Source of the DNA: Bacteroidia bacterium
Lineage (GTDB): Bacteria; Bacteroidota; Bacteroidia; 2-12-FULL-35-15
Length of the DNA: 64,000 nt
Direction of reading: 5' to 3'
Assembly (NCBI GenBank): GCA_020051175.1
Contig: JAGVJJ010000089.1
Coordinates: forward strand, 1 to 64,000
Under the pieces are notes generated by a model. The model did no database searches, was not told where the DNA came from, and saw only the letters and a list, made by a program, of their open reading frames with translations. Of the stretch, positions 1-64,000 are shown one piece after another (position 1 is the stretch's first letter; every line of letters begins with the position of its first letter). The position numbers were made by a program, and so were the translations under genes.

Positions 1-189
1 TAACTCATGCTCCCGTTTGGCTCTGATTTCTTGTGCCAATCGTTTTTTTTCTTTGTCATCGTGATTGGGACGGTTTTTATTGATATGAATCTCCAAAAAT
101 TCGTACCATCTTGTTTTGTTGTGATAAATATCCAGATAGAAGGATATTTGTCCGCTACTCAATTGTTTTTCTCTTAATTTTACACCCAT
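1..189 (-). CDS. Tyrosine recombinase/integrase, N-terminal part (runs off the window)
   Basis: An open minus-strand frame starts at an ATG at 187-189 and stays open for 63 codons to the left edge. The peptide begins MGVKLREKQLSSGQISFYLD and continues with a basic segment (KNRPNHDDKEKKRLAQEIRA). I recognise this as the N-terminal arm-DNA-binding region of Bacteroidota phage-type integrases. Such enzymes carry out site-specific recombination of conjugative or prophage elements, or are orphan integrases. The catalytic domain (R-H-R-Y residues) lies outside the window and cannot be checked. The position suggests the window starts at the end of an integrated element, with the next gene on the right being ordinary chromosome. 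The family call is fairly safe; the type of element is unknown. Confidence 0.8.
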   Translation of the reverse strand, partial: MGVKLREKQLSSGQISFYLDIYHNKTRWYEFLEIHINKNRPNHDDKEKKRLAQEIRAKREHEL

Positions 190-563
190 GACATTATGGT
201 TTTTTAGGTTAATAAATACCCTTGTGCAATGTTCTCAAAAGGAAAACACTTTACCTGGGTTCATGAACTATCGTGTAAGTCTTTGGGAGTTTTTGGGTAA
301 CAATCGGGTAACAAAAATTGCCAAAAAAAGCCTAATTTTACCTAATCAGGCAGAAATTAATAATCCCTATATAGCCCCTAAAATTGGGGTTGATAAGCCT
401 TTATTTAGGTTGGGATAAATTATGAAATTTAAACAGGCTCTTATTTAGCCTGTTCCTGCTGAATACCTTGTTTTACAAATATACTGTTTTGTTTAAAAAA
501 AGTAAAGTAAAAACTGGCAAAAACCGCTCTTTTACCGGTGTGGACCAATTTACTTTATAGCTG
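190..563. other. Intergenic region right of the integrase
   Basis: About 370 bases with no convincing gene. A 76-codon frame at 188-418 has no recognisable features and overlaps the integrase start. The region holds a perfect 8-bp inverted repeat at 432-454, a CCCC/GGGG inverted repeat at 375-389 and a short direct repeat of GGGTAACA near 293-312. If the integrase belongs to an integrated element, its attachment site would be expected here or nearby, but no duplicated att core can be identified from one end alone. Confidence 0.5.
432..454. repeat. Perfect 8-bp inverted repeat (hairpin)
   Basis: AACAGGCT at 432-439 is matched by AGCCTGTT at 447-454 with a 7-base loop. There is no T-tract on either side, so it is not a typical intrinsic terminator. 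It lies between the divergent integrase and adhesin genes and could be a protein-binding site. Confidence 0.5.
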
Positions 564-595
564 TTGCAACCTTTTAAGTATTTTTTCTATCTTAG
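564..595 (+). promoter_or_regulatory. Candidate promoter for the giant adhesin
   Basis: TTG at 564-566 is followed after 21 bases by TATCTTAG at 588-595, one mismatch from the Bacteroidota -7 consensus TAnnTTTG. It lies about 60 bases upstream of the chosen ATG at 656. Confidence 0.45.
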
Positions 596-655
596 AAGTG
601 TAAATAGTGCATGGAAAAAGAGGTTGATTTGTGTTTTCCACTTTTTGATTTGTTT

Positions 656-3600
656 ATGAAAAGACGTAATCTCTTGCTTAAATTCTTGTTTTTATGCCTT
701 ATGGCATGGAGTCATAGCTGTATTTGGGCGCAGTGCAACCTTTTATGCAATACGGATTTTGATAACAATCAGGTTACCCCTCCGGCCGGACTAGCCATCG
801 TTGATGCCAGTCAGGTGCCTTGCTGGCAAACTACCGCTTCCGACAACCAGGTTGAAATTTGGAACAACGGGTTTAATGGGGTTCCTGCTTATTCCGGTAA
901 TCAGTTTATTGAGCTGAATGCTTATATGGTTTCTACCATTTACCAGGATTTCACCGTCCCTCCCGGCACCGCCCTTACCATTTCATTTGCTCACAGAGGC
1001 CGGCAGGGCGTTGATGTTTTAAGTGTGGATATTGGTCCGGTAGGCGGACCATACACTACTCTTGGCAGCTATTCTGACGGAAACACTGCCTGGGGATATT
1101 ATACAGCAAATTACACCGTCCCAATGGGGTCGGGGAATAATTATACGCTGCGCTTCAATTCTGTTTCCGCAGCGGGCGGAAATCCTGCTATAGGTAATTT
1201 CCTTGATGCTATTACCGTAAACCTGCCTTATACTGTCACGCTCACACCATCCGTAACAAACGCAAGTTGTAATTTATCCAATGGTTCGGCTTCTGTAACT
1301 GCAGCAGGTGGCATTGCTCCGTATACCTATTCATGGAATTCAAGTCCCGTTCAAACCACACAAACAGCAACCGGACTAGCTGCCGGAAGTTATACGGTTA
1401 CTGTGTTGGATTCCAATGGATGTATAAATGCAGCTCCGGTTACGGTTCTCATGGCTGCTCAACCAACAGTGGAAGTCAGTGCTGGCTCAAATCCGCTTTG
1501 TGATTCTTCAAAGCTAAGCTGGGCAAGCTGGTCGAATGTAAATGGCACCACAGGTACGGGTGTTATTTCATCCGATCTGACTGTCACAGTGACTAAACCA
1601 ACCGGTGGCTTGTCTACAACTGGCGGTATGTTTAATCCCACTGCTTTTCCTACTCAGTACGATGTTCCTGTAAACAGCACGGCTATACGTAATGACCTGG
1701 CAGGCTTGTTTACCTTTTGCTATAACCGTCCTGTTGTGAATCCGCAAATTGCATTGTCCAGCATAGGAAATAGTGGTAATAGTGTGCAGATAAATACTTC
1801 TGTTCCTTACCAGGTTATTTGGCAGGGTATTGGAATGAGTTACCCAAACAATACTACATTTATAGGTACCGAAGGTTATACTATTATTCAGTTTCCGGGC
1901 GTTCATACCTGCATTTCTTTTGATTATCTGCAAAGTGAAACATATTGCAACCTTGCATTTGGCAGTTTGGATACCAATTGCCAGGCGCTTGCTCCGCCTC
2001 CTATTTGTCCGGGACAGTCAGATACCCTTACCGCTACAGGCGGACTTACGTATTCATGGTCACCGGCTGCGGGACTAAATACGACTACCGGTGCGGTAGT
2101 GATAGCTACTCCTGCAGTGACTACAACTTATGTTGTTACAGGATATGATGCGGGAAACTGTGCCGATACGGATAGTATTACAATTACAGTAAACCCTCCG
2201 CCTGCTGCAACTATTGCTGGTGATACAGTTATTTGTGCTGGTGACAGCACAGTACTTACGGCCTCTGGGGGAACAAGTTATACCTGGATTCCCGGGAATT
2301 ACACTACTGCATCAGTAACATTTAAACCATCCGTTACTACAACATATACTGTTGTTGCTTCTAATACCAATGGTTGCACGGATTCCGCGTTTGTCACAGT
2401 TGTTGTCAATCCGCTTCCGGCAATAGATGTAACTCCTCCTTTGGCGTCTATTTGTATTGGTTCGTCACAGAGCCTTACTGCAAGTGGTGCAAGTACATAC
2501 TCCTGGTCACTGCCTTCAGGTCTGGATGTAACAAGCGGTGCCACTGTGATTGCAAGCCCTCTTTTAAATACAACTTATACTGTTACCGGAACTGATGCTG
2601 CTGGATGCGTAGACACTGCTACAGTATCTGTAGTAGTAAACCCTTTGCCAGTAGTGGATGTAAGGGCCGGACAAAATCCCCAGTGTGATTCTGCTAAACT
2701 GAACTGGGCGAACTGGACATCGGTAAATTCTACTACAGGGGTTGGTACAATCTCGTCCAGCCTTTCTGTAACGGTTACCAAGCCCACAGGTGGTTTATCC
2801 ACCACAGGTGGTATGTACAATGGTGGTGTATTTCCTTCTCAATACGATGTGCCTGCCAATAACACAGCCATCCGTAATGATCTTGCCGGCCTGTTTACCT
2901 TTTGTTTCAATGTGCCTGTAGTTAATCCTCAGATTGCATTGTCAAGCATTGGTAATTCTGGTAACAGTGTGCAGATAAACACTTCTGCTCCATACACTGT
3001 TATTTGGCAGGGACAAGGGATGACCTATCCGAACAATACTACTTTTGTTGGGACCGAAGGCTTTACTATTATTCAATTTCCAGGTGTTCATACCTGCATA
3101 TCTTTTGATTATCTGCAAAGTGAAACTTATTGCAATCTTGCTTTTGGTACATTGGATACAAATTGCCAAGGCCTTTCTCCTGCACCAATTTGCCTCGGAC
3201 AATCAGATACATTGACTGCCAGCGGTGCTACCACATATTCCTGGACCCCCGCTGCTGGGCTTAATACAACAACAGGAGCTGTGGTGGTTGCTACGCCAAC
3301 CGTTACCACAACGTACTATGTTACAGGCTATGATGCTAACAACTGTTCAGATACGGACAGTATCACCATTGAAGTAAATGCATTGCCCATAGTTACTATA
3401 ACCGGGGATACGGTTATTTGTGCAGGCGACAGCACATCTCTGCTGGCTGCAGGAGGCGTAAATTACCTTTGGAAACCGTTGTTTGCGACAGATTCTTCCG
3501 TCACGGTAAGCCCTCAGAACAATACGCTTTATACTGTTGTGGTTGAAAACGCTGCAGGTTGTGTTGATTCAGCGGGTGTCAATGTTATTGTAAACCCGTT

Positions 3601-5155
3601 GCCGGTGGCACAATTCAGTGTTGCTCCTGTTTGCAGGGCCCAGCCTTCGGTGTTTACGAATACTAGCACCGGAAATATGGCAGGTTACAGTTGGAGCTTT
3701 GGCGATGGAGCAACTGGTGCTTTACAAACCCCTTCACATACTTATGCAACCTGCGATTCATTCAGCGTAAGCCTTATAGCAACAACTGTTGATGGTTGTA
3801 TTGATACTGCAACGGGTGCTGCTGTTGTGTATTGCCTGCCGGTTGCCTCTTTTAGCCTTGCGGATGCATGTATGAATGAACCCGTTGCTTTTTCCGATTT
3901 GTCGGGCGTTACAGGCAGTACTATAACAGCATGGGACTGGAATTATGGCGATAACAGCACTGCTGGAACAGCTCAAAATCCTTCACACCCCTATTCAGCC
4001 TATGGTCCTTTCAATGTAACTCTTATTGTTACGAGCGGACAGGGCTGCAAGGATACGGCACAGCAGCCTATAAACATTCATCCGTTGCCTTCAACTTATT
4101 TTACCGCAAACAATGTTTGTGCAGGTAGCATTGTTCCTTTTACAAATGAAACGTTTATTCCGGCTCCCGATATGATGCAATCCTGGGTGTGGGATTTTGC
4201 TGATGGATCGCCCGTGTACAATAATCCAATTATATACCACCCGTATCCTGTGCCGGGTTCATATACAGTAAAATTAACTGTGGTTTCTGACTTCGGCTGT
4301 TCAGACTCGTTAACACAAACAATTTTAGTTCATCCGAATCCTGTTGTTGATTTTACAGCTACAGACACTGCCGGCTGTGCCCCTTTATGCCTTGGCTTCA
4401 CCGACTTGTCTTCCATTTCCCCGGCACCTGCTACAAATGCACAATGGTCATGGGATCTGGGCGACAACAACGGAACAACCAATTCATTGTCATTTGACTA
4501 TTGTTTCGGAAATTTTTCATCACTCGACCCTGCAAAATATACCGTGAGTCTTACTGTTACGTCCGATAGTGGTTGTGTCACCACGAAAACGAAACCTGAT
4601 TACATAACCGTTTATCCAATTCCGTTGGCACTTTTTATAGCAGACCCCATAGAAACAAACATTGTTAGTCCGGATATAACCATCCAGGATCATTCGGTAG
4701 GTGCCACTTCCTGGAGCTGGAATTTTGGAGATGGTGATACAGCTAACGGACCGGTTGTAGCACCACATACTTATGCCGATACCGGCTCTTATACCATTAC
4801 ATTGTTAACCAATAACCAATACAATTGTACTGCTACAGCTGAACAGGATATAGTCATTAAACCAAGTTCTACCTTTTATGTCCCTAGCGCCTTTTCACCG
4901 AATGGCGATGGTATAAACGATACTTTTGGCGGAACAGGCACGTTTATAAGGGAATACAGCATGTCGATATACGATCGCTGGGGGAATTTTATCTTTTATA
5001 CGGACGATATAACCAAGCAATGGGATGGTAAAATAATGGGCTCAGTAATAGCAGAGCAGGATACGTATGTTTACTCAATAGAAATCACCGACTTTAAAAA
5101 GGACAAGTACTGGTACAAAGGCATTGTTACCCTGGTTGCCGGAAAAAGAGATTAG
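656..5155 (+). CDS. Giant secreted adhesin with SprB-like repeat, PKD domains and T9SS type B sorting domain
   Basis: A 1499-aa surface protein. The ATG at 656 gives a clean signal peptide (MKRRNLLLKFLFLCLMAW...WA/Q); an in-frame ATG at 611 would put 15 non-signal residues in front. Order: signal peptide (1-25); a jellyroll-like segment (about 26-185); one SprB-like repeat (about 187-265, GGIAPYTYSW and GLAAGSYTVTVLD); two copies of a roughly 268-residue module (about 272-540 and 667-935) separated by more Ig-like beta repeats; then several PKD domains with W(S/D)FGDG-type cores (about 985-1400). The C-terminus starts VPSAFSPNGDGIND and contains IYDRWGN, the hallmark of the gliding-motility-associated type B domain, which directs export by T9SS and retention at the surface. 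Likely an adhesin; the ligand is unknown. Its stop overlaps the convergent mlaF-like stop by 4 bp. Confidence 0.9.
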   Translation: MKRRNLLLKFLFLCLMAWSHSCIWAQCNLLCNTDFDNNQVTPPAGLAIVDASQVPCWQTTASDNQVEIWNNGFNGVPAYSGNQFIELNAYMVSTIYQDFTVPPGTALTISFAHRGRQGVDVLSVDIGPVGGPYTTLGSYSDGNTAWGYYTANYTVPMGSGNNYTLRFNSVSAAGGNPAIGNFLDAITVNLPYTVTLTPSVTNASCNLSNGSASVTAAGGIAPYTYSWNSSPVQTTQTATGLAAGSYTVTVLDSNGCINAAPVTVLMAAQPTVEVSAGSNPLCDSSKLSWASWSNVNGTTGTGVISSDLTVTVTKPTGGLSTTGGMFNPTAFPTQYDVPVNSTAIRNDLAGLFTFCYNRPVVNPQIALSSIGNSGNSVQINTSVPYQVIWQGIGMSYPNNTTFIGTEGYTIIQFPGVHTCISFDYLQSETYCNLAFGSLDTNCQALAPPPICPGQSDTLTATGGLTYSWSPAAGLNTTTGAVVIATPAVTTTYVVTGYDAGNCADTDSITITVNPPPAATIAGDTVICAGDSTVLTASGGTSYTWIPGNYTTASVTFKPSVTTTYTVVASNTNGCTDSAFVTVVVNPLPAIDVTPPLASICIGSSQSLTASGASTYSWSLPSGLDVTSGATVIASPLLNTTYTVTGTDAAGCVDTATVSVVVNPLPVVDVRAGQNPQCDSAKLNWANWTSVNSTTGVGTISSSLSVTVTKPTGGLSTTGGMYNGGVFPSQYDVPANNTAIRNDLAGLFTFCFNVPVVNPQIALSSIGNSGNSVQINTSAPYTVIWQGQGMTYPNNTTFVGTEGFTIIQFPGVHTCISFDYLQSETYCNLAFGTLDTNCQGLSPAPICLGQSDTLTASGATTYSWTPAAGLNTTTGAVVVATPTVTTTYYVTGYDANNCSDTDSITIEVNALPIVTITGDTVICAGDSTSLLAAGGVNYLWKPLFATDSSVTVSPQNNTLYTVVVENAAGCVDSAGVNVIVNPLPVAQFSVAPVCRAQPSVFTNTSTGNMAGYSWSFGDGATGALQTPSHTYATCDSFSVSLIATTVDGCIDTATGAAVVYCLPVASFSLADACMNEPVAFSDLSGVTGSTITAWDWNYGDNSTAGTAQNPSHPYSAYGPFNVTLIVTSGQGCKDTAQQPINIHPLPSTYFTANNVCAGSIVPFTNETFIPAPDMMQSWVWDFADGSPVYNNPIIYHPYPVPGSYTVKLTVVSDFGCSDSLTQTILVHPNPVVDFTATDTAGCAPLCLGFTDLSSISPAPATNAQWSWDLGDNNGTTNSLSFDYCFGNFSSLDPAKYTVSLTVTSDSGCVTTKTKPDYITVYPIPLALFIADPIETNIVSPDITIQDHSVGATSWSWNFGDGDTANGPVVAPHTYADTGSYTITLLTNNQYNCTATAEQDIVIKPSSTFYVPSAFSPNGDGINDTFGGTGTFIREYSMSIYDRWGNFIFYTDDITKQWDGKIMGSVIAEQDTYVYSIEITDFKKDKYWYKGIVTLVAGKRD
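1469..2272 (+). repeat. Internal module duplication, copy 1
   Basis: This 804-bp segment encodes the first of two closely similar modules (VEVSAGSNPLC... to ...CAGDSTVLTASGG). Copy 2 begins 1185 bp further on, and the offset is the same at both module ends, so there is no net insertion or deletion between them. Confidence 0.85.
2654..3457 (+). repeat. Internal module duplication, copy 2
   Basis: Second copy of the 268-residue module (VDVRAGQNPQC... to ...CAGDSTSLLAAGG). Long stretches such as NPQIALSSIGNSGNSVQINT and ISFDYLQSETYCNLAFG are shared with copy 1. Confidence 0.85.
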
Positions 5156-5904
5156 AACTTGGTCTTTAGTTCTTTCATGAATTTGGTCGCGTATACAAAA
5201 TCCTGCAGCTCCTGGTTGGTGGTCTTCAATATATCGCTGTGGTTGCCTTCCCACCATTTTACTCCATTGTAAATAAACAGGATATTGTCCCCTATTTCAA
5301 GTACTGAATTCATATCATGTGTGATTACAACAGTAGTAATGCCATACTCTTCCGTAATTTCCTTGATAAGTGTATCTATTACAATGGATGTTTTTGGATC
5401 CAGTCCAGAATTGGGCTCATCGCAATACAAATATTTTGGTTGCACGGAAATCGCTCGCGCAATCGCAACCCTTTTTTTCATCCCTCCGCTTAGCTCCGAT
5501 GGGTATAGCTTTCCGGCATTCGGCAGGTTTACACGCTGAAGGCAGAAATTGGCACGCTCACGCTTTTCTGCTTCGCTTAAATCCGTGAACATTGATAAAG
5601 GAAAAACAACATTTTCTTCAACCGTTTTCGAGTCAAACAAAGCGCTGCCCTGGAACAGCATACCTATCTCTTTGCGGATCTCTTTTTTACCTTTAAAATC
5701 AAGGGTGTGAAAACTGCGGCCATCGTATAAAACTTCGCCTGAATCAATCTCATTCAGGCCCACCATGCAGCGTATCAAAGCGGTTTTCCCCGAACCACTC
5801 TGCCCGATAATGATATTGGTTTTGCCGCTCTCAAACGTAAACGTAACATCATTCAGCACTTTGCGGTCACCAAAGGATTTGGATATGTTGTTGATTTGTA
5901 TCAC
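5152..5904 (-). CDS. ABC transporter ATPase, MlaF type
   Basis: A 250-aa ATPase with Walker A GQSGSGKT (residues 34-41), signature LSGGMKKR, Walker B YLYCDEPNSGLDP and switch histidine in VVITHDMN. The PNSGLDP form and the MlaE-type permease beside it identify the MlaF/MkL family, which powers phospholipid traffic between inner and outer membranes. Its ATG overlaps the permease stop by 4 bases (5901-5904), indicating translational coupling. No MlaD (MCE-domain) gene is adjacent, because the downstream neighbour is the convergent adhesin, whose stop codon overlaps this one. The substrate is inferred from the family only. Confidence 0.9.
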   Translation of the reverse strand: MIQINNISKSFGDRKVLNDVTFTFESGKTNIIIGQSGSGKTALIRCMVGLNEIDSGEVLYDGRSFHTLDFKGKKEIRKEIGMLFQGSALFDSKTVEENVVFPLSMFTDLSEAEKRERANFCLQRVNLPNAGKLYPSELSGGMKKRVAIARAISVQPKYLYCDEPNSGLDPKTSIVIDTLIKEITEEYGITTVVITHDMNSVLEIGDNILFIYNGVKWWEGNHSDILKTTNQELQDFVYATKFMKELKTKF

Positions 5905-6641
5905 GCCAGTAAGAGTTGAGTTAAAATAAGGTCAAACGCAAGGATCAGAACACTGCTGTACACCACCCCTTTGGTGCTGGAACGGCCCACCTCAAATGAG
6001 CCCCCCTTTGTATAGTAGCCGTGATAGGCAGGTACCGAAGCTATAATGAAAGCAAAAACGCCTGCTTTTATCAAAGCATAAAAAACATTATAAGGTCTGA
6101 AGCTGTAGGTAATTCCATATACGTACTCATAGTCCGTTACAACACCCGTCAACAGCCCGAACACATATCCTCCCAGTATCCCCAGGAACATGGAGAACAC
6201 AATAAGAACAGGACTGAAGAGAACAGAGGCAATAATTTTAGGCTGTATCAGGTAGCCTGCGGAATTTATTCCCATGATTTCAAGCGCATCAATCTGCTCG
6301 GTTACACGCATGGTGCCAATTTCAGAAGCAATGCTGGAACCTACTTTGCCGGCTAGTATAAGACTAATAATGGCTGGTGAAAACTCAAGTATCATGGAGT
6401 CGCGGACAGCAACACCCACAGCATATATAGGGATTAAAGGGCTTTCAAAATTAAAGGCCGATTGTATGGTAATAACCGCTCCCATAAACACAGAGATAAT
6501 AGCAACTATGCCCAGGGAACCAATGCCCAGGATGTTCATTTCCTCAAAAATGCGGCTGATATAAATAGAAGATTTTTCGGGCTTGCTGAAAGCACGCTTC
6601 ATTAAAATAACGTATCTGCCGAAGTGAAATAAGGGATTCAT
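5901..6641 (-). CDS. ABC transporter permease, MlaE family
   Basis: A 246-aa integral membrane protein of normal MlaE length with about five hydrophobic segments. Family hallmarks include the stretch around GAVITIQSAFNFES and the conserved SSIASEIGTMRVTEQIDALE loop (about residues 115-135), which contacts the ATPase. It forms the inner-membrane channel of the lipid transporter encoded with the downstream ATPase. It is the first gene of a two-gene minus-strand operon, divergent from mgtE across 242 bp. No clear -7 box was found upstream. Confidence 0.9.
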   Translation of the reverse strand: MNPLFHFGRYVILMKRAFSKPEKSSIYISRIFEEMNILGIGSLGIVAIISVFMGAVITIQSAFNFESPLIPIYAVGVAVRDSMILEFSPAIISLILAGKVGSSIASEIGTMRVTEQIDALEIMGINSAGYLIQPKIIASVLFSPVLIVFSMFLGILGGYVFGLLTGVVTDYEYVYGITYSFRPYNVFYALIKAGVFAFIIASVPAYHGYYTKGGSFEVGRSSTKGVVYSSVLILAFDLILTQLLLA

Positions 6642-6855
6642 AAAAAAACTAAAACTTCGCTAAAAATAAGAATAAATAACAAATTGCTTGAATTTATTAG
6701 TTCTGCCCGCCAAGTTTTACGATTGAATAGTGATTTAATGAGGATTAATCTTTGTACTTCCCTGTAATGCTTTTTAACCACCTGCCAATTTTCAAAAACT
6801 AACCCGGTATATCTTTAAATTAACGTTAACTTTTCCCATAGCCAATTATATGTAT

Positions 6856-6863
6856 TACCTTCG
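6856..6863 (+). promoter_or_regulatory. Candidate -7 promoter element for mgtE
   Basis: TACCTTCG, one change from TAnnTTTG, lies 20 bases before the mgtE ATG. No convincing TTG -33 partner is seen at the right distance. Confidence 0.4.
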
Positions 6864-6883
6864 CGGCAGAAAATCGGTCACGC

Positions 6884-8278
6884 ATGCAATTTGAGGTTAC
6901 AGACAGTTTTTTAACAGAACTTCGCACGGCTATTGATGCCAGGAACAGTGCAGCTGTTGTCGAGCAGCTGAAAGAACTGTATCCGCCCGACATTGCTGAG
7001 GTTTTCAATGAGCTTGATATTGATGAGGCAACCTATGCCTATAAGCAGCTGGACGAACAAATTGCTGCCGATGTTCTTGTTGAGCTTGAAGACGATTTGC
7101 GTGAAAGCCTCCTGGCATCTTATACCTCCAAAGAAATTGCAGAGCAGTTCATCGATAATATGGATTCCGATGATGCGGCCGATGTGATTGCCGATCTTCC
7201 GGATGAACGTCAGGATGAGGTGCTGTCGCACATGGAAGACTCTGAGCAGGCCAGTGATATTGTGGATTTGCTTAATTACGATGAATACACGGCCGGTGGT
7301 TTAATGCGGAAAGAGTTTGTACGCGTTCATGTAAACAGCAAAGCACTTGAATGTGTCCGTGAAATTCGTGAACAGGCGCATGATATGGAGGAGATTTATG
7401 CCATTTATGTGGTAGGTGATGATGAAAAGCTCATCGGGCTTCTGCCTCTTAAAAAGCTGATAGTATCTCCTGTACGATCCATTGTTGCTGACATCTACGA
7501 TCCTAAAATAATTTATGTAAAAGCCAATACACCCGGTGAGGAAGTAGCCAACGTAATGGATAAATACAATCTCGTAGCAATTCCGGTTGTAAATGCCCTT
7601 GGCAGGCTTGTTGGGGTTATTACCATCGATGATGTGATGGACTTAAGAAGGGAAGAGGAAACAGAAGATGTTCAGAAAATGGCCGCTATGGAAGCCCTGG
7701 AAGAGCCGTATATGAATACTTCCTTTCTTCAGATGATTAAAAAAAGGGCAGGCTGGCTTATTTTGCTATTTGTGGGTGAAACGCTTACTGCCAGCGTAAT
7801 GAGTTTTTTTGAAGGCCAGATAGAAAAGGCCGTTATCCTGGCCTTGTTTATCCCACTCATTATTTCCAGCGGTGGAAACAGCGGTTCCCAGGCTTCTACA
7901 CTTATCATCCGTGCACTTGCCCTGGGTGAGATTTCTATCCGCAACTGGTGGGAAATTGTTAAAAAAGAGTTTTTCACAGGCCTGGTAATAGGGTTTATTC
8001 TGGGAACAATCGGTTTTTTTAGGATAATCATCTGGTCGTATTTTGTAAACAGCTATGGGCCACATGCTTACCTGATTGCTCTGGTAGTTGGTTTTTCCTT
8101 ATTAGGGGTAGTAGTATGGGGTACGCTTATGGGTTCACTTTTTCCCCTCGCCTTAAAAAAACTGGGCCTCGACCCAGCCGTATCGTCAGCTCCTTTTGTA
8201 GCTACCCTTGTGGATGTTACCGGACTTATCATCTATTTCTCATTTTCTATTCTTTTCTTAAAAGGGATATTATTGTAA
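6884..8278 (+). CDS. mgtE: Magnesium transporter MgtE
   Basis: A 464-aa protein of standard MgtE length. The N-terminal helical MgtE_N superhelix (about 1-130, with DADDVIADLPDE-like acidic repeats) is followed by a pair of CBS domains (about 135-255; EEIYAIYVVGDDEKLIGLLP, LVGVITIDDVMD). The C-terminal channel has five transmembrane helices. Conserved segments include PLIISSGGNSGSQASTLIIR and the final helices with LKKLGLDPAVSSAPFVATLVDVTG, which contains the pore aspartate motif. MgtE imports Mg2+ and is gated by Mg2+ binding to the cytosolic N and CBS domains. The gene stands alone between the divergent mla pair and the surface locus. Confidence 0.95.
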   Translation: MQFEVTDSFLTELRTAIDARNSAAVVEQLKELYPPDIAEVFNELDIDEATYAYKQLDEQIAADVLVELEDDLRESLLASYTSKEIAEQFIDNMDSDDAADVIADLPDERQDEVLSHMEDSEQASDIVDLLNYDEYTAGGLMRKEFVRVHVNSKALECVREIREQAHDMEEIYAIYVVGDDEKLIGLLPLKKLIVSPVRSIVADIYDPKIIYVKANTPGEEVANVMDKYNLVAIPVVNALGRLVGVITIDDVMDLRREEETEDVQKMAAMEALEEPYMNTSFLQMIKKRAGWLILLFVGETLTASVMSFFEGQIEKAVILALFIPLIISSGGNSGSQASTLIIRALALGEISIRNWWEIVKKEFFTGLVIGFILGTIGFFRIIIWSYFVNSYGPHAYLIALVVGFSLLGVVVWGTLMGSLFPLALKKLGLDPAVSSAPFVATLVDVTGLIIYFSFSILFLKGILL

Positions 8279-8578
8279 ACCGCAAGCTGAATAGTACCAG
8301 CGGTCTATATTCCACACTTTGAATCAGTTATGCCTTGTTACTTTGTAACAATTGGCCGAATCCTGCGTAAGAAATTAAGTTAAACCTGGGGTATTTTTCT
8401 TATGAAGGTAAAATCTCCTTTTTGGGATAGGTTTTAATCAAATAACCCCTTTATTATGAGAATTTTAGCTTCGTCATCAGAATTGTTAAATAAAATGGGA
8501 TTATTACATTTTAATTTGCATCTTTGTATTTACCTATAGTGTATTTTAGGGTAAATGGGTGGGATTTTAAATTTAAAT
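8279..8578. other. 300-bp intergenic region, no gene seen
   Basis: The region is AT-rich and separates mgtE from the T9SS/SprF locus. CATCTTTG at about 8518-8525 resembles a -7 box with one mismatch (CA for TA) and could drive the downstream gene, but I see no matching -33. No hairpin with a T-tract is visible after mgtE. Confidence 0.4.
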
Positions 8579-9838
8579 ATGAAAAAATTAGCCGGTATCA
8601 TAGCGCTTTTAATTTTTCAGCTTTTCCTTGTTGGAAGAGGTGAAAGATTGTGTGCGCAGGTGTTGGTAAACAATGGCGGACTTATTTTCAGCACAAACGA
8701 TACTATTTACACCAATGGCGGGGTTTCCAATGAAGCAAACGGTACATTCAGCAATAGCGGCCAGCTGTATATAAACAGCAGTGGTTCTGATCCGGGCTAT
8801 TGGTCCAATATTGCGGGCAATGCAGGTTTTACCAATTCTGCAGGTGTTCAGGGTGCAAGCACTATTACCTGTTATCTTATCGGAGGCAACCAGAATATCG
8901 AGGGTAACGCAACAACGGAATTTCATAACCTCCGTCTGCGTGGTTCCGGCATTAAACAACTCAATGGTGTCGATGCAATTGTTCACGATACATTGGATTT
9001 GAGCACTTTTGAGCTGGCTACAGGTACTAACAGGCTATACGTTACCAATACAGATCCCAATGCCATTGAAAATGTTCATTCACAGGGTTTTGTGAGCAGC
9101 CTTGCAGGCGGTTTCCTTGCTCGCAACACTGCTCAGGCCAGCAGGTATGTGTTTCCGGTTGGCTCCAGCATTGGCCAGTTCAGGTACCGCCCCGTTGAGG
9201 TAGCCCCTGTTAACAGTGCATCTAACCAGTATGCTGTTCGTTTTTTTAACGATATGGCCGATAATGATGTCCCGGCTTATCCTGTTGCCCAGCGCCAGGC
9301 CACAATGAGTCGTGTAAACGAATATTATTATCACAATATAACAAGAGAGCAGGGAGCTAGTCCGGCCGACATTACAATCTATTACGATGCTGCAAGTGAT
9401 GGCCCTACAACGGGCATTGCGCACTGGCAAAATGCTCCTCAGTGGGAAGACATCGTTTCCAGCCCGGATGCGCCTAATTACGGTTATTCGTCTTATACCC
9501 GCCAGGCCTGGGACTTTTCAAATACATCACCTGCTTTTGCCCTCATGAAGCTTATCAACGAGTGTGGTGAAATGTTTGTCCCTACAGCCTTTTCGCCTGA
9601 TGGAAACGGGGAGAACGACATGGAGTGTGTATACGGCAAGTGTGTGGAGGAGCTTTATTTTGCCATCTACGACCGCTGGGGCGAAAAAGTATTTGAAACA
9701 ACAGATATGACGCAGTGCTGGGATGGTACGTACCGCGGCAGGCAAATGAATACAGCTGTTTTTGTTTTTTACATGAAAGCTAACCTTACCGATGGAACGG
9801 AAGTGGTTAAAAAAGGAAACATTAGCTTAATAAGATAA
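8579..9838 (+). CDS. Secreted protein with T9SS type B sorting domain (SprF partner)
   Basis: A 419-aa protein starting at the ATG at 8579, which gives the signal peptide MKKLAGIIALLIFQLFLVG...CAQ; an earlier ATG at 8555 would add eight residues. The middle (about 30-330) is rich in beta-strand and Asn/Thr/Gly sequence with no enzyme motif. The C-terminus begins VPTAFSPDGNGEND, contains IYDRWGEKVFET and ends KKGNISLIR, a type B gliding-motility-associated sorting domain. The stop is 8 bp before a PorP/SprF gene. T9SS type B substrates such as SprB are commonly paired with a dedicated SprF-family protein needed for their secretion, so these two probably work as a unit. The biochemical role is unknown. 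Confidence 0.85.
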   Translation: MKKLAGIIALLIFQLFLVGRGERLCAQVLVNNGGLIFSTNDTIYTNGGVSNEANGTFSNSGQLYINSSGSDPGYWSNIAGNAGFTNSAGVQGASTITCYLIGGNQNIEGNATTEFHNLRLRGSGIKQLNGVDAIVHDTLDLSTFELATGTNRLYVTNTDPNAIENVHSQGFVSSLAGGFLARNTAQASRYVFPVGSSIGQFRYRPVEVAPVNSASNQYAVRFFNDMADNDVPAYPVAQRQATMSRVNEYYYHNITREQGASPADITIYYDAASDGPTTGIAHWQNAPQWEDIVSSPDAPNYGYSSYTRQAWDFSNTSPAFALMKLINECGEMFVPTAFSPDGNGENDMECVYGKCVEELYFAIYDRWGEKVFETTDMTQCWDGTYRGRQMNTAVFVFYMKANLTDGTEVVKKGNISLIR

Positions 9839-9846
9839 TTGGCAGG

Positions 9847-10908
9847 ATGAAGAAGATAGTAGCCATAATTATAATCCTCTGTTTGAATGCACTCTTTTTG
9901 CAAAGGGAGGGTGGCGCTGTTTTAGCACAGGACATCCACTTTTCTCAGTTTTACATGGCCCCCCTTACCCTGAACCCGGGATATGCAGGTGCATTGTATG
10001 GCATGGAGGCCAATGCAAACTATAAGGAACAGTGGAGAAGTGTAGGATCACCCTACAAAACAATTGCGGCATCATACAGCCTTAGCCTTCAGAAGAAAAA
10101 GAGGGCAAAAGGTTATTTTGCTTTGGGTGTTAACTTTTTCAGCGATAAAGCAGGTGATTCAAAAATGGGAACATCGCAGGCAAATGTTACTGCTGCCGGC
10201 CACGTATACATCAACAGGTATATGAAGTTTGGCGGTGGTTTGCAGATTGGCTTTGCACAGCGCAGCATTGATTATACACCTTTAACCTGGGGCAACCAGT
10301 TTGACGGCATGGCTTACAATCCAAACCTTAGTTCCCGCGAAAACCTTCCTGAAGCATCATCTACCATGTATCCTGATGTTTCTGCCGGTATTGTTTATAG
10401 CTATAACAATACTGCCGGAATGAGGCGTGTTACGGATAACAATGACTTCAGGGTAAACCTGGGGCTTGCTGTTTTTCATGCTTCCCGCCCTAGTTATTCA
10501 TTTATTGGGACTGAAGAGAAACTATTTGCCAAATTTGTATTGCATGGCAACTCCCTGTTAAGCATCCCGTACAGCAATATTGGCTTTGTGCCTGGTTTTG
10601 CCGTTTACAACCAGGGTCCTGCTGTTGAGGTGTTTGCGGGAACTATGGTGCGTTACGTGTTTGCCCAGAAAAGTAAGTATACCGGTAACAGAACAACGAA
10701 TGCGCTTTCCCTTGGTGGCTACCTCAGGGCAAAGGATGCTGCTGTAATTGCCTTTATGCTGGAGTATTCAAAATATTCCATCGGCATGAGCTATGATGTG
10801 AATGTTTCACGGTTAAAAGTTGCGAGTGTAGGCAGGGGAGGATTTGAGCTGTCGTTAAGGTTTAATGCGGCAAATCCGTTTATGGTCAATTCAAGATCCC
10901 GTTTTTAG
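9847..10908 (+). CDS. PorP/SprF family type IX secretion membrane protein
   Basis: A 353-aa protein with a signal peptide (MKKIVAIIIILCLNALFLQ...LAQ) and the family opening motif DIHFSQFYMAPLTLNPGYAG. The rest is an amphipathic beta-barrel-like sequence with many aromatic girdle residues. PorP/SprF proteins sit in the outer membrane and support secretion or surface attachment of T9SS type B substrates. It lies 8 bp after a type B substrate and upstream of PD40/OmpA-like proteins, an arrangement typical of SprF-linked surface loci. The exact partner is inferred from adjacency. Confidence 0.92.
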   Translation: MKKIVAIIIILCLNALFLQREGGAVLAQDIHFSQFYMAPLTLNPGYAGALYGMEANANYKEQWRSVGSPYKTIAASYSLSLQKKKRAKGYFALGVNFFSDKAGDSKMGTSQANVTAAGHVYINRYMKFGGGLQIGFAQRSIDYTPLTWGNQFDGMAYNPNLSSRENLPEASSTMYPDVSAGIVYSYNNTAGMRRVTDNNDFRVNLGLAVFHASRPSYSFIGTEEKLFAKFVLHGNSLLSIPYSNIGFVPGFAVYNQGPAVEVFAGTMVRYVFAQKSKYTGNRTTNALSLGGYLRAKDAAVIAFMLEYSKYSIGMSYDVNVSRLKVASVGRGGFELSLRFNAANPFMVNSRSRF

Positions 10909-10989
10909 TGATAATTATTGTTTATCGAAAATAATGCTAACCAACTTTTTTAACTCAAAAGAACAAGTATAAAATACCAACAAGATATT

Positions 10990-12180
10990 ATGAAAACAGG
11001 ACTCACCACTTTTTTGTGCGCATTTTCTTTCTTAGTGTGTGCACAACAAAAGGACTCCGTGAAGGTGGAAATAAAAAATCTGGGAACACAGGTAAACTCT
11101 CCTTTCGCAGATTATGCTCCACTTATTTCTGCAGACGGCACCGTAATGGTGTTTACTTCCCGCAGGCCAGTAATTGAAAAAGACATCACGAAAGAAAAAG
11201 AGGGCAAGGAAAATGTCTACATCACCTATTACGATGACAAGAACTCCCGCTGGCTGGTAACCTTTATGCTGGGGCCAACCATAAATACAGAAGAAATCGA
11301 TAACTCGGCCATTGCACTTTCTAACGATGGGCAGCGTATGTTCCTGTACCGTGGCGGAAATGAACAGAATGCAAATGGTGATATCCTGGAATCGGTACTT
11401 GTTGGTGACGAGTGGTCGGACCCGATGCGTTTGCCGGAACCTATCAACAGTGATGAGAATGAAACATCTGCAAGTATATCGCCAGATGGCAGAACAATTT
11501 ATTTTATCAGCGATCGCAAGTGGGGTTATGGCGGACGCGACATCTGGTATTGTACACAGGATGAAAATGGGGTGTGGGGAGAAGCCATCAATGCAGGCAG
11601 AAATGTAAACAGCACGCTGGACGAAGAGGGAGTATTCATTCATCCGAATGGTAAAGTGCTTTTCTTCAGTTCAAAAGGGCATTCATCAAAAGGCGGATAT
11701 GATATTTTTATGTCGGTTTTTGATGAAACCACACAAACCTGGGCACAGGCCGAAAATATTGGAGCTCCTATAAATACGGATGGAGATGAGATTTATTTTG
11801 TGATGGGTGCAAATGGTAGAACAGGTTATTATGCTTCTTCCCGTCCCGGTGGAACAGGCGACCTTGATATTTACAGCATCAATTTCCTGGAAGATATTAT
11901 GAAAAAGAATGTAACGCTGCTTTCCGGCCGCATTCTTGATAAAAATGAAAAGCCTGTTGGTTCAACCATTGTGTTGACTGAGAAAGGCACGGGAAAATAC
12001 ATCGGCTCATTCAAATCGAATAAAGCTACGGGTAAGTTCCTTGTATCCCTGCCTCCCGGAAAAAAATACGAATTCGATATTACAGCGGATGGCTATAAAG
12101 CCAATACCATTTCTGTGGATATCCCTTTTAAAGCGGGATATTCAGAAATGCAGTCGGATATTGTGATTGAAAAAAATTAA
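10990..12180 (+). CDS. PD40 beta-propeller protein with C-terminal regulatory-like domain
   Basis: A 396-aa exported protein (signal peptide MKTGLTTFLCAFSFLVCAQ). Residues about 25-300 form PD40/WD40-like propeller blades, with repeats such as ISADGTVMVFTSRRP, SPDGRTIYFISDR and HPNGKVLFFSSKGH. Residues about 305-396 are a carboxypeptidase-regulatory-like (CRD) fold (LSGRILDKNEKPVGSTIVLT, KYEFDITADGY). The propeller closely resembles the two propellers inside the giant protein encoded next. The architecture is related to the T9SS protein PorE (propeller, CRD, OmpA) but lacks the OmpA domain. It probably acts in the periplasm or at the outer membrane as part of the same assembly. Not an enzyme as far as can be seen. 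Confidence 0.85.
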   Translation: MKTGLTTFLCAFSFLVCAQQKDSVKVEIKNLGTQVNSPFADYAPLISADGTVMVFTSRRPVIEKDITKEKEGKENVYITYYDDKNSRWLVTFMLGPTINTEEIDNSAIALSNDGQRMFLYRGGNEQNANGDILESVLVGDEWSDPMRLPEPINSDENETSASISPDGRTIYFISDRKWGYGGRDIWYCTQDENGVWGEAINAGRNVNSTLDEEGVFIHPNGKVLFFSSKGHSSKGGYDIFMSVFDETTQTWAQAENIGAPINTDGDEIYFVMGANGRTGYYASSRPGGTGDLDIYSINFLEDIMKKNVTLLSGRILDKNEKPVGSTIVLTEKGTGKYIGSFKSNKATGKFLVSLPPGKKYEFDITADGYKANTISVDIPFKAGYSEMQSDIVIEKN

Positions 12181-12291
12181 TTTTTATAGCATAACTACTA
12201 TCCGTTTGGCAAAAGACATATCATATCAAAACAATAAATCAAAAGAACGAAGTATTGGCTATTCGGCCTTACGCTTGTGCAGTATCTCATC

Positions 12292-15200
12292 ATGAAAATT
12301 CTTGTTTCTGCCCTGCTTTGTCTTTGTTCTCTTGTAATTTTTGCTCAGCAGGATACTCCCTCAGGTGAGAACATTAAAAAAAACGGTTTTCTTTCCAGCC
12401 TTGTGGTGGATGAAGCCGGAATGCCACTCATTGTTCAGATCGATATTACCGATAATGTTACCAATGAAATAGTTCAACAATTCCAAAGCAGCAGGATTGG
12501 TTATTCCCGTATCTCCCTGCCATCCGGTAATTACAACATTGTATTCAGTAAACAAGGCTACCTGTTCCATTCCGAAAATTTTGTCATCCTGGATACAGCC
12601 GGATACGAAAAGAAGCTTAAAAAAGTAGTCCTGAAAAAAGTTGAGGTAGGCAACAATACCGTATTGAAAAATATTGCATTTGAAGACAACCAGTCAGTCC
12701 TGAAAGAAGCTTCGTTCAAAGATTTGCAACGGGTTCTGGAGCTGATGAATGAAATTGTGACCATTCAGATCGAAATATCCGGTGACATTGGAAAAGATGA
12801 ACAGGTAAAAACAAACAAGGAACTTGCCGAGCAAAGAGGAAAAGTGCTGATTGATTACCTTGTGAGCAAAGGTGTTGACAGGAACCGTTTGAAGTATACC
12901 AATAATGTAGAGCAGCCCATAGAGCTTGTAGATTCTGAGGAACCAGAAACAGACGACAGTAAAGTTCAGGTGAAGATTGTGGACATTGGGCCTCAAAAGC
13001 TGGTGCAAACGGAAGGCCAGTACTATGCTGTACCTGCAGAACCTGTTAAAAAGAAAAAAGGTAAGAAAAATAAAACAGATCAAACTACTGAAGAAGCTCT
13101 TAAAGCAGCAGCAGCTACAAGTGCTGGCAAAGCAGCGGAGCCGGAACCCGGGAAAGAAACTACACCTGACAATACAGCTGCAGCTGTAGAAAAAAAGGAA
13201 GAAAAAGTACCGGAAGAACCGGGTGCTGAAGTTTCCGGAGATATTGTAAAAAAAGAAGAGCCTCCTGTAACCGAACCTAAAGAAACTGCTGAAACGGAAA
13301 CAAAAGAACCGGTGAAAACTGAAGCTGCTGAGCCTTCTGAAGATAATAGCGGTATAGTTACATCTGAAAAAAAAGAGGAACCGGTTCCTGCTGAAGAAAC
13401 CGTGCCCGTGAAAACAGAAGCAGTGAATGAGGAGAAGGAAAGTACTGATATTGTTGCTGTTGATAAAAAGGACGATGCTTCTGAAGCTCAGGAAACGAGG
13501 AAAGAAGAGCAGAAAACTGAAGAGGTGGCTGCCGCACCACCTGCCGAAACTGAACCTGCTAAAGCGGAAGAGGCTGTGGTTGCTGTAACGGAGAAAAAAG
13601 CAGAAGCGCCTGCAGGGCAGGAACAAAAAGAAACCGGACAGGTTGATGTTGCAGGCAAATCAGTTACTGAAGGGGAACTTGGAGAAAAAAAGGAGGCAGA
13701 GCCCGCTTCTAAAGCAGAAGAAAACGTTGCTATCAAAGAGGAAGAGAAAACCATTGCAGAAACGCCCGTAGCAGAAACTGCGGCTGCCGGAGTGGTAGAG
13801 CAAAAGGACGAGCAAAGCCTTGTTAAGCCAGTAAACAATGCAGAAACAAATGGCGGGGAAAACCCTGAAAATAAATCGGGTGAAACGGCAGAGGCTTCTG
13901 ATGTTGAACCGGACAATACCAAAAAGGGCGCTACTCTTGCAGTAAGGGATACGGTTAAGAAAGAGTCCGTAAAAGAAAAGAATGTGCTTGCCGGGATTCC
14001 TGTGGATACCACCGTTTATGATCTGGAAGGGGTACGCGCAGATATTGGGTTTCTTGGGGAATCGATCAATTCTGCATTTCCGGATTATGCACCACTTATT
14101 AGTGCAGATGGAAATACAATGGTGTTTACTTCCCGCAGACCACTGAATAAGAAGGACGTTCAGAAAGGGAGGGTAGGTAAGGAAAATATCTATATTTCCC
14201 ATTATGACAACAGAGGAAAGGTTTGGTCACCAGCCGAAATGATGGATGCTACCATCAATATTCCTGAATCTGATAATACAGCTACTGCTATTTCTGCTGA
14301 TGGACAGCGCATCCTGATTTATCGTGCCAAGGATGATAAAAACCCAAGTGGTGATATTTATGAATCTGTTCTTAATGGTGATGTTTGGGCTGAGCCGGTA
14401 AAGCTGTCTGCACCGATTAATAGCAATGCGGAAGAAACATTTGCAGCAATATCTGCTGACGGGCAAACCCTTTATTTTGTAAGCGACAGAAAAGGCGGAT
14501 TGGGTGGTAAGGATATCTGGTCCTGTACCAAAGATAAATCCGGTAAGTGGGGAGAGGCCATTAATCTTGGGCCTACGGTAAACAGTAGCAAGGATGAGGA
14601 AACTGTATTCATGCATCCGAACGGCAGCACTATGTTTTTCAGTTCAAGGGGGCATCAGTCACCGGGCGGTGCGGATATATTTATGGCCACATTTGATGAA
14701 TCTACGGGAAGATGGGGCAGGATAACAAACATGGGTAACAGTGTGAACACGGAAGGGGATGATCTGTACTTTGTAATGGCGGCCAACTCTAAAACGGCTT
14801 ATAACGTATCGTACGAGCAGAATGGTTCGGGGAATAACGATATTTTCTGCCTGAACTTTGTAGACACTATTGTTCCTCAAAGCACAGTATTGCTGAAAGG
14901 TACTGTTATTGATGAAAATGGAAGGGTTATAAAATCTAAAATAACGTTTGCAGATCAGAACAATGATAAACCATTGGGACTGTTCTCATCGAACAGGGCT
15001 ACGGGAAAATATGTTGTGCCGCTGCCAGCCGGAAAAAATTACAATGTAAAATTTTCTGCAAAAGGTTACACCTCATTTGTGGAACCTCTTGAAACAAAAG
15101 GCCTGCCGTATGCAGAATTTTCCAAAATTATCCTGCTTGAATCCAGAAATACCTACCTGACTGGCAAAGCTGTTGATGTAAATGGGGCCCCGTTGAGTGT

Positions 15201-18200
15201 GCTGGTGGAAGCCATTGATAAATCAAACAAACAATGGATTGAAAAAACAATGAATGATGAGGAGGGGAACTGGCGCATTGCTGTACCTGCAGGCAAAAAT
15301 TATGGTATAGTGCTGAGCAAGCCCGGTTATTTCTTTTACACAATAAACACCACAATGCCGAATGCCATAGGTTATGAACGCGACTTTAAGACCATTACGC
15401 TCACAAAAATTGAATCGGGGAAAAAGGTGGTTCTGAACAATGTTGCTTTTGAACCCGGTAAGGCAGCGCTGAAACAAGAGATTTTTTCAGACCTTGATCT
15501 GGTTGTGAAGCTAATGACCGAGATGCCTACACTTCAGATAGAGATATCTGACAATGCTAATAATCTTGCTGCAAGCAAACCTTTTCAGCAACTTTCCAAA
15601 GACCGTGCAAAAGCTATGTCTGATTATCTTGTAAGTCGTGGTTGTGATATCAAGCGTATTAAGTATGCCAGCTATGATACAAAAGAACCTGTTGCCAGTA
15701 CCGGGAAAAAAGGCGAGTTTGCAAGCCGTGCGGAGTTAAAGGTGCTGAAGCTGGATGAAAAGGCAGAACAACAAACTGCTGAAAGCAGGATAAAGGAAAT
15801 TACTGAAGAAATAAAACGCATAAATGAAGCCAATGCTTTTGGTGAAGATATGGCTGATTCTTTGAATGGCGAGGGTGAAGATTCTGAGTTTGCAGATGGT
15901 ACGGAGGAGGCGGTAGATACTGCAGTGGTATCAGAATATGGAGATTCAACTATGGTGGATAGCATGGCTGTGGATTCTGTTTCAGAAGAGTTTGCCGGGG
16001 AGGTGGTGGATTCAACCGCCCTTATGGCAAGCGATTCTATTCAGATGACAATAAGGAACATGGGTTCGCTCATAAATTCCCCTTTTGCAGATTATGCACC
16101 TTTGGTTTCTGCTGATGGTACAAAATTGTTTTTTACATCCAACAGGCCTTTATATGCAGTAACGCCTTCAGCACCGCCCAAAGGCAAAATAAAAACACCT
16201 GAATACAAGAGTAGTATTTATACGTCAGACTACGAAGAAAACCAGGAGCACTGGCTGATGGCGGTGCCCCTGAAACAGGGTGTGAACCTGGAAAATGAAA
16301 ACAATACGGCTATTGCTGTGTCCAATGACAGCAAGCGTTTGCTCATGTACCGCTCTACGGATAGAGCAAATACACCTGGCGATATTATGGAAACAACAAG
16401 CCCTAATGTAGATTGGGCAATGCCAATGGTAGTGCTTTCATCTTTAAACAGTCCGGCCTTGGAAACCGCTGCCAGCTATTCACCGGATGGACGCACCATT
16501 TATTTTGTGAGCGACAGGCAGGGAGGGGCAGGAATGAAAGATATATGGTATTGTACGCAGAATGAAAAAGGGGTATGGGGCGATGCTGTAAATATCGGTG
16601 AACCGGTGAATACAGATAAAGATGAAGAGAGTGTGTTTATACACCCGAATGGTAATACTCTTTTCTTTAGTTCCAAAGGCCACAATACAACAGGCGGATA
16701 CGATATTTATATGACGGAACACAATGATTCAAGCGATACCTGGGAGCAGCCCCGCAACCTGGGAAGCTTTATAAACACCCCTGAAGACGACTTGTATTTT
16801 GTGCTGGCTGCAGATGGGAAAACAGGCTATTATTCGGCCATACGGCCAGATGGGTTAGGTAAGGAAGATATTTACCAGGTGCTGATGGAACAGAGCATAT
16901 TAAAAAAGAATACAACGATTTTAAAAGGTGTTGTGATGGACGAAGCCGGACAGGTGTTGAGGGCAAAAATCACTGTAAAAGATAAAGCAACCGGAAAGGT
17001 TATTGGCACTTATACATCTACAGCCAGCAATGGAAAATATGCGATTTCATTACCTGAAGGCAAAAACTATGAAATAAAAGTGCTTGCTCCGGACCATACA
17101 GCTTATGTGCGTACTATTGATCTTACGGACAAAAAGCGGTACGATGAATTAAAGAAGAATATTGTGCTGGAAACCAGAAATGCATTCCTGACCAGTAAAG
17201 TATACAATGAAGCCGGACAGCCAATAAGTAAAGTTCAGATAGAGGTGATTGATAAAACTGCCAAGCAGCTGATTGACAGAGCTGAGAGCGATAGCGAAGG
17301 ATATTCACGCATTGCTATCCCATCCAATAAAACAATCGATGTAATCTACAGAAAACCCGGGTACCTGTTCCAGTCGGTGAGTGTTGTGCTTCCAAAGTTT
17401 GAACCAAACAAGGAGTATGAGAAGGACTTAAAAACCATTACCCTTCAAAAGATGGAAGTGGGTAAAAAGACAGTGCTTTCCAATATCTCTTATGATTTCA
17501 ACCAAACCACGCTCAGTCCTGAATCGTTCCTGGATTTGTCAAGGGTGGTGACCATGATGAACAATATGCCAAGCTTGCAGGTAGAGGTGTCTGATCATAC
17601 GGACAATACTGCCGAATCAAAGGAGATGCAGAAACTGAGCAAGGATAGGGCAAAAGCTGTTGCTGACCGCTTGATTAGCATGGGCGCTGATAAGAAAAGG
17701 ATAAAATATAAGAGTTATGGCGCTTTGCAGCCCATTGCCCCAAATGGCTCTGAACAGGGCCGTGCAATGAACAGAAGGGTGGAGCTCAAAATTCTGAAAA
17801 TTGATGCAGCAACTGAAATTGCTGCCGAAGAAAAACGCTGGAGAGAGGAGCAGCCTTTAATGGAAGAAACGGAAAGTAATAATCCTTTCATTAATGAATC
17901 CATGGTGGAGAAAAAAGATTCAACAACTTCTGCTGCTACCAAAGAAGAAGTTAAGGAAGAGCCTGTTCAGAATAAAAAGGATGAGTCAGAAACGGGTGTA
18001 ATGCCAGGCTTGGATGGTGTTGTAACAGAGGAGCCTGCACCTGCTAAGAAAGAAACAGAAGTGGTAAACGAGCCGGAGGATACCAAATCCGTTACAAAGG
18101 AAGAACGTGTTCAGAATAAAAAGGATGAGCCTGAAACGGGTGTAATGCCAGGGCTGGACGGTGTTGTAACAGAGGAACCTGCCCCCGCTAATAAAGAAAC

Positions 18201-19026
18201 AGAGGTGGTAAGCGAACCTGAGGAGAGCAAATCCGTTACAAAGGAAGAACCTGTTCAGAATAAAAAGGACGAGCAAGAGGTAGGTGTAATGCCAGGTTTG
18301 GATGGGATTGTTACAGAGGAGCCCGCTCCTGCTAAAAAAGAAACAGAGGTGGTAGACGAACCGGAAGAAACCAAAGCGGTAAGCAAAGAGGAACCGGTTC
18401 AGAACAAAAAAGAAGAGCCTGAAGTGGGTGTAATGCCAGGTTTGGATGGTGTTGTAACAGAGGAGCCTGCACCTGCCAAGAAAGAAACAGAAGTGGTAAG
18501 CGAACCGGAAGAAACCAAAGCAGTAACCAAGGAGGAACCGGTTCAGAACAAAAAAGAAGAGCCTGAAGTGGGTGTAATGCCAGGTTTGGATGGTGTTGTA
18601 ACAGAGGAGCCTGCACCTGCTAAGAAAGAAACAGAAGTGGTAAGCGAACCGGAAGAAACCAAAGCAGTAACTAAGGAGGAACCAGTTCAGAACAAAAAAG
18701 AAGAGCCTGAGGTGGGTGTAATGCCAGGTTTGGATGGTGTTGTACAGGACGAACCGGTTCAGAACAAAAAGGAGGAGCCGGAAGTGGGTGTAATGCCAGG
18801 TCTGGATGGAGTTGTAAGCGATGAGCCGGGTACGAAAAATGAAGAAAAGAAAGGGACAGTGACCAAGTCGTCCTTACCGGATCGTTTTGTGAAGTTTGAC
18901 AGTGATCGGGATGGAACTCTTTCTGCAAACGAAATTTATGGTGCAATAGATGCCTTTTTTGATGATAATTCAACGATAGTTGCAGATGATATCAATGCAA
19001 TGATTGATTATTTTTTTGATAATTAA
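12292..19026 (+). CDS. Giant multi-domain envelope protein: CRD, OmpA-like, PD40 propellers, repeat linker, EF-hand tail
   Basis: A 2244-aa protein; the ATG at 12292 gives the signal peptide MKILVSALLCLCSLVIFAQ. Approximate order: CRD (20-115); OmpA-like 1 (122-231); low-complexity E/K/P/A linker (243-565); PD40 propeller (580-857); two CRDs (862-1040); OmpA-like 2 (1042-1155); acidic linker (1160-1245); PD40 propeller (1250-1530); two CRDs (1535-1720); OmpA-like 3 (1723-1840); tandem 48-residue repeats (1889-2176); and a C-terminal EF-hand with a perfect loop DSDRDGTLSANE followed by a helical tail ending DYFFDN. Only OmpA-like 3 keeps both the HTD aspartate and the LSKDRA arginine used for peptidoglycan binding. 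It looks like a periplasm-spanning scaffold made by triplicating a PorE-like block. Function is inferred from domains only. Confidence 0.85.
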   Translation: MKILVSALLCLCSLVIFAQQDTPSGENIKKNGFLSSLVVDEAGMPLIVQIDITDNVTNEIVQQFQSSRIGYSRISLPSGNYNIVFSKQGYLFHSENFVILDTAGYEKKLKKVVLKKVEVGNNTVLKNIAFEDNQSVLKEASFKDLQRVLELMNEIVTIQIEISGDIGKDEQVKTNKELAEQRGKVLIDYLVSKGVDRNRLKYTNNVEQPIELVDSEEPETDDSKVQVKIVDIGPQKLVQTEGQYYAVPAEPVKKKKGKKNKTDQTTEEALKAAAATSAGKAAEPEPGKETTPDNTAAAVEKKEEKVPEEPGAEVSGDIVKKEEPPVTEPKETAETETKEPVKTEAAEPSEDNSGIVTSEKKEEPVPAEETVPVKTEAVNEEKESTDIVAVDKKDDASEAQETRKEEQKTEEVAAAPPAETEPAKAEEAVVAVTEKKAEAPAGQEQKETGQVDVAGKSVTEGELGEKKEAEPASKAEENVAIKEEEKTIAETPVAETAAAGVVEQKDEQSLVKPVNNAETNGGENPENKSGETAEASDVEPDNTKKGATLAVRDTVKKESVKEKNVLAGIPVDTTVYDLEGVRADIGFLGESINSAFPDYAPLISADGNTMVFTSRRPLNKKDVQKGRVGKENIYISHYDNRGKVWSPAEMMDATINIPESDNTATAISADGQRILIYRAKDDKNPSGDIYESVLNGDVWAEPVKLSAPINSNAEETFAAISADGQTLYFVSDRKGGLGGKDIWSCTKDKSGKWGEAINLGPTVNSSKDEETVFMHPNGSTMFFSSRGHQSPGGADIFMATFDESTGRWGRITNMGNSVNTEGDDLYFVMAANSKTAYNVSYEQNGSGNNDIFCLNFVDTIVPQSTVLLKGTVIDENGRVIKSKITFADQNNDKPLGLFSSNRATGKYVVPLPAGKNYNVKFSAKGYTSFVEPLETKGLPYAEFSKIILLESRNTYLTGKAVDVNGAPLSVLVEAIDKSNKQWIEKTMNDEEGNWRIAVPAGKNYGIVLSKPGYFFYTINTTMPNAIGYERDFKTITLTKIESGKKVVLNNVAFEPGKAALKQEIFSDLDLVVKLMTEMPTLQIEISDNANNLAASKPFQQLSKDRAKAMSDYLVSRGCDIKRIKYASYDTKEPVASTGKKGEFASRAELKVLKLDEKAEQQTAESRIKEITEEIKRINEANAFGEDMADSLNGEGEDSEFADGTEEAVDTAVVSEYGDSTMVDSMAVDSVSEEFAGEVVDSTALMASDSIQMTIRNMGSLINSPFADYAPLVSADGTKLFFTSNRPLYAVTPSAPPKGKIKTPEYKSSIYTSDYEENQEHWLMAVPLKQGVNLENENNTAIAVSNDSKRLLMYRSTDRANTPGDIMETTSPNVDWAMPMVVLSSLNSPALETAASYSPDGRTIYFVSDRQGGAGMKDIWYCTQNEKGVWGDAVNIGEPVNTDKDEESVFIHPNGNTLFFSSKGHNTTGGYDIYMTEHNDSSDTWEQPRNLGSFINTPEDDLYFVLAADGKTGYYSAIRPDGLGKEDIYQVLMEQSILKKNTTILKGVVMDEAGQVLRAKITVKDKATGKVIGTYTSTASNGKYAISLPEGKNYEIKVLAPDHTAYVRTIDLTDKKRYDELKKNIVLETRNAFLTSKVYNEAGQPISKVQIEVIDKTAKQLIDRAESDSEGYSRIAIPSNKTIDVIYRKPGYLFQSVSVVLPKFEPNKEYEKDLKTITLQKMEVGKKTVLSNISYDFNQTTLSPESFLDLSRVVTMMNNMPSLQVEVSDHTDNTAESKEMQKLSKDRAKAVADRLISMGADKKRIKYKSYGALQPIAPNGSEQGRAMNRRVELKILKIDAATEIAAEEKRWREEQPLMEETESNNPFINESMVEKKDSTTSAATKEEVKEEPVQNKKDESETGVMPGLDGVVTEEPAPAKKETEVVNEPEDTKSVTKEERVQNKKDEPETGVMPGLDGVVTEEPAPANKETEVVSEPEESKSVTKEEPVQNKKDEQEVGVMPGLDGIVTEEPAPAKKETEVVDEPEETKAVSKEEPVQNKKEEPEVGVMPGLDGVVTEEPAPAKKETEVVSEPEETKAVTKEEPVQNKKEEPEVGVMPGLDGVVTEEPAPAKKETEVVSEPEETKAVTKEEPVQNKKEEPEVGVMPGLDGVVQDEPVQNKKEEPEVGVMPGLDGVVSDEPGTKNEEKKGTVTKSSLPDRFVKFDSDRDGTLSANEIYGAIDAFFDDNSTIVADDINAMIDYFFDN
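13021..13990 (+). repeat. Low-complexity E/K/P/A linker coding region
   Basis: About 320 residues dominated by Glu, Lys, Pro, Ala, Thr and Val with no fixed repeat period, joining OmpA-like domain 1 to the first propeller. It is probably extended and disordered. Long open frames on the other strand here are side-products of the biased codons. Confidence 0.75.
17956..18819 (+). repeat. 144-bp tandem repeats (48 aa) in the giant protein
   Basis: Five full 144-bp units run from 17956 to 18675, followed by two 72-bp half units (18676-18747 and 18748-18819). Each full unit encodes (E)EPVQNKKxExExGVMPGL, then DGVVTEEPAPAKKETEVV and SEPEETKAVTK. Units 4 (18388-18531) and 5 (18532-18675) encode the same peptide and differ at two synonymous positions, which indicates recent duplication. 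The half units contain only the VQNKK...MPGLDGVV half. Confidence 0.95.
18898..18933 (+). other. EF-hand calcium-binding loop in the giant protein
   Basis: Encodes the 12-residue loop D-S-D-R-D-G-T-L-S-A-N-E, with acidic ligands at positions 1, 3, 5 and 12 and Gly at 6, matching a canonical EF-hand. It is followed by the helical tail EIYGAIDAFFDD...DYFFDN. Confidence 0.85.
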
Positions 19027-19147
19027 TCAGTAACCAGCATTATTATTGTCAGCTATTTTTTTTAAAAGTTATGGAATTGAGTGCCATAATGCATTAATAG
19101 TATAACAGCAGATTTACTTATATAGAAGCAAAATTTATTGCATAGAG

Positions 19148-21097
19148 ATGAAAACCTTTTTTATCAGTCTTTTTTGTATTTTCTCAATGTTTGCCTTTGC
19201 TCAGGACGAGGGGAAAAGTATTGTGCCTGTTTACGTTAAGACCTTAACTAAAGGCAAAAAATCACTCAAAGTCACTATTGAGGTAGTAGATGCCGAAACC
19301 AAAAAGATGATTAAGACCATTGAAAGCAGTGGGAAAAATACGCGTGTGCTTTTGGAACAGGGCAGGGATTATATTCTGGTATTCAGCAAACCCGGGTTTC
19401 TTTTTCAATCTGTAAGTGTTGCATTGTCAGATTCTGCAGTGGTTAAGGAAAAAAAACTGAAAAGTATCCTGATGGAGAAAGTGGAGGTGAATAAAAAAAC
19501 GGTGCTGAACAACCTTTCTTTTGATGTATATCAGAAAATATCTGAATATGAATCGCAGACAGACCTGCTGTATATCATGAAGCTTTTGGAAACAATGCCA
19601 AAGCTTCAGCTGGAATTCGGAGGTTATACCTGTAATTCCGGATCTATGGATTTAAGCCTGAAGGTGTCTGAAGAAAAAGCAAAAACTCTTGTAGATTATT
19701 TTGTAAGCAAAGGTGCGAATGCAGGAAGGCTTCAATATAAAGGTTATGGCTCTTTTCAGCCCATTGCAAGCAATCATTCGCAAGAAGGAAGGATATTGAA
19801 TAACAGGATAGAAATGAAGGTTATAGGCAATGATTTTAAATCAGAAACACCAGAGCAACTGCAAAAGATAGAGCCTGATACAAACAACCGTGTGCAAAGC
19901 ACTGTTAAAACTGCTTGTGCCACAGGGCCAGGAAACAATTCAGCTGCCTCAACGAATCTATCATCTGACGCTAATACTGTGGCTCAAATCAATTCATCAT
20001 CCGAAACCTTATACATGCCAGGTATTAATTCAAATACAGAGGCTGCTACAGAACCTGAAAGTAGTACCATGGCTGGTGTGAATTCAGCTGGAGAAAGTAC
20101 CGAAATCAGCACTGTAACCGGAATAAATTCAAACACAGAAACAAATTCAACCACGGAAACAAACCCGGCCACTTCAACCGAAACAATGCCCGGGATTAAT
20201 CCTGCCGCTGAATCCAATACAACGCCTGAAACTTCAACAATGCCGGGGATTGATCCGGTTGCCGAATCCAATACAACGTCTGAAACTTCAACAATGCCGG
20301 GAATTGATCCGGTTGCTGAATCCAATACAACGCCTGAAACTTCAACAATGCCGGGGATTGACCCGGTTGCCGGCTCCAATACGCCTGAAACTTCAACAAT
20401 GCCGGGAATTGACCCGGTTGCCGGATCCAATACAACGCCTGAAACTTCAACAATGCCGGGAATTGATCCGGTTGCAGAATCCAATACAACGCCTGAAACT
20501 TCAACAATGCCAGGAATTGATCCGGTTGTTGAATCCAATACAACTGCAGAAACCACAACAACGCCTGGAAGTAATTCCACCACAGAATCAAATTCAACAA
20601 CCGAAACATCTTCAATGCCGGGTATTTATCCGACAGCGGGAAGTACAACAACGGAAACGAATCCGGTAGCAGGGGCCAATACAGCAACCGGTAATTCGCC
20701 CGGAACAGATTCGGTAAAAGCAGAACCACAGGTAACAAAAGCAGCAGCAGCTAAGGAACCTATACCAAACGCCTCCTTAACAAAGGATTATAAGGGAATG
20801 TTTATTGCAGACAAAAAGCCATTTGCAAATGCTACTGTTAACTTATTGACGGAGAAAGGAAAAGTATACAAAACCACAAAAACAGATAAAAATGGACGTT
20901 TTAGTTTTGTTGGAATCCCCGCAGATAAAAAACTGACAGTTGGCCTGAATGAAAAAGAAACAAAAAAGTATAAAAAAGTGAAATTGCTGGATAGCGCAAG
21001 TGAAATTTATGGGGCAATAGATGGTTATTTTGAAGATAATTCTACCATAATTGCTGATGATATCAATGCAATGATAGATTATTTCTTTGATAACTAA
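19148..21097 (+). CDS. OmpA-like/CRD protein with 18-residue tandem repeats and truncated EF-hand tail
   Basis: A 649-aa protein with signal peptide MKTFFISLFCIFSMFAFAQ. Order: CRD (about 22-115); OmpA-like domain (about 118-235); Ser/Thr/Asn-rich linker with six 18-residue repeats (about 361-467) centred on TSTMPGIDPVAESNTTPE; a short CRD-like segment (about 545-612) nearly matching the third paralogue; then a tail ending DYFFDN. The OmpA domain carries GGYTCN and SEEKA where functional domains have HTDN and SEERA, so both peptidoglycan-binding residues are replaced. The tail starts in the middle of the EF-hand motif, and the Asp-rich loop is missing. Probably a diverged partner or decoy of its two neighbours; function unknown. 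Confidence 0.85.
   Translation: MKTFFISLFCIFSMFAFAQDEGKSIVPVYVKTLTKGKKSLKVTIEVVDAETKKMIKTIESSGKNTRVLLEQGRDYILVFSKPGFLFQSVSVALSDSAVVKEKKLKSILMEKVEVNKKTVLNNLSFDVYQKISEYESQTDLLYIMKLLETMPKLQLEFGGYTCNSGSMDLSLKVSEEKAKTLVDYFVSKGANAGRLQYKGYGSFQPIASNHSQEGRILNNRIEMKVIGNDFKSETPEQLQKIEPDTNNRVQSTVKTACATGPGNNSAASTNLSSDANTVAQINSSSETLYMPGINSNTEAATEPESSTMAGVNSAGESTEISTVTGINSNTETNSTTETNPATSTETMPGINPAAESNTTPETSTMPGIDPVAESNTTSETSTMPGIDPVAESNTTPETSTMPGIDPVAGSNTPETSTMPGIDPVAGSNTTPETSTMPGIDPVAESNTTPETSTMPGIDPVVESNTTAETTTTPGSNSTTESNSTTETSSMPGIYPTAGSTTTETNPVAGANTATGNSPGTDSVKAEPQVTKAAAAKEPIPNASLTKDYKGMFIADKKPFANATVNLLTEKGKVYKTTKTDKNGRFSFVGIPADKKLTVGLNEKETKKYKKVKLLDSASEIYGAIDGYFEDNSTIIADDINAMIDYFFDN
20228..20548 (+). 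repeat. 54-bp tandem repeats (18 aa)
   Basis: Six near-identical units begin at 20228, 20282, 20336, 20387, 20441 and 20495. All are 54 bp except the third-to-fourth step, which is 51 bp from loss of one Thr codon. Each encodes ETSTMPGIDPVAESNTTP or a close variant; more diverged units flank the array on both sides. Confidence 0.95.
20999..21094 (+). other. Truncated EF-hand tail shared with the giant protein
   Basis: Encodes SEIYGAIDGYFEDNST and onward to DYFFDN. Over the last 96 bp including the stop, it differs from the giant gene's 3' end at only 12 bases, but the preceding Asp-rich calcium loop is absent. The residues just before it (KVKLLDSA) align instead with an internal CRD of the third paralogue (SVQLADTA). 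Confidence 0.85.
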
Positions 21098-21379
21098 AGC
21101 TTCTTTGCCTGTTTAAGGATAAAAGAATCGCTTGTTTTTATGGGTAATAATTGTTTAATTTGTAAAGTTTGGCTGTGCGGCAATTGAAAGAATATCAAGT
21201 TATTACTGTAAGCCGGACGGTAAGGTTAACCTGATTTGCTGTTTTTACTGTTTCCAATAGTTTTTTAGTACGGAATTTATGGAATTTGAGGTAGATGAGC
21301 ATCATTTTAACAGGAAAGTGCTCTATTTGAAAAGACGGGAGTGCGCAGGGTTTGGTTTTAAATATTGACTGTGTTACTG
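21098..21379. other. 282-bp intergenic region, nothing recognised
   Basis: No gene, strong hairpin or clear TAnnTTTG promoter is visible between the second and third OmpA-like paralogues. An alternative TTG start at 21365 lies just before the chosen ATG. Confidence 0.4.
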
Positions 21380-23479
21380 ATGAGAGTTTTTTTTATTACT
21401 TTTTTTTGTGCTTTCTCCTTGTATCTATTTGCCCAGGATGGAGGAAAAAAAAGTGTCCTTGTTACTGTCAAAACCCTTGACGAAAGTAATGACCCCCTAA
21501 AAGTTAGTGTAGAAGTGGTTGACAACGAGACCAAAGAAGTTGTTACCTCACTGGAAAGTGCCAGTGGCGGTGATACAAAAATCAAGCTGGCAGCCTCAAA
21601 GAATTATACCATTTTTTTTAGCAAAACCGGGTATTTATTTCAGTCGGTAGTAGTGAAGCTGCAGGATTCGGTAGCCAGGGACAAGAAGTTGAAAGAGGTG
21701 GTGATGCAAAAAGTGACAATTGGTAAAAAAGTAATTCTCAGAAGTACTTCTTTTGATGATTATCAGAAGGTGCTGATTGAAGAATCGATGCCGGATGTTG
21801 ATCGCATTATTAAACTCCTTGAAGACACGCCTCAATTGCAGATAGAGCTCGGAGGGTATACCGATAACTTCGGCTCGGTAAACCTTACCACAAAGGTTTC
21901 TGAAGAAAGAGCCAAAGCGCTTATGGATTTGCTAGTAGAAAAGGGTGTAGATGAGGGGCGCCTGCAATACAAAGGCTATGGACCGATACAGCCAATAGCC
22001 AACAATTTAACTGAAGAGGGCAGGGTGGCCAATAACCGCATTGAACTTAAGGTAATAGGCCTTGACTATGTCCCGTTGTCGCCTGCTGAACTGAAGAAAA
22101 AGAGGGCCAACGCAAAAAAGACAGAAAACAATACAGAGAACCCGGAGGAAAACCCGGTTGACGATACCCCAAAAGATACCATTAAAACCGATGCGGTTCC
22201 TATGGCAATTGTTCCCACTGAGCCAGTAAGCGACAGTCTTTTGAAAATTGATTATAAGGGTATGTTCATTGCGGATAAAAAGCCAATGGCAAATTCAACA
22301 GTAAACTTATTGACTGACCAGGGGCAGGTTTTTCAAACTACAAAAACAGATGAAAACGGTAGTTTCCAGTTTATTGGAGTGCCTGCAGAAAAGGAGCTGA
22401 GGCTTGGGCTTGATGAAAAGGAGTCGAAGAAGTTCAAATCAGTTCAGCTTGCCGATACTGCCGGTGTTGTTGTGGAAGATTTGGTAAAAGTAGACGGGAA
22501 ATTTGAGCACAGGATTTTACCTAGTGAAAAAGTAAAGCTGGGCCAGGTATATGTGGTTGACCCGGAATTGAAAATCAGGAAACCGAAACCTAAAAATTCA
22601 AACCAGATGGCAATTGTTACGGGACGTGTGCTGGATGACCGTGGCAATCCTATCAAAGCCGATGTGGAAGCTGTTGACTTATCAAGTGGGACTACGGTTC
22701 AGAAGGTAACCAGCACCAGCACAGGTGAGTTTGCTATAAGCATTGCTGCTGGTAAAAATTACGACATAGCTGTAAGTAAACCAGGATATTCGTTCCAGAC
22801 CGTTAATGCAATTATTCCGGAGGTAGCAGGTTATGAGAAAAAAGTGGGCGATGTATCCCTTCAAAAGGTTGAAACAGGTAAAAAAATCATCCTTAACAAT
22901 ATCTTTTTTGATGTTAACCAGTCCACATTGCGCAAAGAATCTTATGGTGAGCTTGGAAGGGTGCTGAAGCTGATGAATGATATCAGTTCACTGCGAATCG
23001 AGATATCTGGTCACACGGACAATATAGGTTCTGTTAAGAGCAATAAAACCCTTTCCGAGCAGAGGGCAAAGGCTGTGAAAGATTATCTTATTGCAAACGG
23101 GGCCAATAAGGACAGGCTAACCTCCAAAGGCTATGGTTCCACCCAGCCTGTTGCCAATAATGCAACCGAGGGAGGCAGGCAGCTGAACCGCAGGACTGAG
23201 TTTAAGGTGCTGGAAGTAAACCAGGAAGAGGTGAAAAACAAGGAAGAACCAGGTGAAACAGCAGGCAATAAACGCAACACAACAGCAGATGATCCTGAAG
23301 ATACTGCTCCGAAAGAGATGCCCGAGGCCTTTAAACAATATGATATAGATAAAAATGGTTCTATCTCCTATGAAGAGGTAATTGCGGCAATTGATTTGTA
23401 TTTTGAGCAGCACCCTAATGGTAATACTCAGAAAAAAGAAGAGCTCACCAGTCTTTTTGATTATTATTTTGAAAAGTAA
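21380..23479 (+). CDS. OmpA-like/CRD protein with two OmpA domains and intact EF-hand tail
   Basis: A 699-aa protein; the ATG at 21380 gives signal peptide MRVFFITFFCAFSLYLFAQ, better than a TTG five codons earlier. Order: CRD (about 20-112); OmpA-like 1 (about 115-232, GGYTDN and SEERA intact); Lys/Asn-rich linker; short CRD (about 290-370); CRD (about 410-495); OmpA-like 2 (about 497-610, SGHTDN and SEQRA intact); linker; EF-hand (loop DIDKNGSISYEE at 23342-23377) and helical tail ending DYYFEK. Both OmpA domains should bind peptidoglycan by family rules. It is the most intact of the three paralogues and perhaps closest to the ancestral form. Last gene of the SprF-linked locus. Confidence 0.88.
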   Translation: MRVFFITFFCAFSLYLFAQDGGKKSVLVTVKTLDESNDPLKVSVEVVDNETKEVVTSLESASGGDTKIKLAASKNYTIFFSKTGYLFQSVVVKLQDSVARDKKLKEVVMQKVTIGKKVILRSTSFDDYQKVLIEESMPDVDRIIKLLEDTPQLQIELGGYTDNFGSVNLTTKVSEERAKALMDLLVEKGVDEGRLQYKGYGPIQPIANNLTEEGRVANNRIELKVIGLDYVPLSPAELKKKRANAKKTENNTENPEENPVDDTPKDTIKTDAVPMAIVPTEPVSDSLLKIDYKGMFIADKKPMANSTVNLLTDQGQVFQTTKTDENGSFQFIGVPAEKELRLGLDEKESKKFKSVQLADTAGVVVEDLVKVDGKFEHRILPSEKVKLGQVYVVDPELKIRKPKPKNSNQMAIVTGRVLDDRGNPIKADVEAVDLSSGTTVQKVTSTSTGEFAISIAAGKNYDIAVSKPGYSFQTVNAIIPEVAGYEKKVGDVSLQKVETGKKIILNNIFFDVNQSTLRKESYGELGRVLKLMNDISSLRIEISGHTDNIGSVKSNKTLSEQRAKAVKDYLIANGANKDRLTSKGYGSTQPVANNATEGGRQLNRRTEFKVLEVNQEEVKNKEEPGETAGNKRNTTADDPEDTAPKEMPEAFKQYDIDKNGSISYEEVIAAIDLYFEQHPNGNTQKKEELTSLFDYYFEK
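23342..23377 (+). other. EF-hand calcium-binding loop
   Basis: Encodes D-I-D-K-N-G-S-I-S-Y-E-E, a canonical EF-hand loop with ligands at 1, 3, 5 and 12 and Gly at 6. Confidence 0.85.
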
Positions 23480-23500
23480 TTCAGGTAGATAACCGGCTTA

Positions 23501-23516
23501 TTTTTGTCGACAAAAA
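23501..23516. repeat. Perfect 16-bp palindrome
   Basis: TTTTTGTCGACAAAAA lies 21 bases after the OmpA-like gene stop and 156 bases before the siaB-like start. It has no loop, so it suits a protein-binding site better than an RNA hairpin. Its role is not known. Confidence 0.5.
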
Positions 23517-23572
23517 TGCGCGTTGATCGATAAAAAAATCGGTTTAATCTATCGTTATCTTGTGGAATTGTT

Positions 23573-23580
23573 TACTTTTG
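23573..23580 (+). promoter_or_regulatory. Candidate -7 promoter element for the siaB-siaC cluster
   Basis: TACTTTTG matches TAnnTTTG exactly and lies 92 bases upstream of the siaB-like ATG. No well-spaced TTG is present. Confidence 0.5.
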
Positions 23581-23672
23581 TATGGTTGTTGGAATTTGAG
23601 TTTTGAAAAAGGTTTTTTTTACTTATTTTTGATTCTTGAACTAGAAAATTTTAATTTTACAAAAAAATACGT

Positions 23673-24215
23673 ATGACGCAGGTTTCAACAGCTTTTGAAG
23701 TATATCAGTTCATGAGTGAAAAAAATATCCTGGTAGCATTTACCGGGCATTTTGATCATCTTGTAACTACATCGCTGTTAAAGAATATCAAGAGTAAGCT
23801 GGGTGAGTTGCAGTCGATGACCGGAATTGATAAGAAGGTATACAATGTACTGGTTGAAAGTATTGAAAATATTAGCAAATACACACTGAAGAACTCCAAT
23901 AAGCACAATATTGCCATGCTGCTGTTGTGCAAAGGGGAAAATAATTTCACCATTATTACCGGTAATCACGTATTAAACAAGGATATTCCTGCGTTGAAGG
24001 AGCGTTTGGACAGAGTTATACAACTCGGGCAGGATGACCTGAAAAAAATGTACAGGGAGCAAATGATGTCCAAACGCACCGATGAAAACAGTGCGGGACT
24101 AGGGATTATTGACATTGCTATAAAATCAAGAAACAGGATTAAATATGATTTTAAGCCATTGAATAATGACACATCATTTTACCTTTTTCAAACGGAAATA
24201 AATATTCAAAAATAA
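23673..24215 (+). CDS. SiaB family protein kinase (DUF6272)
   Basis: A 180-aa cytoplasmic protein resembling SiaB, a HATPase-fold kinase related to anti-sigma factors. Visible motifs are an N-box-like VLVESIENISKYTLKN (about 66-81) and a G-box-like ENSAGLGIIDIAIKS (about 136-150). In Pseudomonas, SiaB phosphorylates SiaC and the phosphatase SiaA reverses this. Here two SiaC-type genes follow directly, 12 bp and then 11 bp apart, so the kinase-substrate relation is likely kept. No SiaA (PP2C) or SiaD (GGDEF) gene is in the window. The family call is confident; the downstream output is unknown. Confidence 0.85.
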   Translation: MTQVSTAFEVYQFMSEKNILVAFTGHFDHLVTTSLLKNIKSKLGELQSMTGIDKKVYNVLVESIENISKYTLKNSNKHNIAMLLLCKGENNFTIITGNHVLNKDIPALKERLDRVIQLGQDDLKKMYREQMMSKRTDENSAGLGIIDIAIKSRNRIKYDFKPLNNDTSFYLFQTEINIQK

Positions 24216-24227
24216 AACAATCGTTAT

Positions 24228-24629
24228 ATGGATTCGCTTATAATTGAGGCAACGGAAGATTCACCAAAGATACTATTTGATACAGCATCTAACCGTTTTA
24301 CTATTTCAGGTGAATCACGCCCTGAAAATGCTGGGAAGTTCTATACTCCCGTAATTAACTGGATTGTTAAGTTTGAGGAAATTCTTGCAAAAAGAAAAAA
24401 CGAACAGAAGGACGAAACACCACTGGTGTTTGTATTTAAGCTTGATTATTTTAATTCAACTTCTGCAAAATATATAATGGATATACTTTTGGTGTTGAAA
24501 AAATTTGCAGATGACGGTTATAAAGTGGCTATAGAATGGCATTACGATAAGCGTGATGACGATATGCTGGATGCCGGCAATGAATTTTCTGATACAGTTG
24601 ATTTGAAATTTGACTTTATCGAATATTAA
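24228..24629 (+). CDS. SiaC family regulatory phosphoprotein (DUF1987), paralogue 1
   Basis: A 133-aa single-domain protein. Family hallmarks are the opening IIEATEDSPKILFD, the ISGESRPENAGKFYTPVI segment and the LDYFNSTSAKYI motif (residues 72-83), whose Ser/Thr cluster (S77, T78, S79) corresponds to the phosphorylated threonine of Pseudomonas SiaC. It ends with the conserved WHYDKRDDDMLDAGNEFS. Probably the substrate of the SiaB-like kinase encoded 12 bp upstream. In Pseudomonas, unphosphorylated SiaC activates a diguanylate cyclase; no such partner is visible here, so the effector must be different or encoded elsewhere. Confidence 0.85.
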   Translation: MDSLIIEATEDSPKILFDTASNRFTISGESRPENAGKFYTPVINWIVKFEEILAKRKNEQKDETPLVFVFKLDYFNSTSAKYIMDILLVLKKFADDGYKVAIEWHYDKRDDDMLDAGNEFSDTVDLKFDFIEY

Positions 24630-24640
24630 ATTTTCTCCGG

Positions 24641-25045
24641 ATGGATGCATTGATTATTAAAGCTACAGACGACTCACCTGAAGTTAATTTCGATCCCACC
24701 ACCAATATTCTTAGTATTTCCGGAGAATCGCGCCCTGAAAATGCAGGTAAATTTTATGCGCCCGTTATAGACTGGCTTGTAAATTTTGAAGGCTTGCTTT
24801 ACTGGCGAAAACATGAAATGAAAGACAATTCAAGCAATGTTGTTGTAAAATTCAGGCTTGAATATTTTAACTCCACATCTGCAAAAAATATCCTTGATGT
24901 ATTGTTGATCCTTAAGCGCTATATAGACCAGGGCTATAAAGTAAGCGTGGAATGGCATTACGATAAATTCAGCGAAGATATACTGGATACAGGTAATGAG
25001 TTTTCAAAAATGACCGGGGTTGACTTCACATTCGTTGAAGCCTGA
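24641..25045 (+). CDS. SiaC family regulatory phosphoprotein (DUF1987), paralogue 2
   Basis: A 134-aa protein that aligns end to end with the preceding gene (ISGESRPENAGKFYAPVI, LEYFNSTSAKNILDVLLILK, VEWHYDKFSEDILDTGNEFS). The Ser/Thr cluster (S78, T79, S80) is kept. The two paralogues differ most around residues 51-70, the region that in a SiaC-like fold precedes the phospho-loop strand. The tandem arrangement suggests duplication followed by specialisation for two partners of one kinase. Confidence 0.85.
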   Translation: MDALIIKATDDSPEVNFDPTTNILSISGESRPENAGKFYAPVIDWLVNFEGLLYWRKHEMKDNSSNVVVKFRLEYFNSTSAKNILDVLLILKRYIDQGYKVSVEWHYDKFSEDILDTGNEFSKMTGVDFTFVEA

Positions 25046-25083
25046 TTCTTTTCATCATTAATTTACCCAACACATTTCTTTTT

Positions 25084-26055
25084 TTACAACTCCTCTTTGG
25101 GTTTATTGTCTGTCACAAGTTCTTTGTTCAGTATCCTGTCTTTAATGATAAAAAGCGGGCGCTTTTTTACCTGGTGAAAAATCCTGAGCACATATTCCCC
25201 GATTACTCCTAAGGAAATAAGCTGAACACCACTGAAGAGTATGATTGCAAATAGTAATGCCGTAAAACCTTCGGGAACAGTACCCCAAATGGCTTTTTTA
25301 ATAATTGTTATTGCCAGGTATACAAGCGAGAGAGAGATGGCAATTAATCCCATACGGGTAATAAAACGTATGGGCAGCTCACTGAAGTTGAAGATGCCAT
25401 TGAATGCCAGCCTGAACAACATTTTGATGGAGTATTTTGATTCATCGGCACTACGCTCTGCACGTTCATACTCAACACCTATTTGTTTAAAGCCAACCCA
25501 GCTGCGCATACCACGTATATAGCGGCTTTCTTCCGGCATATGATTAAGTATGTCCACTACCCGTCTGCTCATGAGGGAAAAATCACCACTATCAATAGGG
25601 ATATCGATATAGGATATTTTTTTCAGCATGCGGTAAAACAGATAATAGGCTGCTTTTTTAAGGATAAACTCTTTTCGTTTTTTACGAATGGCGTATACTA
25701 CATCATAACCTTTTTTATAATGGTCATAAAAATCAAAAAACAATTCTGGCGGATCCTGTAAATCCCCATCAATCACCATGACTGCTTCTGTGGCCCTTGC
25801 TGCGGAAAGTCCAGCACTCAGTGCGAGCTGATGCCCGTAATTACGGGATAAGAACACACATTGATAGCGCGCATCCTCCAGTGCCAGCTGGCTCATAAGC
25901 TGAGCTGTATTGTCGCGGCTACCGTCATCCACAAGCACCATTTCAACCCGGATTTGCGTTTGATTCATTAACGCATTCAAGCGCTCAATCAATAAAGGGA
26001 ACACTTTACTTTCGTTATACAGGGGAACAACGAAAGAAACCTGTGGTGCATTCAT
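25084..26055 (-). CDS. GT2 family glycosyltransferase (polyprenyl-phosphate sugar transferase type)
   Basis: A 323-aa protein starting MNAPQVSFVVPLYNE; an ATG five codons earlier gives an unusual leader and was not chosen. The GT-A domain (about 1-220) has the nucleotide-binding LVDDGSRDNT and the catalytic DGDLQDPPE motif. Two C-terminal transmembrane helices (about 235-257 and 267-292) and a basic tail follow. This matches the DPM1/GtrB/ArnC group, which moves a sugar from a nucleotide donor to a polyprenyl phosphate at the inner membrane. It stands alone on the minus strand, and the sugar is unknown. Confidence 0.88.
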   Translation of the reverse strand: MNAPQVSFVVPLYNESKVFPLLIERLNALMNQTQIRVEMVLVDDGSRDNTAQLMSQLALEDARYQCVFLSRNYGHQLALSAGLSAARATEAVMVIDGDLQDPPELFFDFYDHYKKGYDVVYAIRKKRKEFILKKAAYYLFYRMLKKISYIDIPIDSGDFSLMSRRVVDILNHMPEESRYIRGMRSWVGFKQIGVEYERAERSADESKYSIKMLFRLAFNGIFNFSELPIRFITRMGLIAISLSLVYLAITIIKKAIWGTVPEGFTALLFAIILFSGVQLISLGVIGEYVLRIFHQVKKRPLFIIKDRILNKELVTDNKPKEEL

Positions 26056-26181
26056 AATGTTGTAGTACAAAAGCCCTTATAATTTGGGCAATCAGTACTC
26101 AAAAATACTAAAAAGATCGGGCACTGCAATAGGTTGGTGTGAGGGTTGGTGCCTTTAGGAAATAATAAAGATTCAGGGCTG

Positions 26182-26556
26182 TCAGCTTAACTTTCGCTGA
26201 GAGATAAGGAAAAGGAATTCTTTGTCCCTGTATGTTTTATTCCTGGATAATCCTTTAATAACAACGTGCTCACGTGTTTGTATGGTTAAGTAATCTTCGA
26301 GTTCAAGGAGGCTTGGCAATACCGTTTTTTTAACATATTTCATGTTCACTTGTTTGCCAAAGGTTTCCACATCTTTTTCGGCATCGCTGGTGTTTATTAC
26401 TATCAGGTCGGGAGGACTTTTTTGTGCTTTGGCAAGAGCATCGTTTAATGAACCTGATTTTTGTATTTCAAACCCGTTACGCGTTAAATTCAGTTCCAGC
26501 AGCTCAAGATCTTTGGTGTTGTTAAACACCAATAAAATACGGTTCATGTTTTTCAT
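26182..26556 (-). CDS. Degenerate response-regulator receiver-like protein
   Basis: A 124-aa protein with a receiver-like start (NRILLVFNNTKDLELLELNL) and the strand PPDLIVINTSDA. In active receivers these positions read VDDE and LILDVMMP. Here the acidic pair is replaced (FN) and the phospho-acceptor Asp is Asn. The second half (residues 80-124) does not follow the usual receiver pattern. It is therefore probably a pseudo-receiver acting by protein contacts, if it is a receiver at all. It lies alone between the GT2 gene and the T9SS type A protein. An alternative start is the Met at codon 4. Confidence 0.55.
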   Translation of the reverse strand: MKNMNRILLVFNNTKDLELLELNLTRNGFEIQKSGSLNDALAKAQKSPPDLIVINTSDAEKDVETFGKQVNMKYVKKTVLPSLLELEDYLTIQTREHVVIKGLSRNKTYRDKEFLFLISQRKLS

Positions 26557-26580
26557 AACGCTTTATTTTTAATTGTATAA

Positions 26581-26623
26581 AAAACAAAAACACCTCTATC
26601 CCAGATAAAGATGCTTTTGTTTT
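26581..26623 (-). terminator. Intrinsic terminator after the T9SS type A gene
   Basis: AAAACAAAA (26581-26589) pairs with TTTTGTTTT (26615-26623). An inner, mostly paired stem closes on a CCA loop at 26601-26603. Read on the minus strand it follows the stop at 26643 and ends in a T-rich run. Confidence 0.7.
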
Positions 26624-26642
26624 GAACGGATGTATTTTGTTA

Positions 26643-28298
26643 TTATTTAGCAATAACTGTTTTCACTGTTTTTGAATAACTGTCAGTAACAATTTTTGTA
26701 AAGTAGATACCTGCCGGCAATTCTGCTGTGTTGATAGCAAAAGAGTTCATACCTGCATTTATTTGTCCGGTAAATACATCTATTACTGATTTACCTGTCA
26801 TGTCAAATAGTGCTATAGTTACTTTGCCTGTTTTGTTAAGGCTGATATTCAACGTTGTTTTGTCATTAGCCGGATTAGGGTAAATACTTGCTGTTCCTAT
26901 TTCGGTTCTATCCTCGTTTATTCCGGATGGGATAACACCAACAAATTTAGGGTCATTGAAAGATGCACCTGTTGCAGCAACAGAGGATGAAGATTGCAGT
27001 CTGTAGTCGGGTGTATCTGATAAGTTGGTTGGAAATGCGTTTACCCAACCGATATTTGCAATAGTTGTGGTTGAGTCATTATCATCATCCGTGAAGATGG
27101 TGTTGTAGATGGTTTGTGTTGCATTTGCATCAATGGTTATGGCTTTGCTGATGTCGTCAGCAATGATGTTGTTTGCAAACACTGCAGAGTCATTGGTAGT
27201 GAAATTATCTACTGTTCCTGCATCTTTCAGGTATACTCCTTTTTCCCACGATGCGGCAACAGAATTAAATACTGAAATAGCGGAGTTTCTACGGATGTAG
27301 AATGCACGCTCAAACTTTTCACCAGATGGTAACGTTACTGTTCCGTTGCGAAGCGGCCCGATGCTGGTAATGTTAGAAAAAACCGCCTGAGTTCTTGGAG
27401 TGTTTGCAGAACCTGTAGCATCATTATCGGATTCAAAGCCGTTTGAATCCCCAGCAGCATCTGACAAATCAGCATCTCTTATAATCAGTCCGAATTGCAC
27501 GCGTCCCCTGTAACCGAAGTCTGTATCAAAATCATCATCCAGGCCACGGAAGGCGATTAAGTATTTTGCATCTACGGTACCACCAAAGAACTCAAAGCTG
27601 TCGTCACCGGAAAAGGAAACCTGTATGTGATCCAGTTTTGTTTTAGAACCAACGGAACCTAAAGTTAAACCATTGATTTCTTTGTTTGGCTGAAAAGCAA
27701 TTCCCGGAAACTCAATACGTACATAAGAAAATACTCCTGAGCTATCCTGATCATTGGTGCCGCCATATTCACTATCAGTAGAAACAACAATGCCTTCAAT
27801 GTTTGCAACCCCACCTGGCTGGTTGTTCATTGCATTTCCAAGAATTACAACACCGCCCCAATCGCCTTCTGCTCTTGCGCCTGCGGCTTCACCGGAGGTA
27901 AATACAATGGGATTGCTGGGTGTGCCCTGTGCAATAATTTTAGAGCCTTTAGCAATAAGCAGTGTTCCCTGTGTTGCTTTGTCACCGCGGATGACAACGC
28001 CCGGTTCGATTGTAAGCACAGCATTGTTCTTTACGTAAATTTTATTTTGTAAGGAAACAACTGTTCCTGCAGCCCACGTTGTGTTTGTTGTAATGTCAGT
28101 ACTTACAGTAGTTGTAGGAGCTCCGTAGTTTTCGTTTTCAGGGTCAAAGCTTGTCCAGCCGCTGGTCCAGTCAGATGCTGTGGTATTGTCTGTTACAGGA
28201 AATGCACCCTTGTAAGATGTTGTTGTCCAGAAAGCAGTTTGTGCTGACAGTGAACCACCAAGCAGACCTGCTAATGCAATTGAGTAGAGTTTTTTCAT
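26643..28298 (-). CDS. Secreted surface protein with beta-helix-like body and T9SS type A sorting domain
   Basis: A 551-aa protein; the ATG at 28298 gives signal peptide MKKLYSIALAGLLGGSLSAQ, while a start 13 codons upstream would bury it. The body (about 20-460) is rich in Asn/Thr/Asp with parallel-beta-helix-like text (LTIEPGVVIRGDKATQGTLL, IVFTSGEAAGARAEGDWGGV). The C-terminal 80 residues begin ASIYPNPANDKTTLNIS and end GIYFTKIVTDSYSKTVKTVI, a type A T9SS sorting domain. It follows the TonB-dependent receptor gene on the same strand after a 230-bp gap, which suggests a surface partner of that receptor. No catalytic motif is recognised. Confidence 0.85.
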   Translation of the reverse strand: MKKLYSIALAGLLGGSLSAQTAFWTTTSYKGAFPVTDNTTASDWTSGWTSFDPENENYGAPTTTVSTDITTNTTWAAGTVVSLQNKIYVKNNAVLTIEPGVVIRGDKATQGTLLIAKGSKIIAQGTPSNPIVFTSGEAAGARAEGDWGGVVILGNAMNNQPGGVANIEGIVVSTDSEYGGTNDQDSSGVFSYVRIEFPGIAFQPNKEINGLTLGSVGSKTKLDHIQVSFSGDDSFEFFGGTVDAKYLIAFRGLDDDFDTDFGYRGRVQFGLIIRDADLSDAAGDSNGFESDNDATGSANTPRTQAVFSNITSIGPLRNGTVTLPSGEKFERAFYIRRNSAISVFNSVAASWEKGVYLKDAGTVDNFTTNDSAVFANNIIADDISKAITIDANATQTIYNTIFTDDDNDSTTTIANIGWVNAFPTNLSDTPDYRLQSSSSVAATGASFNDPKFVGVIPSGINEDRTEIGTASIYPNPANDKTTLNISLNKTGKVTIALFDMTGKSVIDVFTGQINAGMNSFAINTAELPAGIYFTKIVTDSYSKTVKTVIAK

Positions 28299-28334
28299 GT
28301 TCAAATAATTATTTTTTCGTTTTTTAATTCGGTA

Positions 28335-28342
28335 CAAAACTA
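28335..28342 (-). promoter_or_regulatory. Candidate -7 promoter element for the T9SS type A gene
   Basis: Read on the minus strand this is TAGTTTTG, a full match to TAnnTTTG, 36 bases before the ATG. No TTG partner is seen. Confidence 0.45.
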
Positions 28343-28490
28343 GGATGTACGTGTTGCCATAGGATTAAGGCGGGGTTGTGTGTTTATTATCAGAGTTTTA
28401 ATTTTATGTTATGAAGGAAGGTTTTGTAATATACGATTGTAATGGGAAGGTGGTGGTATATGGCAAATATTTCGCGTATTTAAAGATACC

Positions 28491-28506
28491 TTCCGCTGAG
28501 GCGGAA
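28491..28506 (-). terminator. Short hairpin after the TonB receptor gene
   Basis: TTCCGC and GCGGAA pair around a 4-base loop, 22 bases beyond the receptor stop. There is no T-tract, so it may only attenuate transcription or stabilise the mRNA end. Confidence 0.35.
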
Positions 28507-28528
28507 AGTGTTCTAAGGCAATGATGGT

Positions 28529-31381
28529 TTAAAACTTATAGCTTAATCCTATCGCAATTGTTTGCCCGAAACTGGTGCTTGTCATTGTGTTGTCAATAGT
28601 ATCGTTGTATTTGCCGTCTTTATCAATATCCTGATAAAACACAAGATTTTGTGCAAGCACATCGCGAACATTCAATTTTATTTCCAAGCGTTCTTTTATA
28701 CGTTTAACAACCTGAATGTCGAGCACGTTACGTGGCTTTTCCCAATAATCGGGTTCGCTGCTGCTGCCAACAATATAGATACGTTTTCCTACGAGGTTGT
28801 ACGAAGCACTTATGCTCCATGCATCGGAAGGTGTGTACTGGATACCGGCATTGATGATTACCGGTGATTGTCCCTGTAGTGGCCGTTCAGACGATGTTAC
28901 CCCATTTATTCCGCTTACATCCACTTTTGATTTAATAAAAGAAACATTTGTATAAAGAGTGGTCGCAGATAAAAAGCTGCTGGAATCATTACCGAAAATG
29001 GAGCTTAGTTTAAATCGGTATTCCAGCTCCATTCCTATATTGGTGGCTTTTGGAACGTTTACATAATAAAGCTCCCGCAATACATCCGGGCGATTGGCTT
29101 GTTCAATGGCATCCGTAAATACTTTATAGAACCCGGATACGGAAATGAGCTGTCCTGCCCCAGGAAACAGCTCGAACCGTAAATCATAATTGTCTATTGT
29201 AGCACGCTTCAGGTTTGGGTTTCCGGAGATTGCGAAATCAGTTACAAAATCATAAAAAATGAACGGTGCCAATTCCCTGAATTCAGGGCGCGAAACGGTA
29301 CGGTAATAACTGCCCCTGATATTTATTTTTTCGGTAAGTGAGTATACGAGGTTTGCAGAAGGCAATAGATCATTTACCGTTGTATCCACATCAATTGGTG
29401 TATTACTACCGTCTTTAACGGTATGTAACTGCTGGTTATACGATTCAAGGCGAACACCGTATATGGCCCGCAGGCGTTCAAAAAATTTCATGTCGAGCAT
29501 TATAAAGCCAGCGTTCAGCAATGAGGATGCAGTGTAGCTGTCGCTGGTTTTTGTGGCTTCATCCAGCTTGAACCCACCGTTGTAGGGGCCAGGTTTGTCC
29601 AGGATACCCATGTTTGTGCTGGCGAATATTTCTTCTTCAGGCAGTAGCAGCAGTTCGCTGTTGAATTTTACTGCGCTTCCCTGCCTGTACTTGGAAAATC
29701 CAAGGTTGCGGGCGCTGAAGTCCCTGTCCCTTAATTGGTGGAAGCCACCCAGTTTCAAATCCGATTTTATTCCGTTTATTTCGAACGGATAGCTGGCTTC
29801 ATAGCGGAAGCTGGATATTTTTTCATTGGTTTCAGAAAAAAACATATTGCCTGCGGCATTGGGAATAGTACCTTCATTTTGAATGATTGCGGCATAATTG
29901 GTAGTGCTGTCGTCTTCATCAGCCGCCACTTTCTGATAAACAACTCTTCGCATATTCGGTACACTGCGTTTAATATTGCTATAACCTCCCACCCATTTTA
30001 CTTTTACTTTTGATGCGGGCAACAAATGCTCACCGCTCAGCTGTCCGGTGTACAACAGGTTTTGAGTAAACCATCGGAGGGATGATTTTTCCCATTGTTT
30101 TTCCGGTTGATCAAATTCACGCGCCCCGGAACGTATCGTTACTTTGTCGTCACTGTTAACGCTTAACAGATTTTTGGAACTAAACTGATTGTTGTCATTT
30201 AATTTATAGGCCAGGTTCCACATGGCGCTGGCCAGCACAGCTTGTGTGTATTGTTTGTCATAGAGCTCCATGCGTTTTACAACCTCCGTAGCCTGCTCTT
30301 CGTATTCTCTTCGAATGATTTCGTTATAAGAAAAATTGTTTTGATAAGTAAGTGCAAAGATACTACCAGCTTCTCTTCCAAGCACTTTTCCTACGTTGGC
30401 CATGCTGTATTGCAGGTTAAGTGATGGCATTGCAGTAGTTTTGTTCAAAGCCCAGGAAGGGTTCATTTTTTTTGCGAGATCACCTTTCTGTTGTACAGTG
30501 AGGTGCGAAAACTCTTCAGTGGCGGGGAGTGCCGCTGGTAACGCTCTTGTACCGTCATCAATACCTAGCCAGTCATATTTGCCGCCATCATATGTTTTAA
30601 ACTCTTTAAATGTAGTGATAGTATTGTAAGAGCCGTTAATGGAAATGGTTTGCTCATTTTTTTCGGGAATACTTTTGGTGTTTATCTGTATCACACCACC
30701 GGCAAATTCACCTGGCATATCCGGTGTTGCTGTTTTAGTAATAACAAGATTGTCGAGCATATTGGATGGGAAAATATCAAATGCGAATGCTTTTCTGTCG
30801 GATTCCGAGCTTGGCAACGGGGCTCCATTGATGTAAGCAGCATTATACCTGTCGTTTAAGCCTCTGATAATTGCGAATTTATTTTCCTGGATGCTGGCCC
30901 CGCTTACGCGTTTTAGCACATCGCTCGTATTTCTGTCAGGTGTTCTTCTGATAGCTTCTGAAGAAATACCGTCCGATACAGAAGCATTGTTCTTTTGCAT
31001 TACCAGCATGGCATTGGTAGTTTCCTTGCTCATGGTGGCTACCACTTCTACCACTCCTAAGTCCGTAGAAGCGGTGGACATGGTAATGGAAACAATTGCA
31101 GGTTCACCAGCCTTTACAACAACATCCTGCAACAGCTTTGTATTGTAAGAAATAAGTTTACACACAAGGGTATATTTGCCGGGAGCTACATTGTTGATGG
31201 TAAATGCCCCGTCTAAATCGGTGCTGCCGCCAGTTGTTGTGCCTTCTATCATCACAACCGCACCAGGCAGCGTTTCTCCGTTTTGTTCATCCACAACTTT
31301 TCCTTTGATAGAAGAGGTTTGGGCGAAGACCGTGTTAACCAACAAAATAAAGAGAACCGAAGCGGATAATTTTAGTTTCAT
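28529..31381 (-). CDS. TonB-dependent outer-membrane receptor
   Basis: A 950-aa protein with signal peptide MKLKLSASVLFILLVNTVFAQ. It has an N-terminal regulatory-like domain (about 22-105, IKGKVVDEQNGETLPGAVVM), a plug domain (about 110-245, SDVLKRVSGASIQ, FAIIRGLNDRYNAAYINGAP) and a C-terminal 22-strand barrel ending in an aromatic residue (LSYKF). It imports a ligand through the outer membrane using TonB energy; the ligand cannot be told from sequence. Lack of an adjacent SusD gene argues against a standard glycan system. Its promoter region is shared with the divergent PhoB-type regulator and holds 11-bp-phased repeats, so control by that regulator is likely. Phosphate-related uptake is one possibility but unproven. 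Confidence 0.92.
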   Translation of the reverse strand: MKLKLSASVLFILLVNTVFAQTSSIKGKVVDEQNGETLPGAVVMIEGTTTGGSTDLDGAFTINNVAPGKYTLVCKLISYNTKLLQDVVVKAGEPAIVSITMSTASTDLGVVEVVATMSKETTNAMLVMQKNNASVSDGISSEAIRRTPDRNTSDVLKRVSGASIQENKFAIIRGLNDRYNAAYINGAPLPSSESDRKAFAFDIFPSNMLDNLVITKTATPDMPGEFAGGVIQINTKSIPEKNEQTISINGSYNTITTFKEFKTYDGGKYDWLGIDDGTRALPAALPATEEFSHLTVQQKGDLAKKMNPSWALNKTTAMPSLNLQYSMANVGKVLGREAGSIFALTYQNNFSYNEIIRREYEEQATEVVKRMELYDKQYTQAVLASAMWNLAYKLNDNNQFSSKNLLSVNSDDKVTIRSGAREFDQPEKQWEKSSLRWFTQNLLYTGQLSGEHLLPASKVKVKWVGGYSNIKRSVPNMRRVVYQKVAADEDDSTTNYAAIIQNEGTIPNAAGNMFFSETNEKISSFRYEASYPFEINGIKSDLKLGGFHQLRDRDFSARNLGFSKYRQGSAVKFNSELLLLPEEEIFASTNMGILDKPGPYNGGFKLDEATKTSDSYTASSLLNAGFIMLDMKFFERLRAIYGVRLESYNQQLHTVKDGSNTPIDVDTTVNDLLPSANLVYSLTEKINIRGSYYRTVSRPEFRELAPFIFYDFVTDFAISGNPNLKRATIDNYDLRFELFPGAGQLISVSGFYKVFTDAIEQANRPDVLRELYYVNVPKATNIGMELEYRFKLSSIFGNDSSSFLSATTLYTNVSFIKSKVDVSGINGVTSSERPLQGQSPVIINAGIQYTPSDAWSISASYNLVGKRIYIVGSSSEPDYWEKPRNVLDIQVVKRIKERLEIKLNVRDVLAQNLVFYQDIDKDGKYNDTIDNTMTSTSFGQTIAIGLSYKF

Positions 31382-31432
31382 TTGTATGCTTTAATTTTTC
31401 TACAAAGTAATTGCTGAAAAATCAATGCAGCG

Positions 31433-31459
31433 TTAATGAATAATTAATGTAGTGTTAAG
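31433..31459 (-). promoter_or_regulatory. Three 11-bp-phased TTAA repeats (receptor side)
   Basis: TTAAT at 31433, TTAAT at 31444 and TTAAG at 31455 are spaced exactly 11 bp apart, about 52-78 bases upstream of the receptor ATG. Read toward the receptor they are TTAAC, TTAAT, TTAAC. Direct repeats with 11-bp spacing are the usual binding layout for OmpR/PhoB-family regulators. Confidence 0.65.
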
Positions 31460-31484
31460 TAAATGCTGTCCAGCTCTTTCTTTC

Positions 31485-31511
31485 TTAATATTAACTTAAT
31501 TGGAATTTAAC
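31485..31511 (+). promoter_or_regulatory. Three 11-bp-phased TTAA repeats (regulator side)
   Basis: TTAAT at 31485, TTAAT at 31496 and TTAAC at 31507 are spaced exactly 11 bp apart and end 2 bases before a perfect -7 box. They take the place of the -33 region of the regulator's own promoter, which suggests autoregulation. Confidence 0.7.
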
Positions 31512-31513
31512 AG

Positions 31514-31521
31514 TATGTTTG
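31514..31521 (+). promoter_or_regulatory. -7 promoter element of the response-regulator gene
   Basis: TATGTTTG matches TAnnTTTG exactly, 41 bases upstream of the ATG at 31563 and directly after the phased repeats. Confidence 0.6.
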
Positions 31522-31562
31522 ATTTAAACCGGCAATTTTACAGTGAATTATAAATAAGAAAA

Positions 31563-32249
31563 ATGAATAATAGTGAATACAAGATTTTATTAGTGGATGA
31601 CGAACCGGATATTCTGGAATTTCTGAGCTATAATCTGAAAAAAGAAGGTTACAATGTTTTAAATGCCGGCAATGGCAAAGAAGCTGTTGCCATTGCAAAG
31701 AAGGAACGTCCGCATCTTATTATCCTGGATGTGATGATGCCGGATATGGACGGGATAGAAACCTGCCGGGAAATCAGGGAAATACCAATGCTTAAAAATA
31801 CCGTAATTACTTTTTTAACTGCACGCAATGAAGATTACTCCCAGATTGCGGGTTTTGAAGTTGGTGCGGATGATTATATCAACAAACCGATAAAGCCGAG
31901 GGTGCTGGTAAGCCGTATTAAAGCATTGTTAAGACGGGGCAATGGGATTCCAGATCCTTCAGCAGAAAAAGTGGAGCTGGGTGGTATAAAAATAGACCGG
32001 GAGCGGTATGTGATTGTAAAAGACGAAGTAGATATCAGCCTGCCTAAAAAAGAGTTTGAACTCATAGCCCTGCTTGCATCTAAGCCCGGCAAAGTGTTTA
32101 CCCGGGATGTGATTCTGGATACCGTTTGGGGTGGAGAGGTAGTAGTTGGTGATCGGACCATTGATGTACATATACGCAAGCTGCGTGAAAAGCTTGGAGA
32201 AGACCTCATAAAAACAGTAAAAGGTATAGGTTATAAATTTGAGTTTTAA
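31563..32249 (+). CDS. OmpR/PhoB-family response regulator
   Basis: A 228-aa two-domain regulator. The receiver (about 5-125) is complete: acidic pair in LLVDDEPD, phospho-acceptor Asp in LIILDVMMPDMDG, conserved Thr in FLTARN and Lys in INKPIKP. The winged-helix DNA-binding domain (about 135-228) ends with the recognition region DRTIDVHIRKLREKLGED and IKTVKGIGYKFEF. It most resembles the PhoB-type group. No histidine kinase gene is next to it, since the downstream gene belongs to a separate PadR unit behind a terminator. It probably binds the phased TTAA arrays upstream and controls itself and the divergent TonB receptor. Confidence 0.92.
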   Translation: MNNSEYKILLVDDEPDILEFLSYNLKKEGYNVLNAGNGKEAVAIAKKERPHLIILDVMMPDMDGIETCREIREIPMLKNTVITFLTARNEDYSQIAGFEVGADDYINKPIKPRVLVSRIKALLRRGNGIPDPSAEKVELGGIKIDRERYVIVKDEVDISLPKKEFELIALLASKPGKVFTRDVILDTVWGGEVVVGDRTIDVHIRKLREKLGEDLIKTVKGIGYKFEF

Positions 32250-32339
32250 ATAATTAATAAAGCCATACCGTTTCCAGGTATTGGCTGCTACACGTTACCC
32301 TTTCAGGGCTATCAAATAGCTATCGGTTTTCTTATTTCG

Positions 32340-32368
32340 AGGCTTCCTTATGAAGGAAGCCTTTTTTG
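32340..32368 (+). terminator. Intrinsic terminator after the response-regulator gene
   Basis: A perfect 10-bp stem (AGGCTTCCTT/AAGGAAGCCT) with a 3-base loop is followed by TTTTTTG. It lies about 90 bases after the stop codon. Confidence 0.85.
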
Positions 32369-32554
32369 TTTTCCTCCTACACAGTTCATTTCGAGCTGGT
32401 CGAGAAAGTGTGAAATGCGGGCTTGATAGCTAAAAAGCAATGCCAGAAAACAGAAATTTGGTAGTTACCAAAATGAAAACGCGATAATATTCAGAATAAT
32501 TTAAAATTTATTTTATTGATTATCAGTGCATTATAAAATTGTTGCAAAAATTTC
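32369..32554. other. Intergenic region between terminator and PadR operator
   Basis: No gene. 32385-32407 reads TTCATTTCGAGCTGGTCGAG followed by AAA and carries a TCGA/TCGA palindrome; it resembles the short dispersed palindromic repeats common in Bacteroidota genomes. The rest is AT-rich. Confidence 0.4.
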
Positions 32555-32579
32555 TTATGCAAAATTTGCAAATGCATAA
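32555..32579 (+). promoter_or_regulatory. Candidate PadR operator
   Basis: A perfect inverted repeat TTATGCA (32555-32561) and TGCATAA (32573-32579) with an 11-base centre. It covers the TTG -33 element at 32566-32568 and sits 22 bases upstream of the PadR start codon, as expected for an autorepressor site. Confidence 0.6.
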
Positions 32580-32597
32580 TATTCTTATGTATCTTTG
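32566..32597 (+). promoter_or_regulatory. Promoter of the PadR gene
   Basis: TTG at 32566-32568, a 21-base spacer, and TATCTTTG at 32590-32597, an exact -7 match. The start codon follows after only 4 bases, so the transcript would be leaderless or nearly so. Confidence 0.65.
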
Positions 32598-32601
32598 AGT
32601 T

Positions 32602-32940
32602 ATGTATTCATCAGAACTCGTAAAAGGCACTTTAAAAACGATAGTTTTAAAGTTATTATCCGAAAACAATCAAATGTACGGATATGAAATCACTCAAAAG
32701 GTGAAAGAATTAACAGGCAATAAAATTCAGATTACGGAGGGGGCTTTGTACCCAACCCTTCATGCATTGGAGAATGACGGGGTAGTAACTACCGAGGTAG
32801 TGAATATTGGGAAAAGGGTTCGCAAATATTATAAGCTAACACCCCAGGGAAAAAACAATGCGATGGAAAAGGTAAATGAGTTTGCCGACTTCATCCAGAC
32901 GATGAAATTTTTGTTAGACATTAAACCTCAGTTAGGGTAA
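32602..32940 (+). CDS. PadR family transcriptional regulator
   Basis: A 112-aa winged-helix protein of the short PadR-s2 type. Typical features are the opening SSELVKGTLKTIVLKLL, then MYGYEITQKVKEL, ITEGALYPTLHALENDG and the wing RVRKYYKLTPQGK. The start is supported because family members begin just before SELLKGT. Its stop overlaps the ATG of the next gene by one base (TAATG), so the two are translationally coupled. PadR repressors usually control the gene beside them, often a membrane protein, and themselves through a palindromic operator; such a palindrome lies over the promoter. Confidence 0.92.
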   Translation: MYSSELVKGTLKTIVLKLLSENNQMYGYEITQKVKELTGNKIQITEGALYPTLHALENDGVVTTEVVNIGKRVRKYYKLTPQGKNNAMEKVNEFADFIQTMKFLLDIKPQLG

Positions 32941-34166
32941 TGTATATACTTAGTGAACAACAAGTAGATTATATTCTCAACGATATCAAAGTCCGCGGAG
33001 TTGAGATGGAGGACCTGCAGTTAAACCTCCTTGATCATGTTTGTTGTATTGTAGAGTATGAGTTGGAACCGGGTGGTAATTTTGAAAAATTCTATCAGCA
33101 AATAATTCCTCGCTTTTTCAAGAAGGAGCTGAAAGAAATAGAGGAAGAAACCGCCTTATTATTAACCTTTAAACACTATTATGCCATGAAAAAGACAATG
33201 AACACAGTAGGCATTATTGCCTCAATCGGAATTGTACTAGGTGCTATATTCAGATTTCAACACTGGCCGGGTGCCAATGTAATGCTAATATTGGGAGTGG
33301 TGATGATCAGCTTTGTGTTTTTGCCTTTGATGTTTACGCTGAAGCTGCGTGAGTCAGCGGAGAAGCGGGACAGATTAGTATTAATTGCCGGATGTGTTAT
33401 CAGCATTTTGTTTGTTATTGCTGCATCATTTAAATTAATGCACTGGCCAGGTGCGAATATCCTGATGGGGGCATCCATATTACTTTTGTTGTTTGGCTTT
33501 GTGCCTGTTTATCTGTTTACAGGAATGCGCAACCCTGTAACAAAAGTAAATACACTGGTGAATGCTATTCTGATTATTGCCGGAAGCGGATTATTAATGT
33601 CGCTTTCTACGAATAACCGTAATACCTTGCCGCCTTCAGTTGTAAATGGAGTTGCCGGGATTCATGAGCGCCTGCTTGAGAACCTTGATAAAACAAAACA
33701 GCAGAATAAAACGCTTTCCCAGCTGGTGGTTACGGATAGCTTGCCTACCGATGCTAAAAGCTATTTTTCAGAAAGCGAATCCGTAAGCGAGTATATCGAC
33801 AGGCTGAAAGTGGAGCTTATTATGCTTGCAGAGAACGTGGATGAAAATGCAGCAAAAAGTTTAAAGGTAAATCAGATGTCGAAAGTGGGCAATGATATTA
33901 TTGGAGCAGATTTTATGATTGGTCCCGGCCGCAAGGGTGATTCCGGTCATTTGAAAGAGCTGCAGGAAAAACTCGCTTCCTTACAGGGTAAGCTATCAGC
34001 TCTTTCCGTTGCGGGTAAAGTGGGATATAGTCTGAATGCAGCGGCTGAAGCCGCAGATTTCAATCACGTTTCTTTGGGCTTTGTATTGCAACGGTTTGCG
34101 GAACTGCAGTACGAAATTGCAAATGCCGATAAGCAGGTATTGACTTATTACTCAGCTAAACTTTAG
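32940..34166 (+). CDS. Membrane protein with HAAS-like N-terminus and two GldL-like HWPGA hairpins
   Basis: A 408-aa protein. Residues 1-75 are helical and acidic and resemble the HAAS-type domain often encoded with PadR regulators. Residues about 80-225 hold five hydrophobic helices, with two internal repeats: GAIFRFQHWPGANVMLILG and AASFKLMHWPGANILMGAS. The (F)K/RxxHWPGAN-x-ML motif recalls the first transmembrane hairpin of the T9SS motor protein GldL. The glutamate found in GldL helix 2 (GLLTEA) is replaced by apolar residues in both repeats, so proton channelling is unlikely. Residues about 230-408 are a soluble helical, coiled-coil-prone region. It is coupled to PadR by an overlapping start; function unknown. 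Confidence 0.7.
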   Translation: MYILSEQQVDYILNDIKVRGVEMEDLQLNLLDHVCCIVEYELEPGGNFEKFYQQIIPRFFKKELKEIEEETALLLTFKHYYAMKKTMNTVGIIASIGIVLGAIFRFQHWPGANVMLILGVVMISFVFLPLMFTLKLRESAEKRDRLVLIAGCVISILFVIAASFKLMHWPGANILMGASILLLLFGFVPVYLFTGMRNPVTKVNTLVNAILIIAGSGLLMSLSTNNRNTLPPSVVNGVAGIHERLLENLDKTKQQNKTLSQLVVTDSLPTDAKSYFSESESVSEYIDRLKVELIMLAENVDENAAKSLKVNQMSKVGNDIIGADFMIGPGRKGDSGHLKELQEKLASLQGKLSALSVAGKVGYSLNAAAEAADFNHVSLGFVLQRFAELQYEIANADKQVLTYYSAKL

Positions 34167-34184
34167 GAATCAATTGTTTTAAAG

Positions 34185-34247
34185 CGTCATTGCGGCAAAA
34201 GTGGAAGAGCTCTGATGTGAGATTGCTTCGCTCCGCTCGCAATGACG
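34185..34247. repeat. REP-like inverted repeat between convergent genes
   Basis: CGTCATTGCG (34185-34194) and CGCAATGACG (34238-34247) form a 10-bp perfect inverted repeat with flanking A and T runs. The inner text (GATTGCTTCGCTCCGCTC) is typical of dispersed palindromic elements. It may also act as a bidirectional terminator between the convergent genes. Confidence 0.65.
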
Positions 34248-34252
34248 TTTTA

Positions 34253-35449
34253 TTAATAAATTACACCTTTGTTATTTACAATTATATTTTTTACCATACC
34301 TTTCAAAACCCCTCCGGCTTGCAACAGCATATCAAATCCCGGAGGAAACGGCATTGGTCTGTTTCCAAGTTTGGCAGCTGTTTCCGGCTTTAAGGCATTC
34401 AAATCGCCTATGGCAGCATAAGCACGGTTTTCAAAAAAGTTCTCACTTGCAATAGGATCGGTTTTGATCAGCTGGCCTGTATTGTTATTGATGTAATCCA
34501 AAGTCCCTGCAATAATTGCCTTTTTGGTCTGATACGTTTCAACAACATTGCAGCTAATGGTTTTAGTCTTAGGTATTTTAATATCGTTCCCTGCCGTGTC
34601 TTTCATAACATTTCCTTTTGAATCCAGAGCATAAGTAAAGCCATCAGGTATTGTTTTTGTTTCAGTAAAGTTTGTTTCCTTTACACCTTCAGGAGAAACA
34701 TTGATGTTTTTCATGTTTACCAGGATGGTATAGTCATAGGTCATACCTTTAGTTTCGGTGGTATAATACTTTACCCATTCGCCATTGAGTTCATTCAGGC
34801 TTATTTTGGTCAATTCATCTTCAAAGTTCGGAGGAAGCGGCACACCTGTTGCATTTTTCATTTTAAAAAGCACATAGCTTGTACCGATATCTTTCGCACG
34901 GGTAAGCTGTTTGTCAACATCCTTATAATTTGTAGAAAAGCTTTTTACCTTCAGCAGTTCATTGTATGCCTGTCTGGCATCAGACTGGTTGTTTTTATCA
35001 AGAAGCGTAAGGGCATGAGCATAAAAATATTCAGTCGCATTCTTTTTAGCCTGGATAATTTCTTCATCGTAGTTAGCAAATTCAAATTTGGCATCGCGCC
35101 CCTGGCTGGCTATGCGCAACGGGAGTAAAGGCTTTATGTTTTGCTGGCGCTGGCTCATGCGCGCGTATGTACTGAAAATTAAATCCCAGCTTTCAGGTTT
35201 TCCTTCTTTCTTAAGGAAGATGATCTTTTCTTTATCCCTTTCGTTTGCTTTCTGATAAGCCTGTTCAAGAGTGATAATTTCTTTTTCTTTGTCCTTTTTA
35301 CGTTTCAGCTTTTTGGTGGCTTTGTAAATAGCACCATCGTAATTTCCACTGCGCATTAGTTTGGTAGAACTGGAGCAGGAAGCAAATATGCTGACAATCG
35401 TTATGCAAACAGCAATTTTCTTTAAGTAGGGTGTAAGCTTGGTTTTCAT
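34253..35449 (-). CDS. Putative lipoprotein of unknown function
   Basis: A 398-aa protein; the ATG at 35449 gives a lipoprotein signal (IAVCITIVSIFASC/SSS), and an earlier ATG adds 17 unrelated residues. The mature start SSSTKLMRSGNYDGAIYKAT is followed by Lys/Glu-rich helices (about 50-190) that look like tetratricopeptide-type repeats. The C-terminal half (about 200-398) is mixed, with several conserved-looking Gly/Asn segments and no catalytic motif. Likely periplasm-facing or outer-membrane. A candidate -7 box TACTTTTG lies at 35467-35474 on the minus strand. No specific family is recognised. Confidence 0.75.
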   Translation of the reverse strand: MKTKLTPYLKKIAVCITIVSIFASCSSSTKLMRSGNYDGAIYKATKKLKRKKDKEKEIITLEQAYQKANERDKEKIIFLKKEGKPESWDLIFSTYARMSQRQQNIKPLLPLRIASQGRDAKFEFANYDEEIIQAKKNATEYFYAHALTLLDKNNQSDARQAYNELLKVKSFSTNYKDVDKQLTRAKDIGTSYVLFKMKNATGVPLPPNFEDELTKISLNELNGEWVKYYTTETKGMTYDYTILVNMKNINVSPEGVKETNFTETKTIPDGFTYALDSKGNVMKDTAGNDIKIPKTKTISCNVVETYQTKKAIIAGTLDYINNNTGQLIKTDPIASENFFENRAYAAIGDLNALKPETAAKLGNRPMPFPPGFDMLLQAGGVLKGMVKNIIVNNKGVIY

Positions 35450-35466
35450 AAGTATAATTTGTTGGG

Positions 35467-35474
35467 CAAAAGTA
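35467..35474 (-). promoter_or_regulatory. Candidate -7 element for the lipoprotein gene
   Basis: Reads TACTTTTG on the minus strand, an exact TAnnTTTG match 17 bases before the ATG. No TTG partner is seen at the usual spacing. Confidence 0.4.
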
Positions 35475-35679
35475 ATGTTTTTCGGTATATCATTCCCCAT
35501 CGGGGTACATTTTCAGTGATTGTTTGGGTTTGTCAATCCAAACGGTGTGCCATTTTGCTGCTTTGCTTTAAAATACTGTGGTTTGGCGTGTTTTTTTGTA
35601 CTGTAAAAAGTGGTCCTGGGATGCCGAATACTTGTGTTTTTTTAAGAAAATAAATGGCTGCTTTTGCCTTAATTTTGCT

Positions 35680-35687
35680 TAACTTTG
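35680..35687 (+). promoter_or_regulatory. Candidate -7 element for the aldehyde dehydrogenase gene
   Basis: TAACTTTG matches TAnnTTTG exactly, 26 bases before the ATG. The -33 element is not clear. Confidence 0.5.
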
Positions 35688-35713
35688 TTATTCATCTTAA
35701 AAACTAAAATAAC

Positions 35714-37270
35714 ATGTCGGAAACATTAACAGCTAAGAGCTTTGGTATAGAAAGCGCTCTAAAAGAATTAGGTCTTCAGGGAACTAACTATGGTGCTTCT
35801 ACGGGTCTTAAACATATAACTACAAAAGGAAAAAAAATTGAATCGTTTTCACCGGTTGATGGTCAGCTGATAGGTAGCGTAAATGCCGGTACTGCCGAAG
35901 ATTACCAGGCGATAATGAAAACTGCTGAAGAGGCATTTAAAACATGGCGTTTAATTCCCGCTCCAAAACGCGGTGAAATCGTTCGCCAGATGGGCGACCA
36001 GTTCCGCAAATACAAAGAACCTTTGGGTAAGCTTGTTTCTTATGAAATGGGAAAAAGCTTGCAGGAAGGACTGGGTGAGGTTCAGGAAATGATTGATATC
36101 TGTGATTTTGCAGTAGGTTTATCGCGCCAGTTGTACGGTTTGACCATGCACAGCGAGCGCCCGATGCACCGCATGTATGAGCAATACCACCCATTGGGGA
36201 TAGTAGGTGTTATTTCGGCCTTTAATTTCCCTGTTGCTGTGTGGAGCTGGAATGCCGCATTGGCTTGGGTTTGTGGAGATGTGTGCGTGTGGAAGCCAAG
36301 TTCAAAAACTCCGTTATGTGCCATTGCCTGCCAGAACATCATTGCAGACGTTTTGAAAAACAACAATGTTCCGGAAGGTGTTAGTTGTTTGATTATTGGT
36401 AATGAAGCCGGTGATTTGATAAACAATGACAAACGTATCCCACTTGTTTCCTTTACAGGATCTACACGCATTGGCCGTCATGTATCTAAAACTGTGGCGG
36501 AGCGTTTTGGAAAAACTATACTTGAATTAGGCGGTAACAATGCCATTATCGTTTCTGAACATGCTGATTTGGGAATGGTGCTGGTTGGTGCGGTATTTGG
36601 CGCTGTTGGTACTGCAGGCCAGCGTTGTACTTCAACGCGCAGGTTAATTGTTCATGAAAGCGTTTATGAAAAAACATTGCGCGTGTTGCAAAAAGCGTAC
36701 GAGCAATTGCGCATTGGTAACCCTTTGGATGCGCATAACCACGTAGGTCCGCTGATTGATAAAAATGCAACAAAAGATTACCTGAATGCGATTGAAAAAG
36801 CGAAGCAGGAAGGTGGTAAAATACTTGTTGAAGGTGGTATATTGTCTGGTGAGGGTTATGAAAGCGGGTGTTATGTAAAACCTTGCATTATTGAGGCGAA
36901 AAATGAATATCATATAGTGCAGGAAGAAACATTTGCCCCGATCCTGTATGTGATGAAGTATTCAACCATTGAGGAGGCGATAGCTATGCAGAATGGCGTT
37001 CCGCAAGGATTGTCGTCTTCTATCTTTACCACAAACATGAGAGAAATGGAGTTGTTCCTTTCCCACGCAGGTTCTGATTGTGGTATTGCTAATGTAAACA
37101 TAGGTACTTCCGGAGCAGAGATTGGCGGTGCTTTTGGTGGTGAGAAAGAAACCGGAGGTGGTCGTGAATCAGGCTCCGATGCATGGAAAGTGTATATGCG
37201 CAGGCAGACAAATACCATTAATTATGGTACTACTTTGCCATTGGCGCAAGGGATTAATTTTACGATATAA
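35714..37270 (+). CDS. Aldehyde dehydrogenase, ALDH7 (aminoadipate-semialdehyde) type
   Basis: A 518-aa NAD(P)-dependent aldehyde dehydrogenase. Visible features are the FNFPVAVWSWNAALAW segment, cofactor loop FTGSTRIGR, general-base Glu in LELGGNN and the nucleophile Cys in GTAGQRCTSTRR (about residue 303). The GNNAI and SSIFTTNMREMELFLS forms and the overall length fit ALDH7/antiquitin, which oxidises alpha-aminoadipic semialdehyde (piperideine-6-carboxylate) in lysine degradation. It is a single gene with its own promoter candidate and a strong terminator. The exact substrate is inferred from the subfamily. Confidence 0.9.
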   Translation: MSETLTAKSFGIESALKELGLQGTNYGASTGLKHITTKGKKIESFSPVDGQLIGSVNAGTAEDYQAIMKTAEEAFKTWRLIPAPKRGEIVRQMGDQFRKYKEPLGKLVSYEMGKSLQEGLGEVQEMIDICDFAVGLSRQLYGLTMHSERPMHRMYEQYHPLGIVGVISAFNFPVAVWSWNAALAWVCGDVCVWKPSSKTPLCAIACQNIIADVLKNNNVPEGVSCLIIGNEAGDLINNDKRIPLVSFTGSTRIGRHVSKTVAERFGKTILELGGNNAIIVSEHADLGMVLVGAVFGAVGTAGQRCTSTRRLIVHESVYEKTLRVLQKAYEQLRIGNPLDAHNHVGPLIDKNATKDYLNAIEKAKQEGGKILVEGGILSGEGYESGCYVKPCIIEAKNEYHIVQEETFAPILYVMKYSTIEEAIAMQNGVPQGLSSSIFTTNMREMELFLSHAGSDCGIANVNIGTSGAEIGGAFGGEKETGGGRESGSDAWKVYMRRQTNTINYGTTLPLAQGINFTI

Positions 37271-37295
37271 TCTTTATTTGATATTTGTTAAAGGG

Positions 37296-37330
37296 AAAAG
37301 GCGCAACTAAATATTGGTTGCGCCTTTTGC
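37296..37330 (+). terminator. Intrinsic terminator after the aldehyde dehydrogenase gene
   Basis: A 12-bp perfect stem AAAAGGCGCAAC/GTTGCGCCTTTT (37296-37307 and 37317-37328) with a 9-base loop, 25 bases after the stop. The A/T ends make it potentially bidirectional. Confidence 0.85.
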
Positions 37331-37371
37331 ATAATGTGCAGGCTGGATTAAGTATAATTGTAAAAAGGGCA

Positions 37372-37942
37372 ATGAGAAGCAGTATTATTCTTGTTTTTTT
37401 ATTTACCAGTTCTCTTTTTGGACAGTCCGATTCCGTTAAGGAAGGAAGAAAAGGCTATTCGGACTATACGTGCGCGATCTTGAGTAAATTAGATTCGCTC
37501 TATCGCATTGATACGATAAAAGGTCAAGAAGATTGGGTTGAATTTAGAAGGATTGGGGAGGGGGGAAGTATCTCGAAAAAAATTTCTTTTGTATGCAGAA
37601 TTGGTTAAGAATACTTCTGAAAGCGAATTGCTCAGTATTTTGAATAATGTTAATGAGCTAAATGCTATCAGAGGATATGCATACATGGCTTATGCATATA
37701 AATGTGATAAAGAAAAAAGAAAAGAAAAGAATCTTAATTATAGCTTTAAGTTAAATACGATCAACGGCTGTGTTGGTTATACTGATGTGAGTTTTTCTGA
37801 ATTTAAGAAAAAGATCCGGGTTAGAAATGCGTACGATCCAAATCCTAAACGGACCATTCCTGACCCAATTGAACAAAAGGTAATACAAGAGGAGAATAAA
37901 ATAAGAGAAGAGCAGGGTGTTCCTTTAAGAAAAGAATATTAG
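37372..37942 (+). pseudogene. Small secreted protein gene broken by a +1 frameshift in a G run
   Basis: The ATG at 37372 opens a signal peptide (MRSSIILVFLFTSSLFGQSD) and reads to about residue 65 (EFRRIGEG). The continuation (RKKFLLYAELVKNTSESELL...PLRKEY) is in the next frame and ends at 37942. The switch coincides with GGGGAGGGGGG at 37555-37565. Removing one G from the run of six gives ...RRIGEGEVSRKKFLLYAEL... without a break, a protein of about 189 residues. As written, the first frame ends at 37608. It is either a genuine disrupted gene or a one-base sequencing error. The product is not recognised. It ends 20 bp before the methyltransferase-like gene, so the two were probably cotranscribed. 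Confidence 0.7.
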
Positions 37943-37962
37943 CTTGCTTCAAAGTCTGGATA

Positions 37963-38637
37963 ATGAACCTGCAATTATTTAATTATTGGATTTATTGGTT
38001 TAAATCAACAAACGAACATGGTGTCCATTCGCCTTTTGTTTTTGATTTGGTTACGCAGGTTATTTATAACAACAAGGATTATTATTCCTACAAAAGTATT
38101 GAAGCAATAAGAGAAAGGCTGCTGAACTCTGGAGTTCATTTAAAGCCTTTAAAATATGGCCGTTTATTGTTTCGTTTGGTAAATTATTTTCAACCCGAAA
38201 CGATTTTAATAACTGGCGAATCAGCCGGTATAGAAACTGCTTATATGGCAGCAGCAAATTCCAAAACAGAAATTACAGTTGTTGAGCCAGCAAAGGATGT
38301 GAAAGTCTTTATAAATGAGAGTTTGAAATCTTTGCAGTTGAAAAATGTTTTGTTTTGTGAGAAATTAAATATACCTGATAAAAGGGTTGATTTTGTTTAC
38401 CTGGATGGTGGGTTTGGTAAAATAGCATTGTTGGAGCAATTTAATATGTTCCTTAAGGCAGCAAATGATTCAAGTGTTTTTATAATTTCTGATATTTATT
38501 GTTCCTCTGAAATAAAGGAAGTGTGGGCTGAAATAAAGAACCATGAACGTGTGAGGGTGACTGTTGATTTGTTTTACATGGGAATTGTGTTTTTCCGGAA
38601 AGAGCAGGTAAAAGAGCATTTTGTAATTCGTTTCTGA
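37963..38637 (+). CDS. SAM-dependent methyltransferase-like protein
   Basis: A 224-aa protein whose start (FNYWIYWFKSTNEHGVHSPF) is typical of a Bacteroidota family of class I O-methyltransferase-like proteins. The expected SAM-binding strand and loop is ETILITGESAGIETAYMAAA (about 73-92), where the usual ExGxxxGxS pattern is weakened. A second strand acidic motif is VVEPAKD, and VDFVYLDGGFGK resembles the metal or catalytic loop of this fold. Substrate unknown. The altered glycine motif leaves activity uncertain. Confidence 0.65.
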   Translation: MNLQLFNYWIYWFKSTNEHGVHSPFVFDLVTQVIYNNKDYYSYKSIEAIRERLLNSGVHLKPLKYGRLLFRLVNYFQPETILITGESAGIETAYMAAANSKTEITVVEPAKDVKVFINESLKSLQLKNVLFCEKLNIPDKRVDFVYLDGGFGKIALLEQFNMFLKAANDSSVFIISDIYCSSEIKEVWAEIKNHERVRVTVDLFYMGIVFFRKEQVKEHFVIRF

Positions 38638-38644
38638 TGTTATT

Positions 38645-38796
38645 CAATGAATAACGAATGGATACGAATAGCGAATCTGCATTGAATTACAATTTTTGTT
38701 GCGTTCTATTGCCTTGCTCCTTTTGACTAAAACAATCGTAATTTTTTCTTACCTTTATAATTCTATTCGTAATTCGTACCTATTCGTTATTCGTTG
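38645..38796. repeat. Long imperfect inverted repeat of CGAAT units
   Basis: The left arm (38645-38676) and right arm (38763-38796) are imperfect reverse complements built from CGAAT/ACGAAT units (AATAACGAAT, TACGAAT), about 32 bp each with an 86-base centre. The right arm ends 4 bases before the ATG of the ABC ATPase gene. It may be a small non-autonomous element or a large hairpin in the leader. Confidence 0.65.
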
Positions 38797-38800
38797 ATCG

Positions 38801-39514
38801 ATGATCATTAAACTGTCAAATATTGCCAAAGCCTATAAAATAGGCACGGAAACAATACACGCATTACGTTCGGTATCCCTGGAAATACATAAAAATGAGT
38901 ATGTGGCGCTGATGGGGCCTTCGGGCAGCGGAAAATCAACATTGATGAATGTTTTGGGCTGTCTGGATACCCCCTCTGACGGGGAGTACATTTTAAACGG
39001 GATTTCGGTAGCTCAAATGCTGGACAACCAGTTGGCAGAGGTAAGGAACAAAGAAATTGGTTTCGTATTTCAGTCCTTTAACTTGTTGCCACGTTCCACA
39101 GCGCTGGAAAATGTGATGTTGCCCCTGGTTTATGCCGGTTATAATAAAAATGATCGTTTAAAAAGAGCTAAAGAAGTATTGGAGCAGGTAGGCCTTGGCG
39201 AACGTATGATGCACAAACCAAATGAGCTCTCCGGTGGTCAGCGCCAGCGTGTGGCAATTGCGAGGGCATTGGTAAACAAACCGGCAATTATACTTGCAGA
39301 TGAGCCTACGGGCAACCTGGACTCAAAAACATCAATAGAGATTATGGGGCTTTTGCAGGAAATTCATAAAAATGGGAATACTATCATCCTGGTAACGCAC
39401 GAAGAGGATATCGCACAGCATGCTCATCGTATTGTCCGCCTGAAGGATGGTTTGGTGGAACGCGATTATAAGAACGAAAATGTAACACTTGCCGGTACTG
39501 CTACTGCCGGTTAA
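38801..39514 (+). CDS. ABC transporter ATPase, LolD/MacB type
   Basis: A 237-aa ATPase with Walker [10 protein letters not shown] (about 40-48), Q-loop [18 protein letters not shown], signature [15 protein letters not shown], Walker [16 protein letters not shown] and H-loop ILVTHEE. The Q-loop and SxxEIMGLL region fit the LolD/MacB/FtsE group, which drives lipoprotein release or mechanotransmission-type export. No permease gene is adjacent, so its partner must be encoded elsewhere. It is followed after 12 bp by a cobalamin adenosyltransferase with no obvious functional link. Confidence 0.9.
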
Positions 39515-39526
39515 AATGGATATTAC

Positions 39527-40081
39527 ATGACATTCAAAATATATACAAAAACAGGGGACAAGGGCCAAACATCCCTGATTGGAGGCACACGTGTTCCTAA
39601 ACATCATATCCGCATCGAAGCTTATGGCACTGTGGATGAGTTGAACTCATACATAGGCCTGATACGTGATCAGCAGATCGATGAGCAAACAAAAACTTTA
39701 CTTATAGAGATACAGGACCGCCTGTTTACCATCGGCTCTTCGCTGGCTTCAGACCCGGATAAATCTAAAATGAAAATTCCTGACCTGAAAGAAGAGGATG
39801 TTACCTTGCTGGAGCAGGAAATGGATAAAATGAACGAGGTTTTGCCTGAAATGCGCTCCTTTGTGCTGCCGGGCGGACATACTACCGTTTCTTTTTGCCA
39901 CATAGCCCGCTGCGTGTGCCGCAGAGCGGAACGCCTTACCATTCATCTTTCAGAAGAGAGCTATGTAGCCGATTTGGTCATTAAATACCTTAACCGCCTG
40001 AGCGACTATCTTTTTGTGCTTTCGCGCAAACTCAGTCAAGACCTGAATGCGCAGGAAATCCCCTGGAAACCACGTATGTAA
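39527..40081 (+). CDS. Cob(I)alamin adenosyltransferase, PduO type
   Basis: A 184-aa protein of the PduO/MMAB family, which transfers the adenosyl group from ATP to reduced cobalamin to make coenzyme B12. Seen are the N-terminal ATP-binding KIYTKTGDKGQTSLIGG, the VDELNSYIG helix, and the C-terminal CVCRRAERL (catalytic Arg region) and YLNRLSDYLFVLSRKL. Complete and normal in length. It starts 12 bp after the ABC ATPase gene and is probably cotranscribed. Confidence 0.93.
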   Translation: MTFKIYTKTGDKGQTSLIGGTRVPKHHIRIEAYGTVDELNSYIGLIRDQQIDEQTKTLLIEIQDRLFTIGSSLASDPDKSKMKIPDLKEEDVTLLEQEMDKMNEVLPEMRSFVLPGGHTTVSFCHIARCVCRRAERLTIHLSEESYVADLVIKYLNRLSDYLFVLSRKLSQDLNAQEIPWKPRM

Positions 40082-40113
40082 TTGGGACCTGGTTTAAAAT
40101 ATTTTTTTTCATT

Positions 40114-40142
40114 TTGATTAGTGGAATTAATTTTTACTTTTG
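40114..40142 (+). promoter_or_regulatory. Promoter of the DUF2795 gene
   Basis: TTG at 40114-40116 and TACTTTTG at 40135-40142 with an 18-base spacer, matching the Bacteroidota TTG...TAnnTTTG pattern. A leader of roughly 80 bases precedes the ATG. Confidence 0.6.
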
Positions 40143-40227
40143 CAAAAAAATCGGAGTTTTATGAAATTCTGATTTTGGTATAACAATTGGCATAATTTTT
40201 ACGTTTTAATTATAAAAACAGAAAGAA

Positions 40228-40449
40228 ATGTACTGGACACTTGAATTGGCTAAAAATTTAGAGGACGCACCCTGGCCAGCAACCAAAGATGAATTGATAG
40301 ATTTTGCAATTCGTTCCGGTGCGCCTATGGAAGTGATTGAGAATCTTCAGGAAATTGAAGATGAAGGGGAGATATATGAGAGTATTGAAGAAATATGGCC
40401 GGATTATCCTACAAAGGATGACTTTTTCTTCAATGAGGATGAGTATTAG
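40228..40449 (+). CDS. DUF2795 family small protein
   Basis: A 73-aa acidic protein (YWTLELAKNLEDAPWPATKD...) that I recognise as a small Bacteroidota DUF2795-type protein. The core APWPATKDELIDFAIRSGAP resembles a short helical fold, and the tail is rich in Asp/Glu/Phe. It has its own promoter and a strong terminator, so it is a separate and probably well-expressed unit. Its function is not known. Confidence 0.8.
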   Translation: MYWTLELAKNLEDAPWPATKDELIDFAIRSGAPMEVIENLQEIEDEGEIYESIEEIWPDYPTKDDFFFNEDEY

Positions 40450-40471
40450 TCTGTAGGAACCCGAAATAAAC

Positions 40472-40510
40472 AAGCCCTGTCGAAACAAGCATTTTGACAG
40501 GGCTTTTTGT
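40472..40510 (+). terminator. Intrinsic terminator after the DUF2795 gene
   Basis: A 10-bp perfect stem AAGCCCTGTC (40472-40481) and GACAGGGCTT (40496-40505) followed by TTTG, 22 bases after the stop. Confidence 0.85.
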
Positions 40511-40666
40511 TTGTAGATTTTTTGGAATACAGGTTAAAGTAGGGACGTGCCTGCTAATTTGGCAGTTAAATTTAAACGGAATAATATTTGTCAATTGTAC
40601 GTGCCTCAATTCAACTTAAAAAATCATAAGTCATTGAAAAAAGGCGGAAATCCGCTGAATTTTAGC

Positions 40667-40674
40667 TAAATTTG
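40667..40674 (+). promoter_or_regulatory. Candidate -7 element for secA
   Basis: TAAATTTG matches TAnnTTTG exactly, 44 bases before the secA ATG. No TTG lies at the usual distance. Confidence 0.45.
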
Positions 40675-40718
40675 CGTTCCTTTTAAAAATATCAAGAAAT
40701 TAAACAACCACACCTAGA

Positions 40719-43700
40719 ATGTTAGATTTTATCACGCAAAAGATCTCAAAAATTTTTGGAACCAAATCTGAGAGGGATCTAAAAGAAATTGAGCCCATTG
40801 TTAGCAAAATATTAACGGAGTATGCCAAACTGGCTGCGTTGAGTAATGATGAATTGAGGGCTAAAACAGCGGATTTTAAAAAGCGTATAGCGGCATCTTC
40901 TTCAACAGAACAAAACCGTGTAAATGAAATCCGTACGAAGGTTGATAATGAGGCCACTTTATCTATAGAAGATAAGGAAGCACTTTACCAGGAGATTGAT
41001 GCCCTTGAGAAGGAAATCTATGAAAAGAATAAAAAAGTTATTGATGAGATACTGCCTGAAGCTTTTGCCGTAGTGAAAGAAACTGCAAGGCGTTTTAAGG
41101 AAAACAAAACTATTGAAGTTACTGCCACGGATATGGACCGTGATTTGGCAGCCAGCCGCGACTCCATTCAGATTCAAGGGAATAAAGCAATCTGGAGCAA
41201 CAGCTGGACGGCTGCAGGGAGCACGGTGACATGGGACATGGTGCATTATGATGTTCAGCTGATTGGTGGTATTGTTCTTCACCAGGGTAAGATTGCGGAA
41301 ATGAGCACGGGTGAAGGAAAAACACTTGTAGGCACGCTACCGGTTTATCTGAATGCATTGTCGGGGCATGGGGTGCATGTGGTTACTGTTAACAATTACC
41401 TTGCAAAACGTGACTCGGAGTGGAACGGACCCCTGTTTGAGTTTCATGGGTTAAGGGTGGACTGTATCGATAAGCACGAGCCAAACTCGGAGGAGCGCAG
41501 GCAGGCTTATCTTGCGGATATAACCTTTGGTACCAATAATGAATTTGGTTTTGACTATCTGCGCGATAACATGGCACGCAGCCCGGAAGACCTTGTACAA
41601 CGCAAACACAATTATGCCATTGTGGATGAGGTGGATAGTGTATTAATTGACGATGCCCGTACTCCTTTGATTATCTCAGGACCAACACCAAAAGGTGATA
41701 ACCAGGAGTTTGCTGTATTAAAACCACGTATAGAAAAAATAGTAAATGCCCAGCGAAGCTATATAAACACTGCTATTGCAGAGGCAAAACGTTTGCTGGC
41801 CGAAGGAAACGAGAAGGAGGGCGGACTTGCCTTACTTAGAGCTCACAGGGGCTTACCGAGAAACAAAGCGATTATTAAGTACCTGAGCGAGACGGGTGTG
41901 CGTGCTATTTTGCAAAAAACAGAAAATTTTTATTTGCAGGATCAATCGCGCGAGATGCACAAGGTGGATGCCGAGCTGTTTTTTGTGATTGATGAAAAGC
42001 ACAATTCTATTGAATTAACAGAGAAAGGGCTTGAGCTGATTGCGACATCATCAGAGGATACCAGTTTCTTTGTGTTGCCGGATGTAGGTTCGGAGATAGC
42101 AGCAATTGAAAAATCGCTGATGTCAACAGAAGATAAGTTGAAACGAAAAGAAGAGCTTATTCGCGACTTTTCAGTAAAATCGGAGCGTGTGCATACTATT
42201 ACCCAGTTGTTGAAAGCATATACACTTTTTGAAAAAGATGTGGAATATGTGATCATGGATGGTAAAGTGAAAATTGTAGATGAGCAAACTGGCCGTATCA
42301 TGGAAGGCCGCAGGTACTCTGATGGTTTGCACCAGGCAATTGAGGCGAAAGAAAATGTGAAGGTAGAGGCCGCAACTCAAACCTATGCTACTGTTACCTT
42401 GCAGAACTATTTCCGGATGTATTCCAAACTTGCAGGTATGACGGGTACTGCAGAAACAGAGGCTGGGGAATTCTGGGATATTTATAAACTGGATGTGGTA
42501 TCTATTCCGACCAATAAGCCTATTCAACGTAAAGACCACGAGGACTTGGTATATAAGACCAAACGTGAAAAATACAATGCTGCTATTGATGAGATAGTGA
42601 AATGCGTAGAGGCAGGCAGGCCAGTACTTGTAGGTACTACATCCGTTGAGATTTCCGAATTGCTGAGCAGGATGTTGAAATTACGTGGAATAAAGCACAA
42701 TGTATTAAATGCGAAGATGCACCAACGTGAGGCTGAAATTGTACAGCAAGCCGGGTTAGCCGGAACTGTTACTATTGCGACCAATATGGCGGGCCGTGGT
42801 ACGGATATCAAACTTGGGCCTGGTGTGAAAGAAGCCGGTGGCCTGGCCATTATAGGTACTGAGCGCCATGAATCGAGGCGTGTTGACAGGCAGTTGCGTG
42901 GACGTGCCGGCCGTCAGGGTGATCCGGGATCATCGCAGTTTTTTGCTTCGTTAGAAGATGATTTAATGCGTTTGTTTGGTTCGGAGCGTATTGCCAAACT
43001 GATGGACAGGATGGGTATTGAAGAGGGAGAAGTGATTCAGCACTCCATGATCACCAAATCCATTGAGCGAGCGCAAAAGAAAGTGGAAGAGAATAACTTC
43101 GGTATACGTAAGCGTTTGATTGAGTATGATGATGTCATGAACTCCCAGCGTGAGGTGATTTATAAAAAGAGGAGACATGCCTTGTTTGGCGAACGTTTGT
43201 CGGTAGATATTGCCAACTCCATTTACGATACGTGCGAAGCGATAGTGAATGAATACCATGATTTAAAGGACTATGAGAACTTTAATATGGAGGTGCTACG
43301 TGTATTGGCAACAGAGCCTCCTGTAACCGAAGAGGAGTTTAAAAAAATGAATGCCGCTCAGGTAATTAATGCTTTGTATGCAAAAGCCGAGGAAAATTAC
43401 CTGAAGAAAAATGATTTAATTGCAACAAAGGCATTTCCGATTATCAAGAATGTGTATTTGGATCAATCTAATACATATGAAAATATGGTAACACCATTGT
43501 CGGATGGGATAAAAACACTCCAGGTAGTTGTGAACCTAAAGCGTGCATTTGATACCAATGGTCGTGAGCTTGTGTTAGGTCTTGAAAAAGGAACAACACT
43601 TACCATGATTGATGATGCCTGGAAAGAGCATTTGCGTGAGATGGATGAGCTGAAACAATCCGTTCAGAACGCTGTTTATGAGCAGAAGGATCCTTTGTTG

Positions 43701-44012
43701 GTTTATAAGTTTGAATCGTTTGAGTTGTTTAAACGCATGGTAACGGATGTAAATAAGGAAGTAGTTTCTTTCCTGATGCGTGCGAATCTTCCAAGTGAAA
43801 CCCATAATGCGGTGCAGCAGGCCCGTGTGCAGGCTCCACGTAAAGAGCAGCAGGTCCAGGTGCAGACCAGTCGCAGTGAGCGTACTGAAGCTGCCGGGGA
43901 TGAACAACCGAGGCCTAAAGCGCAGCCGGTAAGAGTGGAGCAGAAAATAGGACGTAATGATGCCTGCCCGTGTGGTAGCGGTAAGAAATACAAGAACTGT
44001 CACGGACAGTAA
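40719..44012 (+). CDS. secA: Preprotein translocase ATPase SecA
   Basis: A 1097-aa motor protein that pushes unfolded preproteins through SecYEG, including the many signal-peptide proteins in this window. Walker A is in [14 protein letters not shown], Walker B in [14 protein letters not shown], the helicase motif in [13 protein letters not shown] and the arginine-finger region in [16 protein letters not shown]. The C-terminus is a zinc-binding [14 protein letters not shown]. It is about 200 residues longer than the E. coli protein. Extra sequence around residues 340-450 (for example [18 protein letters not shown]) lies within the preprotein cross-linking region, as known for Bacteroidota SecA. 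Single gene with a terminator behind it. Confidence 0.97.
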
Positions 44013-44033
44013 GATTGTGACAGCTTTTTAATG

Positions 44034-44067
44034 ATGCCCCGTTCTTACTTGAGAATGGGGCATTTTT
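44034..44067 (+). terminator. Intrinsic terminator after secA
   Basis: ATGCCCC (44034-44040) pairs with GGGGCAT (44057-44063), and an inner stem with two G-T pairs closes on ACTT. TTTTT follows. Confidence 0.85.
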
Positions 44068-44094
44068 AATTTTAGATGTTTAATATATATTAGC

Positions 44095-45903
44095 TTGGAA
44101 AAATCCGAACACATACAAAATATTATTCGCGCTTTACCTGATAATCCTGGTGTTTACCAGTATTATGATGCAGAGCAGCGAATCATTTATGTAGGTAAGG
44201 CCAAGAATTTAAAGAAGCGGGTTGCTTCTTATTTCAATAAAGACCAGTATGAAAATGGCAAGACACAGGTATTGGTTCGTAAAATAGCGGATATAAAATA
44301 CATTGTTGTTGACAGCGAAATGGATGCGCTGCTATTGGAAAACAACCTGATAAAAAAATACCAGCCGCGCTATAATGTATTGTTAAAGGATGACAAGACC
44401 TATCCCTGGATATGCATTACCAATGAGCCTTTCCCGCGTGTTTTTAGTACGCGTACAATGGTAAAGGATGGTTCCTTGTATTTTGGGCCATATACGTCTG
44501 TTAAGGTAATGAATACGGTGCTGGACCTGATAAAAAAGCTGTATAAATTACGCAATTGTAACTTAAAGCTTACTGAAGAAAATATTCAGGCAAATAAATT
44601 TAAAGTGTGCCTTGAGTTCCATATTGGCAACTGCAAGGCGCCTTGTGTAGCAAGGGAAAGCGAGGCGGAATACAATCAAACCATTGCTGAAATAAAAGAA
44701 ATTGTTAAGGGTAATATTGCTTCTGTGGCAAGGCATTTGAAGACACTTTTGCAGCAAAGTGTTGAGAAGCTGGAGTTTGAGAAGGCGCAGCTTATAAAGG
44801 AAAAGATTGATTTGCTGGAAAAGTTTCAGAGTAAATCTACTGTTGTTAGTCCATCCATTCATAATGTAGATGTGTTTTCAATTATTTCTGACGAGAAAGC
44901 AGGTTTTGTAAATTTTCTGAAGGTGGCGAATGGTGCAATTATACAAGGGCATACAATTGAGTTAAAAAAGAAGTTAGATGAAAGCGATGAAGAGCTGTTG
45001 ACGCTTGCGATTGCCGAGTTGCGCGAGCGCTTTCACAGCGACTCAAAGGAAGTAATCGTACCGTTTGAAATAGAAACCGAGTTTCCCGGCATTGAATTTT
45101 TTGTTCCGCAACGTGGTGATAAGAAGCATTTGCTGGAATTGTCGAGCCGGAATGCGGATTATTACCGCAGGGAAAAGATTAAGCAGGAAAGCCTTGTTGA
45201 TCCAGAACGCCATACAAAACGAATCCTGGAGCAGATGAAAAAGGATTTGCACCTGAGTGATGAGCCCCGTCATATTGAATGCTTTGATAACTCCAACTTT
45301 CAGGGTGCTTACCCTGTTGCGGCCATGACGGTTTTTAAAGATACAAAGCCAAGTAAAAAAGATTACCGGCATTTCAATATAAAAACTGTTGAGGGACCTG
45401 ATGACTTTGCATCTATGGAGGAGATTATATACAGGCGTTACAGGCGTGTGTTGGATGAGCAGCAAAGTATGCCACAGCTAATCGTAATTGACGGTGGTAA
45501 GGGACAATTAAGCGCTGCTATGGAAAGTCTTGAAAAGTTGGGATTAAGAGGTAAGGTGGGTGTTATTGGAATTGCTAAACGTCTGGAAGAGATTTATTTT
45601 CCTGGGGATTCTATTCCTATTTATCTTGATAAGAGGAGCGAAACGCTTAAGATTATTCAGCAGATAAGGGATGAAGCGCATCGCTTTGGGATTACACATC
45701 ACCGGAGCAGGAGAGATAAGGGAACACTAAAGACAGAGCTTACGGATATAAAAGGGATAAGCAACACTACCGCTCAAAAGCTATTGTCGCATTTTAAATC
45801 TGTGAAAAAAATAAAAGAAGCGGAGAGAGCTGAACTTGTCCAGATTGTAGGTGAATCCAAAGGTGGACTGGTTTACGAATATTTTCATAAGGGCAACGCA
45901 TAA
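44095..45903 (+). CDS. uvrC: Excinuclease ABC subunit C (TTG start)
   Basis: A 602-aa nucleotide-excision-repair nuclease. Domains: GIY-YIG nuclease (about 14-95, NPGVYQYYDAEQRIIYVGKA); the Cys region near 180; UVR helix pair (about 205-245) for UvrB contact; RNase H-like endonuclease domain (about 365-520, HIECFDNSNFQG, VIDGGKGQ); and a C-terminal HhH region (about 540-600). The start is the TTG at 44095. It places the family N-terminus correctly, no in-frame ATG or GTG start fits between it and the upstream terminator, and the next in-frame ATG falls inside the nuclease. The stop is 6 bp from the convergent membrane gene. Confidence 0.95.
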   Translation: MEKSEHIQNIIRALPDNPGVYQYYDAEQRIIYVGKAKNLKKRVASYFNKDQYENGKTQVLVRKIADIKYIVVDSEMDALLLENNLIKKYQPRYNVLLKDDKTYPWICITNEPFPRVFSTRTMVKDGSLYFGPYTSVKVMNTVLDLIKKLYKLRNCNLKLTEENIQANKFKVCLEFHIGNCKAPCVARESEAEYNQTIAEIKEIVKGNIASVARHLKTLLQQSVEKLEFEKAQLIKEKIDLLEKFQSKSTVVSPSIHNVDVFSIISDEKAGFVNFLKVANGAIIQGHTIELKKKLDESDEELLTLAIAELRERFHSDSKEVIVPFEIETEFPGIEFFVPQRGDKKHLLELSSRNADYYRREKIKQESLVDPERHTKRILEQMKKDLHLSDEPRHIECFDNSNFQGAYPVAAMTVFKDTKPSKKDYRHFNIKTVEGPDDFASMEEIIYRRYRRVLDEQQSMPQLIVIDGGKGQLSAAMESLEKLGLRGKVGVIGIAKRLEEIYFPGDSIPIYLDKRSETLKIIQQIRDEAHRFGITHHRSRRDKGTLKTELTDIKGISNTTAQKLLSHFKSVKKIKEAERAELVQIVGESKGGLVYEYFHKGNA

Positions 45904-45909
45904 TTCGTT

Positions 45910-47910
45910 TCAATTATAGATGACAATGTCAAAATCATCGCAATACACTTTTTCAGAGGCCCTGTTCCAAAAATAGAGTTTTAATTCATCCTCCGCAGCT
46001 AAGCTGGGAAGTACGAACTGTGTTTCCATCTTTTCCCATTTGTTTTCGTGTTTTATTTGCCTGTTCAGATCAAAGCTCTGATAGAACTTGGTTTCTGTTT
46101 GTGTAGCAACGCTTGCGATCAGCTGTAGTTGTTTTATGGGTTCATTGGAACGCATATGAGCTGTAATTAGAATTTTTAGGTTTTGATTTTTTTTGAGCTC
46201 ATTGCCTTTGATGCTAAATACCGATTGGTACTCGATTTCCGGCTTCAGTATGGCCGCATTCTGTCGGGAATAGGATACTTCATTTGTTTTATTTCCAAAG
46301 TGTTTTAAATGCTCATCTGTTATTTCTGAATCGAAATCTATACAATTGCTGTAAAGTGAGTTCGTGGAATCTACTCCCAAGAAGGCCTTTAATGATTTTG
46401 GTTTAAAAGATGCACTTTGTTTGTAGAGTGAAATTTTACCGTTGCCCCCAACCCGTTCAAGCAATGATTTAAGTACAGGGTAATAATATATAACATCCGA
46501 AACCAAAAAAATGTCCTGTATTGCAACATAATCCCAGTCAAAGCGGAATAAGGGGAATACTGGATTGTCGCGATTGGTTTGATATACAGTATAGCCTTTT
46601 CTCTTCATTAATATCAATGGTATGTTGGTGGAATAAGACTCAATAACTAATATTTTAGAATCTTTCGGGATACCCGCAGAATCAAGATATTTGTCGAAGC
46701 CTGTATAGTTTACCCGCGATTGCTCCACCCTGTCCCATTCGTTTACAGTATACCTTGCTTCCTGAACTTGTTTGCCAGAAACAAAAGCAAGGATAATCAT
46801 AAGAACGAAGAATAAACCTATTGTTCTTTGCTTTCCCGTTGTAATGTTCATTTCATTTGTTGCAACAGCAATCAGAAGTACAATGGGTACAAAAAGAGAG
46901 TCTAAAAAATAATAATCGTGATCGTAGTATTGGCGCATCATTAGACCGAAATAGCACAATGTTCCAGAGAAAATAAGGAATAATTGGAGCCAGTACTTTT
47001 TGTGATCTTCTGCAATTGTCCTGCGTTTTAGTGCATTGTAAATAAAGTAAGCAAATACGATAATCAGCATAATGTAGTGCGCTCCTGTAAAGTACTGAAG
47101 CTTCCAGGTGCGATATATTTCGTGTACAATGGCCTGAAACTCATCCCAGCTACGCGCGGGTAAAAACGAATCTAGAAAAGCATTGCCATATATTTTGCTC
47201 AGGTATACATTGTACCTGTAATAGGAGAAAAAAACAATAATAGACAGTGTAAATGCTGTTATAGCTGACCATTCTGTTTTCCGGCTTTTGAACATACTCC
47301 ACATCTCCTGCAGTAGAGCCGCAAACAGAAATATAAAAAATGGCCTTCTTACCAATGCGGCCAGAAGGAAAAACAAAACCGCCAAATACAATTGTTTTTT
47401 TCGGTTATCATTTTTGAAACTGAAGTAATGGAAGTAAGCGATAAACGTAAAAGCAATAGCTGGAACACTAGGTAAAAAGCCCGATTGGTAATAAATATAA
47501 ACGGGTGAAAGAAATGCAAACAATGTTACAAGCCAGGATTTAATTTCAGAGCCGGTAATTTTTTTTGCAAGTGAATAGAGGAACAATAATCCTGCGATAC
47601 TTATAAATAAAGTGTACGTTCTGTATATGACAGGGGATGCGCTTCCCGTTGCTTTCATTATCAGTGCAACAATATATTCGTTGATGGGAAAATCTGTAGG
47701 TGTTATTCCATCAATCGTTTGCAGGTTAAACGTACATGGGTGAAAAAAATCAAAGCCGTTTTCCAGAAAACAGAGTGCCAGCGCGTAATGCTCGCTCTGT
47801 GTCCAGGCATGCATGAATACCGGAAACAGGCCAATTGTATTGTAGTACAGAACAGTACTCAATAAAAACAGGCAGATAATTAAAGCGCTGGCCGAAACTC
47901 TGTTTTTCAA
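45910..47910 (-). CDS. GT-C type membrane glycosyltransferase-like protein
   Basis: A 666-aa protein with about 11 hydrophobic helices in residues 1-400 and a C-terminal extracytoplasmic domain (about 400-666). Its first loop after TM1 contains AWTQSEHYALALCFLENGFD, where polyprenyl-phosphate-dependent PMT/ArnT-like enzymes carry an acidic catalytic residue. It ends in a beta-rich region (KLYFWNRASEKVYCDDFDIV) similar to the end of the neighbouring protein, suggesting shared ancestry of the soluble domain. Probably transfers a lipid-linked sugar outside the inner membrane. It follows the next listed gene by 13 bp on the same strand. Confidence 0.7.
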   Translation of the reverse strand: MKNRVSASALIICLFLLSTVLYYNTIGLFPVFMHAWTQSEHYALALCFLENGFDFFHPCTFNLQTIDGITPTDFPINEYIVALIMKATGSASPVIYRTYTLFISIAGLLFLYSLAKKITGSEIKSWLVTLFAFLSPVYIYYQSGFLPSVPAIAFTFIAYFHYFSFKNDNRKKQLYLAVLFFLLAALVRRPFFIFLFAALLQEMWSMFKSRKTEWSAITAFTLSIIVFFSYYRYNVYLSKIYGNAFLDSFLPARSWDEFQAIVHEIYRTWKLQYFTGAHYIMLIIVFAYFIYNALKRRTIAEDHKKYWLQLFLIFSGTLCYFGLMMRQYYDHDYYFLDSLFVPIVLLIAVATNEMNITTGKQRTIGLFFVLMIILAFVSGKQVQEARYTVNEWDRVEQSRVNYTGFDKYLDSAGIPKDSKILVIESYSTNIPLILMKRKGYTVYQTNRDNPVFPLFRFDWDYVAIQDIFLVSDVIYYYPVLKSLLERVGGNGKISLYKQSASFKPKSLKAFLGVDSTNSLYSNCIDFDSEITDEHLKHFGNKTNEVSYSRQNAAILKPEIEYQSVFSIKGNELKKNQNLKILITAHMRSNEPIKQLQLIASVATQTETKFYQSFDLNRQIKHENKWEKMETQFVLPSLAAEDELKLYFWNRASEKVYCDDFDIVIYN

Positions 47911-47923
47911 ATTGAAAAAGTAT

Positions 47924-49981
47924 TTACTGTTTATTACTATCTTTTTCTTCTACTATCCTCAATTCAAAGTCATCAATGTAAAAGGTCGCTTTCCCGGGAT
48001 TCCAAAGATATATTTTAATCTTGTCGGTTGGTGAGTGTATTTGGGGGAGCTCAATGGCAGTCCTGATATTTGTCCATTTCTGTGCTGTATGTTCCTTTAT
48101 TTCAGACAGGCACCTCCAGATATAATATTTTCCTTCCGCTGTTTCAACGGATGCAACCAGCTTGGCACTTGCAGTATTGTGAGACCAAAACCAAAATGAT
48201 GTTTTAATTATCAGGTTTTGCCTTTTGCAAAAGCCTGATAGGTTGTGAATAGTTATATTACCACTGTATTCACTGGTGCTATCTACTTTTAAGGCAAGAG
48301 GTGCGGATTTAAATATTTCTGATGTGGTGTTGGCAGTGGTCCATTCTTGAACAGGGGTATCAAAATTACTCTTGTTTATATACAAATCGGTGCCATCTGT
48401 GTTGTAGAGCTCAAACGGATTCCTTACTTTGAATGCTGTGGCTATTTTGGCATTGTTGGCATAAACCGAGTAAAAATCCTTCTGATAAATATAGTCCTCC
48501 GTTCTTGTCCATCGGTAATCGGCCAGGTAATAATCTGCTTTTTCGGCCGTATCAATGATTGTAATTCTTTTACGCTCGTTGGGTTTCAGGATGTTCATAT
48601 TTAACTTTCCCGGATAATTTTCGGAAAAAATTTTTATATTTTTTCTTGTGTCTTTTTGTAGTATGTTTTCCAATAAGGGACGTGCAGCTAGCCCCCAGTA
48701 ATCAAGTTCAAATTGATTTTTATTTCCATCCCGGATAGTAATAAATTCATTAAAATATAAATGTTCGTATGGATGAATCTTAATCATATCATACAATACT
48801 TTTATAAAGCTTAAACCCAGCAAAAAGAATACGGCAATTTTTACTTTGTTGTATTTAAATAAGAATTCAATTCCGTAGCCAGCAATAAGTATAAATGCGC
48901 CATGGATGAAATAGAGGTGACGGCCAGTATCAAATACTGTACTGTTAAATGCAAATACCGCAGTAATGGGAAGGCTGAACCATGCGAGTATAATTTGTTC
49001 GTTTGTTCTTTTATGCAAAAATTTAAGTGGTTGAGTTATTATTGGCCTTAACAATACAATAACACCTATAACAAAAATTGCCGAATAGATAACCGGACGT
49101 GAACTAAATATCCAGAAGAACAAGTAGTGCCAGGGAAGTTCGGACGCTTTATAATAAACACCCCTGTACATAACCAGTCCGTCCCATGGATAGCGGCTGT
49201 TTTCTTTGAGCGCCTCTATAAAGTGGTGAATAGGATCAAGCCATAATATTGGCCAGAATAATATGATTAAGGGGCAAAGAATAAGCAGATACAATATCAG
49301 GGATTTATAATTTAAAAGTTGTTCTGTTTGGTTGAAGCGATTTAATATGAGGCTTTTGGTGTGTATTAGAATCAGCAGAAGAGGCAGCAAAATTCCTGCA
49401 ATGCGTATGTCAATTGCAATTGCTGTAAAAAAAGCAAACAGAAAGGTGTCCAAAATGCCCTGCCGTTTTATAAATATTATCATCGTGTATACACTTATTA
49501 CAAAAAAGGACAGAAAGCCAATGTCTTTGGAGTTGTAAAAGGAGTGTGAGAAAATGGCAGGGCTTAGAATGTACATCAGCGTTACGATGTACGGAATTGT
49601 TCGGTTCTTGAATAATTGTTGTGAAAGAAGGTAGAAAAAAAATGAAGAAATAAAGAAGACAAAAAAAGTAAGAAAATGTCTCATATAATAAATGTCACTG
49701 GGATCATCGAGTGAAAGAGCTTTTTCAATGAAAACAAGTATCAGTTCAAATGCAGGACCGTGATATTTATCAATTCCATTGAGGAGCGCATCTTTGTCAT
49801 CGTGAAAAATAAAGTTATAATTGGCATGGCCATTATTTTTCCATTGAGAGTTTTCATCCCAGGATAAGCCATAGTCTTTATAAATAGAGAGTCCAATTAG
49901 TAAAAATGTTAAGAAAAAAGCAGAGGTTAACAGTTGTCTCCTGTTTATTTTGAACTTTCCAATGGTGATTTCTTTTGACAT
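47924..49981 (-). CDS. GT-C type membrane glycosyltransferase-like protein
   Basis: A 685-aa protein with about 10 transmembrane helices (residues 15-400). The first loop holds DYGLSWDENSQWKNNG, with a DE pair as in GT39/GT83 enzymes, and a second loop holds FSHSFYNSKDIGFLSFF. The C-terminal part (about 540-685) is a soluble beta-rich domain ending ATFYIDDFELRIVEE, similar to the end of the downstream neighbour. It is probably a lipid-sugar-dependent glycosyltransferase. The operon reads gpsA, this gene, then the 666-aa relative. Confidence 0.75.
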   Translation of the reverse strand: MSKEITIGKFKINRRQLLTSAFFLTFLLIGLSIYKDYGLSWDENSQWKNNGHANYNFIFHDDKDALLNGIDKYHGPAFELILVFIEKALSLDDPSDIYYMRHFLTFFVFFISSFFFYLLSQQLFKNRTIPYIVTLMYILSPAIFSHSFYNSKDIGFLSFFVISVYTMIIFIKRQGILDTFLFAFFTAIAIDIRIAGILLPLLLILIHTKSLILNRFNQTEQLLNYKSLILYLLILCPLIILFWPILWLDPIHHFIEALKENSRYPWDGLVMYRGVYYKASELPWHYLFFWIFSSRPVIYSAIFVIGVIVLLRPIITQPLKFLHKRTNEQIILAWFSLPITAVFAFNSTVFDTGRHLYFIHGAFILIAGYGIEFLFKYNKVKIAVFFLLGLSFIKVLYDMIKIHPYEHLYFNEFITIRDGNKNQFELDYWGLAARPLLENILQKDTRKNIKIFSENYPGKLNMNILKPNERKRITIIDTAEKADYYLADYRWTRTEDYIYQKDFYSVYANNAKIATAFKVRNPFELYNTDGTDLYINKSNFDTPVQEWTTANTTSEIFKSAPLALKVDSTSEYSGNITIHNLSGFCKRQNLIIKTSFWFWSHNTASAKLVASVETAEGKYYIWRCLSEIKEHTAQKWTNIRTAIELPQIHSPTDKIKIYLWNPGKATFYIDDFELRIVEEKDSNKQ

Positions 49982-50038
49982 CCGGAGTACTGAAATCTTG
50001 TGAATGTGTTACCTGCTTACTTCTGAAGAATAGTTTAT

Positions 50039-51037
50039 TCAGGATAGTGTATTTGACAGAACCTTTATTTCTGTACTGGGCAATTTGTTTTCATATAATA
50101 TACTATAAACAGCTTTTGTTATGGGCATATCCACATTGAACTGTTTATTTATTTCGTAAATGCACTTTACACCATAGTATCCTTCCGCAACCATATTCAT
50201 TTCAAGTTGTGCAGACTTCACGGAATGCCCTCTGCCAATCATGCCTCCAAACGTTCGGTTGCGGCTGAACTGCGAGTAAGCCGTAACCAAAAGGTCTCCG
50301 AGATAGGCAGAGCTTTTGATATCTCTATCGATTGGGTGAACGGAATCTACAAAGCGTTTTATTTCCTGTATGGCATTTGCAATTAATACAGCCTGAAAAT
50401 TATCTCCATAACCAAGACTATGGCAAATACCACTTGCAATTGCAAAAACATTTTTAAGAACCGCAGAATATTCTGTTCCGTAGATATCATCGGAAACGGT
50501 GGTTTTAATATACCTGCAATTAAGATGAGATGCGACAAACTCAGCTAATACTACGTTTTGAGAAGCAATGGTTAAGTACGAAAGTTTTTCCATTGCTACC
50601 TCTTCAGCATGGCAGGGGCCTGTTATTACTCCGATACTATTGATTTCGATTTTGTACTCTTTGTTGAAAAACTCTCCTACTATTAGATTGTGCTCCGGTA
50701 CGATGCCTTTAATTGCAGATATGATTTTTTTATTTTTTAATGCCTCAATGCCAATTCCGGAAAGTGTGTCTTTTAAAAATGCCGATGGTACAGCCATTAC
50801 CAGCACATCGGCCCTGGATATTATTTCTTTCAGGTCAGCGCTTAAATACAGTCGATTAATATCGAATTCTACTGATGCTAAATAGTTGGGGTTGTGCCTG
50901 TGTCGTGTAATATGTTCAATTGTTTCCTGGCTGCGTATCCACCAATTTACCTGGTTGCAGTTGTTGCATAACATTTTTACAATAGCTGTGGCCCAGCTTC
51001 CTCCTCCAATTACGGCTATTTTAGGTTGAGATTCCAT
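50039..51037 (-). CDS. gpsA: NAD(P)-dependent glycerol-3-phosphate dehydrogenase
   Basis: A 332-aa enzyme that reduces dihydroxyacetone phosphate to sn-glycerol-3-phosphate for phospholipid synthesis. The N-terminal Rossmann motif is IAVIGGGSWATAIVKML. The catalytic region has KGIVPE, ITGPCHAEEV and, in the helical domain, the Lys of EYSAVLKNVFAIASGIC. Substrate-binding RNRTFG is also present (SRNRTFGGMIGRG). The length is normal. It sits between the YfhO-like gene and the two GT-C genes on the minus strand. Confidence 0.95.
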   Translation of the reverse strand: MESQPKIAVIGGGSWATAIVKMLCNNCNQVNWWIRSQETIEHITRHRHNPNYLASVEFDINRLYLSADLKEIISRADVLVMAVPSAFLKDTLSGIGIEALKNKKIISAIKGIVPEHNLIVGEFFNKEYKIEINSIGVITGPCHAEEVAMEKLSYLTIASQNVVLAEFVASHLNCRYIKTTVSDDIYGTEYSAVLKNVFAIASGICHSLGYGDNFQAVLIANAIQEIKRFVDSVHPIDRDIKSSAYLGDLLVTAYSQFSRNRTFGGMIGRGHSVKSAQLEMNMVAEGYYGVKCIYEINKQFNVDMPITKAVYSILYENKLPSTEIKVLSNTLS

Positions 51038-51084
51038 TTTTTTGAATGCGTTATAATCGAATGCAAATTAAATAATTGTGTTAT

Positions 51085-53334
51085 TTATATGAAATAAAAC
51101 ACCATTATTAAGGCAAGGCCACTCCATATAGTACCTGGTACCCAATAATTACTTTTGTTTTTAACCCATTTAAAACTCAGCAGGATGAGTAATAGTAAAA
51201 AAGTTGTGTAGGAAATAATGGCGGCAATTACTATAAGAACGTTGCTGTATGAAAATACTATTTCATGCTCACCCTGAGGAACAGGTGTGGACATAGTCAG
51301 ATAGTTGCTAACATATATTGGAGTTGTTTTATTGTCAACAGTTGCCTGCCATCCGTTGTAATTGCTTTGCAGCAAAGTCAGAAGTTGCGGTTTTGAGGAG
51401 TAAACTCTTAGCTTTAAATAATTAGGGCTGAATTCAATAATGTCAGTTCTTTCAGGAATACTGTCAGTTCTGACTTTTCCAATTGTGGATCTTAAAGTTG
51501 CGTAGTCGTTATCTTTTAAAACAATTGTTTTGTTGGTGATTGTTGATGCGTCATGCAATGAGATATTAGAAGCAGTGTAAATGTTGTCTGATAAATATAC
51601 AAGCGGGTTGTGTAGCATTGCGTTAAACAATACGGGTAATGAATCTGATACTAAAGTATAATTTTTAAAGCAGTATGAATTGAATACATCTGCGGATATG
51701 CGTTTGTGAAAAATGCTTGTGTTCCTGTATAAACCGTGCTTTTGGCCTAATGCTTCAGTGTTATCCGAAATGTTGCCAGGGTTGGGTATTGGAAAACCTT
51801 TTGGAAGGGTGGAAATATAGTCGTGCAGTTCTTTTGGGGAAGCGGGCGATACGCCAACATAAGCAATGTTTAGTTGTACAGTTATTATTAAATCTATAAT
51901 TACGAGTACTGATGTTATTTTTAGCCAGTGTTTCCTCAGTGATGTTGTTAACGTAATAATAAAAATGCCAAGTATGAATGCCTGTACAAGGCCTTGTAAT
52001 ATTATGTTTTGGTAAAATGATGAAGCCTGGAGGAAATCGAAAATTGTATTGAATTTCTTCATAAAGAAAAATGATTGTCCTTGATTTTTGATTAATGAAA
52101 ATGATATTAGAAGCGCAAATACAAACAAGGCCGCAATTGCGGTACGAATGAGTTTTCTGAAATTTAACTTCGGCTCAGATGCCATTGTCGCCAACTGTTT
52201 GCTGCCTAGCATTAAAAAAATTATTACAGAAAACAGGCTGAAATAGCTGGGGAACCGGAAGCGGTTAATTAAAGGAAAATAATTAAAAAGGAATTTATGC
52301 AAAGGTGTGTATGCACCAAAGGAGGCTACAAGACAAACAACGGCAAACCAGAACAAAACTTTTTCAATACCTTGTTTTTTACTGATAGATGCAAGCAATA
52401 TAAAAACGAGCATGACGCTTCCGGTATAGATATTGCACATCGACTGATCGGTATTATAAAACTCAATACTATTCACTGTAGAGAAGGGTAGTAATGCGGA
52501 AAGCAAGGATTGGGGTGACAAAGGGCAAACTGCTGCGTCTTTGTACATCATTCCGCTTAATCGTGCAATGTATGGCGCAGTTTGATAGAAGGCTACTAAA
52601 ACAACGAAGGCAAGAAGAATCGTTAGCACTCCAAAAAGAAGATTGAGTTTAACGAAATGTTTAATGTCGTGGGTCAATTTTTCCTTTATTGCTTTATAAA
52701 TATAGAACATAAACAAAATTGCAAACAAGTATATCAGGATAATTGAAAAAGTGTGATTGCCTCCTGTTAGACTAAAGAACATAAAAATCGCAGTATATAC
52801 AGCATACCAATAGCTTTTGGTTGTGTACATTTTGTAATAGTTCAGGAGAATATACGGAAGCCATGCAGCCCCGATAATGGCATAAAAGTGCTGCACATGG
52901 GCCACAAAAAAGCCTCCCAGCATATAACAAACACCGGTTAAAAAGGCCGCAGGTTTATTGTTGTGAAAGCCCAGGCAAAGAAAGTACATCCCCATCCCGG
53001 CTATAAAAACGTAAAAAATGAAAAGAAAATGCAACGTGTAATTTGTTTGACCTGTGGTCATGCTTAAAAGTATCGATTCCAGGTACCATGTGGGGCCCTG
53101 CAAATCCGCATGGATAGGATACCCCAGTTGCTGATATGGGTTCCAGAAAGGAAAAGTGTGATTTTGAAAACATTCGGAAATATAATAACGCCAGGGTATC
53201 CAGCAATTGATCATATCATGGGTTACAGAATACTTCAAAAAAGAAATCTGCCAAAATCCCAAAATAGCAATAATCAGCAATAAGCCAATATAAAGGAAAT
53301 GTGATTTTCTGGCTGTTTCCAGGGAGAATGACAT
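51085..53334 (-). CDS. YfhO family membrane protein
   Basis: A 749-aa protein with about 12-13 hydrophobic helices. The first large loop (TFPFWNPYQQLGYPIHADLQ) and the FRFPSYFSLFSVIIFLML segment are typical of the YfhO group of GT-C-like envelope proteins. A soluble region (about 490-690, QLLTLLQSNYNGWQATVDNK) and a last transmembrane helix follow. Relatives take part in glycosylating cell-wall polymers or glycolipids, but the substrate here is unknown. It lies downstream of lysS behind a terminator and upstream of gpsA. Confidence 0.82.
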   Translation of the reverse strand: MSFSLETARKSHFLYIGLLLIIAILGFWQISFLKYSVTHDMINCWIPWRYYISECFQNHTFPFWNPYQQLGYPIHADLQGPTWYLESILLSMTTGQTNYTLHFLFIFYVFIAGMGMYFLCLGFHNNKPAAFLTGVCYMLGGFFVAHVQHFYAIIGAAWLPYILLNYYKMYTTKSYWYAVYTAIFMFFSLTGGNHTFSIILIYLFAILFMFYIYKAIKEKLTHDIKHFVKLNLLFGVLTILLAFVVLVAFYQTAPYIARLSGMMYKDAAVCPLSPQSLLSALLPFSTVNSIEFYNTDQSMCNIYTGSVMLVFILLASISKKQGIEKVLFWFAVVCLVASFGAYTPLHKFLFNYFPLINRFRFPSYFSLFSVIIFLMLGSKQLATMASEPKLNFRKLIRTAIAALFVFALLISFSLIKNQGQSFFFMKKFNTIFDFLQASSFYQNIILQGLVQAFILGIFIITLTTSLRKHWLKITSVLVIIDLIITVQLNIAYVGVSPASPKELHDYISTLPKGFPIPNPGNISDNTEALGQKHGLYRNTSIFHKRISADVFNSYCFKNYTLVSDSLPVLFNAMLHNPLVYLSDNIYTASNISLHDASTITNKTIVLKDNDYATLRSTIGKVRTDSIPERTDIIEFSPNYLKLRVYSSKPQLLTLLQSNYNGWQATVDNKTTPIYVSNYLTMSTPVPQGEHEIVFSYSNVLIVIAAIISYTTFLLLLILLSFKWVKNKSNYWVPGTIWSGLALIMVFYFI

Positions 53335-53349
53335 CAGTCAATGGATATA

Positions 53350-53383
53350 AAAAAGGCGGGGGTAGAAATTCCCCCGCCTTTTT
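53350..53383 (-). terminator. Intrinsic terminator after lysS
   Basis: A 13-bp perfect stem AAAAAGGCGGGGG/CCCCCGCCTTTTT (53350-53362 and 53371-53383) with an 8-base loop, just after the lysS stop at 53390 on the minus strand. T runs are present in both directions. Confidence 0.9.
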
Positions 53384-53389
53384 GTTTTT

Positions 53390-54943
53390 TTATACTTGTT
53401 GCGGCTCCTCTTGTTTCTCAGGTCGCATTTGCGGGAAGAACAATACATCCTGTATAGAGTGCGAGTTAGTCATAATCATGGCCAAGCGGTCAATTCCAAT
53501 TCCAATGCCTGCCGTAGGAGGCATCCCATATTCAAGGGCACGTAAAAAATCCTGGTCAATAAACATAGCTTCATCATCACCTCGTTCCATTAACCTTGCC
53601 TGCTCCTCAAAGCGTTCGCGTTGATCCAAAGGATCATTTAGCTCGGAGTATGCATTTGCCAGCTCTTTGCCGTTTACCATCAGCTCAAAACGTTCTACCA
53701 ATCCCGGTTTGCTACGGTGCTTTTTTGTAAGCGGACTCATCTCTATCGGGTAATCTGTAATGAATGTAGGTTGTATAAAATAGGGTTCAGCCTCATTCCC
53801 AAACAATAAATCCACCAGTTTGCCTTTTCCTATTTTGGGATCAACATCTTTATATAGTTCTTTACAAATTTTACGTAATTCATCCTCAGACATGTCACTG
53901 TTGATTACGTAAGGCTTACCTGTTCTTTGAAATGCTTCGTTAATAGCATCAAATATTGTAATGCGTTTAAATGGAGCCTCGAAATTAATTTCGTTTTCAC
54001 CTACTTTTACTTTTGTTGTACCATGCAGTGCAACAGCAATTTTTTCAAACAGTTTTTCGGTGATATCCATCATCCAATTGTAGTCCTTGTATGCTGTGTA
54101 CCACTCCAATACCGTAAATTCCGGGTTGTGGGTCCTGTCCATACCTTCGTTCCTGAAGTTGCGGCTGAACTCATATACCCAGTCGAACCCACCTACAATC
54201 AGTCGTTTTAGATATAATTCATTCGCAATCCTTAGATACATTGGAATATCCAATGTGTTGTGATGGGTAAGGAACGGGCGAGCCGTAGCACCACCCGGAA
54301 TTGCCTGCAATACAGGTGTGTCTACTTCCAGTGCCCCGTAGCTGTTTAAAAAATCACGAATGGTATTTACCAGTTTGGTGCGTTTTATAAAAGTATCCTT
54401 AACAGTAGGATTGATGATCAAATCCACATAACGCTGGCGGTAACGGAATTCAGGGTCTGTAACCTCATCAAAAGCATTGCCCTGCTCATCACGTTTTACA
54501 ATAGGTAAGGGACGAAGCGATTTGCTAAGCATGGTAAAAGAAGTTGCATGAACAGAGGTTTCACCCACTTTTGTTACAAAAACATAGCCTGTAACACCTA
54601 TTATATCACCAATATCAGTATGTTTCTTAAATAGTACATCAAAGGTGCTTTTGTCTTCACCCGGACATATATCATCCCTGCGTATGTATAGCTGAATGCG
54701 CCCTGTGGCGTCCTGTAGACTCACAAAACAGGCCTTTCCCATATCGCGCACACTCATTACACGTCCGGCAATGGTTATATTTTTAAACTCTTCGGCCTTT
54801 TCGGGGCTGAAGTTTTCCAATATACGCTGCGCTGAGGCATTTACATCAAACAACGCGGCTGGATAAGCATCTATACCGTTTTTAGTAATTTCTTCCAGTT
54901 TACTGCGTCTTAATATCTCCTGTTCGTTCAGTTCCGTATTCAT
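53390..54943 (-). CDS. lysS: Lysine--tRNA ligase (class II)
   Basis: A 517-aa class II synthetase. The start MNTELNEQEILRRSKLEEIT at 54943 fits the family. The frame stays open 51 codons further upstream, but that sequence crosses the divergent isomerase start and looks like non-coding. It has an N-terminal OB-fold anticodon-binding domain (about 55-150, ITIAGRVMSVRDMGKA), motif 2 (RNFRNEGMDRTHNPEFTVLE) and motif 3 (GMPPTAGIGIGIDRLAMI). It charges tRNA-Lys in the cytoplasm. Confidence 0.97.
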   Translation of the reverse strand: MNTELNEQEILRRSKLEEITKNGIDAYPAALFDVNASAQRILENFSPEKAEEFKNITIAGRVMSVRDMGKACFVSLQDATGRIQLYIRRDDICPGEDKSTFDVLFKKHTDIGDIIGVTGYVFVTKVGETSVHATSFTMLSKSLRPLPIVKRDEQGNAFDEVTDPEFRYRQRYVDLIINPTVKDTFIKRTKLVNTIRDFLNSYGALEVDTPVLQAIPGGATARPFLTHHNTLDIPMYLRIANELYLKRLIVGGFDWVYEFSRNFRNEGMDRTHNPEFTVLEWYTAYKDYNWMMDITEKLFEKIAVALHGTTKVKVGENEINFEAPFKRITIFDAINEAFQRTGKPYVINSDMSEDELRKICKELYKDVDPKIGKGKLVDLLFGNEAEPYFIQPTFITDYPIEMSPLTKKHRSKPGLVERFELMVNGKELANAYSELNDPLDQRERFEEQARLMERGDDEAMFIDQDFLRALEYGMPPTAGIGIGIDRLAMIMTNSHSIQDVLFFPQMRPEKQEEPQQV

Positions 54944-54966
54944 TTTGTTTTTTTCATTAATTTTTG

Positions 54967-54974
54967 CAAATATA
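54967..54974 (-). promoter_or_regulatory. Candidate -7 element for lysS
   Basis: Reads TATATTTG on the minus strand, an exact TAnnTTTG match 23 bases before the chosen ATG. It supports the shorter lysS start. Confidence 0.5.
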
Positions 54975-55065
54975 AAGGTAATAAAGAACTTAATGCCAAA
55001 ACCTTTAAACAGGGTTTTTATATTAATAAAAACCTTATTTTTACAACTCAAAACGTTTACAGGCC

Positions 55066-56052
55066 ATGATGAAATCATTAGTTGAGAATTTCTCAAAACA
55101 ATTGTCGGATGCGATTGCCATTGGTACTAAAGCCAGGTTGACTGAGCCGGCTGGCCAAATATCAAATGTCCTTATATGCGGCCTGGGAGGGTCGGGTATC
55201 GGAGGAAGTATTGTTTCTGAGCTTGTGGTTGCTAATGCCAATGTGCCTATCAACGTTACCAAGGGATACTTCATCCCTGCTTATGTAAACGAAAACACCC
55301 TGGTTATCGTTTCATCTTATTCCGGTAATACGGAGGAAACGCTGAACTGCATGGAGCTGGCTGCAGGCAGGAATGCTAAAATTGTAGCAGTTACTTCCGG
55401 TGGGCGAATGCTTGAGATTGCGAAAGAAAAAAATTATGATCATATAGTTGTTCCGGGTGGAATGCCACCGAGGGCCTGTCTTGGATATTCATTAACCCAA
55501 TTGTTTTTTATTCTAGGGCATTTCAAAATCATTACAAATAATTTTCAAAAGGAGCTTGAAAACGCAGTCCGTTTGATTGATGCAGAAGAGTCCAATATTA
55601 TTGCTGAAGCGCGCAGTATTGCTGAAAAACTGAAGGACCGCACCCCGGTTATTTATGCAACCACCTATTATGAAGGTATTGCTATCCGGCTTCGTCAGCA
55701 ATTGAATGAGAATTCGAAGGTGCTTTGCTGGCACCAGATAATACCTGAAATGAACCACAATGAGCTGGTGGGCTGGACTCAGAAAAATGACAATCTTTCG
55801 GTGCTTATATTTGTTGATAAGGACGAATATTCACGTAACCTCGCACGTATTGATATAAATAAAGAAGTGATTAAAAAATACACTTCTCATATTACCGAGA
55901 TATACTCCAAAGGTACTACCGCAATAGAAAAGGCAATTTATTTTATTCACCTTGGTGATTGGGTATCCGTTATCCTGGGTGAGTTACGTGGAGCAGATTT
56001 GATGGAAATCAATGTGATTAACCATCTTAAATCCGCTCTTTCAAAAATATAA
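55066..56052 (+). CDS. Bifunctional phosphoglucose/phosphomannose isomerase
   Basis: A 328-aa enzyme of the PGI/PMI family, which interconverts glucose-6-P or mannose-6-P and fructose-6-P. It has two SIS domains: the first has ICGLGGSGIGGSIVSE and SSYSGNTEETLNC (about 38-95), the second has VIYATTYYEGIAIRLRQQLN and the catalytic ENSKVLCWHQIIPEMNHNE segment with Glu and His. The length matches this short bifunctional class rather than classical Pgi. It overlaps the divergent upstream region of lysS and is followed 40 bp later by lipB. Confidence 0.92.
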   Translation: MMKSLVENFSKQLSDAIAIGTKARLTEPAGQISNVLICGLGGSGIGGSIVSELVVANANVPINVTKGYFIPAYVNENTLVIVSSYSGNTEETLNCMELAAGRNAKIVAVTSGGRMLEIAKEKNYDHIVVPGGMPPRACLGYSLTQLFFILGHFKIITNNFQKELENAVRLIDAEESNIIAEARSIAEKLKDRTPVIYATTYYEGIAIRLRQQLNENSKVLCWHQIIPEMNHNELVGWTQKNDNLSVLIFVDKDEYSRNLARIDINKEVIKKYTSHITEIYSKGTTAIEKAIYFIHLGDWVSVILGELRGADLMEINVINHLKSALSKI

Positions 56053-56092
56053 TTGAAGCGGCCTCACTGCAGGCCAGTACAAAAGTTGAGCG

Positions 56093-56818
56093 ATGCAAGA
56101 GGTTAAATTTATTGATTTAGGCAGGGTGGATTATAAACAGGCCTGGGACTACCAGGAAAAACTGTTTAATGAGATTGTTGAAATCAAAATGAGTAATCGC
56201 AAAGTAGCTGCCGCTGCCAATGCCGAAGCTGACATCCCTACGCTCCGAACTCCCAACTATTTGCTGTTTTGCGAGCACCCACATGTTTATACGCTTGGGA
56301 ACAGCGGTAATAAAGAGCATTTGCTGATTAACGAACAGCAGCTCGGTGAAAAAAATGCAACATATTACAAAATAAACCGGGGAGGGGATATTACCTATCA
56401 TGGCCCCGGACAAATTGTCGGTTACCCGATCCTGGACCTTGACAATTTTTTTACCGATATACATAAATACCTCCGTTATCTCGAAGAAATGGTCATCCGG
56501 GCTTTGTCTGAATATGGAATTGAATCTGGCAGAAGCAAAGGCGAAACAGGGGTTTGGCTCGATGCCGATAATCCCTTAAAAGCACGAAAAATTTGTGCAA
56601 TGGGAGTGCGAGCCAGCAGATGGGTTACCATGCACGGTTTCGCGTTAAATGCAAACGTGGATCTGGGCTATTTTGGCAATATTGTGCCCTGCGGCATTGC
56701 TGATAAAGCTGTTACCTCCCTTGATAAAGAACTAGGGCATAAAGTTGATGAAAAGGAGTTAAAACAAAAGCTGAAGAAGCATTTTGCTGATTTGTTTGAA
56801 TGCCGGCTGGCGGACTAA
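56093..56818 (+). CDS. lipB: Octanoyl-[ACP]:protein N-octanoyltransferase
   Basis: A 241-aa enzyme that transfers octanoate from acyl carrier protein to the lipoyl domains of pyruvate and related dehydrogenases. Motifs: CEHPHVYTLGNSG, RGGDITYHGPGQIVGYPILD, catalytic Lys in ARKICAMGVR and catalytic Cys in NIVPCGI. An Ala/Asn-rich insertion (about 35-50) precedes TPNYLLFCEHP, as in many Bacteroidota LipB proteins. Probably cotranscribed with the isomerase gene. Confidence 0.95.
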   Translation: MQEVKFIDLGRVDYKQAWDYQEKLFNEIVEIKMSNRKVAAAANAEADIPTLRTPNYLLFCEHPHVYTLGNSGNKEHLLINEQQLGEKNATYYKINRGGDITYHGPGQIVGYPILDLDNFFTDIHKYLRYLEEMVIRALSEYGIESGRSKGETGVWLDADNPLKARKICAMGVRASRWVTMHGFALNANVDLGYFGNIVPCGIADKAVTSLDKELGHKVDEKELKQKLKKHFADLFECRLAD

Positions 56819-56957
56819 TCCGTTTTCTTAATAGTTATAATCTTTATATCAAAAGCAAAGCTTGTTCCGGTTGCTTTCATCTCGGGCGATAAAACGGTCT
56901 TAATCCTGTATCAGTTAATTTTCTACATTCGAAATGTTGATGTATTTTTGACATCAC

Positions 56958-57670
56958 ATGAAATTTTCGGTAAATATCATCCTTCTTATATTGCTTGTAT
57001 ATCTCACAAGCTGTAATGGCATAAAACAAACCTCAAAAAGAGAGTTTGCCGATGGTTTTTATTCGCAGAAATTAAACGCTAAAAAGCATAGGGTATATAT
57101 ACACATGCAGGATGATGTTTTAAGGATATATCCCGTAAAAACTGATAAATGCCCTTGGACAATTGATTCAGCCGGAATTCATAGCTTTTTTAACAAGGAG
57201 ATGGGTGGGAGTTTCACTGAAAAAGCAGCGTTCAATAAATCCAGCCTGGATATTGACTTTTTAACTATGCCCCTGAAATACAGGTCTCAAAGTACAGGTG
57301 TGCCTCCTCAATTGAACACCAACCTCAATGGTGCATTGTACCTGGGTTTTAGGGCCGATCGTTATAAAATGAAATATGTAAAAAATCCTTTAAAAAAATC
57401 TGTAAGAGAGATAAATCACTATGGATTTTCTGTGGGTTTTTTACGGGTCTTGGCAGCACAGCAATGACTCCAACTACTACAAATGGTGCTATTCCCATTG
57501 AATACGATGGTGTGGTTTGGAACAAAGGAATTGCCGGAATCATTGCTGTAAATAATTTCACAGTTGGCCTTGCTGCCGGATTTGATAACCTCTTGGATAA
57601 CAACCACAGATTATGGGTATATGAATCGAAACCCTGGTTTGGTCTGGCTTTCGGACTTAATTTGAACTGA
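56958..57670 (+). pseudogene. Small lipoprotein gene broken by a frameshift in a T run
   Basis: The ATG at 56958 opens a lipoprotein signal (IILLILLVYLTSC/NG). The frame runs to residue 156 ([10 protein letters not shown]), then reads LRVLAAQQ and stops at 57467. The continuation [18 protein letters not shown]... to AFGLNLN lies in another frame and ends at 57670. The switch coincides with six T at 57437-57442: adding one T gives [18 protein letters not shown] without a break, a protein of about 237 residues ending like an outer-membrane strand. It is either a true disrupted gene or a one-base sequencing error. I recognise it only as a conserved-looking Bacteroidota lipoprotein. Confidence 0.75.
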
Positions 57671-57792
57671 TGTTTCATTCAGATAGTTGTTCTTAAGCCG
57701 ATCATCGGACTGCAAAAGGAAACATTTTGAAATAAATCTTCCAACAGGCTTTATTATTGCATACTTTTAGACATCTAAATAATACAGATGTG

Positions 57793-59103
57793 ATGTTTGA
57801 AAAAATAATAGCAAACCTGAAAATCGCCTCGTTAAATAAAATGCAGCTTGCTGCACTGGAGGCTGCAAAGGACCCGGGTGATATCCTCCTTCTTTCGCCC
57901 ACAGGCTCTGGAAAAACGCTTGGTTTTCTGCTTCCTTTGCTGAATGCGCTAGACCCTTATAATAAGGGTATTCAGGCGTTAATAGTAGTTCCCTCACGCG
58001 AGCTGGCAATCCAGATTGAACAGGTGTTTAAGCAAATGGGCACCGGCTTTAAGATAAATTGCTGCTATGGTGGGCATTCAACGAAAATTGAAAAAAATAA
58101 TCTGGCGCACCCTCCGACCGTTTTGGTCGGTACCCCGGGAAGGCTTGCCTATCATATTGAACATAAGAATATTGAAACCGAAAGCATTACCGCTCTTGTT
58201 TTAGATGAATTTGATAAATCCCTTGAATTTGGCTTCAAGGAAGAGATGTCTTTCATCATTGGCAGCCTGAAAAATTTGAACAGGCGCATTCTTACTTCTG
58301 CTACAGCTATGACTGAAATCCCAGCTTTTACAGGTGTAAAGAATCTACGGGAACTTAATTTTTTGAACAACGCTGCTGCAAAAGCCTCGGGGCTGAAATT
58401 AAAATATCTTCGTTCGGGCGATTCAGACAAAACAAAAATCCTGGTTGCCCTGATTTGTAAGCTGCAAAATAAGCCTGCACTGGTGTTTTGCAACCACAGG
58501 GATGCTGTTGAACGGATTAGCGTTCTTCTGAAGGAGCAGGGCCTTGAACACGGTGTTTTCCATGGTGGGATGGAACAGGAAGACAGAGAGCGTGCGCTTT
58601 TGAAATTCCGGAATGGAAGCCATCGTTTGCTGATTACAACCGATTTGGCTTCACGGGGCCTGGATATACCGGAAATAGAAGCCGTGATCCATTATCAGTT
58701 GCCTACCACGGAAGATGTATATACCCACCGCAATGGCAGAACAGCCCGTATGCACGCTACTGGTACTGCTTATTTGCTTTTGGCAGGTTCGGATTATTTC
58801 CCTTCATTTATAACCAAAGAGCCCGAACATGAGGTGTTGCCGGAAAAGCTGGTATTGCCCCCAAAGCCTATGTGGAGTACTTTGTATATTGCTGCCGGTA
58901 AAAAGGATAAAATCAGCAAAATGGATATTGTAGGCATGCTGCTGCAAAAAGGAAAGCTGGCAAAAGAAGAGCTGGGTTTGATTGAAGTGCTTGATCACAC
59001 TTCATACGTGGCAGTTGCATCCGCCAAAATCCGGACTGTTATTGAGCATATCAGGAACGAAAAAATCAAGAATAGAAAGATCAGGATAGAAATATCCCAA
59101 TAA
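57793..59103 (+). CDS. DEAD-box-type RNA helicase (DEFD variant)
   Basis: A 436-aa ATP-dependent RNA helicase starting MFEKIIANLKIASLN; an in-frame TTG 12 codons earlier was not chosen. Motifs in order: Q-motif region NKMQLAALEAA, motif I SPTGSGKT, Ia PSRELA, Ib TPGRL, motif II as LDEFDKS (DEFD instead of DEAD), motif III SAT, motif V TTDLASRGLDIPE and motif VI HRNGRTAR. The C-terminal 70 residues resemble the DbpA-type RNA-binding domain (KISKMDIVGMLLQKGKL). Likely acts in ribosome assembly. The next gene, an rRNA-type pseudouridine synthase, starts 9 bp later, which supports that role. Confidence 0.9.
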   Translation: MFEKIIANLKIASLNKMQLAALEAAKDPGDILLLSPTGSGKTLGFLLPLLNALDPYNKGIQALIVVPSRELAIQIEQVFKQMGTGFKINCCYGGHSTKIEKNNLAHPPTVLVGTPGRLAYHIEHKNIETESITALVLDEFDKSLEFGFKEEMSFIIGSLKNLNRRILTSATAMTEIPAFTGVKNLRELNFLNNAAAKASGLKLKYLRSGDSDKTKILVALICKLQNKPALVFCNHRDAVERISVLLKEQGLEHGVFHGGMEQEDRERALLKFRNGSHRLLITTDLASRGLDIPEIEAVIHYQLPTTEDVYTHRNGRTARMHATGTAYLLLAGSDYFPSFITKEPEHEVLPEKLVLPPKPMWSTLYIAAGKKDKISKMDIVGMLLQKGKLAKEELGLIEVLDHTSYVAVASAKIRTVIEHIRNEKIKNRKIRIEISQ

Positions 59104-59112
59104 ATTTGTTTA

Positions 59113-59697
59113 ATGAACTATTACATCATTTACAAGCCTTATAAGATGATTTCCCAGTTCACTTCTTCGCACAAAAAGAAATGCCTGGATTTGTTGAATT
59201 TTACATTCCCAAAAGACGTTTATCCCGTTGGTCGTCTGGATGAGAACAGTGAGGGCTTACTCATTTTAACCAATGATAAAAGCCTTAATTACAAGCTCCT
59301 GAAGCCGGAATTTGAGCACAAACGTATTTACCTGGTGCAATTGCAGGGGATTGTTACTTCAGAAGCTGTAATACAAATGGAAAGTGGTGTTACAATTGCC
59401 CTCGATGCAGGCCCTTATACAACAAAGCCTTGTAAAGTTAAAATTGTAAAAAAGCCCGAAAATTTACCTCCAAGAGGCCACCCTATCAGTGACCGCTTAC
59501 CAACCTCCTGGATTGAAATGACTCTAACCGAAGGCAAGTTCCATCAGGTGCGCAAAATGACAGCTGGTGTTGGTTTTCCGTGTCTTCGCCTTATCCGTAT
59601 TGCCATTGAAGACATACGGCTAGAGAACATGCAGCCGGGGGATGTAAGAGAGTTAAAGCGCGATGCTGTCTATAAAAAACTACACATTGAGCCTTAA
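59113..59697 (+). CDS. 23S rRNA pseudouridine synthase, RluE-like
   Basis: A 194-aa enzyme of the RsuA family without the N-terminal S4 domain, as in RluE (which makes pseudouridine 2457 in E. coli 23S rRNA). The catalytic Asp is in VGRLDENSEGLLILTND (about 38-54). Other family segments are YLVQLQGIV, GKFHQVRKM and CLRLIRIAIE. Normal length for the group. It is encoded directly after the DEAD-box helicase and is probably cotranscribed with it. Confidence 0.9.
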   Translation: MNYYIIYKPYKMISQFTSSHKKKCLDLLNFTFPKDVYPVGRLDENSEGLLILTNDKSLNYKLLKPEFEHKRIYLVQLQGIVTSEAVIQMESGVTIALDAGPYTTKPCKVKIVKKPENLPPRGHPISDRLPTSWIEMTLTEGKFHQVRKMTAGVGFPCLRLIRIAIEDIRLENMQPGDVRELKRDAVYKKLHIEP

Positions 59698-59885
59698 TTT
59701 GAATTGAACCGCTTTTAGACCTCTTTCTGAAAAACTATTAACAATTCCCATTGATTTTTGTCCCCGTTTCTGCCCTCAGTTGCAGAAAATTCTTGTCGCT
59801 CTAAGAAAGCGCAAATACCTGAAATTTATGGCAAAAAACAGTTATTAACAAAACCGATTTAACTGTTATGCGATTAAAAAATTCT

Positions 59886-59893
59886 TAACTTTG
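59886..59893 (+). promoter_or_regulatory. Candidate -7 element for purH
   Basis: TAACTTTG matches TAnnTTTG exactly, 22 bases before the purH ATG. A weak CTGTTA lies about 22 bases upstream in place of TTG. Confidence 0.5.
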
Positions 59894-59915
59894 CATGATA
59901 GTTTAAAAATGGGCC

Positions 59916-61439
59916 ATGAGCGGGTTAAAAAAAATAAAAAAAGCACTTATTTCGGTATATTACAAGGATAATTTAGAGCCCATTATTCATCAGTTGAATC
60001 AATTGGGCGTTCAGATATTCAGTACAGGCGGTACCCAGGAATTCATTGAAAAATTAGGTGTTCCTGTTACACCTGTTGAAACGCTTACTTCCTATCCTTC
60101 TATTTTGGGCGGACGAGTAAAAACCCTGCATCCTAAAATATTTGGTGGAATCCTTAGCAGACGTGAGTTGCAGAGTGATATTGATCAGTTGGAGGAATAT
60201 GAAATTCCCGAGATTGACCTTGTGATTGTTGATTTATATCCTTTCGAGGAGACTGTAAAATCTGGCGCATCAGAGGCTGATATTATTGAGAAAATTGACA
60301 TTGGGGGCATTTCCCTCATTCGTGCTGCAGCTAAGAATTTTAAAGATGTAGTGATTGTGCCGTCAAAGGGGCAATATCAATACCTGTTGAATATTCTTAC
60401 GCAGACAGAGGGTGCGTCAACGCTTACACAGAGAAAAGAGCTGGCAGCAGCAGCATTTAATGTTTCTTCTCACTACGATACTGCTATTTTCGGGTTTTTT
60501 AATGATGGAAATACGGAAGTATTTAAGCAAAGTATTCAAAGCTCAAAAGTGCTGCGCTATGGTGAAAACCCTCACCAGAGGGGTGTTTTTTATGGCGAGC
60601 TCGATAAATTGTTTACCAAGCTGAGTGGCAAAGAGTTGTCGTATAACAACCTTCTGGATGTGGATGCTGCAGTGAACCTTATTGCTGAATTTACTGATAC
60701 AACTTTTGCAATTTTAAAACATAACAACGCCTGCGGACTTGCATCGCGCCCTCAATTGGTAGATGCATGGAAAGATGCACTGGCAGGCGATCCTGTAAGT
60801 GCATTTGGCGGAATCCTGATTACAAATGCAACAGTAGACATTGCTACAGCAGAAGAAATCAATAAATTATTTTTTGAGGTAATCATTGCTCCGGACTATG
60901 ATGCCAAGGCGCTTGAGCTTCTGATGTCAAAACCAAACAGGATAATTTTAAAACAAAATAAGGTAGCGCTTCCGTCCTGGACTTTCCGTACGTTGCTGAA
61001 CGGTGTGATTGCACAGGAAAAAGATACACGAACAGAAACGCAGAAGGATATGCAGGTAAGCACAAAAACAGCGCCTGCCAACAGCGATTGGAGTGATCTG
61101 GAGTTCGCCAACAAGCTGGTAAAGCATACAAAATCGAATACCATTGTGCTTGCTAAGAACAAGCAGCTGCTTGCAAGCGGGGTAGGACAAACATCACGTG
61201 TGGATGCATTGAAGCAGGCTATTCTAAAAGCAGAAACATTTGGCTTTAACCTGAAAGGCGCAGTGATGGCTTCGGATGCATTTTTCCCGTTTCCGGACTG
61301 TGTTGAAATTGCCCATAAAGCAGGGATTTCAGCAGTAATTCAACCTGGCGGTTCAATAAAAGACAAAGATTCAGTAGCTTATTGTGATGCCACCGGTGTT
61401 GCAATGGTGATGACCGGAACAAGACATTTTAAACATTAG
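59916..61439 (+). CDS. purH: Bifunctional AICAR formyltransferase/IMP cyclohydrolase
   Basis: A 507-aa enzyme for the last two steps of purine synthesis. The N-terminal MGS-like cyclohydrolase domain (about 1-190) shows LGVQIFSTGGTQEFI, SILGGRVKTLHPKIFGGIL and IDIGGISLIRAAAKN. The C-terminal transformylase domain shows LRYGENPHQRGVFYG, the catalytic ILKHNNACGLA, DPVSAFGGI and the end VMTGTRHFKH. Slightly shorter than E. coli PurH but complete. Its own -7 element lies upstream; mreB follows after 85 bp without a visible terminator. Confidence 0.97.
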   Translation: MSGLKKIKKALISVYYKDNLEPIIHQLNQLGVQIFSTGGTQEFIEKLGVPVTPVETLTSYPSILGGRVKTLHPKIFGGILSRRELQSDIDQLEEYEIPEIDLVIVDLYPFEETVKSGASEADIIEKIDIGGISLIRAAAKNFKDVVIVPSKGQYQYLLNILTQTEGASTLTQRKELAAAAFNVSSHYDTAIFGFFNDGNTEVFKQSIQSSKVLRYGENPHQRGVFYGELDKLFTKLSGKELSYNNLLDVDAAVNLIAEFTDTTFAILKHNNACGLASRPQLVDAWKDALAGDPVSAFGGILITNATVDIATAEEINKLFFEVIIAPDYDAKALELLMSKPNRIILKQNKVALPSWTFRTLLNGVIAQEKDTRTETQKDMQVSTKTAPANSDWSDLEFANKLVKHTKSNTIVLAKNKQLLASGVGQTSRVDALKQAILKAETFGFNLKGAVMASDAFFPFPDCVEIAHKAGISAVIQPGGSIKDKDSVAYCDATGVAMVMTGTRHFKH

Positions 61440-61524
61440 AGACAGAAAGACTTAAATAAATATAAATCAAGATTGAGACACGGATACATCCGAAATCAAC
61501 AATCCCAAATCTGAAATTTAAACT

Positions 61525-62547
61525 ATGGGTGCATTTAGTTTTTTAACACAAGAAATTGCCATCGACTTAGGAACAGCGAACACGCTGATTATTCATAATG
61601 ATAAAGTAGTTGTAGATGAACCTTCTATAGTTGCTGTTGATCGTCTTACCGGAAGGCTCATTGCTGTTGGTAAGCGTGCAATGATGATGCACGGTAAAAC
61701 CCATGAAAATATAAAAACAATTCGCCCTCTGAGAGATGGGGTTATTGCTGACTTCTATGCTGCAGAGTTGATGATTCGCGGAATGATTAAAATGATCAAC
61801 CCGGACAGGCGCTTGTTTACACCATCATTAAAAATGGTTATCTGTATTCCATCCGGCATTACAGAGGTAGAAAAACGTGCGGTACGTGATAGCGCTGAAC
61901 ATGCCGGTGGTAAAGAGGTATACCTGATTCATGAACCAATGGCTGCTGCAATTGGTATTGGTATTGACGTTGAAGAGCCTGTTGGGAATATGATTATTGA
62001 TATTGGTGGTGGTACCAGCGAGATTGCCGTTATTGCACTTGGTGGTATTGTTTGCGATAAATCAATACGTATTGCGGGTGATGAGTTTACATCCAACATT
62101 GAAGAGTACATGCGCAGGCAGCACAACATCTTAATTGGCGAGCGTTCTGCAGAACGTATCAAAATTGAGGTTGGTGCGGCCATGACAGAAATTGACAATC
62201 CTCCACCGGACTATGCTGTTCACGGGCGTGACTTAATGACTGGTATTCCGAAGGAAATATATGTATCGTATATTGAAATTGCACACGCACTTGACAAATC
62301 CATCGCTAAAATTGAAGAAGCTATCATGAACGCCCTGGAGCTTACTCCTCCTGAGCTTTCGGCAGATATCTACCGTACGGGTATTTACCTTGCCGGTGGT
62401 GGTTCCATGTTGCGTGGACTAGACAAGCGTATTTCTTTGAAAACGAAGTTGCCGGTGCATATTGCTGAGGACCCGCTACGTGCTGTAATCCGTGGTACCG
62501 GAATTGCTTTGAAGAACGTAGATAAGTTCCCGTTCCTGATGAAATAG
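61525..62547 (+). CDS. mreB: Rod-shape-determining protein MreB
   Basis: A 340-aa actin-like protein that guides lateral cell-wall synthesis under the inner membrane. It has the phosphate 1 motif IAIDLGTANTLI, the MVICIPSGITEVEKRAVRDS segment, the LIHEPMAAAIGIG region, phosphate 2 MIIDIGGGTSEIAVIALGGI and the adenosine motif YLAGGGSMLRGLD. Complete length. It heads the mreB-mreC-mreD-PBP2 operon, implying a rod-shaped cell. Confidence 0.97.
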   Translation: MGAFSFLTQEIAIDLGTANTLIIHNDKVVVDEPSIVAVDRLTGRLIAVGKRAMMMHGKTHENIKTIRPLRDGVIADFYAAELMIRGMIKMINPDRRLFTPSLKMVICIPSGITEVEKRAVRDSAEHAGGKEVYLIHEPMAAAIGIGIDVEEPVGNMIIDIGGGTSEIAVIALGGIVCDKSIRIAGDEFTSNIEEYMRRQHNILIGERSAERIKIEVGAAMTEIDNPPPDYAVHGRDLMTGIPKEIYVSYIEIAHALDKSIAKIEEAIMNALELTPPELSADIYRTGIYLAGGGSMLRGLDKRISLKTKLPVHIAEDPLRAVIRGTGIALKNVDKFPFLMK

Positions 62548-62590
62548 TTACTAATTCACCAATTCTCCAAATCACTATTTTCAATAAGGA

Positions 62591-63430
62591 ATGCGTAACC
62601 TGATTACATTCGTCTGGAGAAATTATTTTTTTTTCCTGTTTCTTTTGCTGGAAGTATTCTGTATATACCTGGTTGTGCAGAATAATTATTTTCAGAGGGC
62701 CAGTTTTATCAATTCATCAAATAATGTATCAGCCAAAATATTAAAAACATCTGCTGATGTAGAAGAGTATTTTTATCTGAAAAGCGAAAACGAGAAGCTT
62801 GCCAGGGAAAATGCAGAGTTGCGCTCCCGCTCGCTTGTATCCTTTTCTATGCTTGTAGACGATAAGTTTCAGGTAAGTGATACTGTATACCGCCAGAAAT
62901 ACACCTATACAAGCTGTAAAGTAGTGAACAACTCAACCAGCCGCAGAAATAACTTTCTGACTCTGGATAAAGGATCAAACCATGGTGTGAAAAACAATAT
63001 GGCGGTTATTACAAGTACCGGGGTTGTTGGACAGGTAAAAGATGTTTCAGAAAATTTTTGTACTGTTATGTCCCTGCTGAACAGTAAGACAACCATCAGC
63101 TCAAAAATCAAAAAGGATGGGTCCTATGGACCGCTGACCTGGGATGGTGCCGATTACAGGTTTGGTACATTGCACGATATACCAACGCACGTGCGCCTTG
63201 CAAAAGGTGACACTGTTGTTACAAGTGCCTATTCACGTACATTCCCTGAAAATATCATGGTGGGATTTGTTGAAAGCTTTGAACGGAAAGCGGGTGATTA
63301 TTTTTATACTGTTCAGGTAAGATTATCTACAGAATTTAAAAAAGTGAGCCACGTGTATATTGTTACCAATATGCACAAAGAGGAGCAGGAAGAATTGGAA
63401 AAAAGAACGGAAGTTGACGGCAAAGAGTAA
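62591..63430 (+). CDS. mreC: Rod-shape-determining protein MreC
   Basis: A 279-aa inner-membrane protein with one N-terminal transmembrane helix (FFLFLLLEVFCIYLVVQ), a coiled coil (about 50-80, YFYLKSENEKLARENAELRS) and a periplasmic beta domain (about 105-265, TLDKGSNHGVKNNMAVITST, GVVGQVKDVSENFCTVM). It links MreB to cell-wall enzymes. It starts 43 bp after mreB and ends 9 bp before mreD. Confidence 0.93.
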   Translation: MRNLITFVWRNYFFFLFLLLEVFCIYLVVQNNYFQRASFINSSNNVSAKILKTSADVEEYFYLKSENEKLARENAELRSRSLVSFSMLVDDKFQVSDTVYRQKYTYTSCKVVNNSTSRRNNFLTLDKGSNHGVKNNMAVITSTGVVGQVKDVSENFCTVMSLLNSKTTISSKIKKDGSYGPLTWDGADYRFGTLHDIPTHVRLAKGDTVVTSAYSRTFPENIMVGFVESFERKAGDYFYTVQVRLSTEFKKVSHVYIVTNMHKEEQEELEKRTEVDGKE

Positions 63431-63439
63431 AATAGTAGC

Positions 63440-63958
63440 ATGCTAAACGAAATAATAAGAAATATCATCCGCTTTTTGCTGCTTGTTCTGGTGCAGGTAC
63501 TCATTATTAAAAATATTGAGCTTGGGCGGTTTATCAACCCTTTTATTTATGTGCTTTTTATCATTGTACTGCCTTTTGAAACGCCAAAATGGGTCTTGCT
63601 GTTTTGCGGTTTTACAATGGGAATTACCATAGATATGTTTTACGATACCCCTGGTATGCATGCTGCAGCCTGCGTGTTCATGGCATATATAAGACCAGGC
63701 ATCCTGAAATTATTTTCTCCGCGCGATGGTTATGAATTCGGGACACAGCCCACGGTGCAGTACTTAGGCGTACCTTGGTTCCTGAGCTATTCAGGGATCC
63801 TTGTGTTTTTGCATCATCTGGTTTTGTTTTACCTTGAAATCTTCCGTTTTTCGGAGTTTTTCTCTACGTTCTTCCGTGTAATCGTCAGTACCATTTTCAC
63901 TGTAATGCTGATTGTTGTTACGCAATACCTTTTCAATCGTAAAAAAGAGCAAGAATGA
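63440..63958 (+). CDS. mreD: Rod-shape-determining protein MreD
   Basis: A 172-aa integral membrane protein with about five or six hydrophobic helices, including NPFIYVLFIIVLPFETPKW and the GITIDMFYDTPGMHAAACVF segment typical of MreD. It is part of the elongasome. Its TGA stop overlaps the ATG of the next gene (ATGA at 63955-63958). Confidence 0.9.
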   Translation: MLNEIIRNIIRFLLLVLVQVLIIKNIELGRFINPFIYVLFIIVLPFETPKWVLLFCGFTMGITIDMFYDTPGMHAAACVFMAYIRPGILKLFSPRDGYEFGTQPTVQYLGVPWFLSYSGILVFLHHLVLFYLEIFRFSEFFSTFFRVIVSTIFTVMLIVVTQYLFNRKKEQE

Positions 63959-64000
63959 ACCTGCTGTCGGATAGGAAATACATTATCATGGGCGTGTTTG
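63955..64000 (+). CDS. Penicillin-binding protein 2, N-terminus (runs off the window)
   Basis: The ATG at 63955 opens MNLLSDRKYIIMGVF to the window edge. The short cytoplasmic N-terminus, the start of a membrane helix and the position after mreD fit the elongation transpeptidase PBP2 (mrdA), as usual in this operon. Only 15 residues are visible, so the call rests mainly on context. Confidence 0.7.
   Translation, partial: MNLLSDRKYIIMGVF

Follow-up and report, generated by a model that had tools for sequence, protein, structure and literature searches.

Downstream of a T9SS type B substrate and its PorP/SprF carrier lie four genes built from PorE-like parts, and the question is whether they form a system of their own or an enlarged version of a known one. 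A first-pass annotation of the window (the whole stretch of 64,000 nucleotides analysed, on a contig of a 4.05-Mb draft genome with a completeness of 82%) had proposed an undescribed system, an enlarged and calcium-responsive scaffold. This interpretation is partly supported as a whole. The claim of an undescribed system is not supported, because a type B substrate, a PorP/SprF carrier and a PorE homologue in one operon, with PorE tying the carrier to peptidoglycan, have been published for P. gingivalis and F. johnsoniae (PMC9143113; the available part of PMC12618676). The locus is ordinary in kind, being this published cassette, and unusual in degree. What is new is the expansion of the single PorE-like gene into a PD40-CRD protein, a multi-block giant and a double-OmpA protein, a form not found in the literature searched. 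With a probability of roughly 0.7, the locus is an enlarged type B/PorP-SprF/PorE-like cassette that statically ties a single type B surface protein to the wall.

Genes and domains of the locus

All features described here lie on the forward strand. The predicted surface cargo is a T9SS type B substrate of 427 aa (8555 to 9838; CHU_C 3e-12, Bac_Flav_CTERM 3e-11); its orthologues in G013, G002, G021 and G027 are 421-425 aa long and sit at the corresponding position. Directly downstream, after a gap of 8 bp, is the gene for a PorP/SprF-family outer-membrane carrier of 353 aa (9847 to 10908; PorP_SprF 2e-31; TIGR03519 2e-44, over its cut-off). PorE-like domains adjoin the carrier from 10990 onward and are split over two genes. 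The four reading frames beginning at 10990, 12277, 19148 and 21365 were all recovered, and their assigned content of OmpA, PD40, CarboxypepD_reg and EF-hand domains held up in Pfam profile searches, with E values far above chance. Architectures were read with HMMs built on window sequences and applied to all four proteins.

The first of the four, of 396 aa (10990 to 12180; PD40 5e-30), consists of a stand-alone PD40 propeller and a CRD. Profile searches detected neither an OmpA domain nor TPR in it, and no lipobox was seen by eye. The giant that follows (12277 to 19026; PD40 3e-53, OmpA 3e-34, CarboxypepD_reg 3e-29) starts with GTG (2249 aa) or, more plausibly, with ATG five codons later (2244 aa). 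Its order is CRD-OmpA, linker, PD40-CRD-CRD-OmpA, PD40-CRD-CRD-OmpA, repeat linker and EF tail. The earlier description of a PorE-like block repeated three times is right as to the type of block; the number is one N-terminal half block and two full ones. The PD40-CRD half missing from the giant's N-terminus is the preceding gene 10990, which together with the first two domains of 12277 makes one more full block, so that the three blocks are spread over two genes. The C-terminal linker of the giant contains an in-frame tandem repeat (17953 to 18744; 144-bp x 5.5, a 48-aa unit with MPGLDG), and its C-terminal tail (18835 to 19023) has one canonical EF-hand loop, DSDRDGTLSANE. MPG[LI]D was considered as a conserved linker motif and rejected; it is absent from the repeat linkers of orthologues and is therefore not a general docking motif.

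Two smaller paralogues complete the set. One, of 649 aa (19148 to 21097), is arranged as CRD-OmpA-(18-aa repeats)-CRD-half tail. The other (21365 to 23479; OmpA 4e-38, CarboxypepD_reg 6e-19) is arranged as CRD-OmpA-CRD-CRD-OmpA-EF tail and has 704 aa from the listed TTG; its true start is likely to be ATG (MRVFF). Its EF-hand match (5e-5) is just below the Pfam cut-off. The statement that the paralogues reuse the same parts is thus correct for the shared parts, except that PD40 is absent from 19148 and 21365.

The PorE-like nature of the building blocks was confirmed, the best NCBIfam models being CHU_0125_OmpA and T9SS_PorE. The propeller, CRD and OmpA-like domains of PorE are all present at the locus, and scores against the PorE model NF052230 (cut-off 600 bits) are 140 for 10990, 418 for 12277, 59 for 19148 and 171 bits for 21365, all below the cut-off. 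No TPR match was obtained in any window protein; the match of 10990 begins at model position 142, and its PD40 begins at residue 24. Also, no lipobox was seen in the window proteins, whose signal sequences, read by eye, end in C/F-A-Q. The final PD40-CRD-CRD-OmpA block of 12277, a segment of 597 residues, was modelled with AlphaFold2 at a mean pLDDT of 85; the model contains consecutive propeller strands, a pair of beta-sandwich domains and an OmpA-like fold. In Foldseek searches its OmpA part aligned to OmpA/Pal/OprF domains (rmsd about 1.3-5 A) and its propeller to TolB. The solved OmpA domain closest in sequence is 6top, an entry deposited under the name OmpA family protein; we take it to be the C-terminal domain of PorE from the published PorE-peptidoglycan structure.

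Compared to known systems, the PorE-PorP-PG1035 complex of P. gingivalis, for which the wall link is described, also has a type B cargo, a PorP barrel and a periplasmic propeller-CRD-OmpA protein; however, its PorE is one four-domain lipoprotein with TPR, whereas the window has four proteins with six OmpA domains and no TPR or lipobox (PMC9143113). The available part of PMC12618676 reports five F. johnsoniae operons with the trio, of which one was imaged and formed static foci. Fjoh_3952-3951-3950 in that source shows the same order of substrate, SprF-like carrier and PorE-like protein, with static surface foci; the operons have a single PorE-like gene, and that part mentions no multi-block giant. 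The static holding of type B T9SS proteins rests, in the literature found, on one complex and one imaging case.

In PorE, the side chains of Asp576, Asn584 and Arg591 contact peptidoglycan (PMC7192894). All three are kept in only one of the six OmpA domains of the window, domain 2 of 21365. Asp and Arg are kept in domain 3 of 12277 and domain 1 of 21365, Asn and Arg in domain 1 of 12277 and Arg alone in domain 2 of 12277, while 19148 has none. The wall-binding site is counted as lost in three of the six (domains 1 and 2 of 12277, and 19148). In contrast, every aligned single-block PorE-like protein directly beside a PorP gene has all three residues. Degenerate sites may bind peptidoglycan through other residues.

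Occurrence and gene order in the genus

The expanded locus was found in 8 of 36 species of the genus (G000, G002, G013, G018, G021, G022, G027 and G029), and none was seen outside the genus among 395 genomes sampled from the class. In that sample the best matches beyond the genus reach no more than 54% identity and come from frames of about 520-700 aa, which corresponds to the length of single-block PorE-like proteins. The named relatives are uncultured Bacteroidota MAGs, mostly from water or groundwater judging by isolate names. Orthologues of 10990 occur in 7 other genomes with identities of 65-86%. The linkage to substrate and carrier was borne out by the neighbourhood survey: the order cargo, PorP, PD40-CRD is kept in five genomes (G000, G002, G013, G021 and G027), the PD40-CRD gene being fused into a 1166-aa protein in G021. 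PorP and PD40-CRD are present in G018, with the likely cargo at another contig end; the locus of G022 is cut, and G029 has the anchor genes without adjacent cargo and PorP.

Block number and order differ between species. The giant measures 1834 aa in G021 and 2867 aa in G027, and no less than 2194 aa in G013 and 2095 aa in G022; in G027 a charged, probably helical repeat, present in several copies, takes the place of one propeller block. The giant opens with CRD-OmpA in the window, G013, G021 and G027, and the giant or its start opens with PD40 in G002, G018, G022 and G029. The orthologue of 21365 follows the giant in G002, G013, G018, G022, G027 and G029. A gene like 19148 exists elsewhere only in G022, interrupted there by an in-frame TGA.

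The type B/PorP/PorE-like cassette itself is common in the genus. In the genome contigs searched, 22 loci have a TPR-less PorE-like gene immediately behind PorP, and in most of them PorP is itself preceded by a type B substrate. Of the complete PorP-like genes in the surveyed genomes, 120 when fusions are left aside, 43 have a PorE-like gene as neighbour and 84 a type B substrate. Additionally, PorP is fused to CRD-OmpA in the window's own genome (L128; Pfam PorP 3e-59, OmpA 3e-24), to CRD in L256 and L272 and to CRD-OmpA-OmpA in L277. These independent fusions suggest that barrel and anchor work as a unit, and they provide genomic support for barrel-wall coupling. A probable wall-anchoring role, as proposed at first pass, is likewise supported.

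It was also considered that the proteins are general envelope-integrity factors, stitching outer membrane to wall in the CHU_0125/Pal-like manner, with the neighbouring carrier and cargo incidental. CHU_0125_OmpA, named "outer membrane integrity protein" (NF053607; a Pal-like family with the domain order PD40-CRD-OmpA; PMC5891637), is the best NCBIfam model for all four proteins, at 70-507 bits and below its cut-off of 620 bits, and G029 carries the set apart from cargo and PorP. However, such a role hardly accounts for the cargo-PorP-anchor order of five genomes, the existence of PorP-CRD-OmpA fusions, the missing wall-binding residues in half of the OmpA domains, or the presence of the expanded set in only 8 of 36 species. 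It is an unlikely explanation.

In five genomes, that of the window among them, the locus comes immediately after mgtE, which speaks for vertical inheritance. In the MgtE tree five of the eight expanded-locus genomes fall in one clade, and two, G002 and G018, are separated from them with support, although with a long branch and from one gene. Horizontal mobility of the locus was considered; the shared mgtE position is against it, and the split in the MgtE tree points the other way.

Evolution of the propellers and the proposed mechanism

In the propeller tree all propellers of the expanded loci form one clade (support 100/99), showing that their expansion had a single origin. The stand-alone propeller is an orthologous group of its own, which includes both propellers of the 1166-aa protein of G021 (support 97/94), and the two propellers of the giant form orthologous pairs between the window and G013. 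In the comparison of these two genomes, where synonymous sites are near saturation, the stand-alone propeller has a dN of 0.081 and the giant's two propellers have 0.261 and 0.258, so that the former changes at about a third of the rate of the latter; the cargo CTD has 0.095 and PorP 0.166. The propeller beside PorP in gene order is thus the constrained one. The protein 10990 is most likely an adaptor that docks onto the periplasmic face of PorP.

In the proposed mechanism, the 427-aa type B protein would be exported by the T9SS and remain surface-bound on the PorP-family barrel 9847, while a periplasmic anchor would keep it immobile. Ordinary cassettes have a single PD40-(CRD)-CRD-OmpA protein as this anchor; at the window locus it has been duplicated and divided. 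The stand-alone propeller protein would provide the docking on PorP. The giant would form a long, mostly flexible scaffold, in which OmpA-like domains with lost sites serve as spacers or protein contacts, and 21365, perhaps with the giant's third OmpA domain, would grip peptidoglycan. The proposed tasks would thus lie in separate genes, with 10990 docking on the carrier, 12277 providing reach and 21365 gripping the wall, which allows clean predictions of domain function.

Alternatively, most of the set may be decaying or drifting duplicates, with 10990 and 21365 alone functional and the giant and 19148 by-products of unequal recombination. The loss of both wall site and calcium loop in 19148, the in-frame stop in its sole counterpart, the long tandem repeats and the variable blocks are in line with such decay. 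Nevertheless, the giants of G021 and G027 have uninterrupted reading frames of 1834-2867 codons, and dN for the giant's folded domains is 0.13-0.41 between the window and G013 with synonymous sites mostly saturated, indicating purifying selection. This alternative is very improbable.

The EF-hand tail, the carrier tail and the SiaB/SiaC neighbours

The EF-hand tails assigned to three proteins have a canonical 12-residue loop in two of them, 12277 and 21365 (DIDKNGSISYEE), which is conserved in orthologues; in 19148 just the tail's second half remains, and the calcium loop is gone. Eight aligned tails share the canonical loop and a conserved helix downstream, and their profile matches calmodulin EF-hands. 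In the tail model (pLDDT 80) the loop lies between the first and second of three helices, and a Foldseek search with it returned no significant match. The tail was found in 33 of 36 genus genomes, usually once, on a protein of about 440-480 aa. This near-universal barrel is PorG-like (NF052316, DUF6089). Two such copies in the window's genome match T9SS_PorG below the cut-off, and DUF6089 was found in the one copy examined there. A literature search on EF-hands with PorG and T9SS found no description of the tail. The tail is probably a small calcium-stabilised docking tag that these proteins have in common with PorG-like outer-membrane barrels of the genus; reading it as calcium-responsive is a guess. 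The least probable alternative, that the set is a gliding or secretion component (a PorE/PorG-like scaffold of the T9SS motor ring) and not a single-cargo anchor, draws on this shared tail, but the genus also has ordinary N-extended PorE-type proteins, some without a PorP gene beside them, the window's genome has a better PorG candidate elsewhere, and a set that 28 of 36 species lack cannot belong to the T9SS core.

The static wall anchor favoured here can be compared with the mobile SprF-SprB pair of F. johnsoniae, which likewise combines a type B cargo and a PorP-family carrier. The C-x-C tail cysteines of SprF attach it to the moving gliding track by disulfide bonding to GldK (PMC12635249), whereas the window carrier has no Cys in its C-terminal tail. 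This fits static anchoring of the window cargo. With a tail Cys defined as one within the last 14 residues, none of the 25 carriers beside TPR-less anchors has one, compared with 13 of 30 beside N-extended PorE-like proteins and 27 of 84 that have no PorE-like gene next to them (Fisher p 9e-5 and 4e-4, statistics that ignore kinship, the 25 being related sequences). A general rule that a PorE neighbour excludes the tail Cys was rejected, as 18 of 43 carriers with a PorE-like neighbour carry it; since 13 of 30 do so beside N-extended proteins, immobility would be predicted by TPR-less anchors only. The pattern unites the published static and mobile models in one testable rule, with exceptions.

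Downstream of the locus are genes for a SiaB-family kinase (23673 to 24215) and two SiaC-family phosphoproteins (24228 to 24629 and 24641 to 25045). In P. aeruginosa the Sia pathway governs biofilm formation, according to the available part of PMC7647112. A calcium-dependent, SiaB/SiaC-controlled wall scaffold is conceivable, in which the EF tails would dock the giant and 21365 on PorG-like barrels or on each other with calcium, spreading the tether of one cargo along the wall, and a Sia switch would turn display on or off in aggregation; this extension is improbable. At E<=1e-30, SiaB-like proteins are present in all eight genomes that have the expanded locus and in no others, a co-occurrence that may be due to shared ancestry. 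SiaB- and SiaC-family genes follow the locus in the window, G002, G013, G018, G022 and G029, and a SiaB-like gene stands in the corresponding place in G027.

Sia genes downstream of the expanded locus

Directly downstream of the expanded locus, a SiaB kinase and two SiaC phosphoproteins are encoded (window 23673-25045). This gene position is kept in related genomes, and SiaB-like genes (E<=1e-30) were confined to the eight species with the expanded locus.

Repeats and giant proteins

The 649-aa paralogue 19148 contains 54-bp in-frame repeats (TMPGIDPVAESNTTPETS; window 20182-20632). The motif MPG[LI]D is common to these repeats and the repeat linker of the giant protein, and is not shared with orthologues. 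A version of the giant with 2867 aa is encoded in genome G027 (locus L109, 8779-17382), in which several copies of a charged, probably helical repeat of roughly 150 aa replace one propeller block. Another very large propeller protein (1980 aa), with a PD40 match and without OmpA, is found in the window's own genome (L119, 7317-13256; contig G000:C20).

EF-hand tails, PorP-family proteins and an orphan substrate

Two PorG-like barrel proteins of the same genome carry the EF-hand tail seen in the expanded locus (L120, 7968-9293 and 9667-10992; G000:C57), and an EF-hand-tailed protein of about 440-480 aa is present in most genomes of the genus. A short CRD-OmpA-EF tail gene with a single in-frame TGA (L350, 319-1341; G022) is either a pseudogene or a sequencing error.

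Cysteine tails were observed at the C-terminus of PorP-family proteins in loci L121, L122, L130, L131, L219, L227 and others; their forms (SCPSF, KCPRSL, NCPRL, MCPSF, PCPKF, VCPIYM) are unlike the C-x-C motif of SprF. A PorP-CRD-OmpA fusion is encoded in the window's own genome (L128, 5899-8397; G000:C1), with related fusions at L256, L272 and L277. A type B CTD protein of 1514 aa (window 611-5155), which no PorP gene adjoins, is an orphan substrate.

Follow-up and report, generated by a model that had tools for sequence, protein, structure and literature searches.

The MPG[LI]D motif shared by the linkers of two neighbouring genes appears to be a recent, local peculiarity of rapidly changing spacers and not a family-wide conserved docking site. 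We propose, at a probability of roughly 0.55, that both linkers belong to a type IX anchor locus of the PorP/PorE-like kind and are spacer arrays with fast turnover, whose shared lineage-private seed was acquired by local transfer or convergence. Tandem duplication would rebuild linkers of this kind anew in every lineage, and in the present one a similar short peptide would have been the starting point of both. A short seed was most likely passed from one neighbour to the other, or it arose in parallel under common compositional pressure, and it would then have been amplified separately in each gene. The spacer itself would act via its length, charge and flexibility, while an anchoring role is suggested by analogy with PorE. 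The locus is a clear local example of how PorE-like periplasmic spacers are remade, in which domains are kept, linker repeats are swapped per lineage and pieces are exchanged between neighbours.

Overview of the locus

All coordinates refer to the window, i.e. the whole stretch of 64,000 nucleotides that was analysed, and all features lie on the forward strand. Residues 342-427 of a putative type B cargo of 427 amino acids (8555-9838) match the T9SS type B sorting domain (NCBIfam TIGR04131) above the cut-off. This gene is followed by a PorP/SprF-family outer-membrane protein (9847-10908), which passes the cut-offs of both models with 152.6 bits for TIGR03519 (cut-off 90.55) and 110.4 bits for Pfam PF11751 (cut-off 22.3, E-value 1.5e-31). 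The next gene (10990-12180) encodes a PD40 propeller (PF07676, above cut-off) and a carboxypeptidase-regulatory-like domain (CRD; PF13620, E-value 1.7e-05, below cut-off). A giant PorE-like protein of 2249 amino acids (12277-19026) comprises, according to Pfam, PD40, CRD, three OmpA stretches, low-complexity linkers and an EF-hand-like tail. Two further genes complete the row: gene 4 with 649 amino acids (19148-21097), arranged as CRD, OmpA, linker, CRD and half of an EF-hand tail, and gene 5 with 704 amino acids (21365-23479), which contains two OmpA stretches, CRDs and an EF-hand tail (Pfam). Full-length matches of gene 5 occur in 6 other genomes among 59 searched, the nearest available one being 63% identical.

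PorE is reported to be bound to PorP and peptidoglycan, and it has a beta-propeller, a CRD and OmpA_C-like domains in the same order as the giant; the giant also lies next to genes for a PorP/SprF-family protein and a type B sorting-domain protein, which corresponds to a PorE-like neighbourhood (PMC7192894, PMC9143113). Likewise, porP-like genes of Flavobacterium johnsoniae are described as adjoining porE-like genes, the same barrel-beside-anchor neighbourhood as here, whereas the present locus has several PorE-like genes in a row and linkers with tandem repeats (PMC9143113). PD40, CarboxypepD_reg and OmpA, the domain set of PorE, were all found in the giant above the Pfam cut-offs. However, the giant is far longer than PorE, its domain sets are repeated, and it has long linkers as well as an EF-hand-like tail; it scores 418.5 bits against the curated NCBIfam PorE cut-off of 600. 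Its best PorE stretch begins at profile position 155 of 648, and no TPR family, as present at the N-terminus of PorE, was found in it with Pfam at an E-value of 0.001. The best NCBIfam match for the giant, gene 4 and gene 5 alike is the CHU_0125-family of OmpA-like proteins (NF053607), the cut-off of which (620) is missed by all three with 507.3, 69.5 and 209.9 bits, respectively.

The two tandem arrays

The C-terminal linker of the giant (17827-18873) is predicted to be disordered, with an AlphaFold2 pLDDT below 50 at residues 607-944 of a 997-residue fragment, based on an alignment of six sequences only. It contains a 48-residue repeat array (17953-18817), for which TRF reported a period of 144 with 88% match at 17953-18744 and a second, weaker hit that overlaps it (period 72, 58% match) and extends to 18817. 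MPGLD is present in seven of seven units, starting at 18001, 18145, 18289, 18433, 18577, 18721 and 18793, i.e. at a spacing of 48 residues five times and then of 24. The linker of gene 4 (19859-20779) is likewise predicted to be disordered (pLDDT below 50 at residues 242-542, from an alignment of eight sequences only). Here, TRF detected an array at 20182-20570 with a period of 54 and 89% match. Its core (20186-20560) consists of seven units of 17 or 18 residues with one MPGIN and six MPGID, flanked by a degenerate upstream edge (20015-20185; MPGIN, MAGVN, VTGIN) and a degenerate downstream edge (20561-20668; TPGSN, MPGIY). Read in order, the 12 units are MPGIN, MAGVN, VTGIN, MPGIN, six times MPGID, TPGSN and MPGIY, so that MPG[LI][DN] occurs in 8 and MPGID in 6 of them. 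The copy numbers of both arrays are as assembled, and repeats of this kind can be collapsed in short-read assemblies. The shared motif reported in the first-pass annotation was thus confirmed, and its occurrence once per unit holds for the giant and for the core of gene 4, but not for the edge units.

The likeness of the two arrays extends beyond the pentamer. Over its whole length, the unit of 18 residues can be placed gap-free on residues -13 to +5 of the 48-residue unit in the register PV-x6-PE-x3-MPG[LI]D, and the best ungapped BLOSUM62 score between units is 46 over 18 residues (PVQNKKEEPEVGVMPGLD / PVAESNTTPETSTMPGID). Shuffling both units attained this score in 0 of 3000 cases, shuffling only the giant unit in 2 of 4000, and a separate run of shuffles in 0 of 400. 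With profiles of the core copies, the observed score was not attained in either direction by any of 1500 column permutations; after three edge copies were added, a single permutation attained it in each direction. The best window in 16 other family proteins (gene 5 of the same genome and 15 proteins from relatives) scores 35. In contrast, a 5-mer with four identities and one conservative match arose in 70 of 3000 shuffles, so that the pentamer alone is only mildly surprising and it is the 18-residue register that stands out. Part of this register could be a coincidence, because the additional PV and PE matches lie in the core of gene 4 and not in its first edge unit.

The first-pass annotation regarded the repeats as unrelated. 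This applies at the DNA level, where units share on average 25.8 of 54 nucleotides, compared with 26.3 expected from both proteins and their codon usage, and where the best linker-to-linker alignment falls off the motif and is equalled by 122 of 300 synonymous shuffles. At the protein level the term is too strong, since the 18-residue register is almost never reached by shuffles. Neither unit identity nor linker alignment gave a trace of a recent DNA transfer of the linker, a comparison with little power due to the few silent sites. The DNA similarity does not exceed what the proteins imply, which speaks against the proposed linker transfer.

Origin of gene 4 and the shared tail

Evidence for exchange between the two genes comes from their ends. 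The last 31 codons of the giant (18931-19023) are close to the 31-codon tail of gene 4 (21002-21094), which is giant-like and lacks the EF-hand calcium loop. The two tails are identical in 81 of 93 nucleotides, with a pS of 0.48 on 16.8 synonymous sites, which is below the values for gene 4 versus gene 5 (0.75-0.76) and for gene 5 versus its nearest orthologue (0.80) and therefore shows that DNA moved between the giant and gene 4. In a tree with orthologues of gene 5, gene 4 groups with gene 5 of its own genome and not with that of the nearest relative (support 91/90), on a long branch of 0.62 as opposed to 0.22. Gene 4 is a young, fast-evolving chimeric duplicate of gene 5, and gene 5 is its parent-like copy. 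Two OmpA peptidoglycan-contact residues have been lost in gene 4 together with the EF-hand loop, and the loss of the contact residues makes an anchoring role shared with the giant doubtful.

Descent of both arrays from a short shared seed, one of two options raised in the first-pass annotation, is possible and slightly favoured because of the longer match, the lineage-private arrays and the DNA movement seen in the tails; the linker DNA does not add to it.

Distribution of the motif in relatives and other genomes

Tandem motifs at a spacing of 13-23 residues were found in 1 of 36 genomes of the genus and 1 of 395 genomes of the class, and at a spacing of 43-53 residues in 1 of 395 genomes of the class, in each case the present genome. 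The C-terminal half of the giant is 41-59% identical to the giants of five relatives. Giants of relatives have different repeats, or no repeat detected by TRF, at the same linker position. The linker before the tail varies from 99 to 645 residues among six giants; for one of these (238 residues), the end point was an internal copy resembling the tail, on a broken contig. None of 47 ORFs with an OmpA domain that were fetched from relatives encodes MPG, although some of these ORFs are truncated by the end of a contig or locus. In G002, a single 29-residue repeat fills two linkers of one giant with a DNA identity of up to 77.5% over 169 nucleotides, so that repeats in this family evidently pass from one linker to another.

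Among 84,980 species genomes scanned, 58 loci with tandem motifs were found, none of which has a recognisable OmpA, PD40 or SprF ORF; the suggested enrichment of the motif in SprF-linked OmpA-like proteins was accordingly not observed. The present genome contains 28 matches to the exact DNA pattern, 15 of them inside the two arrays. The other 13 comprise nine in frames of at most 71 amino acids and four in ORFs exceeding 200 amino acids, which encode an RNase E/G in one case and response-regulator receiver domains in three. The exact DNA pattern thus pointed to no additional envelope protein that carries the motif. The likeness of MPGLDG to receiver domains is taken as a coincidence, as the rest of the unit shows no receiver-domain signature. 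Publications containing the motif letters appear, by title and abstract opening, to be unrelated to it, and a literature search on tandem-repeat linkers in OmpA or type IX proteins gave no hit.

Constraint on the motif and alternative explanations

An alternative that we consider unlikely is that MPG[LI]D acts as a lineage-private binding sticker in both linkers, making many weak contacts with one partner, e.g. a PD40 propeller or the PorP/SprF barrel. Within both units, the motif is the part that is preserved best, silent changes accumulate in its codons, and two tandem arrays stand in adjacent genes with none at these spacings in the other genomes of the 395. In the giant, the codons of the motif have undergone no amino-acid change but 4 silent ones, a pattern that would also fit selection for binding and that counts against the spacer explanation; in the core of gene 4 there are 1 and 4, respectively. 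However, the remainder of the unit is not significantly less constrained (pooled Fisher p 0.43, small numbers with a trend toward binding), i.e. purifying selection specific to the motif within the arrays is not significant, and 11 of 48 five-codon windows of the giant unit are free of any amino-acid change. Structure predictions from the six- and eight-sequence alignments give no local order at the motifs in either linker. In addition, gene 4 lacks the OmpA contact residues that a shared anchoring role would call for, and the motif is missing in the examined relatives, which retain the propellers, OmpA domains and SprF, an outcome named in the first-pass annotation itself as refuting a retained binding motif. 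If the motif does bind, two genes would have gained a multivalent motif together, which would offer a handle on what PorE-like linkers touch. A bolder version, in which both anchors acquired matching multivalent arrays (PE-x3-MPG[LI]D-x-V) within otherwise dissimilar disordered linkers in one lineage to engage the same PorP/SprF surface, the motif spreading between genes and displacing older linkers, is rather improbable.

Chance, i.e. two low-complexity arrays amplified independently, with amplification making one coincidence look like many, is also rather improbable. It is consistent with the frequency of similar pentamers in shuffles, the non-independence of array copies, the absence of DNA homology between the arrays and the choice of this pair after the fact, and other cross-species pairs score fairly high as well (the score of the giant with G002 is equalled by 11 of 400 shuffles, that with G013 by 9 of 120). 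Nevertheless, the full register was rarely or never reached in the randomisations given above, and just 4 of 28 array pairs tested gave 0 of 400, the other three lying among G002, G018 and G022.

Copper-resistance arrays resemble ours as short MPGx[DN] peptides in tandem, MPGM[DN] being the commonest kind genome-wide (192 of 238 motifs, in 55 loci) and 4 of 10 Pfam-checked proteins being multicopper oxidases, CopB or CusB-like, but a metal-binding repeat is rejected as highly improbable here, given L or I instead of M at position four, a single Met and no His per unit, different proteins, and no metal gene family among six proteins scanned at the locus. In an O-glycosylation sequon, Asp is followed by Ser or Thr; this candidate was set aside, as the Asp of the motif precedes Gly or Pro in the core units.

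Shared motif of the two linker arrays

Six consecutive genes on the + strand (8555-23479) encode a T9SS type B sorting domain protein (8555-9838), a PorP/SprF-family protein (9847-10908), a PD40 protein (10990-12180), the giant PorE-like protein (12277-19026) and the proteins of genes 4 (19148-21097) and 5 (21365-23479), and by analogy we infer that the locus would form a cell-wall anchor for surface cargo. As the first-pass annotation proposed, both neighbouring linkers carry MPG(L/I)D. The last linker of the giant (17827-18873, + strand) contains seven MPGLD motifs, spaced by 48 residues five times and by 24 residues once, and the gene 4 linker (19859-20779, + strand) consists of 12 units of about 18 residues each, eight of which match MPG[LI][DN], so that the proposed occurrence once per unit holds for the giant and for the core of the gene 4 array, but not for the edges of the latter. 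Searched as an exact DNA pattern, MPG-[hydrophobic]-[DN] has 28 matches genome-wide, 15 of them inside the two arrays, while the reversed control pattern has one in the source genome. No second envelope protein with the motif was found among the 13 matches of this pattern outside the arrays in the source genome; four of these lie in ORFs longer than 200 aa, three of which are receiver domains and the fourth an RNase E/G.

The repeats had been regarded as unrelated, which is correct for the DNA but too strong for the protein, since the 18-residue gene 4 unit aligns ungapped and in register with the stretch from residue -13 to residue +5 in the giant's unit (PVQNKKEEPEVGVMPGLD above, PVAESNTTPETSTMPGID below). 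In addition, the giant's first two units, [SP]ETGVMPGLD, resemble [SP]ET-x-x-MPGI[DN] of gene 4. At the DNA level, the arrays agree on average at 25.8 positions over 54 nt, versus 26.3 predicted by the two protein sequences with their codon usage, and the best local alignment between the linkers scores 18, which 122 of 300 synonymous shuffles reach. As neither the 54-nt identity nor the alignment exceeds what the proteins imply, there has been no recent copying of the linker DNA; an older transfer is indistinguishable from convergence because silent sites are so few. The most economical account, to which we assign a probability of roughly 55%, is a seed shared between the neighbours, whether by seed transfer or by parallel origin: a short seed common to the giant and gene 4 would have been amplified separately in the spacer array of each gene. 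Of the two explanations offered in the first-pass annotation, it is this one, extended to parallel origin, that is slightly preferred over a binding motif for a common partner.

A binding motif private to this lineage seems unlikely. Counted as minimal changes among copies, the motif has four silent and no amino-acid changes in the giant and four silent and one amino-acid change in the gene 4 core, and the rest of the units has 35 silent and 13 amino-acid changes in the giant and 8 and 6 in gene 4; on these counts, extra constraint on the motif relative to the rest of the unit is not significant (pooled p 0.43). The protein sequence of the whole linkers is kept better than their DNA, and five-codon windows free of amino-acid change number 11/48 in the giant's unit and 1/18 in that of gene 4. 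Both linkers are predicted to be disordered, with AlphaFold2 models from shallow alignments giving pLDDT below 50 across residues 607-944 in the fragment of the giant and across residues 242-542 in gene 4.

A chance likeness of the arrays would be consistent with the lone pentamer match, reached in 70 of 3000 shuffles, with a pair that was picked after the fact for looking alike and with the first edge unit of gene 4, from which PV and PE are absent. However, the score of the 18-residue register was reached in 0/3000 randomisations with both units shuffled and in 2/4000 with only the giant's unit shuffled, and that of the profiles of core copies in 0/1500 in each direction (1/1500 in each direction with edge copies added). 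The best window in 16 other family proteins scores 35, versus 46 for this pair. Among the 28 pairs from eight array units, tested with 120 shuffles for pairs of the longest units and 400 otherwise, four gave 0/400, the giant/gene 4 pair and three pairs among the relatives' genomes G002, G018 and G022. The common motif is real, and plain chance is an improbable explanation for it.

Occurrence in relatives and other genomes

A family-wide binding motif is not supported, as MPG occurs in none of 47 distinct OmpA-domain ORFs of relatives (41,220 aa from 49 fetched loci, some ORFs being clipped by contig or locus ends) and, among 395 class genomes, tandem motifs with spacings of 13-23 or 43-53 residues are confined in each case to the source genome, which is also the only one of 36 genus genomes with the 13-23-residue spacing. 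The linkers of the relatives examined lack the motif, and the C-terminal half of their giants is conserved at 41-59% identity to that of the window's giant. Among 59 genomes searched, six besides the source genome have full-length matches to gene 5, and no MPG[LIVMF][DN] was found in ORFs of at least 200 aa across 20 fetched stretches around gene 5-type loci. Other repeats occupy the relatives' pre-tail linkers; in G013 and G022, for example, the unit is about 56 residues long, and in G002 it has 29. TRF found none in this linker in G021 or in the incomplete proteins of G029. Across six giants this linker varies from 99 to 645 residues in length. The shared motif is private to the source lineage and lies where the proteins are least conserved.

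The check suggested in the first-pass annotation, whether the tandem motif occurs mainly in SprF-linked OmpA-like proteins, gave no support for such a link. In 84,980 species genomes, a collection that may omit the source genome, three copies at 13-23 residues were found in 58 stretches, and no ORF in these loci of 3-8 kb matched the OmpA, SprF or PD40 profiles, which recovered their targets in control loci. The 238 motifs in 55 of the loci comprise 192 MPGM[DN] and only two MPG[LI][DN]. Pfam searches of ten loci gave copper or efflux proteins (4), CotH (2), DUF2231 (1) or nothing (3). Eight loci (L097, L105, L119, L120, L124, L125, L133, L136) from rumen Salinivirgaceae and similar genomes have FPMPGMDSAGG-type 16-residue repeats, and the two checked with Pfam, L097 and L119, are CotH-kinase proteins. 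Tandem N[TVI]MPGFDD repeats occur in clostridial proteins of five loci (L088, L096, L114, L115, L134), the two checked, L088 and L096, having no Pfam match.

Origin of gene 4 and exchange between linkers

In an eight-protein tree, gene 4 groups with gene 5 of the window and not with that of the nearest relative, with a support of 91/90, which is under the strict mark, and a gene 4 branch of 0.62 versus 0.22. Long-branch effects are possible. The final 31 codons of gene 4 (21002-21094) and the giant (18931-19023) are identical at 81 of 93 nt, with a pS of 0.48 as opposed to 0.75-0.76 between genes 4 and 5, and the 60 nt upstream of this shared tail are unrelated, so the giant's end was copied into gene 4. 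For gene 5 and its nearest orthologue, pS is 0.80. Gene 4 is a chimeric duplicate, in which a gene 5-like CRD is joined to the giant's last 31 codons; its tail retains only the portion after the EF-hand loop, the calcium loop having been dropped. Its OmpA domain has Cys162 and Lys177 where the other seven aligned proteins have Asp and Arg, positions that fit, by their 15-residue spacing, Asp576 and Arg591 of PorE, which are described as peptidoglycan contacts, and it may no longer bind the cell wall. In G022, a short CRD-OmpA-EF gene (L061:280-1335) lies just upstream of gene 5, at the place expected for gene 4, and reads through one in-frame TGA, being either decayed or affected by a sequencing error.

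Repeats have also moved between linkers in the giant of G002 (L065:2-4084), in which one 29-residue unit fills two linkers with folded domains between them, with a DNA identity of up to 77.5% over 169 nt. In the giant of the nearest relative, G013 (L059:4963-5874, L060:1-2922), the EF-hand-like tail recurs in additional copies within the linker repeats, and the array breaks the assembly. The 2873-aa giant of G027 (L066:6261-14879) carries inside its linkers several copies of a segment of about 175 residues (YERHYIYTQ...), which are 70-77% identical in DNA.

Follow-up and report, generated by a model that had tools for sequence, protein, structure and literature searches.

Between the gene of a TonB-dependent receptor and that of a PhoB-type response regulator, two arrays of short TTAA repeats are located. 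The question is whether they are regulatory sites and, if so, of which regulator and for which signal. In the following, the window is the whole 64-kb stretch of DNA that was analyzed, and positions without a contig name refer to it. With high probability, both arrays are Pho boxes of a Bacteroidota PhoB, which would activate the phoB and receptor promoters under phosphate starvation.

Repeat arrays in the divergent region

The divergent ORFs (28529-31381, minus strand, and 31563-32249, plus strand) are separated by a gap of 181 bp. On the plus strand, array 1 reads TTAAT/TTAAT/TTAAG (31433, 31444 and 31455) and array 2 reads TTAAT/TTAAT/TTAAC (31485, 31496 and 31507). The six TTAA units with their exact 11-bp spacing are just as given in the original prediction, and its distances of 52 bases to both start codons and between the arrays are correct as well. 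The units of array 1 are present, but its plus-strand reading was dropped, since the minus strand matches TTAAY better and faces the receptor. On this strand, the predicted Pho box 1 (31432..31458) is TTAAC-N6-TTAAT-N6-TTAAC (TTAACACTACATTAATTATTCATTAAC), and a fourth unit, the degenerate TTGAT, is found at 31421-31425. The predicted Pho box 2 (31485..31511, plus strand; TTAAT-N6-TTAAT-N6-TTAAC) faces phoB. With array 1 read on the minus strand, both arrays finish with TTAAC toward the gene faced. The classical Pho box consists of two or more direct repeats of 11 nt, the core of which varies between species (PMC4415409); each of the two arrays has three such units in tandem.

The pattern TTAA-N7-TTAA-N7-TTAA was found at two places in the window, both being the arrays, compared to 0.02 expected. 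Dinucleotide shuffles of the 181 bp contained one triplet in 0.2% of cases and two triplets in none of 20,000, and when all periods between 5 and 25 were allowed, two triplets were absent from 5,000 shuffles of this region. In the whole 4.05-Mb assembly, TTAAB-N6-TTAAB-N6-TTAAB could be identified at one further place (C10:26356). A search with two mismatches allowed was uninformative (272 matches vs. 316 for the reversed control). The AT-rich region, in which TTAA is common, and the two-mismatch pattern, which is no commoner than its control, would fit chance repeats in intergenic DNA. However, the shuffle tests, the 11-genome footprint and the single function of the target genes described below all contradict chance, the probability of which is practically negligible.

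Conservation and promoter geometry

For the footprint, 11 genomes of the same genus were used (the window and ten others). The same divergent gene pair was found in these ten genomes and in one genome of another family (L092). A comparison with relatives had been named as a check in the original prediction, and the 11-bp phase was found to be kept in the orthologous regions: it is present in both arrays in all 11 genomes, a few of which have single degenerate units. The identity among the 11 genomes was 85% for the arrays (mean pairwise value for box 1), 90-95% for the −7-like boxes, 46-50% for the spacers between array and box and 44% for the 26 bp between the arrays. This conservation suggests that the arrays are functional. 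The distance from start to start of the arrays is 52 bp in nine and 50 bp in two of the genomes. The nearly fixed distance may bring both arrays to one face of the helix, which is only suggestive, as small indels could just be uncommon in this region.

The last TTAAC is separated from the −7-like box by 23 nt on both sides in the 11 genomes, with a single exception of 24 nt (L072, phoB side). In L092, this distance is retained on the receptor side, and the third unit is degenerate. The conserved −7-like box of the receptor promoter, TTACTTTG, is located at 31403..31410 on the minus strand, where ACTTTG starts 23 nt past the last TTAAC. Within the genus this box is ACTTTG or TCTTTG, with a weaker AATTTG in L077. 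The conserved −7-like element of the phoB promoter (31533..31541, plus strand) is CAATTTTAC in the window and GAACTTTAC in most relatives; the box itself is ATTTTAC in the window (31535-31541) and ACTTTAC in relatives, and ATTTT starts 23 nt past the last TTAAC. By these 23 nt to a conserved −7-like box, the arrays hold a fixed position next to the core promoter on both sides, as Pho boxes do, the promoters being predicted ones.

A different −7 box for phoB, TATGTTTG (31514..31521, plus strand), had been proposed 2 bases after array 2. The sequence is present there, but it was found in this genome only and is absent from 10 of 10 same-genus orthologues, whereas the conserved element lies 23 nt after the array. 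It was rejected as the phoB box and is probably not the main −7 box of this gene. The same sequence bears on the possibility that the phoB-side array represses, as PhoB on 31485-31511 would cover TATGTTTG, which adjoins the array and is nearer to the Bacteroidota −7 consensus than ATTTTAC. Its absence from all ten orthologues, which retain the distal box and the 23-nt gap, makes repression quite improbable, as does the rise of F. johnsoniae phoB upon phosphate depletion reported in excerpts of PMC8115612. Activation is the preferred reading.

Genus-wide motif search and target genes

The search for a strict promoter pattern (three units, TTAAC, 23-25 nt, CTTT) covered 36 genomes of the genus. 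It resulted in 28 matches compared to 1 for the reversed control, and all of them are phoB or receptor promoters. The matches inspected beyond the footprinted regions belong to seven additional phoB genes, which have other neighbours, and to one receptor promoter. Pho boxes are expected to have about seven well-conserved positions in each 11-nt unit. In the 28 aligned promoters, TTAA(Y) shows little or no variation, and the remaining positions differ by unit.

A sequence profile of 63 columns was built from the 28 promoters and run over the same 36 genomes. All 30 held-out matches that were inspected, which are weaker ones, are located upstream of genes and none inside a gene. The targets are DUF47-pitA (9), pstC (4), phoB (6), a receiver-only regulator (1) and a secreted MORN-repeat protein (10). 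Since held-out and training sites share the same genomes, and phoB promoters once more account for six of the held-out sites, the remaining 24 carry more weight as a test. Representatives of the targets were named by profile and the others via near-identical N-termini. DUF47 (PF01865) is the partner of the phosphate transporter PitA, and pstC corresponds to TIGR02138 (302 bits for the one tested). A further weak profile match was found upstream of pstS in G002. Within the genus, the sites are therefore found upstream of phosphate-acquisition genes (phoB, DUF47-pitA, pstC and pstS), which is typical of Pho boxes. The arrays of the MORN genes have the opposite sense to the profile, and the corresponding MORN gene of the window's own genome is where the C10 array is located. 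On contig C42 of this genome, genes for an OprP-like protein, DUF47 and PitA are clustered, with a two-unit array before DUF47.

The motif scan that had been put forward as a further check returned genus-wide matches upstream of genes, nearly all of them for phosphate acquisition. These target genes and the phase kept in the orthologues support the original prediction that the arrays are candidate sites of the adjacent OmpR/PhoB regulator, acting on itself and the receptor. The signal and the regulon, which it had left open, are most likely phosphate starvation and the Pho regulon.

Other OmpR-type regulators may use similar repeats. Four TTAAY-like units spaced at 11 bp, with one mismatch, are located directly before a histidine kinase-response regulator operon that resembles other OmpR systems (G000:C26:110412-110450), and these units are perhaps a similar site for another OmpR-type regulator. 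That the arrays of the window belong to such a regulator, with a signal other than phosphate, is nevertheless highly improbable, given that the targets in the relatives are the promoters of phoB, pitA, pstC and pstS.

When the three-unit rule was applied to distant phoB genes, 13 of 79 upstream regions scored 14 or more of 15, compared to 0.6% of shuffles. Outside the genus, the arrays before phoB are mostly just degenerate ones, and most Flavobacterium sites are degenerate.

PhoB, PhoR and the second PhoB

The gene phoB (31563..32249, plus strand) encodes a response regulator of 228 aa with a receiver and a winged-helix domain (PF00072 and PF00486). The residues of the phosphorylation site (D12, D13, D56, T86 and K108) are invariant in 12 orthologues. 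The top two NCBIfam models are both PhoB models, with 220.7 of 296.2 and 208.5 of 270 bits; these values are below both cut-offs, the equivalog cut-off being an annotation threshold and not a biological trait. The Bacteroidota PhoB model is passed by none of the proteins of this genome, and a passing protein was found in just 1 of 14 control genomes. A search of solved structures retrieved OmpR-family regulators only and nothing on the DNA site.

In relatives, a PhoR-like kinase directly follows phoB, and several Flavobacterium loci add OprP and PstS. The phoR orthologue of the window's genome is found away from phoB on another contig (C1:16312-17349), where it adjoins a gene resembling the neighbour of phoR in G009. 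In the window, the genes after phoB (32249-32602) encode a PadR regulator and a GldL_N-domain protein rather than PhoR.

A second, murF-linked PhoB (G000:C59:44128-44805) belongs to a separate clade (support 99/98). The arrays could be Pho boxes of which this protein is the main binder, or which both PhoBs share. We consider this rather unlikely, although the C59 copy has the best score of this genome against the Bacteroidota PhoB model and the murF-linked clade carries the same promoter in G002, G018 and G022, so that the two clades probably recognise one and the same site. In this genome, no array precedes the C59 copy, whereas the phoB of the window has one and adjoins it, which is the usual sign of autoregulation. 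The PhoB encoded next to the arrays is the preferred binder.

Comparison with known systems

The arrays are similar to the boxes of E. coli PhoB and of B. subtilis and Streptomyces PhoP in their tandem 11-nt repeats upstream of phosphate genes, their location by the core promoter and the autoregulation (PMC4415409). The core differs, being TTAAY here compared to CTGTCAT (E. coli PhoB) or GTTCACC (S. coelicolor). In contrast to the classical Pho box, three units and a fixed distance of 23 nt to a Bacteroidota −7-like box were found.

In the literature searched, no consensus of a Bacteroidota Pho box was found beyond the motif of Riemerella anatipestifer PhoP, for which excerpts of PMC9603813 give the core TTTAACA; the regulator was studied by DAP-seq and EMSA. 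The sites listed there include the promoter of PhoP itself and the promoter of a TonB-dependent receptor. PhoP is a Bacteroidota regulator with a pair of targets like that predicted for the window, a likeness at the level of the promoters. In these excerpts the motif is reported as ArcA-like, and neither a three-unit phase nor a fixed promoter distance is described.

In F. johnsoniae, Fjoh_0543-0546 encode PhoR, PhoB, TBDT and FII, and phosphate depletion raises PhoB (log2 3.1), TBDT (8.0) and FII (9.9), as stated in excerpts of PMC8115612. In this phoBR locus (PUSIV, Fjoh_0542-0546), as in the window, phoB lies beside the gene of a TonB-dependent transporter, behind which a secreted protein of the FII type is encoded. 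PUSIV keeps phoR and OprP beside phoB, whereas the phoR of the window's genome is on another contig. An operator is not described for PUSIV in these excerpts. The PhoB of Bacteroides fragilis was found to bind the pstC promoter directly (EMSA, 512-bp fragment), and the consulted parts of this study report no consensus (PMC3547664).

The arrays most likely represent a known kind of control element, which is defined more sharply here for this branch of the Bacteroidota, and their unusually strict, fixed layout is a useful new detail.

Proposed mechanism

PhoB binds in tandem, head to tail, on 11-nt repeats and touches the sigma factor beside the core promoter. This known binding mode and the geometry of the arrays make activation of both promoters with positive autoregulation most likely. 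Upon phosphate starvation, PhoR would phosphorylate PhoB, which would then bind head-to-tail along the three 11-bp TTAAY repeats. Since the promoter-proximal unit lies 23 nt upstream of the −7-like box, approximately at the position of a −33 element, RNA polymerase would be recruited by PhoB, which would substitute for the −33 contact. Box 2 would drive phoB in a positive feedback, and the mirror-image box 1 would drive the TonB receptor and probably also the secreted protein behind it. For this species, we infer binding, activation rather than repression, the role at −33 and phosphate as the signal.

The scavenging of phosphate by Bacteroidota is important in soil, water and the gut. The layout can be searched for as a precise rule, which identified phosphate genes in most of the 36 genomes of one genus, and it could place unknown receptors and secreted proteins in the phosphate response. 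It also makes the action of an activator at Bacteroidota −7 promoters directly testable.

Receptor, secreted protein and additional receivers

The TonB-dependent receptor (28529..31381, minus strand) has 950 aa and the position of a Fjoh_0545-type TBDT beside phoB. The secreted protein of 564 aa with a T9SS sorting domain (26643..28337, minus strand) is probably located downstream in the same unit; its homologues occupy the F. johnsoniae FII position in Flavobacterium loci. In G002, the divergent partner of the receptor gene is an OprP-pstS-pstC-pstA-pstB-phoU operon and not phoB. PhoU and PstC were not detected in the window's own genome, the assembly of which is 82% complete, although it has genes for OprP-like, DUF47 and PitA proteins. 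Either the pst genes fall into the missing part of the assembly, or this species depends on PitA.

Beside the Pho locus of relatives (L106, L108, L109, L113, L198, L201, L202, L258, L263 and L267), stand-alone PhoB-like receivers were found, which are about 46-52% identical to the PhoB receiver and mostly have the phosphorylation Asp, as well as degenerate receivers that lack it. The receiver gene at L267 has its own predicted Pho box. Of these extra receivers, the window retains only a degenerate one (26182-26556, minus strand). The extra receivers may be phosphate sinks or decoys. It is tentatively proposed that the defined Bacteroidota Pho promoter (three TTAAY at 11 bp, a 23-nt gap and a −7 box, with PhoB replacing the −33 contact) belongs to a regulon that in this genus also includes stand-alone as well as non-phosphorylatable PhoB-like receivers, which may damp PhoR-PhoB signalling.

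At G000:C10:24934-26832, a diverged PhoB-like regulator is located near a MORN gene and near a small gene of the CarboxypepD_reg type, preceded in each case by a TTAA array.
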